From NCBI GenBank assembly GCA_025602905.1, contig JAHLKI010000048.1, positions 56,576 to 120,575 on the forward strand: a DNA stretch of 64,000 nucleotides. Direction: 5' to 3'. A program made the translations under genes and the position numbers. Numbering within the stretch: position 1 is the stretch's first letter; every line of letters starts with the position of its first letter. The stretch comes from Phlyctochytrium arcticum. Lineage: Eukaryota; Chytridiomycota; Chytridiomycetes; Chytridiales; Chytridiaceae. Below the pieces are notes generated by a model, which saw only the letters and a list, made by a program, of their open reading frames with translations, searched no databases and had not been told where the DNA came from. Shown piece by piece: positions 1 to 64,000 of this stretch.

Positions 1-1464
1 TGATACACAAATGAAAGAGAGGCATACCTAACAAATGAGTCAGGGGCAATAGAAACGGCCTGTATTCTCCATTTCTTCGCGAATTCATCCTCGTACAAGA
101 CGTACAGAGGTTGCTTGTCCTCTGCAATCTTTTGCTCTTCCTCCAGAATGTGCCTGGTGAACAGCTCTTAATGAATGGCCTGCGGGACTTTTTGACCTTA
201 AACTTACAAATGTTCCTTCCATGGGCAAAAGCTCTTCAAGACCATGATTTTGCCGGATGGGTCGACGTTGAATCGGTCAGCCAGGGACTGTTCGACCAGC
301 TCTCGTCCAGGCAACCAGGCCAGCCCAATGTAACGAACCTGGAAAAAATTCCAAGTTAGATTGTGTGTATCACATCAAAAATCTTACACTTGACGCACCC
401 TCTCTACGAATTCCTCTCCCATCATCTTGACTGTTATTTCGCAATAAGCGAATGTGTGCATTCGCATGTGGAAGGCAGCCACGCACCTGCACGCAAGAAA
501 CGGGACTGAAGGTCGTCCTGTTTCTCGTTCCACCAAGGGTTCAACTTGCTAACCCGGGCACTTGCATTGGTAGAGTCGCGGTATTTCGGCTTTAGGTCAG
601 CAGGATATTGGGGTACACCATTGTCAATGCCGTCAAACTATGGTTCTCAATTAGACCACATGCCGCGCGGAAAGTTTTGCACACACACGGCCACGCACCG
701 CAAGAACGAAATCCTTGTAGACTTTTTGGTAGACAATTTCTACGCGTGCATCATCCTCAGCGAAACCCAAGACCTTGGCTACAACCCGTCGACCAAAGTG
801 CTTGTATACCAATCCGGCGGAAGATAATCTGTACAGCAGAGCAAAGATGAGCACCATGGGGGATGTTTGATGACACTCTACCCATTCACATACTTGATGT
901 CAAAGTTTGAGTCAAACGTCTCCTCAAATCCACGCTGATGATGATCGAATCGGTTCCGAGCAGGGTCGTATTCACCTCCAACATCCACCACGATGTCGCC
1001 TTTGGCAATAACTTCCGGGTCGCGGGTACGAACAACATCTACGTATGTCGGGATTCGATATTCAGTGCTGCTATAAAATGATTCACATTCCCCCGAAATT
1101 GCACAAGTACCTGCATCCGCAAATTCTGGCAGAACTCTTGAGAAAACGAGCGAAAGTCTTTAGAGGGCGTGCAAGGGATTTGTTTATGAGAAGCACTCAC
1201 TGGAGCATGGCTACGGCCAGAGACTCATCGGCGTGGAATCTGAATTTTAAAACAAACAGAAAATCAGAGACGATGCATTGCCAAGACAAGGAGATGCCAT
1301 GGGACTTACGTTCCACTGTGGGTAGTGATAATTTTCTGTGAAGAGAAGAGTTGCGGGCGAGGGGAGGTGAGAAGAGGACGCCATTGGGATAGTGTCAAAA
1401 GGCAGCGCCGTCGGCCCACGCAGCCAGCAGACGGGAAAAAAAGAGAGCCTACCTTTGCTGCCAT
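1..1464 (-). CDS. MYG1: MYG1 family exonuclease (UPF0160), 3' end outside window
   Basis: MYG1 proteins are DHH-like 3'-5' exonucleases of nucleus and mitochondria that act in RNA processing. The start ATG is at 1464-1462, with a four-codon first exon (MAAK) and then a small exon near 1349-1324 that encodes KIITTHSG. Later exons give the family blocks THSGTFHADE, VDVVRTRDP, IVVDVGG and RFDHHQRGF (DHH-type metal ligands), then LSSAGLVYKHFG, STNASARVSKLNPWW and GLAWLPGRELVE. The last visible coding exon ends near 26 at a GT donor, so the C-terminus lies to the left of the window. At least seven short introns are inferred by restoring family homology; exact joints are by eye. It is divergent from TTC1 with about 370 bp between starts. 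Confidence 0.85.
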
Positions 1465-1838
1465 TGCGGGATTCAAGTCAGAGTTTTTGGTATTTTCTGG
1501 AGGTGATCTCTGGTGGAGAGCTGTGAAGAATCGTTTTCGAATTTTGACATTTTGTGGGTTGTCATCAACCCTAGCTCTATTTGTAGACCTGTCATTTTTA
1601 CCTTAGGTGAAAGCGCTTGTTTCTTTCTGAGAGCAGCTAATAACAACACTGTAAAAGAATAGGATCCTACATCAAGGTCCAACTGTTATCGCTCTCGAAA
1701 AGTCACCCCAAGTCCTGTCTACCGCAAAGGATCCCTTCAAAATTACCAGCCAGTCATAGTGGCGTCCGTTGTCGAAATTCAAAATTCAAAAGAGAAGCAC
1801 GAGCAGAACAGGGCAAACCACAAAGAAGATAGTATAAT
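1465..1838. promoter_or_regulatory. shared divergent promoter MYG1/TTC1
   Basis: This is a non-coding gap between two divergent start codons. No clear TATA box is visible. It probably holds both promoters and 5'UTRs; this is inference from arrangement only. Confidence 0.4.
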
Positions 1839-2977
1839 ATGGCTGAAGGATCAGGTTCGCATCCCTCACGAAACGACTTTGTGCGGTCGAGTTAACCAGA
1901 CGATCATAGGATTAGATCCGTCGTCGGCGTCGAGCAACTCTGCACCCTCAATATCCCCACTCCAGAAACCCGTCTCCGATCTCACCGACGCCGGTTTACA
2001 TTCAGAAGAAGTGGAAGAGTTCCATGATTGCGTCGAGGAGATCATATTATCGCCAGAAGAGCGAAGAGTGAGTAAAGATAAACAAACACGGCTAGGCATC
2101 GCACCGATTGAAGATTTTGATGTCATGTAGGCATTGAAGGAACGGGCGAGCAGCATCAAGAATGAAGGAAATGAATTGTTCAAAAAGCAAGAGTACGATA
2201 ATGCGATGGCGCGGTAAGCATCAACTAAACATGAAGCATGGGGTGTGGCCATTCTGATGATTGAGCTTACTATCCAGGTATGAGGAGGCGCTGGCGACCT
2301 GCCCCAAAGATGAGGCAGAAGACAGGGCAGTGTATCAGGCAAACATTGCCGCATGCTATATGCAGCAGGTTGGTCACAGATTGGCATTTCTTCAGACTAG
2401 ATCTAGACTGTTGACCGGCAGCCTTTAGGGTGATTTCAAGTCAACGGTCGCTTTCTGTACTGAAGGTGAGCATTTGTTGTCTATTTGCCTATTGCTTGAA
2501 ACTGACCCTCCTTCATCTTGTGTGTCAGCCTTGAAAGGCAATCCCACGTATATCAAAGCACTCAGCCGCCGAGCATCCGCCAATGAAAAGATTGGATCAT
2601 GGGCATCACTTACGGATGCACTTAAAGGTACAAACAGTTTAGACTTTCTCGAACATGCGATGGCATTTGGTTGACTTTTATGACGGTAGATTATCAGAAG
2701 ATACAGTCATTAGGCGCGGCAGATGCAACCGTTAAACGAGCACTGTCATCATTACCAGGGAGGATAACAGTACAGCAAGAAAAGGAAAAGGATGAGATGT
2801 TGGGTACGTTATTCGCGAGCCGTCAAACAGTGGAATCATTTGCTCATAGTTCGACCAGGAAAATTGAAGGATCTTGGAAATGGGATATTGGGCAAATTTG
2901 GGCTATCATTGGATAATTTCAACATGCAGAAAGATCCCAAAACTGGGAGCTATAGTATGAACATGGGGAGCAAATAA
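1839..2977 (+). CDS. TTC1: TTC1-like tetratricopeptide repeat protein
   Basis: This is a TPR co-chaperone-type adaptor of the TTC1 family. After an acidic, low-complexity N-terminus come TPR blocks (KNEGNELFKKQEYDNAMARYEEAL, read across an intron; ANIAACYMQQGDFKSTVAFCTEAL; YIKALSRRASANEKIG). The TTC1-specific tail KLKDLGNGILGKFGLSLDNF followed by TGSYSMN is present. About eight exons are separated by short introns; an example donor/acceptor pair leaves DEML-G-KLKDLG in frame. The ATG at 1839 is chosen because the first exon then joins at a GT...AG intron to the long frame at 1916; the upstream in-frame GTG at 1759 is less likely. The stop is TAA at 2975-2977. Confidence 0.8.
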
Positions 2978-3209
2978 ATACACAAAGTCCAGTTCAAATT
3001 CTTTCCCTTTTGGGCCTGCCTTTTCTAATTCTTTTTGATGTTGCTGGCGAATAATTTCTTACGGTGATGACAAATAGGTTTTGAGGTGACTGACGCGTTG
3101 GAAATTGTCTCTTTGATATAAAAAGGTCCCCAGATCTCTCCCGTCTGTTTCCACTGATACACTGATAACAACTCACATAAAGCTACTCTCAACCACCCGC
3201 TAAAGAACA

Positions 3210-4065
3210 ATGGCCGACCACGGACACTCTCACGGCGCTCATGGTCATGCACATGCTCACGGACACTCTCACGGTCATTCGCACAGCACAGAGATGCCTC
3301 AACAAAACCCAGGCGAAAGTCTGCACGATTTCAACGTTCGGTTCTTCAATGCCAAGGCTGCCGTGTATGATCAGCTGAATGGGGTGCAGGATGTTGCCCA
3401 ACAGACTGCCAACATTTTTCGTGACATCCTTCCCTTGAACAAGGAGACGGTCGTTTTGGATTTCGCCTGCGGGACAGGTAGATCTCTCTGAGGTTAAAGG
3501 CATCCACGAGTGAGACATTAAAATGACATTATATATAGGCAATCTATCCGTTCTGCTCTCCCCGTACGTAAAGTCGATTCAGGGCATCGATGTGACTCAA
3601 GGAATGGTAGACACTTACAACGAAAAGGCGGTTTCGCTGCCCGATAAGAATATCCACGCCAAGGTAGCCAACATTACTGAACCTACTGACCTGAAACCAC
3701 TTCAGTCGACAAAGTACGACCTCATATTCACGCAATTGGCCCTTCATCACATCCCCAACGCCGAAGAAATCGTTTCTCTATTGGCCACTCTTCTCAAGGA
3801 AACGGGAAAGCTGGTGTTGGTCGACTTTGAGAATACCAAGGACGGGCAGGGCTTCCACGAATCACACGGACATGTAGCGCACCAGCATGGGTTTACCCGA
3901 GGAGAGGTGGAGGGATGGTTTGGAAAGGCTAACTTGAAGGTGGAAGAGTTCAAAAGTCGGGCCGTGACATTGACAAAGCAGCATGTCGAGGAGGGAAACA
4001 AGGCATTGGGTGGGAGCGCCGAAAGCAAATCCTTCCCAATTTTTGTAGCTGTGGGTAGCAAGTAG
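3210..4065 (+). CDS. class I SAM-dependent methyltransferase with His-rich N-terminus
   Basis: Two exons are seen (3210 to about 3478 and about 3539-4065), joined by a roughly 60-bp GT...AG intron. The methyltransferase core is clear: motif I VVLDFACGTGNLS spans the intron, followed by IQGIDVTQGMVD and the post-motif FTQLALHHIPN with KLVLVDFE. The first 26 residues are dominated by alternating His-Gly/His-Ala/His-Ser, which suggests metal binding or a flexible tail. A second HGHVAHQHG patch lies near residue 200. Substrate is unknown. Similar small UbiE/MT11-type enzymes occur in many fungi, often with poor annotation. It converges with FAM50, with 128 bp between stops. Confidence 0.8.
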
Positions 4066-4193
4066 TGCAACGTAGAACGTGGACACGAGAACGTTTGTAG
4101 TATAGACAATGAAACTTTACAGGCCTTTGCTTTGCATACAACCCGAGGTGTGTTCGTAGTATATTTGACGGGTACTTAATACATATGAAGAGT

Positions 4194-5730
4194 TTAGCGA
4201 ATTTCCTGCTCACGTTCCTTGTTGCGGTCTTTGACAGTGTACGACCCGTACTTGCGTTGAGGATCAAATACTTCCCACCGACTAGCTGGAAATATGTGCT
4301 TGTTTTTCTCGTACCATGCTCGCTCAATAATCTTCCCCGCGTGGGACTGGTGAAATTAAGTTTTCCAGTCAGTATATACGCGGGATACCATTGTCCGATG
4401 TACTGCATACCTCCTCAGTTTCTATCGACGCGTCATTGATCAATCGGACGTCGTCGTGAACATCAAAGGAAAATAGGGGCCCCGACTTCCCCCGCGTCTT
4501 GTTTATAATAAAGTCGTAAAATGTGTAGTGCTATAAAGAAAGCATGATCAAGACGCGTCCACGAGAATCTTTGATGCATAGCGCAGAGAACTTACGTGTG
4601 GTATGATCAAATCTTCTTTGACATACATCAGATTATCGACATTGACCCCCCGCAACTCATGCCATTGCTGGCGACAATTTTCGAGAAATTGGGCTATTGT
4701 ATCCCCCTTTTTGCATTCTACTTGCATGCGGTGTCCTGTGCCATCCCAGTAACTATACGTAATTAATATCTTATCTTCTGTTTTTTTCGTGGAGGGAGGA
4801 GAGGAGGCCGGTTGAGCGATTTGATGGTTGGTTGATGACAATAGAACTTACGTTTGATGAGTTCTTGCCGATCGAGCCAGTCTTGCTTGAGTTTTTCTCG
4901 CTCCTTCCTGTCCTCTTCTTCTCGTTCACGATCGGGCAGAAAGCTCGTGTCGACATTGGGGTTCTTCTTGTGCTTTTTACTTTGAGATTCTGTTGACGGT
5001 TGTACAGAATCAGTAAAACCATTTGATCATCGTTTACTGTAGCAGAACGAGCAGGCAGAGGCCTCAGCGAGAAGATCCATTGTCTCATATAACCGTTCCC
5101 GAAGGAGCAGTCTCGAAAACATTGAAAGTTTCGATACAATCTGGCATTCATCATCGGACAGTGCGAGCCCGTTGTGCACAGAGTACTGAACTACTGACCT
5201 GTCGGCGAGTCGGTGTCCTTTTGCTCTTCCTCTTCTTCATCATCGACATCAAAGGAAAGTTTGACCTTTTCCTTCTTCTTTTTCCGCTTCTGTTTCAGTC
5301 TGCGAAAAGCGTCTCAATACAAGCATGTCGACAAACCGCCCAATGGTTCACATACATTGCAGCTCGCTCCTTTTCAATTTCTTCGCGGCGTTTCTGATCA
5401 AGACTTTCCCTGATTCGCTGGAAATCTTCCAGCTGCACCAACCCAATGGTTTGCCGTTTGAGCTCGTTATCGACCCAGTCATTCTGAGCCACAAACTTGT
5501 CGGCGCCAATATGAACTTGCTTTTCCTGATGAAATCAAGCAACAGAAAGCGCAAGTCAATGCGCAACCTTTCAGCGGTGAGCCAGTCGGTCTTTGGGAGG
5601 TAAAAGACGGAATCCAAACCTTGGCAATGCGATCTTTTTGGCTTTGATAGTCGGCTATCATTTGAGTCCGCTGTTTTTCAAGCTGCAGCGCTCGGGACCC
5701 TTCCGCCCCGGCACCCTTGTATTCCGCCAT
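4194..5730 (-). CDS. FAM50A: XAP5/FAM50 family nuclear protein
   Basis: FAM50/XAP5 proteins are nuclear, spliceosome-associated factors. The start [21 protein letters not shown] matches the family N-terminus. It is followed by a charged coiled-coil with [21 protein letters not shown] sequence, then the XAP5 domain: [29 protein letters not shown], and a C-terminus ending [19 protein letters not shown]. Six or so exons are separated by short introns. The start ATG is at 5730-5728 and the TAA stop at 4196-4194. It is divergent from APC11 with a 185-bp gap. Confidence 0.88.
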
Positions 5731-5915
5731 TGTGACTTTCTCTCTTAAAAGATTTGTGCAAAGGAGAGAGGAAGAATTCATATATCAATCGCCGTGGTTG
5801 CCATGGTCTTGCAAATGAACAAGTGACACATCGCAATTCCAAATCTGAGTTTCGCCTTGCGGAAGTGATCGCAGCCGGGATCGCAGGGGATCGCAGCGTC
5901 CAGGAAAGGACTGCC

Positions 5916-6358
5916 ATGCCGCTCAAAGTCAAGATAAAAAGTAAGCACCAACCTTGGAAATACAGTTGAAATCCTGGTTCTGACTTAGTTGTGCTCAGAG
6001 TACGCGACAAACCCACAGTTTTGCAATTTTCCCAAGACTAAATTTTAGGCCACAGCTGGAAGGCAGTTGCTATCTGGAAATGGGACGTCGGGGAAGTGGG
6101 CGATGAGGAGACATGCGGTATCTGCTACAATCCCTTTGACGGATGCTGCTCCGACTGTAAAGTCCCTGGCGACGAATGTCCATTAGGTCGGTAGGGGCTT
6201 TCTACTGTGTCGCAGAGTCAAGAAGCTAATGATTGTTTTTAGTTTGGGGAGAGTGCAAACATGTTTTTCATATGCACTGTATCGAAAAGTGGATCAGTAA
6301 GGAAAACTCAAAAGAGCAATGTCCTATGGATCGGCGGCCCTGGCGCATACGAAATTGA
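5916..6358 (+). CDS. APC11: anaphase-promoting complex RING subunit Apc11
   Basis: This is the small RING-H2 E3 catalytic subunit of the APC/C, which ubiquitinates cyclins and securin together with E2 enzymes. Three exons are joined by two short introns. The protein starts MPLKVKIK and contains WKWDVGE, then the zinc-binding core CGICYNPFDGCC, CKVPGDECPL, GECKHVFHMHCIEKW and CPMDRRPW, ending in RIRN. All Cys/His ligands of the Apc11 RING are present and the length, near 90 residues, is typical. Its stop is only 65 bp from the convergent UTP15 stop. Confidence 0.92.
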
Positions 6359-6423
6359 AAGCTTCTGGATTCTGGATGTGATTGTAAATAGAGGATGAAA
6401 ATAATTTAAATACGAAATGTACA

Positions 6424-8384
6424 TTAGTGTGCTAATGATAGCACAGTCATCATCAGACCCATAACCTCAGTCAATCGCTCCTGCAATTGGATCTCTTGGG
6501 AAACTTTCCGTTTAAGGCGATGTATCAGGTCGTCGATGAGAGGAGCTCTACCCAGAATGCTGCTGTAGATGTCTGCCGAGGGATGTTCAACAATTAGTCT
6601 ATGAGCTTTGGAGTGCAATGAGTAAAAACATACCGAGTATCAGGTTAGCAACGTCAATGAGGAAGGCAGAATAACGGGGTTTGGAAATATGTCTCAGCAG
6701 GAAACGCAATACTGGCTCGAGCGATCGATCGTCTCGGCCACCCAAAGCGGCTCGCAAACCTCCTTGATGTCGGATCTCTTCCAGCACACTTATTGTGATG
6801 ACTGATCGATGAGACTATTAAAAACATGTAAGAATCGGGGCGGGTAACATCATCGAAGAACGGCAAAAAACACATACGCCAGTCAATGATGCATCCAAGG
6901 CGTCTGAAAATCGGAAATTCCTCAAGAACTTGTCATAGATCTTGAGCTGCTTTCTCCTCTGGACTTCTACCCTGATATCGTGCTGTTCGGGCGTGTATTG
7001 CGCACCGCGGTTCCAAAACTTGGCTGTTCCACGTCGAGCAGTCTCCCGTGAATCTGAATCCAGCTCCGCAGTCTTTACCATTCGCTGTCGCATCGAGAGT
7101 AGCCCGTTGTTCATACCAACAACCAGATGCTTGTCATTTGGCTGAAGCAAAGCATGTTTAGCGAAATTTTGTACTGTGCACATGCGCAGATCTTACCGAA
7201 ACGCCAATGCAAGAGACTGGGGCAGGATACTTGATATTGTGGACAACTTTGTAATCCTGCACGCTGTAGATCTTGACGTGGTGATCCAACGAACCGGTCA
7301 ACAAACGAGTTCCTGACCCATCAAAGGTCATGCAGGTGATAGTTTTTTGATGATTCGCCAACGTCTGGATATGACGGGGGCCGCCAAGAATGTCCCAAAT
7401 CTTCACTTGATTCCCACCTTCACCAAGTAGGGTTAGTCTCTTAAGGGACAAAGATGGTATAAGCCGATCGTTCAACTCACCGGCAGAGGCTAACAATCCG
7501 CTTCCTGGGAACAGTAGGAGCGATTCAACGGGTGCGCCATGTTCGAGAGTCATTGTGCATTCCTTTGTACGCATATCCCACATTTTCACGGTATGGTCGT
7601 AAGATCCTGAAAAGATCAAATTTGGATTCTCCGGACTAATTGCGCCTGCACGAACATAATCCTACGATAAAGGTCAGCCAAATGATTGATCGCAACAAAA
7701 ATAGTCGGTTTCGTACCTGATGAGCGTCAAATGTCGCCAGGGCCGCCTCTGTTGGGACATCCCATATGCGCACGGTTTTGTCATCAGATCCAGACAGTAC
7801 ATGCTTGTGATCGGGGGAAAACTGGGAAAGATGCACAGCACTGGAAGGAGGGACAGTTTAGCGTCCGGTCATTATTTACAACGCACCAAAGTTGATCGTA
7901 CCCGTCATGCCCACGTAAAGTTCGCAAAATCGCTCGGCTTCCCAAATCAAAAATCTACGCTCTTCTCTCAGTATGCGAATCTTGCAATTTCGTCGCAGTA
8001 ATTGCCTACCTGAAGCAGACCGGATGCATCTCCTGCTACCAACAGCTTCCCATCTTCTCTGATATGAGCGCTGTAAGCGGTGTCGGAAAATCGAGAAATG
8101 GTTTTCTTGATGGATTGTGTGTTTGCATTGTATACTTGCACCCGGGTCGAACTCGTAACAGCAAAGTCGAACGGTGCTACTGGTGAAAAGTGTATTGAGC
8201 TGATTGCGGCATATTCTTTGAGGAGTACTGGTGACTAGAACGGCGAGCGGTGAGCACCACAAAGTAGCAGAATTTCGACAAAAAGTCTCCGAACCTTGAA
8301 CTTTCGCCAGTAGGTAGCCTCCGCAGTCTTTCTTCCGGGGGGTTTGGGATACTTCTTGATAGTGACTTTCTTGTAGTCTGACAT
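6424..8384 (-). CDS. UTP15: UTP15, U3 snoRNP small-subunit processome WD40 protein
   Basis: UTP15 belongs to the t-UTP/UtpA subcomplex that binds nascent pre-rRNA in the nucleolus. The start MSDYKKVTIKKYPKPP (8384) leads into WD40 repeats: QFSPDHKHVLSGSDDKTVRIWDV, LIFSGSYDHTVKMWDM, LLFPGSGLLASAG, MTFDGSGTRLLTGSLDHHVKIY and LVVGMNNGLLS. The UTP15 C-terminal domain follows (KIYDKFLRNFRFSDALD, GLRAALGGRDDRSLEPVLRFL), ending MMTVLSLAH. Eight or so exons; introns are 50-80 bp. It is divergent from TOP2, with 255 bp between starts. Confidence 0.88.
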
Positions 8385-8639
8385 TTTGTGTGTTTTGGTT
8401 AATTGTCTTCACCAAATTTTGTTACGTTTTGAACTCAATGGCCAAAACGCTGCCTTACATGGCTGTGCCGGCCCGTGCCTCCAAAAAAATCGAGCGCTCA
8501 AGCTCATTCCGCCGTATTTGGCAAAATGATCATTTACGTCTAAAAGGATATATGAGCGGAGCTAATGGGACGTTGAGCTTTCGGACGGCTTTCCCAAGCT
8601 CCATCCCACACATTTTCGGTTCGCTTTGCGTCCGCCAAC

Positions 8640-11600
8640 ATGTCGGATAGTGATGACTTTGCCTTCAGCGATCCGTCGATAGCGGACGAAGACTCGGATT
8701 TCGACGTAAGACTTTGAAACCTTGAGCATTTTATATTTTGTTTATGCTGGCGTTTTGCCCAGGTCCCATTAGTTCCCACCCCCAAGAAGAGCGCGTCAAG
8801 CTCGGCGAAGAAGGATGTGAAGAGCAAAAGTGGTTCGGCCAAGAAGCCAGTGGCAGCCAAGACTGCTGGTGGCAAAAAGATTGAGGTGCAAATGATTTGT
8901 TTATGATGTAAATGAAGAAGGATTGATTGACACCCTCGGTTCTCAGGATATATACCAACGAAAATCCCAAATGGAGCACATTCTGCTTCGGCCGGATACT
9001 TATATTGGCTCCGTTGAATCAGCTGCGGTCCCGATGTGGGTAGTAGATGAGGATAAGAAGTTTGTGTTTCGCACCGTGAATTTTGTACCCGGATTGTTCA
9101 AAATATTCGATGAGATCCTTGTCAACGCCGGTAAGTGCACTTTTTCGGAATACTACCGGTACTAATCGGCACTAATCTGTCATCTCAGCGGACAACAAGG
9201 TAAAACAAGCTTTATGAGTCTCAGTTCAGAAAGTTCCCACTGACATGAATCAGATTCGCGATGGCTCCATGGATACGATCAAAGTAACTATCGACAAAGA
9301 GAACGGAATGATCAGCGTCATGAACAATGGACGTGGTATACCAGTGCAGATTCACGAAAAGGAACAAATTTACGTCCCCGAACTGATCTTTGGTCACTTG
9401 CTGACCTCTTCGAATTATGACGACGATGAAAAGAAAGTTACTGGCGGGCGTAATGGTTACGGTGCCAAGCTTTGTAATATCTTCAGCACGGAATTCAAAG
9501 TTGAGACCTCCGATCAAAGTACTGGAAAACTCTTCAAGCAGGTGTGGAACATTTGTTGTGTGCACGCACGGTTCAGATGCTCATCGAAAAGCAGACGTTT
9601 AGCGCAAACATGAGTAAACGTACGGCACCAAAGATACTAAAAGCTGCGAAGAAAGACTACACAAAAATTAGCTTTATTCCGGATTGGGCAAAGTTTGGAA
9701 TGGAAAAGATGGACGACGACCTGTTAGCCGTATTACGCAAGCGGGTTTATGACATGGCTGGGGTGGTGAAAGACGTCAAGGTTTACTTGAATGACGAACG
9801 TATACAAATCAAGAACTTCAAAGAGTATGTCAAACTGTATCTGGAAAGCTTATTTGGGGAAGATGGTGCCAAACCCACGATTGTTTACGAATGCCCGGAC
9901 GAGCGTTGGGAAATATGTTTCGCACCCAGTGACGGGCAATTCCAGCAGGTACGATTGTAGTTTCCCATTACAAATCTCAGCATAATTGAGTATCATCATG
10001 TTAGGTCTCCTTCGTGAATAGTATTTGTACCTTTAAGGGCGGCACGCACGTTAACGCGGTCGCAGACCAGATTGTTCAAAAATTGAACGAGATGATCAAG
10101 AAGAAGAACAAAGGAAACCCTTTGAAACCACATCAAGTCAAAAGTCATATGTTTCTCTTCATAAATTGTCTTATCGAGAATCCCAGCTTTGATTCACAGA
10201 CAAAGGAGAACATGACTTTGAAAGCCGGCAAGTTTGGATCCAAGTGCAATTTGTCTGATGACTTTATGAAAAAAGGTACGATGTGATCCAAAGGGCGGGG
10301 CGTAATCTGTTCCTAACGCTTACCTAGTGGCCCGCTCCGGAGTTTTGGAAAATATCATGGCGCTTGCTATGACCAAGCAGGCAAACCAGCTGAAGCAAAC
10401 AGATGGAAAGAAACGCGCTCGACTTTCTGGCATCGCCAAGTTAGACGACGCCAACAATGCTGGGACCAAAAATGCCAAGAAATGTACGCTGATTTTGACC
10501 GAAGGAGACTCTGCAAAAGCATTGGCTATCAGTGGGCTCAGCGTTGTTGGACGAGATAACTACGGGGTGTTCCCTCTGCGGGGAAAGCTTCTGAATGTTC
10601 GCGAGGCCACACACAAGCAAATCATGGAGAATGCCGAAATCAATAGCATCAAGCAGATTCTTGGACTCAAAGCAGACAAAGAATACACCTCCACCGATAC
10701 ACTTCGCTATGGGCATGTCATGATAATGGCCGATCAGGTTAGTTAAGTGAACTTCAACTTGTGGAGTCCCCTCTTATGTAGATCATAGGATCACGATGGA
10801 TCCCATATCAAAGGGCTCATTATCAACCTTTTTGATCATTTCTGGCCAAGCCTTCTGAAAACCCCCAACTTTCTGTTACAGTTCATCACACCAATTATTC
10901 GGGTAAGAAGGATCTCCTGTTTGAATCTGTAACTGTCTCTGACTGGTACTCAGGTTACCAAAGGAACCCGACAAATTAATTTTTATAATCTTCCTGAGTA
11001 TATGACATGGCGAGAAACCAATGACGATCGTGGATGGACGATCAAGTACTACAAGGGTTTGGGAACGAGCACCGCAGCGGATGCGAAGAAGTACTTTAGC
11101 AATATGGCTGCGCACATGAAGCCGTTCGCCAGAGCCCGAGATGACGATCGTCAGCTGATTGAGCTTGCCTTTAGCAAGAAAAGAGCGGATGATCGGAAAG
11201 AATGGTTGGCTAATTTGGCAGTAAGTTGCCAGTCAAAGGAATATCATCTTCTGCGTTCAGACTTTGACGCAATGATCAGGCAGGAACATTTATTGATCAT
11301 ACGGTCAAAGAAATCCCAATTAATGACTTTGTCAACCGTGAACTGATCTTGTTCTCAATGGCCGACAACGTCAGATCTATTCCGTCATTGGTGGATGGCT
11401 GCAAGCCAGGACAAAGGAAGATTATCTTTTCATGTTTCAAAAGGAATCTGACAAAAGGGGAACTAAAGGTATTCCGCGCGACGATATTTCGCTTCGAGCC
11501 CAAAGCTTAGGTGCTGATATTTTTCGATAGGTCGCACAACTTGCAGGTTACGTGTCTGAGCACTCTGCTTATCATCATGGGGAGGCTTCTTTGCAGTCGA

Positions 11601-14277
11601 CAATCATTGGGCTGGCGCAAGACTTTGTTGGCAGCAACAACGTCAACCTGTTAGACCCTCGCGGTCAATTTGGTACACGATTACAGGTACGAATAATGGA
11701 ATGCCCTGCTTGCCAAAACTTTCTGGCTAAAATGGCTCTACTGGTCTAGGGTGGAAAAGACCATGCGCATGCACGTTATATTTTCACGCGCTTGTCCTCG
11801 GTTACACGTTTGCTATTTCATCCGTCCGATGATAAGCTCCTCTCCTATTTGAATGAAGAGAACATGAGCATCGAGCCTGAATGGTAGGACTTCCAAAACA
11901 TCTCCATTCCCCATCAGCTAAACATTGATCCCAGGTACATCCCGGTGATACCAACGGTTCTTGTTAATGGCGCAGAAGGCATCGGTACTGGCTGGAGTAC
12001 ATCGCTTCCCAATTACAATCCCCGAGCGATAGTTGGGAACTTGCGACGTAAATTGGATGGCCTTGATTTTCAGCCTTTGGATCCTTGGTATCGTGGTTTC
12101 AAGGCACGAAACGGCTTTATAAGAATGCGCATTTCTGTTCTCCTAATATTTGCAACAACAGGGTACTATAGAGCGAACCGGTGACCGATATAAAATCTCT
12201 GGGATCTTCCGAAAAGTCGATAACAATACTGTGGAGATAACTGAACTGCCCGTTGGTAGTTGGACCCAGACGTACAAAGAGTTCTTGGAGGTACAACTGG
12301 TTGGCACCGAAAAAGTCCAACCTTCGATCAAAGTAGGTCTTTCTTTGGGATTCTTTAACCTGCCCTTGTAGCTGATACTGGGTTAGGATTACAAAGAATA
12401 CCATACGGATACCTCCGTTCATTTTGTTGTGGAACTCTCAGATGAGCAAATGGCAAAGGCGGAAGCCGAAGGTCTTGAAAAGAAGTTCCGTATGGTGTCT
12501 TATAAGTTGATCAGCAACATGGTCCTGTTTGACAAAGATGGCCGCTTGCGCAAGTATAACTCGCCAGAGGAGATCATGCTGGAGTTTTACGATTTACGAC
12601 TGGATTTCTATGACAAACGCAAGGTAAGTGACGGTCACCTGAATTTTGTCTGGAATTTACGCCAACACATGTTTCTTGTATTAGACCTGGTTAGCAGCTA
12701 CATTAACCAGGGAGCTGTTGAAGTTGTCAAATCAAGTCAGATTCATATTGGAAGTGATTGAAGGGACCCTCAAAGTTCAAAACCGTAAACGTTCTGATAT
12801 CATCCAAGATCTCGTGGATCGGAACTACGATCCCTCCCACAAGTTGTCCGATAAGGATCTTACCCCGTCAGACGCAGAGATGGACGTCAGCGAAGAGGCA
12901 GTCCAGGAGGAGGAAACTGAAAAGAGTGACAAGCTGGACTATAACTACCTCTTGTCCATGCCCATTTGGAACCTTACAATGGAAAAGGTCTCATGAACAA
13001 GCTATGAACATATTGTATGCATACTGACTCACTCATACCCAGGTTCAAAAAATGACAAACGATCGCGATCAGAAGCAACAAGAGCTGGAAATTCTTTTAG
13101 CCACCGATGCTAAAGATCTCTGGAGGGCTGATTTATGCGCCTTTCTGGAGGAGTGGGATGTACGTTCTCTTGCCTGCATCTTGAATCCGTTCACCTTTTC
13201 TCATAACGGCTCGTAGCGTGTCGAAAACGAAGTAACGACTTCGAACGCGCCGACATCCAAGAAGCGATCCAAAACGCCTGCAGTGGACCTTATCAGTGCG
13301 CAGAACGCCAAGAAGCGAAAGAGTCTCTTTGGTCAGAAGAACAATAAGGAAAGTACGCCGGAAAGCGATGAAAGCGATTCCGATTACATGGAGATCTCAG
13401 GTAAGTTTGATCACAAACTTTTTGGTTCATTCAAATTCAATGCTCATGTGATTCCAGTCAAATCTGCGAAAGTGACCGCAGAGTCTGTGCCGGCCAAGCC
13501 CCGGCCCAGTCGCAAAGCAACTACTTTACCCAAGACCAGCACATCAACATCGAAATCCCCGAAGGACGTTTCACCATCCCCTCCATCGAGAGAAAAGACC
13601 ATAATTCAGGCTGGCCCCGCGCCGACTATAACCATCGATCTGGACGAAATCGACGAAGACGGTCGTAAAGAAAACTCCCCTGATCATGTTTCGTCGACAG
13701 CAAAGAGAGTGAAGCCAGAAGAACGTCACATCCCTGTTAGCCCCAGCAGCATCGCGATACTATCCAATAACAACGCGTCCAGCAGACGTGTGCACAAGAT
13801 GCTGGCCAAGGATTCCCCCGCGACACCGAGACTGACGAAATCTGCGCAGTCAAATGCTTCCAGTAGGCTTGACGATGATCCTTTCGGATTCGATGAAATA
13901 GGTAAGTTTCCCTTTGCTTTGCACGTTCAATGTGTGAGCTTGACAAAAGTTCCCCAGGTCCGTCCGTAAAAACAAAATCAGCAGGAAAGCAAAGTTACAT
14001 TACGGATTTATTCGCGAAACGGCCTACAAGTACGTGCTAATAGATTCGATTTTGACTTCATTTTGACTGATCCCAACCTATAGCGTCACCCGCCGATCGC
14101 CCACCGGAGACGGTTAGTCGTTTGGCACCACATCCTTCTTATTCTGTGACTGACATTCATCTCTATTATTCTTAGCCAAAGTTGACAAAACGAAAGGTCA
14201 CACAGGTCATATCCCTCGATGACGATTCAGAAGACGAATACATCCCAATGTCACACCCCAAAAAGACCAAACGATAG
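8640..14277 (+). CDS. TOP2: DNA topoisomerase II
   Basis: This is the type IIA ATP-dependent topoisomerase that decatenates chromosomes. A short acidic/basic N-tail ([19 protein letters not shown]) precedes the GHKL ATPase: [36 protein letters not shown] and [10 protein letters not shown]. The TOPRIM domain shows [16 protein letters not shown] and [13 protein letters not shown], then an intron after MIMADQ before [13 protein letters not shown]. The breakage-reunion domain has [11 protein letters not shown] and [11 protein letters not shown], where the Tyr is the expected DNA-linking residue, then [15 protein letters not shown]. The C-terminal tail is Ser/Lys/Asp-rich and ends SHPKKTKR at 14277. 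Roughly 17 exons are separated by short introns; exact exon count is by eye. Confidence 0.93.
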
Positions 14278-14777
14278 TGTACTAACCGCTTAAGTTTCAC
14301 ATCCACACCTACCTATCCACAACACCCCTAATTCTGACCCCGACCATCCATCCTGTCGCAAACTACGGCGCCGTGGTTGTAAATTCGGACAAAAATGGGG
14401 GCAGAGGATATCTCTGTCCTCTCAACAAAAACCTTCGACATCAAATATCCATTCTTTGTATGTATTTCACTATAGGTGGTGCTTGCCACCCAAACATTCC
14501 CGCACATATTTGGCACCCTGAAGCGAGTATAGACGTTCGACTCGATAGAAAATTCGACGTAGAGAATAATACCATGTGCCCTTTTCACCCCAGCCATACA
14601 CAGGGTCCCCCATTCCTTGCCTTCTTTAGGCATATCCGTCAGTTTGACACGAAAATTCCCTTGCTGCTCCTAGTGGCCAGCTTGCCAGAGCTGTCAGTCA
14701 GTCAGAGTGCCAGATGAACGCGTCGCGCCTGTGGGCCATTTCGGACAGACTCCGAGTCTCCGACCGCGCTAGCGACA
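14278..14777. other. intergenic, no gene seen
   Basis: About 500 bp lie between the TOP2 stop and the next ATG. Short ORFs here have no recognisable homology. It probably holds the TOP2 3'UTR and the promoter of the coiled-coil gene. Confidence 0.4.
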
Positions 14778-15890
14778 ATGTTGTCGGGGGATTATGGCCA
14801 TGAGCCAGACGGAGGGACACTGCCGGCTCTCCCAGCAGCAGCGGAAGAGCGGCCAGAGTCATCCAGCGGAAATACCCCTGCTCGGACGCCTTTTGGACGA
14901 GTATTCACGCCGTCCAAGGTAGACGAAGGTATGGAGTTATTTGACATATCCGTACGCATACAAGTTTTCTAACTTTGAAACCATCCAGTCATCCAAAAGA
15001 TCACTCCCACCCGCTTGCGACAACCCCCAGGCCGCACCCCTACTAGAACCCGCCCCGCAACCTCCCCTCCCACCATCAACACCCGACCGGGTATAAACAA
15101 TCATACCAATGCGCAATCAAAGAGCCCTGATGAAGACCGACCCGCCTGGAACGCCGATTTTCATGTCAACCGCAAAGATTTCAGTAAACCAAAACCGCCT
15201 GCCCGATCACCACCAGCGCGTGTCCTGGGTCCTCCCATCTTGATATCCAAGGCTCCCCAATTGAGAAAGTCCCCATCTTCAAATCTACCCATATCATCTC
15301 GCCCAACGTATGTATATTGTGGTTTCATGTACCTGGAACATCTGTGCTAACGAGTCTATAGAAGCGGATTTGCGAGTGTACAACCCTCTGGACCGCGAAA
15401 AGGAGCGCTGCCCGCCAACGATACCGTGTCGGGTATGCGTTTGATGAATCTATAAGTCGAGCCCGCTAATCGTATGTATTTAAAGAGTTGTCTGACCTGG
15501 TCGAGCGTCAAAGAATGCAACTGTCCATGCAGCAAGATGAGATTGCAGCAAAAGGCGCACTCATCGAACATCTCAGTATGTATATAGCTTGATTTATTGG
15601 ACCTATCCGAAGATCCAAGTTCCTAAACTTTGGTTTAGAACAACGATTGGCAGAAGCCAGAGAGAATATGCAGAGCACGAAGGACAATTTTGCCAAAACA
15701 GAGGCAGAGCTTTTGCACGCGTGGGATCAGGAATATGAAAAGAGGTTTGTTCTCTTTGTTTATGCTGCTTGATGCAACATCATGAGCATCTCTAAAACCG
15801 AAATGCAATAGAAATCAACTTAGTAGAGAGCTTGCCAACCTCAAGGAAGCACAGATATCCCAGCTCGATATTCAAGCCGGCGAGTTTTAG
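14778..15890 (+). CDS. uncharacterised Pro/Ser-rich coiled-coil protein
   Basis: I do not recognise this protein. The start MLSGDYGHEPDGGTLPAL leads into a disordered basic, Pro/Arg/Thr-rich half with repeated S/T-P sites (RTPTRTRPATSPPT, RSPPARVLGPP) that could be phosphorylation sites. A C-terminal heptad-like coiled coil follows (LSDLVERQRMQLSMQQDEIA, LKQRLAEARENMQ, LSRELANLKEAQISQLDIQ). Exons join at introns near 14930, 15308, 15435, 15575 and 15745, keeping one frame to TAG at 15888-15890. Layout resembles cytoskeletal or spindle-associated adaptors, but that is only a guess. Confidence 0.6.
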
Positions 15891-16082
15891 ACAACGTCTT
15901 CCGTCAAAATTTTGGAAAAAGTCATTGATTTTTTTGACTTTGGGTGTCAGTATCGCTGATAGTTTTGTAGTAATCATGCATAGAAACATTTTGATTCCGT
16001 CTTTTGAATAATCATACATTTTGGTCTTCACTTGGTGCGCGCGAGGCCCAGTCTGTAACGGTTGCTAATTCGACAGACAAGG

Positions 16083-17018
16083 ATGCGGACCATGAACTTT
16101 GTGGTCTATCCCCCACCGACAGCGCAAGCATATGGAATAGGCGACAAAGTCTTTGTGAAATTGCGGTCCGACAAAGATACAGGGCGAGCAACGGTGACCG
16201 GACCAGCGGGCAGCGATGGACGGATACCCATTCAGTACGAGTGTAGCCAGTCCTTGACATTCAATGCCAACCCCAAGCGAATCGTGCACATAATACCCTC
16301 CGGAGTGGATACTACCATCATAATATGCGCCACTACGACAGAGTATCGCTTACTGGCCCGATCGCAAGTGCAAAAGGAGGACCGAGTGGCAGATATTGGA
16401 TCGTCCTATGGGATGTCAACGGATATCCTTTCCCAGCATTCAAACGACGTTATTGGGCTTGAGATTTCAAAAACGCTGGTTGTGGAGGCTCGTAAAAGAT
16501 TCCCCAAGATACACTTTGAGCAAATCGACATTTTGGAGAATGAAGACCGAGCTCAAACGGTTTTGGGGGGACGAAACAAGATGTTTGTTGATGTGGGAGG
16601 CGATCGAGCGTGGGAGAGTTTGGTGCCGATTGTAGAGTTTCTTTGCGCCAAGATGAAGCCAGAGCTGATTGTTATCAAAAATGAGCAGCTGCATGAGCAG
16701 GCTCTTTTAGCGGAACAAGGCCCAGATGGTCGTCTTGTGAACGGAAGCGACTGGTGGTGCGCTTTGAAGGCCCAATGTACCCTTCGCTCGTCCGAAAGGG
16801 CAGCTAGCTGGTTCATAAAGGGAAAGGAGGAAGGGTTTTCAGATAACCCGCTCAAGTATGGTCCGGTCCGTCTCACCCGGGAGGGTATCCCTATCTGCAA
16901 GGTCCAAAACTATTCATCTCAGGGCTGTCAAAAGATTGCCCTTTGCCGCTATGACCATGAACACTGTGATCATTGTGGGAAAAGAGGGCACTTTGGCTTG
17001 AACTGCACGCTAATTTGA
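16083..17018 (+). CDS. SAM-dependent methyltransferase fused to CCCH and CCHC zinc fingers
   Basis: This is an intronless ORF. The first ATG in frame is 16083 (MRTMNF); the next is 16092. Residues 15-90 form a small beta-rich leader. A class I methyltransferase core follows, with motif I VADIGSSYGMSTDIL, acidic loop VIGLEISKTLVVEARKRF and motif IV-like MFVDVGGDRAWESLV. The C-terminus carries a C-x9-C-x5-C-x3-H CCCH finger (ICKVQNYSSQGC...CRYDH) directly followed by a zinc knuckle C-x2-C-x4-H-x4-C (CDHCGKRGHFGLNC). Fingers of these types bind RNA, so an RNA methyltransferase is plausible. It converges with the Tim17-family gene, 165 bp between stops. Confidence 0.75.
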   Translation: MRTMNFVVYPPPTAQAYGIGDKVFVKLRSDKDTGRATVTGPAGSDGRIPIQYECSQSLTFNANPKRIVHIIPSGVDTTIIICATTTEYRLLARSQVQKEDRVADIGSSYGMSTDILSQHSNDVIGLEISKTLVVEARKRFPKIHFEQIDILENEDRAQTVLGGRNKMFVDVGGDRAWESLVPIVEFLCAKMKPELIVIKNEQLHEQALLAEQGPDGRLVNGSDWWCALKAQCTLRSSERAASWFIKGKEEGFSDNPLKYGPVRLTREGIPICKVQNYSSQGCQKIALCRYDHEHCDHCGKRGHFGLNCTLI

Positions 17019-17183
17019 AAAATATGCATGAGATCTGGTGCAGGTCTAGAAATGTCTGGTACACACGGGGTTGGGAATGAGTTTTTAAATATACAAGACA
17101 GGTGTGCGGGGCAAACAAGGTGCGAGGGAAGAGATTGAAAAGAGGTATGATGATAGGTATGGTGGGTGGGTAGAGCAGTTCCC

Positions 17184-17845
17184 TCATGCGGATGCAGGAG
17201 TCTCTCCCTCGCGCTTCCGCATTTTCTCCATTCGCTTGGCAAAGGGATCCCTCCTCGGCCACTTGAAAAAATCGTCTGACCGCTTTTCCCTCTGCTCACT
17301 GTCCAAATGTTGATTCTTGGCAACATTGGACATGATTTGCTCCGTGAATCCAATAATGATGGGTAAAGCGGCTCCATGGGCAACGACTCGGCTGATCCTA
17401 CCAGCTTTACGGAGAGGCGTTAGGAACAACGGTAGACACGTGGAGCCAAAGGGATATCTTACTTCGCAAGCCAAGGAGGATACCAGTCACCAAGCCAGCT
17501 GCTGGTCCGTTCCAGGCATCATCCGTGTGTCGAACTTGAGCCACGGCAACTTTTGTTCCATAAAACACTGCACTGCCCGCAGCTAGAAAAATCAAGAAGA
17601 TCTGTTAGCACCTAGTATTCAGCAGCTAGACAATGAAGGTACAGCATACCCAAGAGTCCAGAAGTCGAGGCGCCCTGTCGCAGGAGCTGTCGTCCCGGCA
17701 TGTCAACCCACCAGCCAAAGGCACTGCCGGCAATTCCACCAAAGAAGGCACCTAGTGCTCCGGCCTTGACGGCCTCCATCCCGGCGGACGCGTCCAGTAT
17801 ATTCTCATCGAAGAACTCCTTCTTTTTCAGAACCAGGAAAGTCAT
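17184..17845 (-). CDS. Tim17-family membrane protein, likely complex I subunit NDUFA11/B14.7
   Basis: Three exons join at introns near 17652-17586 and 17460-17403. The protein starts MTFLVLKKKEFFDENILDASAG and contains Gly-rich membrane segments AGALGAFFGGIAGSAFGW, GLLAAGSAVFYGTKVA and GPAAGLVTGILLGLR, with the Tim17/22/23-type QVRHTDDAWNGPAAG signature. The tail is basic and soluble (RRDPFAKRMEKMRKREGE). Size (about 180 residues) and signature fit fungal NDUFA11-like accessory subunits of respiratory complex I. A TIM22-like translocase component is the alternative. Confidence 0.65.
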
Positions 17846-17987
17846 TGTGCTGCTGCTGCTGCTCGATTGGGCGGTAAAGGCAAATCTTGTTGAGAGCCTT
17901 GTTCCTCCCAGATGCAGGCAACCCGCTGCGCCACTGGCCAGTCTTGGCTCAGAGCGGAAAGTTCATGCGCTCTGGGGCATCACCGAC

Positions 17988-18904
17988 ATGACAGAGATTG
18001 CAAAAAGCAGCGGCCAAGGCGACTCAAAGATATCAGCGGATCCCCCACCGGAAGCGTTGGAACATGTTTCCGACACAGAACACTCAACAGACGGACCCCC
18101 CCTCGCTTGGAACGCGGAGCTGGAGGTCGTCTTTTTCCATGCGCTGGCACGATTCCGTCCAGTAGGTACGTTCACCTCAAGACTTACTTGAAGTTACAAA
18201 GTCACTCACCAGATTCTGTCCTTTGTATAGGCGTGCACAAGCATTTCCGCATGCTGAGTGCCCAGCGATTTTTTACCCGTCAGACTGGCCTGGAGATCTC
18301 TATAAATCAACTTTGGGCACATCTGGCAAATTATTACGATCTGCGTGCCTTGGATGCCATGGTATGGGGAAATAATGCATCGTCAACAGCATAGGATTCA
18401 TTATTCTAATAAACACGGGCTCTCTTTGTAGGCCGATGAAGCAGATGATGACATTTCCTTGGAGGCTAGGAAGAAGCGTAGCGCGTATCCATTCAAAATA
18501 ATGGCGGAATTTAATCTCCCAAATGATGAATACGAGAGTATCATCACGGAGCACCGCAAAGCTGTTACTCCACCTCCTGAACGAGGGCCACAAACGCGGA
18601 GAGGTGCACGTCTAGCCTCCCCAGCTACAGAATCTACAAGATCCACTCCAGAGCCACATCCCGAACCAGATAGTAAGCTAGTGCAGGGTGAGAGCTTGAC
18701 ATATCTGTTTAACAACCAAACGTTTCAGATGCTCCTGCTACTGCCCCAGTGAAAAGAGGTGTTGGACGACCGCGCAAGAATGCAAAGAAGGACGTTGTTC
18801 CTCTCTCTGAACCACCATTAGGCCGGAGAACAAGGGCCGCATTGGCATCGCAAGCAGCCACCACTCCCACCCCGGCCGCGAAACGTGCTCGCAGAAACGC
18901 ATAA
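17988..18904 (+). CDS. EAF7: EAF7/MRGBP-like NuA4 histone acetyltransferase subunit
   Basis: Eaf7 (human MRGBP) belongs to the NuA4/TIP60 complex and acts in chromatin acetylation. Four exons are joined by short introns. After an acidic leader comes the CT20 domain: WNAELEVVFFHALARFRPVG, then VHKHFRMLSAQRFF, ISINQLWAHLANYYDLRALD, and YPFKIMAEFNLPND. The C-terminus is basic and AT-hook-like (KRGVGRPRKNAKK) and ends AAKRARRNA. It is divergent from the Tim17-family gene with 142 bp between starts. Confidence 0.82.
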
Positions 18905-19214
18905 ACACATCTGCTTTCCTTCTTTTTGTACATACTGTTTTTGTTTTTGGAAATGTTACATAGATCCGATTTCTCATGATTAACCGTCTCTGATTCTTCT
19001 TACATTTCTTTTTGGGTGTGTGGCATTAGAGTTCACCGTTAATTGTAGTGTATTTCCTTAAGGCTCCTCCCTGTATCATGTCTGGCCAGGAGTCCAGGAC
19101 CGTGGCGGAAGTCTGGGCGGAAGTGACGTTTCGTGAAAAGTCTCGCTGAGCTCCGCGCAATCGTCCGCATTGACAGTTAATTGTTTGCCAAAACAGCCAA
19201 TAGAAGATATAGAA

Positions 19215-22200
19215 ATGACTGCGGCCTGGGACTCTGAACCGCACAGCTATGTCCCGCAAGTACGTTGCATATATCGCGAAAAGTTTGGACGTCCTCGGTG
19301 ATCTAACATCCAAAAGCTGCTACGCTGCCTAGTACGGCCTCTAGACTATGCGAGGACGCCGAACGCAACTCCCTCCCCGTCATATTCAAATTTCCAGTCA
19401 GAAACCTCCTCCATTCATACCACGGCTAGCACGTCAACGGCCAAATCGAGTGGAAGCCAAAGAAAGTATCCAAAATTTGGCAAATTCTTGGGGGCAAAGA
19501 GCGACCATGTTATCACAAACTCTACCCTGAACCACCCCCCTCCTGCACCCGCACCACCCACTTCACAATGCCTGGCGGCAGCCAGATCGACCTGCACCGC
19601 ATTAGGAATCAGTCCAGAGGAGCTGGATCGGATAACGCATGAGGCCCTCTCATGGCTAACGTCTCAGGTACGACATTACATAGGTGATCATCCAGCCAAT
19701 TACGATCCACTGATGTCCCAAACCCAGCATATCATCGCCGATCTGAAAGCTTATCGTTTCCTGCTTTCTCAAGACATGGGATTCCTCTCTCCATTGACCA
19801 TTGACAACGACAGGCAATACGCAGACTGGAAAGCACAAGAAGATGAAGAATTGGAGAAAATCATTGGACTCGCCAATATAATGGAAGAATACCCCCATGT
19901 CGACTCATCCCATTCCAAATCTGACTTGTACCGGCTTGAGGTTCGCCAAGCGTCTGGACTGTACGCCAAAGATGACAATGGATTGAGCAACCCTTACTGT
20001 GTTGTCAGTTTTGATGGGCTTTGCTACGTTAGCGACGTGGCACAGAGTACTCTCGATCCCCAATGGAATCTATCTATGTTGATGTAGGTACTGATGATAG
20101 CGATGGACGTGCAATCAACAGAATTTGACACCAGCGAGTAGAACAGATCTGAATCCTACAATGAAGATCTACATCACGGTTTGGAACCGATCATCCGCCC
20201 GTCCTGAGCGTCGGAGTGATGCCTTCTTGGGGGCAGCAACTCTGGATAGCACATCGCTAAATTCCAACAGCGTGTCCGAGATTCGTCTGGACCTCGCAAA
20301 GCGGTCAAGTCGAAGTCACGTCAGTGGCCATGTACTGGTTAAAGTTGAAAAGCTGACGCCGGGAATGAACGATGGGAATCAATGGCGGGAATCACTTCGA
20401 TTCATTCCACCCGATCCTCGCACTGCCTATACTAGTATCTTACAAAAGCTTGTGGAGCGGGATGCGAGCTCGAATGACTCAATGTCCGTGCTCAGTGAGA
20501 GTTCCCAAAAGTTGCTGAATGGTTTGGGTTCGATATGGCGGCTTGATGCACCATTTCGCGCTATAGTGTAGGTTTCGGGGATAACCCTTCACAAGGACTG
20601 CAACTTACCTTTTTTATCGACAGGTACTTGGACTGTCTGACTTTCAAATACACCCAAGGAACCTTATCTGCATCGACACTCTACGACGTGGCATATCGCG
20701 ATGTCGACAAGTTGACAAACAGTGATGTGTTCATCCCCCCACCTGATGTAGGGAATTGCCGGGCAGTCATACCGTCGCTGTAATAAACGATCCCTTTAGC
20801 GTCAAATGTTTCAAGATACATCCATGAGTTTGTCATCGTTGTTGAATCACCAGCTCGAGGTCTTCTTTGCGCATCCAATGGACCCATCAAGAGGACGAGA
20901 AATCAAGGCGATTGCCAGCATGCTCGATGGTTTACAACATAATAAATACAACAATCTGTCCAATGCGGAGTTTGACGTCAATGCGAAACGGCTGATACAG
21001 GTAAGTGAATCTGTTGCCGCTTTTCGCCACTGTCTTAACCATTTGGGCTCAGCGTGGGATTACGGCAAGATACCATAGTCTGCATGGAATTGCCCATACT
21101 GCTCAGGAATCGCGGTACGATGGACTTATACGCCTCGTGCAGGCTCTACGCCTTGAACTGGAAGCATACATGGATAATCTTGACTTTATCCTCTTTGGGT
21201 AGGCTTTCGTTATCCTTCTTTATCATGCCGGCCCATCTGATCCTTTTTCCAGTTACGTGCACGTGCCGGATATTGCAGCCAAAACGTTCTTTGATTTCGC
21301 CGTGTCAGAGCTCAATGGTTACTCACGAGTGTTTGTGGCCCAGCCGGATCTGGGTGATGCATTTGAACTGTACACGGAGGTGAAAGCTCTGTGGGTGACT
21401 TATGAACGGATTGACTTTAAGTAAGTTACTCGTTCGGAAGATAGCTGACGTTACTCATGCGAGATTGTAGCTTGGCTGAAAAGTTTTCCATTCAAGAGTG
21501 GTTTTCCCCTTTCCTCAAAGAATGGCTCACTATGTCAGGTACGCTTTCTTGGCAGGAAGTGACATGCAATTATGTATGGGTTTAACATCATCCAGAAAGG
21601 AAATTCATCGAGTGGACGCAGAGAGCCATAGAGATGGACGAGGTTTGTAACTTACAATTCGGGCCGCCCTATTCCTAAATTCACAGTATTCCCGCAGTTC
21701 AAGCATTCTAATGACATGCTGATATCGTCTTCTGTGCTGGATATCTTCACCTCGTTCGCGCAACAAGTCAATTTCTTTAAAGACCTGCAATGGCCCGATA
21801 TGGATGATCGACATTCGGTACTTACGAGACTATTGCAGGTTCGTTTGCTGGTACATAGTATGCTCTGGTTTCCGCCATTGATAGGAACTTGCAACGTAGG
21901 ACATTGCCATTACCATAGGCGTATATGGTGACACAATGGTTCAGAGCATGCCCTCTGATTTCCACAAGTTTGATGTCATCAGTCAGACCGCAAAAACTGC
22001 AACGTTGCAAAACGACAATCGAAAGAAGCTCCGATTGAAGCTGCAGGTCGGGAAAAGTAAGAAATTGCCTCCAATTGATCCATCAGAGATCCGCGTGCCA
22101 TCCAAGGTCAGTTTCAAAGAATGCATGAGTAACTTGGATATGAAATTCTAAAAGGGATGTTTTGCACCAGAGTTGCGTCAAGATCAATAACCTTGCGGTC

Positions 22201-23555
22201 TTGTCAGAGAGGTTCAACGCATTGTGCGGAAAATCTTTAATGGAGCAGAGAGCAGAGCAGAGCCCAACTGGCGAAGCGCCGAATCTTCCACCCAAACCCT
22301 CAAAGCACTCTCTTTACACGCTGGCTCGTGTACCAATACGATTGACCATTCTTCACGGAGAACGTCTGACCGCCACACGTCCCTATTCGATACAAGTATC
22401 CATTCGAGTTCGCGTCAATAATGTCGATATTGGGGAAACCCGAGGGATTCCACAGTCATCTAATGCAGTTTGGAACGATCAATTCCATGTTCTTATCGAC
22501 GAGTCCGACATTAACTCAACGTTAGAGCTTATCCTGATGCATCGCGTGCCACCAGAAAAGGTTGGCGATAAGGAACGCTCATACATGTTTGCCCGAGGCG
22601 CCGTGAGAGTCAATTGGCCGAGTACACACCAAGTTCAGACTGTCGATCTGAATGGAGCAGGATCCGTTCTTTTCCGGGGGGATGTAAGCGCGGACAATGG
22701 CAATTTTTTGATGGAAAAGGTCGAAAGTTCAGCGAATCGTCGGATCAACAATGCCATTGAGATTTTCGCAGACAAGGTAGGCATAACACGAGACAAACTT
22801 CCTCGGCTGGTTATTAATATCGTATATCCTGTGATAGCTATGCTGCGATTTGCATGACCGTCTAAAGTTGGTTTCCCGAAAGTACAAGTCGAGTGGGTAC
22901 AAAAAATTTCTTGGCAAGCTCAACACACGCGATTCTCCACCAATGCAACGACCAGCATCAGCAATTCACATCTCGGATGACCAAATAATGCAAGATCTGG
23001 ACACCCTCTTGGCGTACGTCAACGTGAATTTGGAGGTCTTGACTGAAAACATGGACCATCCTTTGGCTCTGCGGATTGTCAAGGGGATTTGGATTCGAGC
23101 GATTCGAGTGGTGGAGGGTTTGGTCGTTGGCGAAGTTGGGGACGATGGGAAGGAGAAGCGGGAGTGGGATCCGCGACGAATTCAGTTCTTACGACGTTGT
23201 TTGGAGGTATGTGAGGATCCGTCGGTGTGCGGCATGTGATGTCTTTACTGATTACTAGATTTTGTAGTATCTGGCTGCATTCTTCAACAGTGATGGGGAA
23301 GGGCTTCCCGAGGAAGCTCTTCAGACGCCACGATACCGGCAACTCTGTGATCTATTGAACAACTACCATGTACCAAGGAAGGATTTACAGAGAGACTACA
23401 TGGCCAGCGACCATAGTGCCGGCAAGTTTGGGGATACTGAGGATGATGTGTTTGACGGCGACTGGATGCTCAAATTGATTCGGGTGAAGGGAGGCAAAGA
23501 TTTTGTGGACGACATTATTGGTCGGCGAGTACGCATGGGTGGACGTCCTCGCTAG
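19215..23555 (+). CDS. Munc13-like protein with C2 and MHD domains
   Basis: Munc13-type MUN/MHD proteins work in vesicle priming; fungal members such as S. pombe Git1 affect signalling. Exon 1 (MTAAWDSEPHSYVPQ) joins at a GT...AG intron (about 19260-19315) to LLRCLVRPLDYART. Features in order: Pro-rich leader; C2 domain 1 (YRLEVRQASGLYAKDDNGLSNPYCVVSFDG; STLDPQWN); MHD1-like helical region (ISIQEWFSPFLKEWLTMS-like; FIEWTQRAIEMDEFKHS); C2 domain 2 (IRLTILHGERLTATRP; SSNAVWNDQFHVLI); MHD2 (MQDLDTLLAYVNVNLEVL); C-terminus DIIGRRVRMGGRPR. More than ten short introns. The stop is 32 bp from the convergent PB1 gene. Confidence 0.8.
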
Positions 23556-23587
23556 GGACACACTTTCATTATTTATATTTTTGAAGC

Positions 23588-23939
23588 TTAATATATGCTT
23601 AGAAGTCGCACAGTGAAACGAAGCTTCCCATCATTAGCGAAGAGGTACAAAATAGCTCGCGTTAGTTCTGCATCCGTATCAACCTCAATAGTGTCGAGTT
23701 CTTTATCCCTGTAAGTGAGAGTGAACTGCCGGCTTTCGGGGATGCGGTGAGCCTGCCTGACCTATATACATGACATATTTCAATGAGCAAAATGTCTGCT
23801 ACAAATGTAAAGATGATAAGCCAACCTGCTCGGCCAAGTCATTCCAACAAAACGGAAACGCTTGGTTGGCGTTAGCTTCCTTGACTATTAGCTGGCGACA
23901 GACACCCTTATACTCAAATTTGGCGAGTCTGTCGGCCAT
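23588..23939 (-). CDS. PB1-domain mini-protein, copy 1
   Basis: Two exons encode about 95 residues that consist almost wholly of one PB1-like fold: start MADRLAKFEYKGVCRQLIV, then WNDLAEQ, intron, VRQAHRIP, FTLTYRDKELDTIEVDTDAEL and a beta strand LRFTVRLL. The YxDxExDxIxVDTDxEL block is the acidic OPCA-type motif of PB1 domains, used for heterodimer scaffolding. No other domain is attached. The paralogue lies 255 bp upstream with the intron at the same codon position, so the pair arose by tandem duplication. Confidence 0.65.
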
Positions 23940-24193
23940 GTTTGAGAATAGCTTGACCCGATGAGAGAGCAGAAATCTCTTGTCCTCTTTTTATAGGAAA
24001 TCCATCAGTGGCCGGCTATATCTGACTTATCTCAGGCTGCAATGTGTCACTTGTGTCACTCTTTGACGGAAGTCGTCTCTCAACGCTCTTTGAAGTTTGA
24101 ACTTTGTAGGTTCGCAACTATGAAATAAATGTCACACACTTTATTTATGCATATATTCAGATGCACATTTATTTAAGGAAAAAATCATTCGTG

Positions 24194-24599
24194 TTACGCT
24201 TCAATCGATAAAAAGCGACCAGAACGACCAGCTTCAGAGTATTCCGGGTGAGCATCGCGCACCATAAAACGAATCGCCCCTGGTTTACAACGAAAGTACG
24301 TAACGGCCCTCTTGAATTCTACATCCGTATCGACTTCGATAATGTCCTTTTCTGAATCTTCGTAATTGAGACTGAACTGCTGGTGCTCGGGCATGCGAAA
24401 TGCCAGCCTGACCTAAACATGACATCCCGATAAGTGAAATGTCCGCTGCCAAAGGACATGCTTGATGATAGCGTACCCGCGTGACCAAGTCATTCCAATG
24501 AATCGTTTGAAAATCTATGTAGTTTCCGCGTTGGTTTTCCTGGACCACTACCTGGCGGATAGTACCCTTATAGACAAATTTGGCAAGTGTTTCTCTCAT
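24194..24599 (-). CDS. PB1-domain mini-protein, copy 2
   Basis: This is a paralogue of the neighbouring PB1 gene: MRETLAKFVYKGTIRQVVV, IHWNDLVTR, intron, VRLAFRMPEHQQFSLNYED, then DIIEVDTDVEFKRAV and IRFMV. It is about 20 residues longer at the C-terminus (HPEYSEAGRSGRFLSIEA). The introns of the two copies remain alignable (shared GCGGACATTT/GCAGACATTT and TATGTCATG-like blocks), which indicates fairly recent duplication. It is divergent from BiP with a 620-bp promoter gap. Confidence 0.65.
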
Positions 24600-25219
24600 G
24601 TTTGCGAATAGTTGACCCGGGAAAGATGAAAGTTTGCTGTCCTCCTTTTAAAGGAATCCTAAGCGGCCGCCTTCAAGCCCATTGTGTGCCATCCGTCTTT
24701 TCCCTCTCAGGCTGCAATGTGCCAAGACCCGGAGTGAGCTGTAAGCCCGGACGTCAGTCGTCTCTCCACACTGTCGTTGGAGATCTTGACCTAGCCGTAG
24801 ATCTATAGATCTGGGTGGGAAACCATCGGTGGATTCCACAGTCTGAATCTGCCACGGATGCATCCTCCAGGGTAGTAGCCGGCATGATGTCGGTCCACAA
24901 GATCTCTGTCGATCGTCCCCAGATCATTCGAGAAAAGTCGCGAAGGGCGGAGTTTGCTGGAGACTCACGCAATTTACCGCAAAAGGCAGAATTGCAGCCA
25001 ATCAGCGCGCGACAGCTCTGACCAATCACGGTCCGACAACAGCCCGGCCCTAGCTTGGGCCGCGAGTGCGCAGCAACTGGCCAGTTCCGCTATAAAAGAC
25101 GGCCGCGATTGCATACCTGATCTTGCAACTTTTTTGGACCTACTGTAAAAGGTAAGGACTTGTTCTCGCGAGCAGTACAAAGGACCAGAAGCTGACTAGT
25201 CAACGCTCTCCCTCCAGCC
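24600..25219 (+). promoter_or_regulatory. BiP promoter region with CCAAT boxes and TATA box
   Basis: Two CCAAT boxes (24998-25002 and 25022-25026) lie upstream of a consensus TATAAAAG at 25091-25098, about 120 bp before the BiP ATG. ER chaperone genes are usually induced by unfolded-protein stress through CCAAT-containing elements; I see no perfect ERSE (CCAAT-N9-CCACG). Confidence 0.6.
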
Positions 25220-27278
25220 ATGAAGTCTCGAACAACAAACAACATATTACGATGGGTAGCACTCTGGTTCGCCATTGTGGCCGCCTGCGCTCTCGTCTCC
25301 GTGGACGCTGCCGAGTCGACCGATGCAGCCTCCGGACCCATTATCGGAATTGATTTGGGAACTACCTACAGGTAAGAACGCGTTTGCTCGTCGTTTTGGC
25401 GTCAAAAACACGGTTTGCTCATCATTTACACCCCCCATTAGTTGTGTTGGTGTTTTCAAGAATGGTCGCGTTGAAATCATTGCCAACGACCAAGGAAACC
25501 GTATCACCCCGTCCTACGTTGCATTCGCTGACGATGAACGTCTTGTCGGTGATGCCGCAAAGAACCAAGCCCCTATGAACCCCTACGACACCATCTTTGA
25601 CGCCAAGCGTCTTCTCGGCCGTCACTTTACCGACAAGGAAGTTCAACAGGACATGAAGCACTGGCCTTTCAAGGTTGTCAACAAAAATGGAAAGCCCTAC
25701 ATGAAGGCCACCGTCAAGGGTGAGGAAAAGACCTTTGCCCCCGAGGAAATCTCTGCCATGGTCCTGCAAAAGATGCGAGACATTGCCGAAGGCTACCTTG
25801 GCCAAAAGGTCACCCGCGCCGTCGTCACTGTCCCAGCCTACTTTAACGATGCCCAGCGTCAAGCCACCAAGGATGCTGGTCTCATTGCCGGTTTGAAGGT
25901 TGAGCGTATCATCAACGAGCCTACCGCCGCAGCTATTGCCTACGGTCTTGACAAGAAGGGCGAGGAGCGCAACATTTTGGTCTACGATTTGGGAGGTGGT
26001 ACTTTTGATGTCTCTCTTCTTACCATGGATGACGGTGTTTTCGAAGTTTTGGCTACCAGCGGTGACACCCACTTGGGAGGTGAAGATTTCGACAACCGTG
26101 TCATTGAGCACTTTACCAAGTTGTGGAAGAAGAAGACTGGCAAGGACTGTACCAAGGACGCCAAGGCCATGGGCAAGTTGAAGCGTGAGGTTGAAAAGGC
26201 CAAGCGTTCCCTCTCATCTCAAATGTCTGTCCGTGTCGAAATTGAGTCTTTCCAGGATGGCCAGGATCTCTCCGAGACTCTTACCCGTGCCAAGTTTGAG
26301 GAATTGAACATGGATTTGTTCAAGAAGACAATGAAGCCTGTTGAATCTGTCTTGAAGGATGCCAAGCTCGAAAAGTCTGACATTCACGACGTTGTGCTCG
26401 TTGGAGGTTCCACCCGTATCCCCAAGGTTGTTCAGCTTTTGGAAGACTACTTTAACGGAAAGAAGGCCAGCAAGGGTATCAACCCCGACGAAGCTGTTGC
26501 TTACGGAGCCGCCGTTCAGGGAGCCATTCTTAACGGAGATGAGGATGTGTCCGAGATTGTCTTAGTTGATGTTATCCCCTTGACCCTTGGAATTGAGACC
26601 ACCGGCGGAGTTATGACCAAGTTGATTCCCCGTAACGAAAAGATTCCCACCAAGCGATCTCAAATCTTCTCCACCGCCGCCGACAACCAGCCCACTGTCC
26701 TCATCCAAGTGTTTGAGGGTGAACGTGCTTTGACCAAGGACAACAACCTTCTCGGCAAGTTTGAGCTGAACGGAATCCCTCCCAGTCCCCGTGGTACCCC
26801 CCAGATTGAGGTGACCTTTGCCGTTGACGCCAACGGTATGTTGACCGTTTCTGCCGTTGACAAGGGCACTGGCAAGACCGAGACTATTGTTATCAAGAAC
26901 GACAAGGACAGGTTGAGCGAGGACGACATTAAGCGTATGGTTGATGAAGCTGAGCAGTACGGAGCTGAGGATCTTCTGATCAAGGAGCGCATTGAGGCCA
27001 AGAACCAGTTTGACACCTACGTCTACTCTGTCAAGGGACAGGTTACCGACAAGGCCCAACTCGGCGACAAGCTTTTGGATGAGGACAAGAAGACTATTTT
27101 GGACGCCATCAAGAAGGCCCAAGACTTCCTTGACAAGTCTGGCTCTACCGCTACCAAGGAGGACTTTGAGGAACAAAAGGCCGAACTTGAGGCTGTCGTC
27201 AACCCCATCACTTCCAAACTCTACGCAGGTGCCGGCGGTGCTGGTTCCGAAGAGCCCGTTGACCACGACGAGCTCTAG
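25220..27278 (+). CDS. KAR2: ER-lumenal HSP70 (BiP/Kar2)
   Basis: This is the ER chaperone that binds nascent and unfolded secretory proteins and drives translocation. The ATG at 25220 opens a signal peptide (hydrophobic [17 protein letters not shown] then DAAES). Intron 25372-25441 falls inside the phosphate loop sequence [14 protein letters not shown]. The ATPase domain shows [33 protein letters not shown] and [14 protein letters not shown]. The linker and substrate-binding domain follow, and the C-terminus ends EEPVDHDEL, an HDEL retention signal. 663 codons including stop is typical. Codon use is strongly biased, as expected for high expression. An open frame starting at 25275 is an intron read-through artefact. 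Confidence 0.96.
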
Positions 27279-27990
27279 TCGATCCGCCCCCACAACCCAA
27301 CACCACCTTGTATAAAACCCATCATTTTTATATTTGAATAGTACACCTGCTTCTTGGGACCGACATGAAACTCTTCGAGTGTGCATCCGCGCTCTTTTAC
27401 CCCTCATCAATCGCATCTCAGACGTGATACCCAACCCCCTCTGCGCGGTGTTCAACACAGCACCTACTCCCACCGGTCCCCCGCCCCTCGCTTTTCTTCT
27501 CTTCTTTTATGTATTTTCGCTCCTCATGCTTTTTGGTAGGCATTGCCCCCCATAGCAGCCTTTTTATGTATACACAATATTGCAAATTTCATTCACACCA
27601 TGATTATCTTTTCTCTCGATTTTGTCGTCTTGCCTTCCTAGCAATATCGATGCGTGTCTCGTCCGTGCCAGTAAGTAGGAGAAATCCCTGCAACGAGCTA
27701 GAGGGTAAGTCTCCACGGCCAGGCCTACTGCACATCTGCCCTGGACTGCCCACTGCACGGTTTTCCAGCCGGTGCGCTGTATCTTGTCCAGCACCCTACT
27801 CGAGTAGGAGTATAGACGCCCATTGATATTATCTTGCCCCCAGGGATTCCCATTCCCAAATTCCCACGCTTTAAACACCTAAAATCACGTGATTGGCTTT
27901 TCTGCCGTCGAAAATCGGCGAGATTCCAGCCTCTCGTCAAAAAATAGAAAGTAAAGCAAGATCATCAGCAACTTATTTCTGCTTCCAGCA
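27279..27990. other. intergenic between BiP and SR gene
   Basis: About 710 bp hold the BiP 3'UTR and the SR protein promoter. A CACGTG E-box-like palindrome is at 27885-27890. I see no convincing gene. Confidence 0.45.
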
Positions 27991-29149
27991 ATGAGCCACC
28001 GACGCACTACTCTTTTCGTTGCGGGCATCGGCTCTCGCACCCGCGCTCGCGATCTCGCTTTTGAGTTTGAACGGTGAGTTTTGGAGGTCACCAGGATTGA
28101 TTGGTCACCACTGACCATGTATATTTCTTTCTTTTGGCAGATATGGCAGACTGGTCCGCTGCGATATTCCAGCTCCGCGAGGAGCTCAAGCCAAACCGTA
28201 AGTATCGTGATCCCTCCCGTAAACTTAACAGTTCATCCCGTCCCCTTCTTCCTCTCTCTCTCTTTCCCTCGCACGCTTAACGACCTGCGACGGCCGAAAC
28301 CATTGCGAGGGAACCGGCTGCGCTGAGAAACCTGTAGTTAGACTCGAAATCTGCGGCTGGATTAAGCGGGACGGAAGGTCGTTTTGAAACCATTTCGGCG
28401 AAAATACGAACGACGGCGGCGCCGGCGCGGCGGAGCGGTTCGAACGATATCTCTCTCTGTCTCTCAATCCCATTTACGATGAAAAACACGATGTCTAATC
28501 CATTACCTCCTCCTCCTTCTCCTTCCTTCAACAAACTTTCAACGCAATCCGGAACTTTTTTGCTGTTTGGTGGACATTTTCTCTCTTACTTGCCACATGT
28601 TTCTTTAACCGTTTACAGATATGCTTTTGTGGAATACGAAGATGGACGCGATGCCGAAGATGCGTATGACGACATGCAGGGACGTCGCGTTGATGGTTAT
28701 ACGCTAAACATTCAGGTACATATCGAGGGCACCCTGGTGCGACTTACTTCCCGACACTGTTTGCTGACAATACCTTGTAGTGGGCAAAGAATGCACCCAG
28801 CAGAAGCTGGCGTTACGATGATCGTGCTGAGCGTCCTGATCGTCGGGGACGTTCTCGATCCCCTCCTCGTCGTCGTCGGGGAGGTTCCCGATCCCGCTCT
28901 CCCCCTCCTCGACGACGCTCAATATCTCCGCGGGGAGATAAGCGCTCGCCTTCCCCTCGACGTCGGTCGCCCCCCCTGGATGACCGTCGTCGCTCCATCT
29001 CCCCCATTCCGAAAGCCGAGGATGCTTCTCCAACGCGGGAGGCTCGGGAAAGCAATGGCGCCGCCCGGGAACCATTGGATGATTATAAGAATGGCCTGGA
29101 TGCCAGTCCTGCTCGTGACGCACCTGCTTCCCCCGCGTACGCCTACTAA
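27991..29149 (+). CDS. SR-type splicing factor (RRM plus RS tail)
   Basis: SR proteins bind exonic enhancers and recruit U1/U2 components. An N-terminal RRM reads TTLFVAGIGSRTRARDLAFEFER|YGRLVRCDIP (RNP2 first), then YAFVEYEDGRDAEDAYDDM (RNP1) and VDGYTLNIQWAK. An RS domain follows with many RS/SR/SP repeats (RRGRSRSPPRRRRGGSRSRS, RRRSISPRGDKRSPSPRRR), ending ASPAYAY. Three introns; the second (about 28199-28618) is some 420 bp, several times longer than any other intron here. Auto-regulating SR genes often keep a poison exon in such an intron. Confidence 0.85.
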
Positions 29150-29389
29150 ACGGGAATATCGGGTATCTGATTCGCATGTCGTGTTTTCGTTGTGATATCT
29201 GTGCGTCCTTTTGCTTTGTTATGTTGAATCAAAGTGCAGACTGAGTGAAGACTCTTGACAGAGCCATCTCGTCTCTCAAAGTAATCATTTCTCAAATTGG
29301 TTAATACTAAGAAATTCATGCATTGTAAAAAAAAACCGAGGCACCAGTAGAAGCTATGTACATCCGAGCCCGTTCTCCCCGCCCACAGT

Positions 29390-30702
29390 CTATATGGCCG
29401 TGGTGAAGAGGTATGATATGGATTCCCCGTTGTGTGTTCGTCGAATGGCTTCAGACAGGACGCCACTGACATCGATAAAGTGGAGTTTCTTAGTGATATC
29501 TCGCTTGGCTGCAGGTATAGGATATGTGTTGGTGACGACAACCTATGTGTGTGTCAGCACGAAGGGTTAGTTGGCTTTCACATTGCAGGGACTGGGATTG
29601 CGCAAGCTTACCGCGTCAACGGCCGCCGAGTCGTGGATTTCTTGCACGGCATTGGCCGACAAGATTCCGTGGGTGGCAATAATGACGACTGTGGAGGCTC
29701 CACACCGTTTAAGGTGTTCAGCCGCATCCAAGAACGAGTGCGTCCCATCAATAATGTCGTCCAGCATAAAGCATATCCGGCCCTTGACGTTTCCGACCAG
29801 CGTCAAACGCGTCTCCATGCCTTCGGCTGCATCATCACCCTTCTTGTGGGCCTCTTGCGGGATATGGTACCGCTCACGGTGAATGAGGGCAAAGTCTATT
29901 TGGAGTTTATCGGCCAGGGATGTGACTCTACGTATGTGTTTGCATCAGAAAGACCGTGGTGTGATGTGAGCTGCAAAAGAAACGATACCTTTTGGCTCCA
30001 CCCGCGTTCTTGGAGATGACGACCCCCTCTTTATAATTGGGATAGCGTTCCCGAATGAATCGAGCAATACAGGGTTCTGCGACCAGGTTATCGACCGGAC
30101 TTTTGAAGAATCCTTGGATCTGCGAGGAGTGCAGATCCATGGTGATAATGTGGTCCACTCCTGCAGTCGCTAGCATATTGGCCACCACTATGCAAGTCGT
30201 TAGGGAACGAGAAACGTTTGGCTGAGACAGCAAACACACATACATTTGGCGGTAATGGCACCACGGGCCTTCTTCTTTTTGGATTGCTTATTGTAGGGGA
30301 AATAGGGTAGGCTATAGCAGAAAACAGGTTAGTCTGGCATGCTTGTACAAGCCCGCCGTGGAAGGGGAACTTACACGGCAGTAATGCGACGGGCGCTCGA
30401 GATTTTGCACGCATTAATCATGATGAGCAGCTCCATCAAATGGTCGTTAATGGCCATGGATCCGGACTGGATAATATAGACATCTTCGTTACGAACCGAG
30501 ACGCCGATTTCGACGGTGGTCTCGGCATTGGAAGAGCGTTTCATGGTTGCGGGGGCTGCGGGTATGCCGAGACGCTCGATAATCAACGCTGACAACTCGG
30601 GGTGCGACGACCCGGTAAAGATTTTGACCTGGAGCAGACGAGGGTTTGAAGTTAGTTGCTAGTGCTCAGGGAATGTCTTGTAATCAGATTTACCTTTCTC
30701 AT
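29390..30702 (-). CDS. PRS: ribose-phosphate pyrophosphokinase (PRPP synthetase)
   Basis: The enzyme makes PRPP from ribose-5-phosphate and ATP for nucleotide, His and Trp synthesis. A three-codon first exon (MRK) joins to [16 protein letters not shown]. Family blocks follow: [45 protein letters not shown], the PRS signature [26 protein letters not shown], and the PRPP loop [15 protein letters not shown]. The C-terminus [19 protein letters not shown] ends SYLFTTAI. Five introns. It is divergent from ATM1 with 221 bp between starts. Confidence 0.93.
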
Positions 30703-30923
30703 TGTCTGGCAGGGATTGGTTTAAAAGATGGTAGTGGTATAAGTCTGCTCCAGGTTCTTTGCGCAAAGTTTCAGGTCAAAAGGTTGCTGATGGGGCTGGC
30801 GGTTCCATTTATCGGAAATTGCGGTACGTAAGCAAGAATTTGGTCACAATCTTTCCATTTGAAATTTGAGATTCTGTCGAATGGCTGCTAATTAAACGTT
30901 ACTCCCATCTCATCGCACCAACA

Positions 30924-33370
30924 ATGCTCTTGGCACCATGCAGGAATCCACCGCCGCTACTGCGTCGCTCGATCTGTACAGCTGCTCAGACCCTTTCACG
31001 ACAAGAAAATCGCCTAGTACGACTGTCTTCGTGCTTTGAGGATGATCAGGTTGAACTGACCATATGCTTTATCAATGCAGATATCGTCCATCAATTCTGA
31101 TCGAGGGTACCCTCGCACCTCTCATACATTGGGAAGCTGCCGACGTCCTTTTCTTCCCGTAAATCTCGTGATTTTCCTACGCTTTAACCACAGTCGCTAA
31201 CTAGGGACTTGACTAGACATCCTTGGCCCACCCTTTCCTCCTCCGCACTACTACATTCTCCAACCTCTCACCAAAGAATCCATCAGCTGATCCATCACTC
31301 AAGACAATCTCTGTTACATCCAATGCCCCAATACCCAAGCCCGTCACTGAGACTGCCGCTGCAGATTGGCAAATCATACGGGAGCTCTTCACATACCTGT
31401 GGCCCAAAGATCATCCCGGCATCAAAGCTCGTGTCGTTATCGCATTATCTCTACTGGTAGGCGGAAAGATTCTCAATGTCAATGTACCCATCTTGTTCAA
31501 GTACATTGTGGACTCGCTGCAAACAATACCGACCGATGCGACTGTTTGGACATTGGCAGGGACGGTCCTGCTGGGCTATGGCGCGGCGCGGTTGGGGGCT
31601 TCCTTATTTCAGGAACTGCGTACAGCAGTCTTTGGCAGTGTAGCACAGCGAGCTATCAGAAGTGCGTCCAGAAGCATATTCTATCACATGTTGCAGCTGG
31701 ATCTCAACTTTCACCTGAACCGACAGACAGGCGGATTGGTCCGTGCGATCGATCGTGGAACAAAAGGAATTAATCAAATCCTGTCGTCCATGGTATTCCA
31801 CATCGTTCCAACTGGTTTGGAAATCTCGATGGTGTGCGGTATTTTGGCCTACTATTTCGGACCAGCGTACGCGGGAGTCACCATCATCACCATGGGCGCT
31901 TATGCAGCCTTCACTTTTGCCACGACCAGCTGGCGCGTGCAATTTCGAAAGCAAATGAATGCGGCTGATAACAAGGCCGCATCTACCGCAACCGATGCAC
32001 TGCTCAACTTTGAAGCAGTCAAGTACTTTTCGAACGAAAAGTTTGAGATGAAGCGGTACGATAAGTCACTTGCCAAATACGAAGAGGCTGCCATCAAGAC
32101 TGTCCAATCATTGGCGTTCCTCAATGCCGGACAAAGTGCCATCTTCTCCATCGCTGTTACGACCGTCATGTGGATGGCCTCTCAAGGCATCGTGGCCGGA
32201 ACCATGACAGTAGGGGATCTGGTCATGGTCAATGGACTACTCTTCCAGCTCGCTATGCCCCTTAATTTCTTGGGGACCGTATATCGTGAAACTCGTCAGA
32301 GTTTGATTGACATGGACACCATGTTTCGATTACAACATGAACGACCTCAAATCACTACCCCACCTAATGCGCCCCCTCTCGTCTTGCGTAAAGGTGGCGA
32401 GATTGAACTGAAAAATGTCGTCTTTTCGTACCATTCCAGCCGAGCCATTCTTGATGGCGTCTCCATCACCATTCCCGCAGGCAAAAGCGTTGCTTTTGTC
32501 GGACCGAGTGGTTGTGGCAAATCAACCATCTTGCGATTACTTTTCCGCTCCTTTGACCCTCAGCAGGGCTCGCTGGCCATCGATGGCCAAGACATCCGCG
32601 ATGTAACCATTGAAAGTATCCGGCAATCTATGGGTGTGGTTCCACAGGACACAATTCTATTCAACCAGACGGTTTACTACAACATTCTTTACGGACGACC
32701 GGATGCTACTCGCGAGGAGGTGGAGGAAGCGGCAAGGAAAGCTAGGATTCATGACGTTATTGTCAACAATTTCCCAAAAGGATACGAGACAAATGTAGGA
32801 GAACGAGGATTGATGATTAGTGGTGGTGAAAAACAACGTATTCAGCTCGCAAGAACATTCTTGAAGGTAAATCTCCTCCCTTTTTTTGCTCATCGATCTA
32901 TATCCAACACATTTCTATTGTAGAACCCTCCCATCATGCTCTTTGATGAGGCCACCTCGGCCTTGGATCAGGGCACAGAAACCGCAATTATGGCCACCAT
33001 ACACGACTTTTTGAATGACACACATCCATCCACGGAAGCTTCAGGCACAGGGAGTCGTACCGCAATCTTCATTGCCCATCGCCTGCGCACGATTATGGAC
33101 TGTGACCTGATTGTCGTGTTACAGGAGGGCGAGGTGGCCGAATCCGGTAATCACGAATCCCTCATTGCATCGGGCGGTGTGTATGCCAACATGTGGCGCG
33201 CGCAACAAGAGAGTACGGGTGCGGAAGAGGTGGAGGTTGAAGACCTGGAGCGAGTACTGGAAGAGGAAGAGATTCGCGGCCACGTAGTCAACAAGGTAGC
33301 GGATCCTACTACGCCCTTATCAGAGCAGAAAACAGCTGTGCTTCCCGGAGTTCCACCTTCTCAAAATTAG
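30924..33370 (+). CDS. ATM1: mitochondrial ABC transporter Atm1/ABCB7
   Basis: Atm1 exports a glutathione-linked sulfur or Fe-S intermediate from the mitochondrial matrix for cytosolic Fe-S protein assembly. The first three exons, all phase 0, encode an Arg-rich presequence ([20 protein letters not shown], later GSCRRPFLP). The membrane domain has [28 protein letters not shown] and [19 protein letters not shown]. The nucleotide-binding domain shows Walker [13 protein letters not shown]-loop [11 protein letters not shown], signature [14 protein letters not shown], and, after the last intron, Walker [17 protein letters not shown] and H-loop IFIAHRLRT. The signature starts with Ile rather than Leu. 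Confidence 0.93.
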
Positions 33371-33523
33371 TCCAAGATTGGCCTGTATATGTATGGTGCG
33401 GGGCTTTTATTATATTTTATGTACAAACTTTTGCATAGATTGGAAAAACTGTAGCATCATGGACCGGTTCAGCTCCTCTGTCATAATAGAGAGAGTTTAC
33501 GCCGTTTTGATAAACTCAGTTAT

Positions 33524-34963
33524 CTAGCTTGAGGAAAGTCTATTCATACGCTGAGATAAATCCTCTAGTCTAATCTGTAAGGCTTCCACGTTCCGCTCGA
33601 CGGCCGATTCGTTTGCTTTGACAGACTGATTCAGCTGATCCATTGACTCTCGAACAAGCCCTAGTCCATCGTCCATGCGCTCCTGCTCTTGAACCAACAT
33701 CTTTAGGCTTTCCGAAAAGACGGCCGCTTCCGAGTGCAGATGCTTCAAGCCCCGTAACCGGGAGACGAGATGCGGAATCACCCCGGCTACCGGATCTACC
33801 TTTTCCATTATGTTATACAGGGCACTGATGCGCCGTTCGGACTCGGTCTGAAACACTCCCACGTCTTGCATGGATGAGTTGCTGGACCTTAACAGATTCT
33901 CATTCGAAATGCCGAAACTGGCATCCAGTTGTTGCTTCTTTCTGAGTTCGGCTAACCGCTCCATGTCACTGGTCAGAGACTTGACCCGGCGGGAAATCAA
34001 GTCGACTTGGCGAGGCTGCGTCAACAATGCCAATTGATTATCCAGCTTTTCGAGCACGCCAATCAAACTGCCGTTATCTTCTAAAAGCGACGAGACGGAT
34101 TCGTGACTGCCGTCCAGACCTTGCAGGAAGTGGGTGCCAATCAGGCGTTCGAGTGAGGCCAGGCGGCTTTCCAGTTCACTCAGGTTGGCCAGCTGAGCGA
34201 GCTTTGCGGATTCAGGGGTATAGAAAAGCTCATAAGTAAGACCGGCACTCGTCGAGTCGTTGGAGGGGTCAGTGGTTGGTACAGATTGGCTCGTCTCAGG
34301 AGTCGTATCGTCCAGGCTCTGCAGTCGGAAAGCTCGTAGCTGCGATATCAGCTCTTTCCCAGTTTCTGACTGCTTCATGGGTGTAGATTCCGCTCCGCCA
34401 GCGGCATGATCAGTACCCAAACTCTCTGTATACACAGAACCTATTGATTGCCCTAGCCCCACTAGATTTGCTTGCAATTTCGATATTTGTTCCACCATTT
34501 GCGCATTTGACGGCGAGGATCGTTTTCCTTTTGTCCCCACTGGAGATTTCCCTTGGTTTTGCTTCTCTTGCTGAACATCCAGGTCGAGCTCCTCTACCTC
34601 TGCCATCAACCGAAGTAGCCGCTGCACAGTGCTTTCCTGCTCTCTGACCTGATCCCCCCCAGATCCCGTCCGGCTTCCGCTTTCATACGTTGTCCTTCGG
34701 CTTCCAGTTCGCCATGAGCCCCCTTTGAACCCTCCAGGCTGTTCACTGGCCCCAAATCGCTCGGCAGCCGCTGCATGAGATACAGAGCTCCTCACCACCC
34801 CTTCTCGGTCTTCATCGTCATCCCAATCTTCATTGTGGGAGGATTCTGCTTCCTCGAGGTTTCCTGGGAAGCTGGTGGCAGTAGAAGACTGATCCACCGT
34901 ATCAGCCGTTTCGTAGACGTCCGGTTGAGTATCAAGATCGGGCAATGCGCGATATTTCAACAT
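33524..34963 (-). CDS. DCTN2: dynactin subunit 2 (dynamitin/p50)
   Basis: Dynamitin links the shoulder of dynactin to the filament and supports dynein motility. The start MLKYRALPDLDTQPDVYETAD at 34963 matches the family N-terminus. The upstream in-frame TTG at 35008 is not a likely start. An acidic, disordered region (DWDDDEDREG) is followed by long coiled coils (VQRLLRLMAEVEELDLDVQQE, LSELESRLASLERLIG, LQIRLEDLSQRMNRL). It is intronless, 479 residues, near family length. Divergent from AP2 sigma with 280 bp between starts. Confidence 0.88.
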   Translation of the reverse strand: MLKYRALPDLDTQPDVYETADTVDQSSTATSFPGNLEEAESSHNEDWDDDEDREGVVRSSVSHAAAAERFGASEQPGGFKGGSWRTGSRRTTYESGSRTGSGGDQVREQESTVQRLLRLMAEVEELDLDVQQEKQNQGKSPVGTKGKRSSPSNAQMVEQISKLQANLVGLGQSIGSVYTESLGTDHAAGGAESTPMKQSETGKELISQLRAFRLQSLDDTTPETSQSVPTTDPSNDSTSAGLTYELFYTPESAKLAQLANLSELESRLASLERLIGTHFLQGLDGSHESVSSLLEDNGSLIGVLEKLDNQLALLTQPRQVDLISRRVKSLTSDMERLAELRKKQQLDASFGISNENLLRSSNSSMQDVGVFQTESERRISALYNIMEKVDPVAGVIPHLVSRLRGLKHLHSEAAVFSESLKMLVQEQERMDDGLGLVRESMDQLNQSVKANESAVERNVEALQIRLEDLSQRMNRLSSS

Positions 34964-35243
34964 TTCTTCGGTTTCTCTTCTCCCGACTCTTTGCTCAACA
35001 ATACGCAAGTGCTTCCGTTCTTCAGGATATAGTTGGGACTTTCTTGATTGGATAAAACCTGGCCTTTTCCTATTGGTCGTCTATAGTTCATACGCGCTCC
35101 GGCGCTCCGCTACGGGATAACTAACCCTAAGCCTTCGAATTCCGCGGTTTATGAGCTGAGTTCGGAGTTATGACACTTTGACGGCCATCTGCGAAATTGC
35201 CCACAACGGTAGACCTCAAAGTTTTCCAGACAAGACAGGCATC

Positions 35244-35987
35244 ATGGTAGGTGGGAGCTTGCTCGAAAACCACATCAAAATCTCGCTTAACAGTATCACA
35301 GATACGGTAGGTATGGCACAACGAGCTCTTCGAATGGATGACTTGCTGAAGAGTTGTGTGGTTTTCCTGAGGATAGTTTTATACTAGTTCAAAACCGGCA
35401 AGGAAAGACAAGGCTGTCCAAATGGTACATGCCGTTCGAAGATGAGGAAAAGTCAAAGTTGAAAACAGAAGTACACAAGTTGGTAGCAGCCCGCGACCAG
35501 AAGCATCAATCAAATTTTGTCGAGGTATACATTGATTTTCTCGCCGGATGATGTGTTTGCATCGGAAGCTGAACTTCTTTTTTTAGTTTCGAAACTTTAA
35601 AATCGTTTATCGCCGCTATGCGGGACTCTTCTTTTGCTTCTGCGTGGACACGAATGACAACGAACTAGCTTATCTGGAAGCCATCCACTTTTTTGTGGAG
35701 GTGTTGGACGCGTTTTTCCGTAATGTTTGCGAATTAGATCTGGTATTCAATGTAAGCGACAACAATGGGCTCGGGTTTGATTTGTTGACACTGACATTTT
35801 GTGGAATTGCAAACAGTTCTACAAGGTTTACTCAATATTGGATGAAGTCTTCCTCGCTGGCGAAATACAAGAGACTAGGTAACCTGCCAGGACAAATCAT
35901 GATGCTGGTCAAAGGAATCTAATTCCTCTCTCTTTCAGCAAAGCCGTTATTCTGAGTCGCTTAGATTACTTGGACAAGCTGGAGTAG
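35244..35987 (+). CDS. AP2S1: AP-2 adaptor complex sigma subunit, with 5-nt microexon
   Basis: This is the small sigma chain of the clathrin adaptor for plasma-membrane endocytosis. The highly conserved start [16 protein letters not shown] can only be built by splicing ATG (35244-35246) to a 5-nt microexon ATACG (35302-35306) and then to TTTTATACTAG (from 35377). Both flanking introns have GTAGGT donors and AG acceptors. Downstream exons give [60 protein letters not shown] and [22 protein letters not shown]. Six exons. It converges with MCD4, 94 bp between stops. Confidence 0.88.
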
Positions 35988-36081
35988 TTTCTTACTGAAG
36001 GGGGCAACATGTGTGACAAAGAACACTGTATATATATTTTCCGTTCTATTTTGGAGATTGAATCACATTAGAAGGTGCTAT

Positions 36082-39000
36082 TCAATGACTCTTCTTTGCA
36101 ACTGGTGGATGCCGCCCGTCAACCACAACATGGCCCACAAGTGCGTGGCTTACAATGAAGAGAAGGATTTGAAAGACGATGAAGGCGCTTGCGATAATAA
36201 AGTGACTGATGGTCGTCCCAATTTCCAGCCAACTGCCTGAATCACGGACCAGGTAAAAGAAGTTGAGAGTCATGACGTCTGTCGTGCTTAAAACCACGAG
36301 GAATAATGAGAAGGGGGGCAATCCCACGGCGCGGTGAATGACCGCAAAAATGGAGCTGAGGAAAAAGAATGGAATGAGGATCTTGAGTATCAGAAGAGCT
36401 CCCATGAGAAAGGGATCAAATACGGTCGTGAATCGATACACGCTTTCGAGCGAAAAGGAGCTGACGCTGGCAATATTGCCGGTCCCGAAAAATGCCACAT
36501 TGATGAATAGCAAAAAGAAGGCAACTATGCGAAGATCTTGCAAGCGCAGACCGCGTCGCCCGTTTGCACTCGTGTTGTCCTCTTGCTGGATCAGTTTTTC
36601 CATCGAAAGCCATGCGAGTACCATGCCGGAAAAGCAAAAGTAAAACAGTGCTTCGTAGGAAATGGAAAGGAGCACGAATACGGGTGCAAATGCTAGATAA
36701 ATGACTGCCAGTCGTCTTCGATAATGGTGCCCAGTTTTGAAGCTGTCAAATACCAGTAGCAAGAGAGCCATCCCCAGAATCATCCAGCTGCAAGTCTGGT
36801 TGACCAATGGTAACCCCGTTTTGGCGCGTAGTCGGAGAGCGGTATCTATGGTAATGATGATACTGGCTACGACAAGAGCTACTTCAGTCAAAAGTACTTT
36901 AGAGACTCTTGACGAAGTATCCACTACTCCACGACCTGCAGCTGTGTCGGAGGTGGATGGGACGGCAATGACGGCAATGACACCAGAAATCGCCAGCAAG
37001 ATTCCACCAGCGGCAATCAGCCATAAATTCTCGCCCTTCTCCACCGGTAACAAAGGAAAGATGCTTGTTGCAAAACAAAATGCCATCCAGATTCTGACGA
37101 TCCAGATATTTTGTTTTATAAATCCTTTGCGTTGCAACAGCGGCCAAATGAATGCAATGCCCCATAAAGCAAACGAAAGTATTTCACGGCGAAAGTAAGT
37201 CCATACCTACAGTTATATTAGCCTCTCCGAGTAAGATAGAGCCATATTGAACATGTCCTTACAAGTATCTCCAAGGTTACAACGTATGCTGCAACTTTGA
37301 ACAGGAGTCCCTGAGCGCTGCCTGATCTTACGACACTTGACAGTAGCGGTTTGAACGACGGTGCCGTCTTGCAGACTTGGGTCCAGAAAAAGATGGGAAA
37401 GTATGTGTAGGCATAGTATAGAGCTGGTGAACCCGTGTACGCTAGCAAGGCGGTCAAGGCAACTGTGCACGCTATCGACGTTTTCAGCAAACTCCTTGGT
37501 TCAGGTACAGGCGCAACCGTGTCTTTAGCAGCTATCCGCATGGTGCACATGGAGCTATAGGCTATCCAACCGACATATCCGGCTGTTATTATTGCCCGCA
37601 AATAAAGCCAGTCATATCTGTGGGGAGATGGATCAGCTAGAATACCATCAAAGTTCAAAAAATAACTGCATCTTACGTCTGATAATATCGCAATCCTTCC
37701 AAGGACAAATCAGTCAATGCGTTGCTAAGTGACATGGCTTCAGAATGTTCCTCCCGTTTCAAATGCCTTTCTATGGCTTCGAGAATGGCCTGTCTGTTCT
37801 TGAGCGGCTTGAATGGGCGGAAGAATATCTCACTCTCCCGCTTGGAATCTTCTTTTACAACAAATTGCGCTAGAATTTGCCGGGCGTTTGCGAATACCAA
37901 AAAGGCCTGTTGGCGTGTCGAAACACCGAGATACTTTCGAGGCAACTTGCCCACTGAATTCATTGGAAAGTCCAGGCCTATCAACGATGACTGCGGCCCT
38001 CTGTTAGGTGCAGTGGATACCGATTGAAACATTCTCTTTCCATACCATTAAAGGGGCTATATCAGCCTGTTCCACATCTACCCTTGATACATCATTGAGG
38101 CTCCACGGTTTGGAGAACTCGTCATGCCCAGTAACAGGAGCTTTGATGGGCCCTGCTACCCCGGATCCCCATGCAATCAATGGCGTTCTGGTGTTATCAG
38201 GGTGACCGTCACCGTGATTTCCTCGATTGCTCATTCCATGGTCAGCAGTAAACACGTACGCCGTCTTTTTATCGTTGTTGTAAAACTGCTCAAAGAGGGG
38301 TAGAACTGTCGACAATTGTGTGTCTATAAGTTTGATGTTCTCCAGATACCTGGGTTCCATGCATTAATACGTAGATCCATTCATTCACGGGCAGCCGTAC
38401 TGACATACTCTTTGGAATATGGCCTATGCGCGTGGCCGTTCGTGTCAAGTCCCAGCAAACTACCCAATTCTCAGTTTTACGTTTATGTATCCACGACGTG
38501 ATTAGAACCTACTGAAGAAAAAACACGACGCCATCTTGCCTCAGCATCCCGTTCAGTGTGGTGTTCTTCTGGCCTTGCTTCAACAGCTCCCGGAACTTGT
38601 CAAAGACCCAGATATCTAACTGGTTAGCATCTGAAATGTTGAATTATTTCTTCAACGTGGCAAACATTGAATTCATGCGCTCTAAAGCCTACCTTCGGCA
38701 AAGTCCTCGCTTTCAGAAGGGTACATGATCGTCTCAACCTTTGATTTATCGGTGGCGCCCTCCGCAAACATTGGCAGAATATCAGGAGATCCAAATGACC
38801 ACGTATGCGTGCTCTGATTAAACACGGAATCAAAGTTGACCGGGTTCATCTTCCACCCTAAAGATTGCTTGGATTTAGCATGAGTCCTATTACACGGTTT
38901 GACAACTCCGTACCTTTGGTCACGGCGCTGACATCTTCGTAAAACCCGGCAATCAAGGCAACATGCCCAGGTCGGGATTCCGTTGGAACCCGCGTATGAG

Positions 39001-39404
39001 ACACGCCCCATGTCCCTTCATTGAGAACAATATTCTTCAAATATGGTGCCCGCTCCATCCCGTGCTCAAACAACTTGTCCGCGCGCAGCCCATCTCCTGC
39101 GTAAACAAATGATGTTATGATATGATTCCACCCCCGAATGCAAAAGCGAGTAAGTACCAACTATGAGAACCAGACGCTTTGCTGGAGGCGGTTGGAAGGA
39201 TGGGACCGGTGTCATGCCATGCACTAGCGGTGAGCGAAAGTAGATGTCAAATATGGACCATGAATAGACTGCATGGAAGAGCACACTTTCATAACACGAA
39301 TGAGTAAAGAAAACGCCAGTACAAAAGGATAAAAGCACCTACCCGAGAATCAAAAGCCTTGCTATGGGGCCTCTTGGCGGGATCGAGCCTTCTGGAACGG
39401 CCAT
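36082..39404 (-). CDS. MCD4: GPI ethanolamine phosphate transferase 1 (Mcd4/PIG-N)
   Basis: This ER enzyme adds ethanolamine phosphate to the first mannose of GPI precursors. The start [13 protein letters not shown] (39404) precedes a first membrane span and the lumenal phosphodiesterase/phosphatase-like domain: [18 protein letters not shown] (metal-binding Asp), [57 protein letters not shown] and [20 protein letters not shown] multi-span C-terminal PigN domain follows, ending PPVAKKSH, a KKxx-like ER retrieval tail. About ten exons. Divergent from DPH4 with 134 bp between starts. Confidence 0.92.
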
Positions 39405-39538
39405 CTTGGCTGAAATAGTTTGCCTCAAATCGCCGAAATCGCTGGAGGAGCGGCCATTACGCGCAAGTGGCGTAGTCGCAGATGGAGCTGGCCTAATTTG
39501 TTCCAAAGCAAATCCCTCAAATTCTTGCCGCAAAAAGC

Positions 39539-40096
39539 ATGAAAACCCACTATGAGACGCTGGAGGTGCAGCCGACGGCGACGCTTATAGAGATTCGCAA
39601 ACAGTTTCAGCGGCTTGCGTTGGTGGTGAGTTGGCCTGCTCTTTATCAACTTGCTGATGCTGAAGCGTTGTCCTCAGTTCCACCCCGACAAAGTAGTTGG
39701 CACTGGCGACACCAACAGTCATGAACTGGAAACGATCAATAAAAGGTTTCAAGAGATTTCAGCAGCCTGGAAGATTTTGCAAGACGAGGGTCGCCGTGCG
39801 CTGTATGATGAACATTTGAGAGGTCTTCCCATGCAAAAACCTGGGCCTGTCCATGACGAGATAGATCTGGACGATATGGACTATGATGAAGGTACATGAT
39901 CAACTTAGTGCCATGTCCTATCCTTCCTTCCGACACTAATTAGTTGGATCTAGGCTCAGGCGCGTTTCACTATGGTTGTCGGTGCGGAGATACATACTGT
40001 GTAACTGAGAAGGAATTGGAGGAGGGAGTTGACTTTGTCAGCTGCGGGGCATGCTCCTTACGGATTCGCATTCTCTACCATGTGGACGACGGTTAA
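39539..40096 (+). CDS. DPH4: DPH4/DNAJC24 J-domain protein of diphthamide synthesis
   Basis: Dph4 (Jjj3) supports the iron-sulfur steps of diphthamide formation on EF2. The J-domain starts MKTHYETLEVQPTATLIEIR; the HPD triad (FHPDKVVG) begins directly after the first intron; RFQEISAAWKILQDEGRRALYD completes it. After a second intron comes the CSL zinc finger: YGCRCGDTYCVTEKEL and FVSCGACSLRIRILY, ending HVDDG. Three exons; the length, near 145 residues, is typical. Confidence 0.9.
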
Positions 40097-40296
40097 TTAA
40101 CCTTCCACCTTAGAGTGAACTGCACCATCCAAGATGCCTGGCATAAATACAGCATTGGAGGTGCCACATCCCACTTACGGTACGGAACTGGACGTGCGAG
40201 CTCGACTGGAGCTACCGTCAGAATGCCCCGATGTGGTCCCGGTTCCTTGAAATGACCCCGCGGGCGCTGCTTCGTGGTTCCAAACACCCTCGCCAT
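40097..40296 (-). CDS. possible small hypothetical gene
   Basis: An ATG at 40296 opens MARVFGTTKQRPRGHFKEPG and a Pro-rich stretch VELARPVPY, which can splice at GTAAGT (near 40180) to a short exon ending in TAA at 40099-40097, one base beyond the DPH4 stop. I do not recognise it. The clean splice signals are the only support; it may be the last part of a longer gene. Confidence 0.25.
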
Positions 40297-40529
40297 CTTG
40301 CACGGAACAAAAGCTTCGATTGCAGACAATATTCAAGACGTAATAACAATGCTCGGTACACGACTCAAACAAGATGAGGGGAACTACCATACATATTTCT
40401 CATCAACGACTTGCTTTCTTCTTGAATGCGCCGCCATCTGCGGGTCTTTGGAAGCCCCCGCGCTCATCCTCCAAACCGATGATTGGCCCTACATCAAGAC
40501 AATTTCTTAGATAGTGATTCATTTTCTTG

Positions 40530-41017
40530 TCAAGAGTGTGATCCCTTACGTGGTGCGCTTTTGGAAATAAACGTCTCGTCAGTCTTGGTGTTGGGGCCAT
40601 TTACTTCGGGTCCATTTATGTTTTTTTGTTGCATTCCCTGTTGAACGCTTTCCCTATGTTAAATTTCAGTTTTTTCCTGGATCATCAGGAATCTGAACTT
40701 GACTTACGCCCGTACATCGCCAACGTTGCGACCCCCGCGCAGAGCTACAATGGTTTCTGATTAGTGCTGTGCCCACTACTGCTGTAGTCCAGGTTGGTCG
40801 GCGTACCGTTTTCGACACTCGTCACATTGTCGTGTTTGCCTCGCTGTTTGTCCTCTTCCTTTGACGCTGCAAATGCCGAGCTCCAGCCCTTCCGGGTTGC
40901 ATCGTCCACATTGTTTTTACTCGCAAAGCCCCGACCAATGAATAATTTAGGCGTCAATCTCTGGATTACTACGGGCGGGGTCGATATTTTCGCCAAGAAA
41001 CATTTTGTCGCTGACAT
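40530..41017 (-). CDS. hypothetical small protein, possible mitochondrial presequence
   Basis: The ATG at 41017 opens MSATKCFLAKISTPPVVIQR, a basic amphipathic N-terminus like a mitochondrial presequence, then GRGFASKNN and a hydrophilic stretch. A GTACGC donor near 40801, a CACTAATC branch site and a TTGTAG acceptor join it to ALRGGRNVGDVRA, which either stops at once (intron retained) or splices again (GTAAGTC...CATAG) to an exon ending GSHS at 40530. Function is unknown. Confidence 0.45.
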
Positions 41018-41840
41018 GATGGTTTAAAATGAATACAATGGAGTTTGAGAGCAATATTCAGGATCGGTACATGCAGTCCCTCCGGGGGGCTCTGTAATAC
41101 TGGGCTCGATAACTGACATGTCACTCTCGCGTGACTGCGTAAACCTTTCGTAATCAGGGTCCCCTCCGGACCCCTGTATGCGTCAGTAGGGTTGTTTGCA
41201 ATTGCTTTCGGGCCATATATGATCAAGTATCTCGCAGAGTAACGGGCAGAGTACCCGTCTGTGACCTCAAAAACTCTGCTATATATGAGAAAACAAGTGA
41301 TCTCAAACCATTCAGAACAAAGTATTTTCTGTGTCCATTTTTTTATGCCAGACTACGGCAGAGTGCGCAGCTGGCCACTCTACCGTAGTCTTACCGTCGG
41401 GTGTACTATTACTACGACTTGCGCAGCGAGTTATATGTGAATATGAATTCACGGGCTCATAAATGATCCTTCTCCCTCAATCATCATTCCATCTGGGTCT
41501 GTCTGCATCGACAGGTCCACTTTGCTGCATCGACGGGTTCTCCGTTTCGGAGGCTAATTAGGTACTAATTTATACATATTTGCGACACAGCCACTTTGAC
41601 GCGGTCTGGCATCTCACTGGGCATCTCAGGCTCTCCCTCCTTAGCGAGTAACAGCTTTTACATTATTCGGCGTGAAGAAGAGACTGGAGTTGGGATTGGG
41701 GGCCTTGAGGAGCATTTTTATTATGTATTGAAAAAATGAAAATGGTGAGCTATATTCAAAAGTAGTAGTATGGATAAAATATCTGAATCAAGAGGAGAAT
41801 CGTACAAGCAGAAGAGAGAAGTGAGTATATACGGAGCACC
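41018..41840. other. gene-free junction region with hairpin
   Basis: About 820 bp lie between the last host-like gene and the Mutator-like remnant. It holds an imperfect 42-nt hairpin (listed separately) but no gene I can support. It may contain one end of the mobile element; I could not find terminal inverted repeats by eye. Confidence 0.4.
41350..41391. repeat. inverted repeat/hairpin, 16-nt arms
   Basis: Left arm AGACTACGGCAGAGTG and right arm CACTCTACCGTAGTCT are reverse complements with a single mismatch, around a 10-nt loop (CGCAGCTGGC). It lies outside genes, between the host block and the transposase remnant. Confidence 0.7.
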
Positions 41841-44800
41841 TCAGGGAGCAGAGGGACTAACTGTCAGAGGAACAACTTCGGATAGAGGAGGCACTTCCTT
41901 TGCCGGACCCTGCGAAATCGCCCGGTTATACCAAGCAATTCGCCCCTCGTCTGCCAGCACAGCGAACAGACCATTATCCGTGACTTCACCCCGGGAATGG
42001 AGACGTCGCTCTACGCGAAAAGAACTCCCGTAAGAAGAGGTTGACAAAAAGATAATGTCCTCTGCCGCAAGCCAATCGTCAACAATTCTCCGGCGTAAAA
42101 CACCCTCCTGACCATTGTGAATAATGTGCTGCGTTTCATCGACTGTGTATCCCTCATCCCAACATTCGATGTAATCGAAGTTATCCATGTGGTCCCAGGG
42201 CTCATGTCGGAATTCGTCATTCTCATCATGCACATCATCTTCATTGGGCGCGTCGCCCTCCTGCTGCGGTCCCTCATCATCGCCGTCTTCCTGCTGCTGG
42301 AGTTCCTCTGCGTCCGGTGAGCCACTCAGAGCAGTATCGGCAGCGGTATCTTGTACCCTTGCCACTGCGTCCGAGACGCTCCCCGGAGCGACTTGCGCTT
42401 CCCGCACTAACTTCCGGACATTGACCACGAGGGTGTCCCTTCAAGGGATTTTTGCATCGTTTGCAGCAACGTTGCTTCGGCGGAGCAGAGCCGGTGCCCA
42501 CCGTAGGTTCCGTTGCTGTGGCGCCGCTCTGCCCAATCACAGCTGCATTGGCAGGGTTGTTGGAAAGGGCAGTGACCAGCAACTGGAGCTGTTGGGCTTG
42601 CGTCTGGATTATTTGTTCCAGCTTACTGAGACGGCCAGCGGTAGACCGAGCGGTAGTACGCTGACGCTTGGCTGGCGGTTGAGATGCACTGGTTTGCGTG
42701 CGTCTTTCTGCCTCGGCTGCCTCGATTTGTTGGGTAGAGCGCTCTACGGCGATTGAATCGCGGCCTTCGACAGTTTGGGAGCGGGAGGGGCGATCAGATG
42801 CTCGACCAAGAACTGGGTAACGAACCCCATAGATTGCTGGGTCCATCTCGACATGGGGCAGGATCCAGTGAGGGTGAAAGTCTTCAAGCTCCAGTGGGAT
42901 ATGCGCAAACAACTGGTTTCGTGCTAGCTCATGCCGGCACGCGAATCCAAACACTGTACGGGTACTGCAATACCGCTGATTGCACTCTTCCAGCGGCAGT
43001 TGTTCTTCTTCACTTACTTTCAACAATCGTCTGGCTTCCCGCAACTCCAATGCCAACAGCCTTTGGCAATGTTGCGATATGTTCTTGTGGAGAGCCTTGA
43101 ACACCTCATCACTCAAAATACTGCCGTCCAAACTCCACGTACGGTCATGATTGAATGTGTCTTGAAGTCGCTGCAAATTGTACTCCATGCTGGATTTCAG
43201 CGCTTGGAACACATCTCGCAGAAGGGACATGGAGTTCGCCAGCCAGTTTTTGATCCCGGTATGATGACAGCCCTCACAGTCGGACGTGACTCGGCGATTA
43301 AAATGCGTCCTTTGGTCAACTAGATAGCTAGCCCAATGCCGCTTGAAGGGCAGCTTGTTCCGCTCCAGATAATCAATCGCCTCGGGTACATGGCTGGCAA
43401 TGGCGTTCAATTTTTCCCATTGCAGATTGAATTCAGACTCATTTTTCGCGTAAATCAGCTTTTGCCACACTTTGAAAAAATTGTCCCATTTTTCCTGCCA
43501 GGTCTCTTGGATGAGAAGGTGCATCAATTGGCTAGGCCTCCTGAAAAAGCTTTCTACAATGCTCAGTAACATTATTGTTTATGTGCCAGATACATAACAT
43601 AACCTGCATTTGATTACCGCGAGATCACGTTATTTGCATGACGCTTAATGCCCAGCGCACGAGAAATACCTGAACACCCTGGGATTCCCATCCCTCTTCC
43701 TCGGTTAGTACTTGATATAGCGCCTTGTCATGATCAACAGTCTAGAGCAAATAATGTATCATGATCACCAGGTTGTGTTTATCAATATTTCAAAACTTAC
43801 AACGACTTGTGGACGAAATGTCAAAAAAGTTTCTAATTTGCCAAGGGCCCAGCGGTAGTCCTCTTTATTCTCGGAAGGAATGAACACCACGGCGACCGTA
43901 AATACCTAGTAATCGTCATTAGAATACTGACTTTTCATTCGGGGAGATACCCTTAGCGTATCAAGTACCATGTTGGTTCCGGTCACTCCTACAACATGAA
44001 AAAGCTACAGGACAAAAGATTCAGTACTGGACTAACTTTCATCGGGAAACGCCTGTTACCTTGTACTGGGTCTTGTTGGTCTTATACGTACAGTCAAATA
44101 GAAGACCGACATTTGAATGATTTTGCGCCATCTCGCGCATTCCAGTGAATCCAACGAACAAACGACGCAACTCTAGGAAGCCATCTGCTTGTCCTGCAGA
44201 TCTTCTGAATACCACAGTTCGTTATTGGCGGAAGCCGTGTTCATTTCATAGCGCAGTTGTTCAATATCTGTGCGGCCTGCTCGGTATGACTTTCAGATGC
44301 TAGCACACAGCAGCAACTCAATTCAAGTAGACCTACCCTGGAATAAGTTCCGTTTCATAAGCTGCTTACGGTTCGAGATATCTTTCGGTTTCAGCAGACT
44401 CATCGGATTCGACCTTCTCAGCAAATCGATAATCTCCAGCGGTTTCTTACGCAAATTGATCAGATTTTCGATGTCGGCCACCAACTCGGGTGTATGTGTG
44501 AATCGGCGAGCCATCTGTAGTTCGATGAGCTCGCGCCAGGTACGACGGAAGTGCCCGCGATGAATAAGATGGGTAGCTTTTTCTTTCAATGTCCATGATG
44601 TTGTAGGCAGCCCCCCCTTCGATCCGCGGACGATCTCTAAGTGGAATATACACTCTTCGACCTGCTTTGTCCCCGTAATTCTTAACGGCGTAGTCTTGGG
44701 AGGCAGAGGAGAGGAAGCTGCCAGTTCACATTTGAAAGAAACCGATACATTGATCTTATATGTCCGTCGTTTCGAGATAGAGAATCCTTCGTTCATGGCC

Positions 44801-44903
44801 CACTGCTGGAGATCATGATATGCGGCATCCTGATCTTCCCAAGGACGCGGGGGGGGGGGGGGGGCAGCGGAAGATTAGGCTGCCAGGCGTCGTCGGCCGC
44901 CAT
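41841..44903 (-). pseudogene. Mutator-like (MULE) transposase, frame-broken
   Basis: Homology runs across several frames and short introns. The N-terminal FAR1-like region (MNEGFSISKRRTYKINVSV from 44796, LLKPKDISNRKQLMK) leads through a GT...AG intron to GRTDIEQLRYEM. The DDE core follows: LLFDCTYKTNKTQYKL (first Asp), VFTVAVVFIPSENKEDYRWAL, TVDHDKALYQVL (second Asp), then LCIWHINNNVTEHCRK. The C-terminal part (43572-42277) ends with a SWIM-like CSTRTVFGFACRH and a CCKRCKNPLKGHPRGQC zinc cluster, then an acidic tail in another frame to 41841. The frame jumps near 44180, 43545 and 42430 and at a G16 tract, so it is probably dead. Confidence 0.75.
44849..44864. repeat. G16 homopolymer (C16 in the coding sense)
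   Basis: A run of 16 G lies between a candidate transposase ATG (44903-44901) and the rest of its frame. With 16 bases the two are out of frame; 14 or 17 would join them. This is a likely slippage or sequencing-error site. Confidence 0.85.
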
Positions 44904-45034
44904 TAATAGGGTAGTGAAGTAGTAAAGGTGTTGTGTTGCGCGATTAAATAAAAGTTGTACAAGTTATATGTAACCCGACCCCCAAGGGTACGGGATCCAG
45001 AATATGTGAGGGCGTCAACCCCCCCGGAAAATGT

Positions 45035-45044
45035 CTATATAATA
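45035..45044 (-). promoter_or_regulatory. candidate TATA box of the MULE transposase
   Basis: TATTATATAG on the minus strand lies about 130 bp upstream of the candidate transposase ATG at 44903 and just downstream of the Fanzor stop. This suggests the two genes have separate transcripts. Confidence 0.45.
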
Positions 45045-45060
45045 CCCCGACTACTTCAAG

Positions 45061-47155
45061 CTATCTACCCCTCTGAAATGGAAGTGGCCGCACGCCAGTC
45101 TGCAGGAGAGCTCGAACTATGGTGGCCATATTGAGAGTACTGAGGCCGTCGCGGTTGTAGTATCGCATACGCTGCCCCACATTCCCATCCGCTGTCCAAT
45201 CCTGCTCTATACAATCTGGGTTGGTACAACCCAGCAGGCCGTGGACAGACTGATGGTGCCCTTGCGCTCGGCGCCAGGGCCGGGATGACAGGCGAGTCTT
45301 GATGTTTTTGATGACTAGAACTTGGAATTAATACTTGTTGGTCATCTCTCACAAACAATCAGACTTGCATACCTGGTTGATGACAACGACAGCACAACGC
45401 CGACGTCTTGAATTCGTCCAGGAGGAAACACTGAACGTGGTGCTGGCGAAATGTTTTTCTCGAACCAGCCGTCTTGCTTGATGTCTGGAACCTGGCGGTT
45501 CGCCCCGCATCGTCCCAGTCCCCCAAGACCACGACAAAGTTCTCGCCGAATTTGTCTCGCATCCGATTGATCAGCTCGGCCTCCGACTTTTGGGTGAATG
45601 AATGACAACGGAAGCGCGAGCGGCGGTGGAAGCGCCGATGGTAGAACGCCTGGAGCTCCTGCCGATGATTGGCCTGATATTCCAGATATTCGACGAATTG
45701 ATTCGTATTCATGGTCTTGTGGGTAGGAATTGCAGATTCCAGTGATTCTATGTCAGCATCCCTCCGCATCGACTGGGACGTCTTGCGTATGACCTTGGAC
45801 CTGGTTTCTTTGTTTCGCTGATTGGCAGTATACCGCATCGTTCCTCCGCCATGAACACCGCGACAAAATAGGATGTCCCTTTTGTTTGGGTCTATCACCA
45901 CGATGTTCGGCGCTTGTCCCAAAGTATCAAGATTTTGATCGCAGTAGGTAGCAGCAATTTCAGCTCTGATTGCTGCCTTTGACTTGCGCTTAGCTGAGGT
46001 ACCGTATTTGAATCCAGGCGTTTGAAGGTGGACCGAGACTGCATGCCCATCCGTGGCGATGGAGAAATCAAACTCGAGCCCGGTCGATTGCTGGGGCTGG
46101 AAGACTCTTGATTCCAGCCGGAAACAGTTGCTCCATAGGTCGTACTTTCGGTTGCCCTCCCTTAGTACGCCTGTCTGCTTGCGAGTCAAACACAATATAC
46201 TCTTGGCCAGTATCGTTGTGTCAATTCGAATCGATGATTGAATATGAGACTTTCGCAAGGGAATCGCCGTGAATGATGGGTATTGGTACTGTTCGTACAG
46301 CTCTGCCAGCTTGCAATACGACTGGAGGTAGTGTAGTGGCTCTACCACGACATCTAAAGCAATGCCGTCTGCACTCTCTATCGCTCTTCGAGGCAGGATC
46401 GACCAGATTTCGTCAAGAATGGCTGCTTCTTCAACGGGCAACCCATCCAATTCCTCCTCGGTCGGAACAGTGTCGAAAGTAGCAATGCTTTTAAGCCATC
46501 GTACACGTTGATAGAAGGCTGGCAATAACTCCCGTTGATTCGTGATTTTGAGATGCTGCACCCGTTCTTTCACATCAAGACGCCGATTCAGGAATCGCAA
46601 GAGCATTTTGTAGTAATTCTGCTGAATGTTGACTCTCAAGTTGGTGAAAATACTCTTGCCCACATAGTGGGAAGGCTGCTGGTCATCCTTCATTTGTGGC
46701 TGGTGGAAATTGGCCAAAGCGCTGTAAATGGGAATGGTGTCAATATAACGGTTTTTGATCGCGACCATCTCCGGTGCTGTGGGATTGTATGCGTTGCCTT
46801 TGTTGAGCAACTGGAAGATGGCGTACATGTCTTCGGCCTTGGGAGGTTCCAGAGACACGTCATGCAGGTGCTGAGTGTAGAAGAACCGGAGAAATTGTGT
46901 TGTGTGAGAAGCTAGCTCGTGCACCGTCTTGATGAAAGATAACAGCCGCTGTAAGTAGATGGGCGCAAGGGGATGCTGATGGTTGAAAATTCTTGCAAGC
47001 AAAATCTTGCGGGCGGATTGGCGGGGGTTTGGGCCGGCGTTTGCAAAAGATTCAGGTAGAGGAGTAGGATTTCCAGGAGGGTTTGGTGGCTTTTTCTTGC
47101 GTTTCGGGCCGGTGGGGACCCCAGAAGTACACTGTCTCTTCGTTTTTGGTGGCAT
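45061..47155 (-). CDS. Fanzor, eukaryotic TnpB-like RNA-guided endonuclease
   Basis: Fanzors are nuclear OMEGA-type nucleases related to TnpB and Cas12; studied members cut DNA guided by an omega-RNA that overlaps or follows the gene's 3' end. Exon 1 is 47155-45373, intron 45372-45315 (GTATGC donor, TTCTAG acceptor; CCAAG at 45321 is an in-frame alternative), exon 2 is 45314-45061; 678 residues. The start MPPKTKRQ is chosen because a TATA box lies at 47383-47392, downstream of the earlier in-frame Met (47482). Residues 1-30 carry a basic NLS (GPKRKKKPP). Catalytic features: RuvC-I Asp422 (VVIDPNKRD); RuvC-II block VVVLGDWDD (545-547 GDW) with no Glu there, but Glu581 in LLDEFKTSALCCRC; zinc ligands C588/C591 and C624/C629 (GCTNPDC); RuvC-III Asp650 (YYNRDGLSTLN). 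The frame is intact throughout. Confidence 0.93.
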
Positions 47156-47382
47156 TGTGTGTATGTATGTGCGATGCGAGAATTGGAAATCAGTATATTT
47201 GGAAGGAGGACATCTAAAAAGACCAATCAAAAAGAGAGGATTAGGCGTTTGTTGTTGCCGATGAGCGATGTTGAAGAAACTGACCAAAGAAGTAAATTCG
47301 GGTACGATCGGTTGCAACGCGAATAGTCTTTGTCGAAAAAAAGGATGGGGGAAAGCAGCGGGGGGACTTGGCGACGGGCTGC

Positions 47383-47392
47383 TTATATATGC
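47383..47392 (-). promoter_or_regulatory. TATA box of the Fanzor gene
   Basis: CATATATAAG on the minus strand, about 230 bp upstream of the chosen Fanzor ATG (47155). It argues against translation from the upstream Met at 47482. Confidence 0.6.
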
Positions 47393-47482
47393 AAAACGCC
47401 AGCACGCCGCCATGTCGCAGTGCGTGCGGGTTCTAAACCGCCATTTTTCCCACAGATCTAGCTCCTCCTTCCCGCGCCACAC

Positions 47483-48049
47483 ACACCTGCTCCGTCGGGT
47501 CCCGCCCTGGCTCGACGGATTGTGTGGATATTTCTAGGAGTGCGCATGTACGAAAATAAACTTTCTTATTCATTGCCTGGGGGCATTTACATGCTGTCGT
47601 TCACATGCAATGCAGAATTGCAGGCTATGTGATAGACTTTTAAATTCCGAGTAAAAAACGCGATGGCTGGTGCGTCGGCAGAAATTCAAAAATCGAAAGT
47701 TGCGTTTGGAGGCCAGGCATTCAATGAGCGCCATCTCATTCACTAGATGTAGACAGAAAAGGGCGACGACATTCGAATCCTAGATGAGCGACACAAGACA
47801 ATGCATGGACAGCGCCTCAATATGTCTGTAGATCTACAAATAAGCCTGCAAAGGATGGGCAGTTTTGGTCTGAATTCCAAGCTAGTTCTGTAAGTTAGCT
47901 TTACTATATATACCACCTGATACAGAGTGAATATACTATTGACATGATTGCTTAAGAGAGTTCTGCATATGTGTAGCTTTGTGGTTATCGCTGTGAGGAA
48001 GTTATCGCTGTAAGAAAATAGTCTGGGAAAGCGTATGAGCATTTCGATC
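47483..48049. other. gene-free region upstream of Fanzor
   Basis: About 570 bp without a recognisable gene. If the Fanzor-MULE pair forms one element, its right end should lie here or somewhat further right. No TIR matching the left side was found by eye. Confidence 0.35.
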
Positions 48050-48661
48050 TCAGCTCTTGGTAAGTAACCTCACCCTCAGTTGTTCAGATTTGATCTTCAG
48101 TACCGATTCAATGATGGAGAACTCATCAGTCAACCCGACACTGAGCACTTTGTGTACTTTCATCAAGAATTTGCGACCTCTTGGGATCCGTTCGATGTAG
48201 ATGTCCTCGTGTATAACCCCCATCCATGACATCCGATCTATAAGGTCGACAACGAGGGCTTGTGTGAGAGATGTTGTGGGTAGCAAGCTGAGAAGAGCAT
48301 CCAAGTCGGTCCATTTGATTTGCCGCAAGTTTTCCATGGTCTTGCTCCGGCAGAAGATTTCTTTGAGCATTACGGGCGTTGTCATCCTCATCATTAACGA
48401 CCAACACCGACTCCTCCCGTACGGCGTTATCTTAATATCTTTGGTCTTGGTGGATGCCCAACGGGCCTTGGCGGCTTGCTTTTTGGTCATCTTGAGGACT
48501 TTAGACGACTGTCGCGTAGTATCAATTTTGAGTTTGGGAAGCCTTGTTGCTGGTATTGAGTTGCTTGCGAAGCATTCGTCCGTTCGCGCAGAACCCGCGG
48601 ACCACGTTGAGTGCCCATCGCAAGCAATGGAATCGTAGTGAATAGAGTTCCGTGATGACAA
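48050..48661 (-). CDS. unrecognised ORF, 203 residues
   Basis: An open frame starts MSSRNSIHYDSIACDGHS and contains a basic stretch KMTKKQAAKARWASTKTKD and a helical-looking C-terminal half (WTDLDALLSLLPTTSLTQAL; HKVLSVGLTDEFSIIESVL). No domain is recognised. It sits between Fanzor and a gene-poor tract, so it may be an extra cargo gene or a transposon remnant. Low-complexity arguments against it are weak, but evidence for it is only ORF length. Confidence 0.35.
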   Translation of the reverse strand: MSSRNSIHYDSIACDGHSTWSAGSARTDECFASNSIPATRLPKLKIDTTRQSSKVLKMTKKQAAKARWASTKTKDIKITPYGRSRCWSLMMRMTTPVMLKEIFCRSKTMENLRQIKWTDLDALLSLLPTTSLTQALVVDLIDRMSWMGVIHEDIYIERIPRGRKFLMKVHKVLSVGLTDEFSIIESVLKIKSEQLRVRLLTKS

Positions 48662-48699
48662 TAAACAATAGATATACGATACGAAGGAAAGCTTGCTGT

Positions 48700-50100
48700 G
48701 GCAGATGGTGGAGCTTCTTTTTCATCCCAGCTAGTAAAAGTGAAAGAGCCAGAAAAAGTAAATTGGAAAAGAGAAACAGAGGTAGTGAAGAGAAACAGTC
48801 AAAGTACCGTGAAAGGAAGAAAAAAATAAAAGAGTCTCAAATAGGGATTAAAAGATAAGAGGAAGCAAGCATTTAGACAGATCTGCCTGACTCTACATAC
48901 GAATCCTGAGTACAGGAATGGGTATCCAAACGCATAAGGTGAGGAATATGCCCAAAGGACAGCATAGTAAGAGTGGGAACAAAACAATACGCGACCAAAG
49001 TCTTGTGAATCTGCAAACAGCTGCGTTTTTTGGGGATAGGAACAAAGGACAGAAGAGAAAAGGTGGAAACAAAATACCGGTAACACGCAGGGGTTCACCT
49101 GCCAGACAGACGGAGCAGATGTATAAAACGGGCAAAGTTGGAAACAAAGCATGGCGCTACAGGAGTAACAACAGTACGGACAGCATCTGTCCCGCAGACA
49201 GGAAATGAAGCAAAACATGAGCGCACACAGGAAGTATGGCCAGATTTGGCAGACTGCTCAGACGGAGTGCATCAAGATGGAACACGTCGAAAGAAGTTGA
49301 GTGTGCGGCAGACGCGAAAAGGACAGGAAAGGCAAAGAAGGGGAAACGAAGTAATCGGCGGTCAGCAAATGGGTAGAAGCCTGTGAGAAAGAAGAAATAG
49401 CTAAGAAAGCAGTAATGTTGGATCATCAAATGTATACAGGACTGCTGGACTGCCAGGCAGGAGAACCCAAATGTGTAAAAAAGGAGCAGTAGGAAGCAAG
49501 ACAATAGACAGATACATCGTACATCCTCATCCCGAGTACGGATAAGCACAAAAAACAGGAAGGGAAGAGTGAGAACTGAAGATGAGTAACAGCCCTAAAA
49601 AGTCAAAGTCCGGAAAACAGATGGAGCATGTAAATAGGACGAAGATTAGAAAGAAAGGTTGGCTGCAGAAAGTCAGATCTCGAGACAAAAAGAAGCTGTA
49701 GCTACGTTGTACGGACAGATCATGCAGAAAGGCAGGAGAGCCCAGAACAGAACCAGGTCCAAGGTCTTGGGACATTGTGGTAGGCTTTAAGAAAGGATTA
49801 TAGGACCAAATAGATCGTAGACAGGAGCCAGGCAAAGAAAATGGAAGTATAGGGGAGTAAGTAGATGAACGTACTGGAAAACATAAAGCTACAGTCATGA
49901 GAAGATTTGGCCAAACGAAAGGCGGAAAGAATGAAAATACGAAGAAATGTACGTCTTACATTGGACATATATTCGGAAAGGACAGACAGGATGGGACACA
50001 ATTGGAAGAGAACTGAAAGGGAGGGCGCGAAAGACATGAGGTCAGAAAGGATACCCAAGGCACCCAAGCAGACAAAAAGACTGACATGACAGAACCCTGG
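48700..50100. repeat. purine-rich low-complexity tract
   Basis: About 1.4 kb whose plus strand is strongly A+G-rich with recurring GGAAACAAA, ACAGGA and AGAAAGG-type words. No gene can be supported; the pyrimidine-rich minus strand yields only low-complexity Phe/Ser/Leu/Cys ORFs. Confidence 0.6.
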
Positions 50101-50396
50101 CCGTTTTTTTAAAACTGAACCAATAGGGCGTACTAATTTGTACACAGATTGGGACCCTCCCCTCCAATCCTTTCCCATGCGACTTGGTCATTAGGTAGGC
50201 ATCATCTCCAAAGACATCATCTTATGGGTGCAAATGGAGTTGGCCTGGACGGAACTTCTATTTTGCTGCATCCTAGTCAAAGCGGACGTGGATAGTATGC
50301 ACAAAAACTGCGCGCGATAGTTATGGAATCGTGGGAACTTTTCATAGTAGTAGGTTAGCCAATGCAGCGGGTTAGAGCGATAAATGTCTTCTACAA

Positions 50397-51060
50397 CTAT
50401 TTTTGTCCGACATATAAAATGATACAAGGATTTTGGGTGCCTACTACGAAAATCATTTTTTTGGGTCTATCTCCAATTTCAATGCATTCATGGATTATAT
50501 TCAACCCATTTACATTGTACCTTTCCTCCTCGCTGATCAGCCAATCGAATTGATTGGCAAAGAGGGGATCACTACAGACAAACCATTTGTCAAGCAAGTC
50601 AATTTCTTCTTCTTCTTCTTAGTCTGAAGTCTGAGTATAAGAGCATGAACGTGGGAAGATCAAAAAATATGTGAAAGGCTCATCCAGGACAACGAGGGTA
50701 GTGGGGCCCCGTTCATGGGACCTGGCGGGAAGTTAAAGCTCGTCCGGATTGCCAGACTCGACCACAGGCGGGAGCAGTCAGCTACAGGTACAAAACCGTT
50801 GTAGACCTTTGCAGTGCGGCGCATGGCTGTCATGAGGTAGATCTCGCTTGCTTGGGCACCTGCTCCACACACCACATGCTAACAACTTGGCTTCCATTTG
50901 ACACCAAAGAACTACGTACCATGTTGCCCTTGGCATATGAATCGCCTGCCAGTTTGATGCCAGACCCAACGTTTCCATCCGCTGTATGCCTCATGGGGAA
51001 TGCGTCAAGAAATGTCTGAAATGGTCATGGCTCAATTTGACGTTGGTACCTTGGAAGTGA
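50397..51060 (-). pseudogene. coding-like remnants, family unrecognised
   Basis: Two stretches look coding but are isolated. At 50625-50397 the frame reads EEEEIDLLDKWFVCSDPLF then WLISEEERYNVNGLNIIHE and stops. At about 51025-50660 a frame FLDAFPMRHTADGNVGSGIK continues through a possible GTACGT...TTAG intron into VVCGAGAQASEIYLMTAMRR. I cannot name either family. They lie in the mobile-element-rich part and may be fragments. Confidence 0.25.
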
Positions 51061-51507
51061 CGGGAAAGGGAGGCATGCTGGATACTGTGAGGAACCCCAG
51101 GAAGGCATGTGTCATCGGTCTAAGCATGTCCGAGGCTCGGCGAAGCGATGTCAGCCATCGTCAATGTTTAAATTCCTGAGCAGGAAATTCCAACCATCAA
51201 ACACGCCAACTACATGACCGCAGTGATATGCTCTTGGCGAAACTCAAGGATGCTTTTCTAAAAGACCTTTCCCTTGGACGTACAATGATGGACATCCTTG
51301 AACATGAAAACATCCGCAAATCTAGGACGCGTCACGTCGTGCGAATCTCGCTTTTGACGGGTCAAACATCAAACAAAGGGTGTTATGAGCACGATGAGAA
51401 GTATCATGTGTTATCATATCAAGCATCAGACCAGTTGTTATAGATTTGGAGACGCGTATAAGAAGAAACAAAAACTAAGTTATTCGACCTGCAACAGCCT
51501 TTTGATC

Positions 51508-51928
51508 TTACAACGTAGGGGAATGGACTTTGACAACAGCTGAGAGATGAGGGAGACATGGATAGCGAGCTTCAACAACAGGGAGGCGAGATTCACGAGA
51601 ATCAAACAACAGGGAGGCGAGGCCCGCGAGCTTGGACAACAGGAAGACGGAGTTCGCGAGCAACACCCATGGGGCGGGGAAGGGGTGGTTCCCGAACTTC
51701 GGGTCCGAGAGCTTTGACAATATTACCTGAACGAGGAAGAAGGGGCTCGGGAGCTTCGACAACAGGAAGACGGGGCTCGCGAGCTTCGACAATAGGAAGA
51801 CGGGGCACGCGAGCTTCGACAGCAGCAAGACGGGGCTTGCGAGCCTGCAGGCCCGCAGTACCAGTAGAGAGAGCCGACGTAGCCGAAACGGTCAAAGCAG
51901 CGACACAGATGGTAGGTGCGATCTTCAT
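51508..51928 (-). CDS. secreted 10-residue-repeat protein, frameshift near its end
   Basis: The ATG at 51928 opens a classic signal peptide, MKIAPTICVAALTVSATSALS. After the predicted cleavage site the protein is built of degenerate 10-residue units of the type RLPVVEAREP, encoded by a 30-bp minisatellite (clearest at 51725-51850). A TATAAAAG box lies 78 bp upstream (52006-52013). The frame stops at TGA (51602), yet the same repeat continues in the next frame to 51508 (SRLPVVEARYP). One extra T in the repeat (GTTGTTTGATT versus GTTGTTGAAGC) explains the shift, so either a recent mutation or a sequencing error shortened it. Function unknown. Confidence 0.55.
51725..51850. repeat. 30-bp minisatellite
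   Basis: Three near-perfect and further degenerate copies of a 30-bp unit (core GAGCTTCGACAACAGGAAGA on plus). The period is a multiple of three, so repeat-number change keeps the reading frame. Confidence 0.8.
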
Positions 51929-52005
51929 CTTGAAATACGATGTATCGAAAAAAGGAAGAGGGGATTTCGTTGAAGATAGCAGGGACAGGAGCTATCGAAC
52001 ACCTG

Positions 52006-52013
52006 CTTTTATA
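52006..52013 (-). promoter_or_regulatory. TATA box of the secreted repeat protein
   Basis: A consensus TATAAAAG on the minus strand, 78 bp upstream of the ATG at 51928. It supports the minus strand as the coding strand of the minisatellite. Confidence 0.6.
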
Positions 52014-52139
52014 CTCATTTTGCCACTTGTTGCGGGATATTGTCAAAATGACGGAGTACTGTCAAAATGCTCGCCATCTAGGCTATGAGCACCGGTCAAA
52101 ATCGTCAAGGGTGTCAAAATTGTCAACGGTCGTGGTCTA

Positions 52140-53072
52140 AATTTGGTAACCTTGGTCTAAGATCGTAAAGTAAAGCAGACAGTCGGACTTGAATTGAAGT
52201 TGACTGATGCGTATGAAATGCAACTGTAAAAGGCTAATTATGATGGATGCGAAACAAACACATCGCAAATGTTGCGGCCCTTTGGCTGCTGTCATCTGGA
52301 CGGGAGAGTGCGGTTACATCTGCAAGATCCACGCGGTAGTAACCGCTGAAGCAACATCTATACGCAAACGTCCGGAGTTTGAACGTGGGAGCAACAATAT
52401 GCCATGTATGAATTATCAGCACTAAAAAAATGACCCGTTCAGTTATATTGGAGGATATGCTGATAAGCTCCGAAGGAATTGACCTGAAAGCGTGGGAATC
52501 TTCCCGGATTTGATTGGAGAACCAGCCTTCTTCCATCAGGATGTTTGACCTCGGTGCCCCATTGTTCGCAGTTGTTGTTGAATGATACGGACAGCATTCA
52601 CGAGCGTATGGGAAGTGCCATCATCGACTAAACGGATTGATGACTTGGATGAAGGTTTATAGCGTTTCCTGGGGTGGTAACTACTCAAAGAGTCCTGGGA
52701 GGGAATTATTTAAACGTCCCAAGAGGGAGATCCCCACCTACACAAACCCCACGCTGGGATGTAACCCGGAAATTCTGCTGAAGCCTGGGCATGGTTGGAA
52801 CCAAAATTCTACCTCGCCCGAGACACAGCGCTTCGGGCGAGGTACAATTTTGCGGGGACTCTCCATGCTGCTCTCCATGTCATCTATTTGGGTGCGTATC
52901 GGGCGAAGTAAAATGCGTGTGGTTCGATCCAACAACGCGTCCTCCGCAAGAATATACGCACCCGGATTTCCAGAGAATTTCCCACCAATTGCTCGCCGTA
53001 ACCTCCATTGGTACACACCCATTCATAGGGAGAAAAATCATGATATTACTATTAAATAAAAGTAGGTAACAG
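52140..53072. other. gene-poor region with coding-like fragments
   Basis: Short minus-strand stretches (SSIRLVDDGTSHTLVNAVRI near 52620; MEEGWFSNQIREDSHAF at 52536) look coding but cannot be joined into a gene. A MITE-like hairpin is listed separately. No other feature seen. Confidence 0.3.
52801..52853. repeat. MITE-like inverted repeat
   Basis: Left arm CCAAAATTCTACCTCGCCCGA and right arm TCGGGCGAGGTACAATTTTGC are near-perfect reverse complements (two mismatches) around an 11-nt spacer. A third related copy, TCGGGCGAAGTAAAATGC, follows near 52897-52914. Confidence 0.7.
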
Positions 53073-54115
53073 CTAGGTAGATAAAGTCCCGCTATGCGAA
53101 GAGAAAGTCCAGTTAATCTGCGATTCCTCGGTCACAAAAGTTTGCAATCTCTCAATGAACTGAAGGAGACGCTCGGTTGCCAACGGATCACCTTCTGTCA
53201 CCTTGTCTTCAAGTCGAAAATAATGGTTAAGCAGCCTTTCATCGGCCTCTTTCACCTGTCGCTTCCTGTAATCTCTGTAGATATCGACGGGGCTGACTTC
53301 CTCTCTTTCCACAGGTACCCGAGAAATCGTTTCATAAACCTCGAAACCGCACTCGTCAAACATTTGCGCATATCGATCCCAAACCTCGTCGGTCAAAATT
53401 GGCTCCTCTGCGAATAGGTTAGCATGAAAAGCATGCTTGCAGGGCAACAAATACTGTCTGCCAAAGAGGCAATTGCACTCAAGGGTATCGTAATCAGGGG
53501 CCAGCTTTCCTTTGACGACTCGGTTTTCTACCGAGTTGTACTGTTCGATCAAGAGGCGCTGAACAGGCAGTGGGAAGCGACCTATGTTAGGGTGATCTTC
53601 AGTATCCTTCAATACCTTTGATTTGAACAAAACTTCGGGACGATCTGCCTCCAGGCGGCGCTGTATGTTGACTTTGGACAAACCACACACGCTTTTTGAA
53701 TACTTGAGAATTTGCCACAGTTTCTGTCTGCTTTGACTAGTCGATGATAAGATTCTAATGGATTTGTTGAAGTCATCTGTAGCAGGGTGGGAGAATGTTG
53801 ACGCGCGGCCATTGTCCAGCAATCCAGCACAGCAGGATTTGCCCAATAACTTTCCAAATAGTTTCCAAGCTTTTCTGGAGCATCGGTAATGGCCTCTCGT
53901 AGCAACGCCGTGGCACCGACCATGGTCGTTTTGTTTAGTGCCTGCAGCATTTTGGCATATGTAGGTTTGTGGGTAGCTAGGCGACGCATGAGAGTGCGGG
54001 CGACATGGACCTAGGATAATACAAAATCTGGGGATGCGTTCTTGCGCTCAAATTAGAACGTTACCTTGCAATATCGAACTTTAACTTCCTCCTCTCCTGC
54101 GTACATTCCCGGGAA
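53073..54115 (-). pseudogene. second MULE transposase, C-terminal half, cut by LTR element
   Basis: The minus strand reads GEEEVKVRYCK, a 54-bp intron (54064-54011), then VHVARTLMRRLATHK, YLESYWANPAVLDCW and TSTNPLESYHRLVKA, typical of the region after the MULE catalytic core. Homology then moves to another frame near 53745 (SRQKLWQILKYSK) and continues to a SWIM zinc finger (LECNCLFGRQYLLPCKHAFH) and the end at 53073. The N-terminal two thirds, with the DDE core, are missing because the chromovirus LTR starts at 54116. It differs in sequence from the MULE near Fanzor, so it is a separate family. Confidence 0.75.
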
Positions 54116-54351
54116 TGCAGCGGGCTCGTGGTTCGCTGCGCATTGTCCGCACCACTGCGCAAACAGCGCAGTGCCGTGCCACATCACACGTGTTGTTTTG
54201 TTTTTCTTTTTGTATATCCCATCCTGCACTGTACATTTTCAGACTCTTTACGCTTTCTCTTTACTCTGCGCTAAAGCAATACACAACCCGACTCACGCAC
54301 CCTGGGAAGGTGCATTACCGTCCATACCACTTTTTACCCGAAAACGCTACA
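54116..54351 (+). repeat. 5' LTR
   Basis: 236 bp that start TGCAGC and end GCTACA (TG...CA ends). Identical by eye to the 3' LTR. Confidence 0.93.
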
Positions 54352-54366
54352 TGGTAGCACCACCCC
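54352..54366 (+). other. primer binding site
   Basis: TGGTAGCACCACCCC starts at the base after the 5' LTR. TGGTAGC is complementary to the usual 3' end of initiator tRNA-Met (GCUACCA), the common primer of this group; the longer match depends on this species' tRNA. Confidence 0.65.
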
Positions 54367-54474
54367 ATCAGCAATCCTACTAGCCTCAAACCGTCCGTTT
54401 ACCCTTTCGACTCGACCTTTCGCTTCTACCTCTTTCGCTTCTTTTACTTCTTTCTACTCTTTGTTCCGTTCAAC

Positions 54475-55875
54475 ATGGGTTCTGGACAAAAGCAGGCTGT
54501 GGCGCGCAAGACCAAAAGCAAAGGCAAGCCGAGTGAAGAGGGCCCCGTCTCTAGTACTATAGAGAGCGGACCTCCTCTCCTGGGTGAAGACCAAACTGAG
54601 GCTGGAGAGATCGGCCAGCATTCTGAGACATCCTCCATTGCTGGAGAAAGAGATGCTCAGGAGACTGGTTCGACCAGCACAGACAACCATGCGGGAGGCG
54701 TCGTACCCATGATGGTCGACGAAGAGCCCCCGAGAGACGTGGTTAGGCCCTCTGAGGGACCTACGGGGATGACTGGTGTTTCCCTCTCGGGTAATGCCAC
54801 CCCCGCGGCGTCCGCTCTTGGAGGAGCCATCGCTGACGTCGCGGACAAGCAACAGCTTACGGCAATTCTCACATCCTTGACGGAGGAGATTGCTTCGCTC
54901 AAAGCTGACGTGGCCGCTCGCGATGGCAATGGCCAACAAGGAAACTTGTTTGATTCAATGCAAAACAAGTCACTCCAGCGCAAAGCTGAAAATGCCATGT
55001 TCTCGGGAGAGGGTAGTGACGTTGCGTCACACAAGAAGATCCGTGACTTCTTGGATAAGCATTATGCTTTCCTTGACCATTCTCCCGCCAACGAGGACCA
55101 GCGCGCGGGGCGATCGTTCGTGGATTACATGGAACGCGCCCTTGAGGGAACAGCCAAGGACTGGTTTTCCTCCATGACCCTGGCCGAGAGACCCGCAAAC
55201 CGGGAGGAGTTTGAAGCGAAGCTCAGGGAGCGCTTCGAGCCACGAAACCCGCGGGACGCCATTTTGGCCAGGCTCCGTCAGCTCACGTGCCGAAATTACT
55301 CGGCCTATATCTCCGCCTTCAACAGGATCACTGGCGAATTGAGAACCACCAGCACCGCCCGTAGCCCCATTGACGAAGATCAGATGCGACGCTACTTTCG
55401 TGACGGACTGGAACGGGGAGGGGAATTTTGGAGTCGCCTGATGCAGGCTGTTTTCGGAATGCATCCCGACGCCAACCTCACCCAGATCCAAACGGCTACC
55501 ACCCAAACCCTCCAAGCGTGGGGATGCGACAATGACGGGGTCTATGTCCCTGTCGCGGGTGGAACCGGAAAAGGCAAGGGTCCCGCCTCCGTGCCGGCTG
55601 CCAATAATGGCCCGGCGAAGAACGGTGGTGGAAAGAGTCCCAAAGCCAACGTCTCTGCGGCAAATGGCAAAACCCACAACCATGGTAAGCCCTATGCTTA
55701 CCAAGGGCGTGGAGCCAACGCTGGAGCCAGCGGATCCGGGTCAAGTTCATCTCCCGGACTTCGCAAAAACAACCAGCAGGCCGAGTCAGACCGCATCTGG
55801 TGCTACTGCTGCGGTAGTGGCGACCATTGGTCTGCCAGATGTCCCAATGCCAAACGCCGCGATCCAAAAAACTAG
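54475..55875 (+). CDS. gag: Gag capsid/nucleocapsid polyprotein of chromovirus
   Basis: A 466-residue structural protein that forms the virus-like particle and packages element RNA. An acidic, low-complexity N-terminus is followed by a retrotransposon-gag capsid region (about 165-275; FVDYMERALEGTAKDWF, FEAKLRERFEPRNPRD). A Gly/Lys/Asn-rich linker leads to one zinc knuckle C-x2-C-x4-H-x4-C (CYCCGSGDHWSARC, about 442-455). The last codons CCA AAA AAC TAG form the frameshift site into pol. Confidence 0.92.
   Translation: MGSGQKQAVARKTKSKGKPSEEGPVSSTIESGPPLLGEDQTEAGEIGQHSETSSIAGERDAQETGSTSTDNHAGGVVPMMVDEEPPRDVVRPSEGPTGMTGVSLSGNATPAASALGGAIADVADKQQLTAILTSLTEEIASLKADVAARDGNGQQGNLFDSMQNKSLQRKAENAMFSGEGSDVASHKKIRDFLDKHYAFLDHSPANEDQRAGRSFVDYMERALEGTAKDWFSSMTLAERPANREEFEAKLRERFEPRNPRDAILARLRQLTCRNYSAYISAFNRITGELRTTSTARSPIDEDQMRRYFRDGLERGGEFWSRLMQAVFGMHPDANLTQIQTATTQTLQAWGCDNDGVYVPVAGGTGKGKGPASVPAANNGPAKNGGGKSPKANVSAANGKTHNHGKPYAYQGRGANAGASGSGSSSSPGLRKNNQQAESDRIWCYCCGSGDHWSARCPNAKRRDPKN
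55866..55872 (+). promoter_or_regulatory. -1 ribosomal frameshift slippery heptamer
   Basis: A AAA AAC in the gag frame, directly followed by the gag TAG (55873-55875). A -1 slip gives KK then LDPASNN, exactly the pol frame, which overlaps gag from 55827. Confidence 0.85.
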
Positions 55876-58800
55876 ATCCGGCAAGCAATAACGACACAGG
55901 TCGTTTGCCGCAGGATGGTTCGGTCAGATTAGATAATCCTTTTGTTTTTAATAACTTTTCTAATTCAAATACAACCGTATCCATCAATACTGTGTCCACT
56001 TTTACATTTACCGAAGAAGTTCAGTCCTCGAGTCCACAATCACAAGCTACGCAACGAGGAGATACACGATCGGAGGTCAAGGAATCATCAAAACCGATGC
56101 AGCCGTCTGGCGTTGTTCGGGTTGCACCGATTGGAGGTTCCTTGGATGAAGATCGTTATGCTCCACGCCGTGTTGCTTGTGGACCTGAACCGGTAATTGC
56201 TCAAAATGCCTTTGTCGTTCATGCGAAGTTGAATGGCAAGATGGCCCGTATTCTTGTCGACACCGGGTGCGATACCCTGATGATCAACGACAAGTGGGTC
56301 AGGCAACATAAGTTCCCAACCTATCAACCCAGCTCTACTATCGAAGTAGAATGGGGAGACGACGGAGAAACCTTCAAGTCGAATCGAATGATGCTAGGAG
56401 CCCTGGACCTCTACTGCGATCACAACAAATGTTCCTTCGGTGAGCTACCGTTCATTGTTGCGCCATTACGCGTAGATGCCATTGTGGGACTACCTTTCAT
56501 TCTCGGCCTTGAAGGACTCCAGATTGACAAGGTTGATGAACGTCCTCGCATGTCTTTCATGTTTGAAGGCGTTCGTCGCCTATGCGAAGCAAGACCGGTT
56601 TCACGAAAACGTGAGCAACAACCATCCTGCAATGCTGCCCACTTACGTGCGTTTGACTGCAATCTCGACTCGCCTCGCCTTCAATCACCTCTCGCCTCGG
56701 TCAAGGACGTCAAGACCCACCTCAAGGCTGAAAAATTTCTCCGAGCGATGCGAAAGAAGGAGTTCACATCAGTTTTTGCAGTCAATGTCAACGTACTCCA
56801 GTGGATAGATGGCAACGGACATATCCGCGAGGCACCGGCCTCCGCGCGAGTTACCGCGGCTGCAAGTACAAGTAGTACCGACAGCGCGGCCAATGGACAA
56901 AAAGCTCCGGACGAAGATCCGCTAGCGTCCATTCCGGAAGACAATCCGTTACTGCCAATCTTACGAAAGTTCAAGAAGACAGTTTTCACAGAGCTACGCA
57001 CGTTACCACCTTCTCGGGGCGAAGACGACTTCAAAATTGAAATCGACGGCGTAGAAAGACCTCTGTCGGTGCCCTTGCGTGCAATGGGCCCGAAGGAACT
57101 GGAAGAACTTCAACGGCAAATTACAACGTTGCTTGCCAAAGGGTGGATTCGACACTCGTCCAGCCCGTGGGGTGCAGCAGTTCTCTTTGCGCCAAAGAAA
57201 GACGGCACTCTTCGTTGTTGTATCGACTACCGAGGGTTGAATAAACAAACGAAAAAAGACCGAACACCTTTGCCGCATCTTGGAGAATTGCGACACCGCA
57301 CCGTTGGCAAGAAATACTTCTCCTCTCTTGACATTAAGGAGGCCTATCACTGCGTTCGGATTCGCGAAGGTGATATCCAGAAGACGGCTTTCAAGACGCG
57401 TTTTGGACATTTCGAGTATGTTGTCATGCCATTTGGGTTGACTAATGCACCCGCAACGTTCCAACGCATCATGAACAAAGTCTTCGGGAACATGTACGAC
57501 GACTATGTTATCTCGTACCTTGACGATATCCTCGTTTTTTCAGATACGCTTGAAGAACATCAAAAGCACGTCGAAACTGTTTTGGCAACTCTTGAATCAA
57601 GCGCTCTGTACGTCAAACCATCCAAATGCTCGTGGGCAGTACAGGAGGTTGAATTTTGCGGTCATATGTTGGGAACATCCGGTGTGCGAATCTCGGACAG
57701 CAAAGTTGCTGCCGTGAACAATTTCGCCACTCCCAAGAACTTCAAAGATATTCAATCCTTCCTCGGTTTGACGAATTACTTGTCATCTTACATTGACGAG
57801 TACGCAAGGATCGCGCATCCCCTATCGGAGCTACAGTCTGGCAATAACCCGTGGAAATGGGGCGATGCGGAGATATCAGCGTTTAAAACACTGAAAGAAA
57901 AAATCTCAACGGCTCCTGTTTTGACGCCGTACGATCCTGCCAAAGAAGTCTATGTGTTTTCGGACGCATCCGGCTTCGCCATCGGTGGATGGCTTGCTCA
58001 GCCAGTTGACGCAGACGACCCCATGCCCTCTCCGTTACCTACGACGGTACATGGATTCAAAAACCTGCCCAAACTGCGACCGGTCTTGTATTTTTCCCGA
58101 AAATTACAAGATGCGGAGACACGGTACCCGGTCCACGAACAGGAACTCCTCGCCCTCGTCAAAACGTTGAAAGCCAACCGACAGTTCCTTTTGGGACGCC
58201 ATTTCCGCGCGTTCGTCGATCACAAATCTCTGATCTATTTACAGGATCAGCAGCATTTGAGTCGACGACAAGCGAATTGGGTCGAGTTCCTTCAACAATT
58301 TGACTTTGACATTGAGTATCTCCCTGGCGAATGGAACACGGTGGCCGATGTCCTGAGCCGAAACCCCTATTATGCCCCGCAATGTGCTGATTGCGCCCAG
58401 CGTGTTACGATCAACGCCATCGCCGTGCATTCCGCCAGCACTCCGAGCGACAAGTCTAATCTTGTTGTGTCGGTCAACGCTGCGCGTGCCAAGAAACGTG
58501 CCAAGAAGCAACTTGCACAGGCAACACAACAACTCGAGCTCCCCGTTGACCTGACGGTTTGGGCCGAATTGTTGCTTACAGACGACTTCGCTCTTCAAAT
58601 GCAAAAGACACTTGAAGACAAGGCATCGGCGCCGCACACCTTGACGGTCCCTGAACGGCGTTATTCCGTGGAAGTCCTTCCGGAGAAAAGCAAAAACGGT
58701 GAAACCCTCACCTTGCTCCGTTACGAAGATCGCCTGTATGTACCCGATGCCCTCCGAAGTGCATTGCTCGCGCAATATCACGATACGTTGGTTACGGGTG

Positions 58801-60191
58801 GCCACACTGGTAAACATTCGACATATGGTCGTCTGCTGCAAGAATACCATTGGCCGACTATGGAACGCGACGTTGCAGCTTATGTTCGCACATGTGCAAC
58901 TTGTCAACGCTTCCGAAGTCCCGCACGAGGTGTCGGACTATTACGCTCGCTCCCAGTGCCTGATAAGCGCTGGCACACCATCGGCATGGATCTAGTCTCA
59001 CTACCTAGGACGGAATCGTGGGGGGGGAAACCTAGCCATAACGGCGACTACTACGATGCCGCCCTGGTCATAGTCGACTATCTGTCAGGACGTGTGTACC
59101 TCATCCCTTGCAACATGGAGGTTTCGAGTCAAGAGCTTGCGTATCTCTTCACCCAGCACTTCTTCAAGAACGAAGGTGCTCCCAAGGTCATTGTCAGCGA
59201 TCGCGACAGCCGCATCTTAGCCGAATTTTGGCAATCTTTTACCGCTGCTCTCGGTATCAAGTTAGAGGTGGCGACCGCTCGACATCAGCAGACAGACGGC
59301 AAATGCGAACGCAAAATCAAGTCTGTCAAAAACGTGCTGAAGGCCTACATAGACGGCGATGGCAAGAACTGGGTTGATATCCTACCCTTGGTTGAGTTTC
59401 ACCACAACTCAACACCATCAAATACCGGCTATGCCCCGTTCATGATCGACAAAGGCCGCCTCCCACAGGTCAATGGTGGACACCATACCAGGGAAGGTCT
59501 GCAGGAGATATCACAGCCAACAAATCGGCAAGTAGCCAAGTTTGTTGATACCCTCCATGAGATCGAACGGGTGGTACAACAACGGTTACGCGATGCACAA
59601 GATGTGCAAGCAAGGAACCATGACAAGGGTCGGCGGACGCTCATCTTCGAGAAGGGCGATTCAGTTTTACTCAAACGCAAAGGGATCCACATTCCAGCTT
59701 TGGGTAAGCTTCCGGAGAAACTTCGCCAGGATTGGCTTGGTCCATTCAAGGTCAAAGGAACCGGACCGCACCCTGATACCTACACGCTGGAACTACCTCA
59801 TCCAATGCGTATGGTACATCCGACATTTCATGTCGACATTCTGAAGCCGTGGCACAAACCTGGCTCTATGACCCATCGTGCCACGAAGGATGCGCCGGAG
59901 CCTGTGCTGGTCAACAGCGAGGAACTTTGGCTCATCGACCGTATTCTGGACGAGCGGATCCGTCACAAGAAGCGGAAATACTTGGTTCAATGGGAAGGCT
60001 TCGGGCCAGAGGACTCAACTTGGGAACCGCGGGAACACCTTGAGCAAACCGACGCGCTGAAAGCATGGGAACTAGCACGCCCCTCAGCACCCAAGAGTTC
60101 AAAGCGAAAGAAAGCCCAAAACGAAGCATCGGCAACTGACATTTCGTCTACAGCCGAGCCCCCATCGAAACGTTCACAACGCAAACGCTAG
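55872..60191 (+). CDS. pol: Pol polyprotein: protease, RT, RNase H, integrase, chromodomain
   Basis: The pol frame is open from 55827 and entered by -1 slippage at about 55872. Positions counted from 55827: aspartic protease LVDTGCDTLM near 144; reverse transcriptase 400-590 with LRCCIDYRGLNK and active site YLDDILVF near 563; RNase H with VYVFSDASG near 711; integrase zinc finger H-H-C-C about 985-1030; catalytic DDE with Asp near 1053 (IGMDLVSLP), Asp near 1123 (VSDRDSR), Glu near 1160 (GKCERKIK); and a chromodomain about 1370-1415 (IDRILDERIRHKKRKYLVQW). Chromodomains of this group direct integration to marked chromatin. The C-terminus is basic. All active-site residues are present and no stop interrupts the frame. 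Confidence 0.93.
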   Translation, partial: LDPASNNDTGRLPQDGSVRLDNPFVFNNFSNSNTTVSINTVSTFTFTEEVQSSSPQSQATQRGDTRSEVKESSKPMQPSGVVRVAPIGGSLDEDRYAPRRVACGPEPVIAQNAFVVHAKLNGKMARILVDTGCDTLMINDKWVRQHKFPTYQPSSTIEVEWGDDGETFKSNRMMLGALDLYCDHNKCSFGELPFIVAPLRVDAIVGLPFILGLEGLQIDKVDERPRMSFMFEGVRRLCEARPVSRKREQQPSCNAAHLRAFDCNLDSPRLQSPLASVKDVKTHLKAEKFLRAMRKKEFTSVFAVNVNVLQWIDGNGHIREAPASARVTAAASTSSTDSAANGQKAPDEDPLASIPEDNPLLPILRKFKKTVFTELRTLPPSRGEDDFKIEIDGVERPLSVPLRAMGPKELEELQRQITTLLAKGWIRHSSSPWGAAVLFAPKKDGTLRCCIDYRGLNKQTKKDRTPLPHLGELRHRTVGKKYFSSLDIKEAYHCVRIREGDIQKTAFKTRFGHFEYVVMPFGLTNAPATFQRIMNKVFGNMYDDYVISYLDDILVFSDTLEEHQKHVETVLATLESSALYVKPSKCSWAVQEVEFCGHMLGTSGVRISDSKVAAVNNFATPKNFKDIQSFLGLTNYLSSYIDEYARIAHPLSELQSGNNPWKWGDAEISAFKTLKEKISTAPVLTPYDPAKEVYVFSDASGFAIGGWLAQPVDADDPMPSPLPTTVHGFKNLPKLRPVLYFSRKLQDAETRYPVHEQELLALVKTLKANRQFLLGRHFRAFVDHKSLIYLQDQQHLSRRQANWVEFLQQFDFDIEYLPGEWNTVADVLSRNPYYAPQCADCAQRVTINAIAVHSASTPSDKSNLVVSVNAARAKKRAKKQLAQATQQLELPVDLTVWAELLLTDDFALQMQKTLEDKASAPHTLTVPERRYSVEVLPEKSKNGETLTLLRYEDRLYVPDALRSALLAQYHDTLVTGGHTGKHSTYGRLLQEYHWPTMERDVAAYVRTCATCQRFRSPARGVGLLRSLPVPDKRWHTIGMDLVSLPRTESWGGKPSHNGDYYDAALVIVDYLSGRVYLIPCNMEVSSQELAYLFTQHFFKNEGAPKVIVSDRDSRILAEFWQSFTAALGIKLEVATARHQQTDGKCERKIKSVKNVLKAYIDGDGKNWVDILPLVEFHHNSTPSNTGYAPFMIDKGRLPQVNGGHHTREGLQEISQPTNRQVAKFVDTLHEIERVVQQRLRDAQDVQARNHDKGRRTLIFEKGDSVLLKRKGIHIPALGKLPEKLRQDWLGPFKVKGTGPHPDTYTLELPHPMRMVHPTFHVDILKPWHKPGSMTHRATKDAPEPVLVNSEELWLIDRILDERIRHKKRKYLVQWEGFGPEDSTWEPREHLEQTDALKAWELARPSAPKSSKRKKAQNEASATDISSTAEPPSKRSQRKR

Positions 60192-60866
60192 TGACGTCAA
60201 GGAAGATGTGTTTCATATTCAAAGTATCACATTCTCAATGAGAGAATACCGCATGACTGCTATCAAAGCAACGAGTGTCCTCTTGCAACACTTCACGTCA
60301 TTCATTACTATTCGGGACCTCCCATCCCATATCTTGATACTACCTACGCGCGCGCACCATCTCAACACTTTGAGACCCACATCCAAGGTTGCTCCTTGCT
60401 GACGACGCGTCTCGCACGTCAGAACTCCGGTAGGCCTGATCAGCCTGAGCTGAGTTGATGCATCATCTATGCATAGGTGATGAGAGGCCGGGGAAACATT
60501 TATCTCCGTCATTACGCGTAATTTCCTTCAACGCAAGGAAACACATCCTTACCTTCGTACCTGTGCGAACATGCGCACACGGTTGTTGCACAATCTGCAA
60601 CGAGAGTCTCGGGGAAGCTGCAAGTAGCAGCTATTCATGCCTGTGACAACAGTGAAATTGACTTGGAGGTGATCCAACACAATTCAGGTGACCAAACGTC
60701 TGGCGTTGTTCGGTTTGTTCACTTGCACCGCTGGCTTCTATACACGTCTGGCGTGTTCGGTGTATAGTTGCCCGGTGAGGTTGTGCTGGTGACCTGATAC
60801 TTCAATCTTTCTGCTGACACACGAACCCTGATCTGAAGCCTCGCTCCTCTTTCCAGCATCGAGTCT
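60192..60866 (+). other. chromovirus 3' untranslated region
   Basis: About 675 bp between the pol stop and the polypurine tract. It has no ORF with recognisable homology. Short imperfect repeats (CTGGCGTTGTTCGG and CTGGCGTGTTCGG near 60700-60750) are present. Confidence 0.6.
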
Positions 60867-60874
60867 GAGGGGGG
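60867..60874 (+). other. polypurine tract
   Basis: GAGGGGGG ends at the base before the 3' LTR and is the expected plus-strand primer for reverse transcription. Confidence 0.75.
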
Positions 60875-61110
60875 TGCAGCGGGCTCGTGGTTCGCTGCGC
60901 ATTGTCCGCACCACTGCGCAAACAGCGCAGTGCCGTGCCACATCACACGTGTTGTTTTGTTTTTCTTTTTGTATATCCCATCCTGCACTGTACATTTTCA
61001 GACTCTTTACGCTTTCTCTTTACTCTGCGCTAAAGCAATACACAACCCGACTCACGCACCCTGGGAAGGTGCATTACCGTCCATACCACTTTTTACCCGA
61101 AAACGCTACA
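60875..61110 (+). repeat. 3' LTR
   Basis: 236 bp, identical by eye to 54116-54351. It is followed directly by the truncated helicase frame. Confidence 0.93.
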
Positions 61111-61111
61111 G

Positions 61112-64000
61112 CAACGGGAGAACAACTCCGTGGATGGTGAAGAGACTCCTGCATGGACCAAAGGGTTTCGTCGAATGAAACGGCAGGTCACGGAATTGAC
61201 CGGCAAGATGGAAGTGACGTCCACGATGGCAGCGCTCTATCTTCTCCGGAAGTCGGCATTCTACGAGTCGCACGATGTTGAAAACCTGTACATAAAATCG
61301 ATCATTAACGCAATGACACTTGAGGGAGAAGTAGATGTGGTCTTTGGGCGGGGAGCTGATGGCGCGGACGATGAAGATGCGGGCATCGGTGAAGAAGAAA
61401 GCATGGGAGATAACAGTATAGGCCCCGCGAAGAAATTGATAGCCGTCAACAAAGGGAGCGACTACTTGGGCCGACCTGCATCCAACGACTTTGAGAGTAT
61501 GTGTCTATACTCCTTCACTGCCGAGTACATGAAACGTAAGACCAAGAACGTGGCAGGAACGCACGAGTTCATACAAGGGCACCCACAACGGAGATCGCAC
61601 CGATTGGAGAAGCGCAAGAAGACGGTGTTTGTCAATGTAGTTACGAAGCGAATAGCTGATTTGACAAGGGATGATGTGACCGAGACCGAACGTGAGCGCA
61701 CGTTCCAAATACTTCTGTTTCTCTTCAAACCGTATCGGACGCTAGCGTGTTTGAAGACTTCCAGCAGCTGGGAACAATCATTTTACGACTATACGGCACT
61801 TGACGACGGTTCCGCCAACTTTTTAGCGCTAGGACGATTCCTGCGCAACACGGAGGACCACTACCTCGGTAAAAGACGTGCAGCGGAGCAGGGGCGTCGC
61901 AACAGAGAGGCCGAATTGCGCGAAAACCATCCCGAACTTCCCGTGATATTGAGGACATCAGACGAAACGGAATGCATGGATGGGGATGACAGCGTCTCGG
62001 AGACATCGGACACGTCCAGTGAGGCGAGTTACGAAGATTTTTACCCAGAGGACGACGAGGAACCCATGACGGATTTGAGGGACGTGCCTTGCACTCAAGA
62101 AGCCATGGCGTTCGCTACAACATTGGGATCGGTACCGACGTGGCAAACAGAGATCGGGCATGTCAGCAATCTTCACGAATTTGATGCAGCGGCCAACGAG
62201 GTGGAACATCCCGTCACTACGGAGAACGCCATGCCTGACCGACGGGCACGAATTTATGCACTGTTTCCAACGATGGCGACTCAAATTGAACACTATGAAT
62301 GCTGCTTGGGAGATTCGGAATGGAGAGAGGCGCATGCAAACTCGCCCAACGCACAGGTGGACGAATTCCCAACCATTGCACAAGTATCGCAACATTTCGG
62401 ATTGACCAAAGAGCAGCACCGTATCTTCGTTCTGTTTGCGGCAGGCTTGATATTCGCATTTGCAGCAGAAGATGATGTGTCTCTAAGCAAATCGAGAGGG
62501 ACCAACGGCAGTTCATGTCGTGTGACAGCATCTATGTGGGGGCAGGCAGGTACCGGCAAAAGCTTTATTCTCAAAGCACTTCTTCACTTGGCAAGAAGCT
62601 GGGGGCGGCCTGATGCAGTGATGACAACTGCACCGACAGGGATGGCAGGCGCAAACGCGGGGGGAGTACATCTACACAAAATGTTTAACTGGACTACCAT
62701 ATGTACACGTCGCACACGAGTCACTCCTACCGAAATACTCCGATTTGCACCTTTGAAATTACTGATTGTTGATGAGACAACACTTCTCAGTAAGCAGTAT
62801 GTCGCGTTGCTAGAAGAAACCCTGAAGATGGTGATGGATAAACCGCACTTGGAGATGGGTGGAGTGTCGATACTTATCTGTGGGGATTGGTACCAGTTAT
62901 CAGCATGGTCAGGAACTAAACTATACACCCGATTGAAGGCTTCGGATGCAGCCAGAATAGCAACGGGCCATCGGATATATCACGGAATTCGTAATGTCTT
63001 CTTTTTGACCCGGAACATGCGACAAGGCGCACAAACTCCGTATGCGAAACTGATGACCAACATGCGAACCGGTCACTTAAGCAAGGACGACATAGCACTG
63101 CTTAACGGACAAGTGTTGACGCCAGGAGAACGACCAATTGTGAATGATACGGAGCTTTTTCGACCAATTCTTACAACAGCCAACTTCCATCGCGTTGCAT
63201 TTAACAGGGGTTGCATAGAGAAATTCGCGCTCGGACGGCAGGAGGTCGTGTATCGATTCAGCGCTGTCGTAAAAGCAACGCGAAAAGGAAATGTGACGGC
63301 AGAAGAGAGGTGGAGTTTGCGAAAGTTGCCAGATACATCAACAGGTTCATTGGCCATGACGCTGGATCTGTGTGTTGGAGCTCCGGTGCAAATCACTAAG
63401 AACGTGGATCACAGAAGAAAATTGCTGAATGGAGCGCTCGGTACGGTAGTAAAAATTCAGTTAAACGATGCGGGCACATTGACAGAGTCGACACTTGGTA
63501 ACGGAACACGCCTTTTGATCTCCGACAAATTGCCGGACATAGTTTTCGTGGCGCTGAAAAATCACGAAAATGTTCAACTACAACCAGGTCTACCGCGCGG
63601 CGTAGTGGGGATCCGTCCGTTTCAAGCAACCAGTGCAGTGCAAGTGAAGCTACCCCACCGCAGTTTCAAGATTCGCATCACCCAGCTGCCTTTTGTGTTA
63701 GCGTTTTCTTTGACTGTCGACAAAATCCAAGGACTTACCGTACCTGGCGTCGTATTAGCACCGCTACTGACACCACTTCGGAAAAGTCCGCAGCGCGCCT
63801 CTATGTACGTTGGTTGGTCACGGGGAACGACACTGGAAGGACCCATGGCGACTCGAATATTACAGCCGCTGACTGCTGCCGACATAGAATACTTCAAACC
63901 AAGTCCCGAAATTGTCAAAGAGCTAGAGCGATTAAAACGACTAGCAGGTCAGACGGACGTTAGGATGGAACAGTTTGTACGCACTGCCAGCACAAAAGAG
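61112..64000 (+). CDS. Helitron-like PIF1 superfamily helicase, both ends incomplete
   Basis: One frame is open for 963 codons from the LTR edge to the window end. First in-frame Met is 61175, but homology suggests the true N-terminus, with any Rep nuclease, was removed at the LTR junction. The first third carries acidic linkers and SDYLGRPASNDFESMCLYSF, like the region between Rep and helicase in fungal Helitron-type proteins. Helicase motifs: Walker A WGQAGTGKSFIL (about 62540), TAPTGMAGANAGG (Ia), LLIVDETTLLS (II), LICGDWYQLSA (III), FFLTRNMRQG (IV), FSLTVDKIQGLTV (V, Asp where His is common) and SMYVGWSRGTTLEG (VI). No stop or frameshift is seen. SF1B helicases of this group unwind DNA 5'-3'. 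No Rep HUH motif is visible in this window. Confidence 0.82.

Follow-up and report, generated by a model that had tools for sequence, protein, structure and literature searches.

Fanzors are eukaryotic RNA-guided nucleases that are of interest for genome editing, and several of them have been solved structurally. Of these, SpuFz1 from the chytrid Spizellomyces punctatus (PDB 8GKH, 9CEU-9CEZ) is the one closest in sequence to the gene analyzed here. According to the sections of PMC10432273 that describe this system, a 75-nt scaffold lies between the SpuFz1 stop codon and the 3' end, and flanking DNA provides a guide of 14 to 15 nt. SPu-1 has inverted repeats of 30-33 bp and a TA duplication. 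For the two other solved proteins considered, PpFz1 from Parasitella parasitica and GtFz1 from Guillardia theta, the parts of the literature that deal with them mention an additional RuvC insertion in PpFz1 and an Asn in place of the third Asp in GtFz1. A different element structure is described in the relevant portions of Bao and Jurka 2013 (PMC3627910) for Mucor circinelloides MCi-2, in which the 3' regions with Fanzor are nearly identical, the 5' regions differ, inverted repeats are lacking and TSDs of 11-12 bp occur. The same portions describe Chlamydomonas CRe-1/2/3, Fanzor1 elements of the Helitron2 type, as keeping their 3' end, being truncated at the 5' end, bearing TSDs mainly on truncated copies and containing captured DNA.

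Phlyctochytrium arcticum provides a second chytrid genome beside that of the best-studied SpuFz1 host; it contains recent copies and several diverged subfamilies whose 3' ends can be read, and its TSDs reveal pre-insertion sites. With it, one can ask experimentally by what means Fanzor1 elements devoid of inverted repeats are moved, and whether the DNA bordering the 3' end guides the nuclease against the site that the element left. A literature search for texts naming both Phlyctochytrium arcticum and Fanzor found none; the supplementary tables of Fanzor surveys, which lie outside such a search, may list the gene.

A Fanzor1 gene of the SpuFz1 group

The window, by which we mean the whole stretch of 64,000 nt that was analyzed (contig JAHLKI010000048.1), contains on its minus strand a frame running from an ATG at 47155 to a stop at 45061 and encoding a product of 678 residues. 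The sequence-only reading had described this two-exon open frame without naming a strand, and its coordinates were confirmed. The gene has the following parts, the domain names in exon 1 being assigned by analogy with SpuFz1:

45373..47155, minus strand: Fanzor1 exon 1, residues 1-594 plus one base, with a K/R-rich N terminus, REC, WED, most of RuvC and the first Cys pair
45315..45372, minus strand: intron, GT-AG, phase 1, 58 nt, within the zinc ribbon
45061..45314, minus strand: Fanzor1 exon 2 with the stop, containing the second Cys pair, RuvC-III Asp650 and the C terminus
45890..45892, minus strand: codon of RuvC-I Asp422 (SpuFz1 D383)
45413..45415, minus strand: codon of RuvC-II Glu581 (SpuFz1 E541)
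45148..45150, minus strand: codon of RuvC-III Asp650 (SpuFz1 D606)

That this gene encodes a Fanzor1 is practically certain. It matched the PDB sequences of SpuFz1 (1.6e-156), PpFz1 (1e-39) and GtFz1 (4e-5), the RuvC triad D422, E581 and D650 aligns with SpuFz1 D383, E541 and D606, and C588, C591, C624 and C629 align with SpuFz1 C548, C551, C586 and C591, giving a C4 finger between RuvC-II and RuvC-III. All seven residues are found at the positions previously claimed for them, and these matches together with the aligned triad and zinc cysteines bear out the proposed Fanzor identity. Identity to SpuFz1 is 47% across 589 aligned residues, and the two proteins share their metal residues, zinc residues and fold; in both cases, the 3' end region directly follows the stop codon. 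Unlike SpuFz1, however, the window gene has a 58-nt intron, its product is 40 residues longer, and two of the six TAM contacts are different (R96 to T126 and N133 to H163). PpFz1 and GtFz1 have the same fold and RuvC arrangement at structural alignment identities of 25-26% and 18%, respectively. Structure prediction, which had been proposed as a check, gave a consistent answer: an AF2 model of the public gene version, which is 18 residues shorter, has a pLDDT of 77.2, and its best PDB structure matches are all Fanzor1. The homology search proposed alongside it succeeded in one respect, since solved Fanzor1 proteins were matched, but not in the other, as Pfam and NCBIfam searches with the gene returned no relevant match. 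Related proteins were found in S. punctatus and Gaertneriomyces. The nuclease belongs to the SpuFz1 group of Fanzor1 enzymes, a kind already known; it is the element's mode of movement that looks unusual.

The intron has the donor CAG/GTATGC and the acceptor TTCTAG/ and, judging from comparison with relatives, is probably spliced. With exon 2 included, phmmer scored 525 instead of 438 bits against SpuFz1, and the match extended across the zinc ribbon to the C terminus, in agreement with the earlier proposal that this exon completes the catalytic domain; by this comparison, exon 2 behaves as coding sequence. The 58-nt intron also scored higher than the unspliced frame against 8/8 relatives. A 52-nt variant was ahead for SpuFz1 only (489 versus 485 bits) and behind for the other seven relatives. 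The public model DFS34DRAFT_639215 places the acceptor at 45261, and the resulting 112-nt intron removes 18 zinc-ribbon residues that are present in SpuFz1, in Gaertneriomyces and in family B of the same genome (defined below). We rejected this 112-nt intron, which scored below the 58-nt intron for all eight relatives, and the P. arcticum data thus cast doubt on a public gene model that lacks 18 conserved residues. As the sequence-only reading had it, the two Cys pairs flank the intron. The intron is identical at 58/58 positions across the five sister copies compared, and four more distant frames of the same genome (L016, L019, L020 and L022) are uninterrupted at this position, so that family A, to which the window copy belongs, probably gained it.

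Copies, element ends and upstream DNA

A search of the genome (31.5 Mb, 91 contigs) with exon 1 gave 63 matches, some of which are pieces of one gene. Six copies have exon-1 products that are 99-100% identical and form family A: C48 (the window copy), C17, C6, C27, C44 and C1. At the DNA level, C17 is 95% identical and the others are more than 99% identical, which points to a recent spread; six near-identical copies together with many diverged ones also argue that the frame did not arise by chance. Three further families were distinguished, namely, B (L015-L018 and L021), C (L023, L024, L025 and L028) and D (L019, L020, L022 and L026). In family B, three copies comprise a unit of about 3,145 bp, whereas L015 is truncated at the 5' end and the similarity of L021 ends inside the gene. 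In family C, the element around the Fanzor1 gene measures about 2.2 kb and has imperfect inverted repeats; L023 is 33% identical to the window protein, and a 9-bp TSD was recognized by eye in L028, as in MULE-type Fanzor elements. Relatives without Fanzor also exist and recall the S. punctatus "ghost" loci: C34:170549-174230 (L030) has only the upstream part of family A, and at C20:328678-328706 a 3' end of family B has no Fanzor match with it.

Around the gene, the element comprises the following features:

44958..44963, minus strand: element 3' terminus CTTGTA, conserved; the TA is possibly the target's
47156..49660, minus strand: element DNA upstream of the gene, common to the six Fanzor copies (in two pieces in C17)
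52890..54118, minus strand: 3' part of a MULE, apparently captured; its inner part is also in C1 and another part is in C6 and C44

The 3' end is fixed. In family A, the copies have in common about 103 nt after the stop codon and then reach the same endpoint, with C17 being 83% identical there. The ends of families A and B, recognized by comparing copies, and those of family D, read from the sequence after the stop codon, terminate in CTTG, and the next two bases are TA in 13 of 14 copies (AA in C27), a count that omits L021, which has no 3' end, and family C, which has different ends. A hairpin is predicted within the last 46 nt in 7/7 representative A, B and D ends, although in another register in C17. 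The family A 3' end was found six times in the genome, once per copy and never inverted.

The 5' side varies. Family A 5' ends, known for C1, C27 and C44 only, lie at window position 53855 in C1, at 51830 in C27 (in a tandem array) and about 310 bp past 54118 in C44, and C6 extends at least 1.3 kb past 54118. Down to 47488, the upstream DNA is also present in the Fanzor-less copy C34. The 5' side of the window copy is cut off by a Ty3/gypsy element at 54116-61110. This element has gag, protease, RT, RNase H, integrase and a chromodomain, adjoins the MULE piece and is recent, as its two 236-bp LTRs are identical.

Exact TSDs of 9, 12 and 12 bp, each beginning with TA and repeating the 3' flank at the 5' side, are present in 3 of the 14 copies (C1, TATAATCCC; L015, TACAATTAGAAT; L019, TAGAGGAATAAA). 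Those of C1 and L015 sit exactly at a 5' breakpoint known independently; at control flank positions, an 11-bp match occurred in 1/1400 and a 9-bp match in 39/1400. The remaining 11 copies showed no TSD; among the six family A copies only C1 has one (9 bp), and the three full-length family-B copies have none beyond the TA. An empty-site search with the 3' flanks of C48 and C17 found each of these two flanks once in the genome. When units were compared end to end for inverted repeats, 56-213 of 300 shuffles did as well as the A, B and D units, whereas for family C, the positive control, only 1 and 9 of 300 did. No terminal inverted repeat of the SPu-1 type (about 30 bp) was detected in the A, B and D units, family A being represented by copies whose 5' ends are not proven to be complete, and there was no 9-mer inverted match between the 3' end and window positions 49400-53000. 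In contrast to SPu-1, the window element thus has no detectable inverted repeats and a variable 5' end.

Some 965 bp from the 3' portion of an unrelated MULE lie inside the C1 TSD, which indicates that the Fanzor element took up upstream DNA and moved it. Elsewhere in the genome, this MULE is represented by nine copies of 99% identity, by a further piece, the tenth, next to C6, and by 14 copies of about 75% identity; its own 3' end is at about 52890. The Pfam MULE transposase domain was found in the C6 piece (7e-10) and was not found in the window's own piece (52890-54118).

Among the described elements, the one from P. arcticum is like Mucor MCi-2 in its near-identical Fanzor 3' regions, its differing 5' regions and its lack of inverted repeats. 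However, the TSDs of MCi-2 are ATAATTNNNN(N), while those in P. arcticum are TA-initial and 9-12 bp long, and MCi-2A carries a partial Crypton gene instead of a MULE piece. With CRe-1/2/3 it shares the kept 3' end, 5' truncation, TSDs mainly on truncated copies and captured DNA. In the accounts of CRe-1/2/3 consulted in PMC3627910, those elements have ends in common with known Helitrons and are inserted after TTTT, whereas the P. arcticum element is joined to TA, and our pattern search turned up no Helitron with such an end.

Several other observations concern the surroundings of the element. Blocks at about 48700-50200 of the window have 65-88% identity to a dispersed repeat, perhaps an old LTR, that occurs at roughly 15-20 genomic loci. 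A 579-bp block (50641-51220) is present in the window copy and C34 and absent, with the same joint, from C1 and C27. GGCATAT, which contains the SpuFz1 TAM CATA, is located 7-15 bp ahead of the 5' joint in C1, C44 and C27 and was not seen in the family-B flanks that were printed out. Transposase-like frames on the minus strand (42277-44874) adjoin the Fanzor 3' end, and 44039-44221 has a weak Pfam match, under the cut-off, to a ZSWIM RNase H-like domain.

Candidate omega RNA, guide and TAM

By its position, the DNA downstream of the gene may encode an omega RNA:

44958..45060, minus strand: candidate omega-RNA scaffold, from the stop to the element 3' end, 103 nt, positioned as in SpuFz1
44943..44957, minus strand: candidate guide, 15 nt of flanking host DNA, proposed from SpuFz1; this flank occurs once in the genome

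Two hairpins are predicted in the candidate scaffold, at about 45008-45023 and 44974-44994. When 76 nt of the window 3' region were folded, they were no more stable than shuffles (z of -0.74), and neither C17 (0.87) nor three family-D regions (-1.03, -1.93 and -0.84) went clearly beyond shuffles. The family-B 3' region, on the other hand, folds far better than shuffles (z of -5.45). In the four D sequences, the stem-loop directly after the stop shows changes on both sides in 4/9 pairs, a count reached by 3/500 shuffles, and slid versions of this stem-loop have at most two such changes. Its count of further pair types was not unusual, being reached by 121/500 shuffles. This covariation concerns the ungapped 26-nt stem-loop only, and the structure came from folds of three of the same four sequences. 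An alignment of seven 3' regions was poor except in stem-loop 1 and at the end. The D-type 3'-end pattern occurs at four places in the genome, each directly after a Fanzor match, and the reversed control gave 0. An Rfam search of the 3' region returned no match. On this evidence, an omega RNA is likely for the Fanzor group and putative for the window copy.

The bases preceding the TSD-defined joints are CATA in C1, as in the SpuFz1 TAM, TATA in L015 and AATA in L019. SpuFz1 R96, which contacts the C, corresponds to T or S in families A and B and to R in L019, where the base is A; residue and base are thus uncorrelated.

Mobilization of the element and state of the window copy

We favor, with a probability of about 0.85, the reading that the locus encodes a Fanzor1 of the SpuFz1 group with an omega RNA, carried as cargo by a 3'-anchored element that has no detectable terminal inverted repeats and is mobilized in trans by a one-ended process. 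The gene structure as a frame, homology, active site, predicted fold, structure of the copies, fixed 3' end and three TSDs are the observations underlying it. If the gene is expressed and spliced, the protein would bind an omega RNA derived from the 103 nt between the stop codon and the element 3' end, with flanking host DNA as the guide, and its single RuvC site would cut double-stranded DNA beside a short motif. The 3' end, hairpin plus CTTG, would be joined to TA targets while the 5' end varied, and new copies would arise by a one-ended, DNA-level process with an enzyme supplied in trans. That all six copies retain the intron unspliced speaks against a spliced RNA intermediate and for such DNA-level copying. 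The role of the nuclease and omega RNA would most likely be to cut DNA matching the guide, such as a site that an element has left, and so to promote repair from a copy. For TnpB, a cut at the vacated site that promotes repair from a copy is the proposed role.

As to the mobilizing enzyme, the kept intron, PF14529 matches that all fall under the cut-off and abundant Helitron domains make a Helitron2-like one-ended process our leading guess. Its specific form, a non-autonomous Helitron2-like element mobilized by the genome's own Helitron proteins as proposed for Chlamydomonas CRe-1/2/3, is a real possibility, albeit short of an even chance. The fixed 3' end with its predicted hairpin, the capture of upstream DNA, and TSDs that accompany the truncated copies C1 and L015 but, apart from TA, not the three full-length copies of family B follow the pattern that the Helitron2 passages of Bao and Jurka 2013 (PMC3627910) describe, and the genome has 101 Helitron_like_N matches, some of them pieces. 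However, when family B was inspected by eye, neither asymmetric terminal inverted repeats nor a 5' hairpin could be recognized, inverted repeats in the 100 bp next to the ends did not exceed chance, and a genome search with the 3'-end pattern identified no Helitron with the same end. That search for an enzyme with matching ends gave 32 matches versus 33 in the control, 11 being Fanzor-type ends and 21 non-Fanzor. The latter include two identical pairs of hairpin-plus-CTTG matches (C2:1307199/C5:1193235 and C31:72994/C62:24538), perhaps the ends of other repeats. A fixed 3' end, 5' truncation and TSDs of 9-12 bp would also be produced by target-primed reverse transcription with a LINE-type enzyme acting in trans, and C6 has a small tandem duplication at its 3' end; yet the copies retain the intron, the full-length family-B copies have no TSD beyond TA, and none of the four PF14529 endonuclease matches was above the cut-off (in a search that covered this one LINE domain), so we consider this origin unlikely. 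A MULE-type unit is less probable still and would be surprising. It is suggested by the MULE piece upstream of the gene and by the MULE-like family C, with its imperfect inverted repeat and 9-bp TSD in L028, but nine additional copies of the MULE lie apart from the family A Fanzor copies and have a 3' end of their own, the Fanzor 3' end never occurs inverted, and C1 has no inverted repeat. Around the Fanzor unit, we found no inverted repeat and a 9-bp TSD in only 1/6 family A copies. Two other routes were rejected: guide-directed homing, in which a guided cut is repaired from the element, predicts the same 3' flank, while the six family A flanks differ beyond TA; and segmental duplication is ruled out for C1 and L015, and for these two only, by truncated 5' ends with exact TSDs at the breakpoint.

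A bolder extension of the favored 3'-anchored reading, which we regard as speculative and rather improbable, is that the omega-RNA-coding 3' terminus is the sole end needed to move, with hairpin and CTTG serving as both scaffold end and origin of one-ended transposition. It is equally tentative that this terminus would itself join TA targets, make the TA-initial duplications of 9-12 bp and carry off upstream DNA. If true, 3'-anchored movement, observed in algal, mucoralean and chytrid elements alike, would be a general mode of Fanzor1 transposition and no peculiarity of host transposons.

Whether the window copy still works is a separate question. Compared with family B (56% amino acid identity, 582 codons), exon 1 differs at codon positions 1/2/3 by 0.318/0.270/0.646 and at 107/151 fourfold sites; differences are twice as frequent at third positions as at either of the other two, so the lineage has been selected for its protein sequence. 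Between copies, once the three sites private to the window copy are excluded, 17 codon differences are nonsynonymous (one a stop) and 12 synonymous, and single copies look little constrained. The earlier description of the gene as intact holds for the frame but not for residues 52, 438 and 565, which differ from all five sister copies, 52 and 565 being conserved in relatives: L52 is Ser in 12/12 homologs that have a residue there, and S565 is Trp in 12/15, Phe in 2 and Ser in 1. These private changes, together with a stop in C6, a frameshift in C1, indels in exon 2 of C17 and changes at conserved sites in sister copies, make it conceivable, though not the account we prefer, that within a true Fanzor1 family the window copy is a decaying, inactive relic whose frame is open by chance. 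Against this, the frame is open, all catalytic and zinc residues are kept, most copies are more than 99% identical and hence recent, and one homolog also has Ser at 565. From such comparisons, the chances that the window copy is active are about even. That it is a domesticated host gene untied from any transposon is hardly credible: the open frame and the constraint relative to family B would fit, but there are six close copies, one with a TSD and captured DNA, and the sister copies have decayed.
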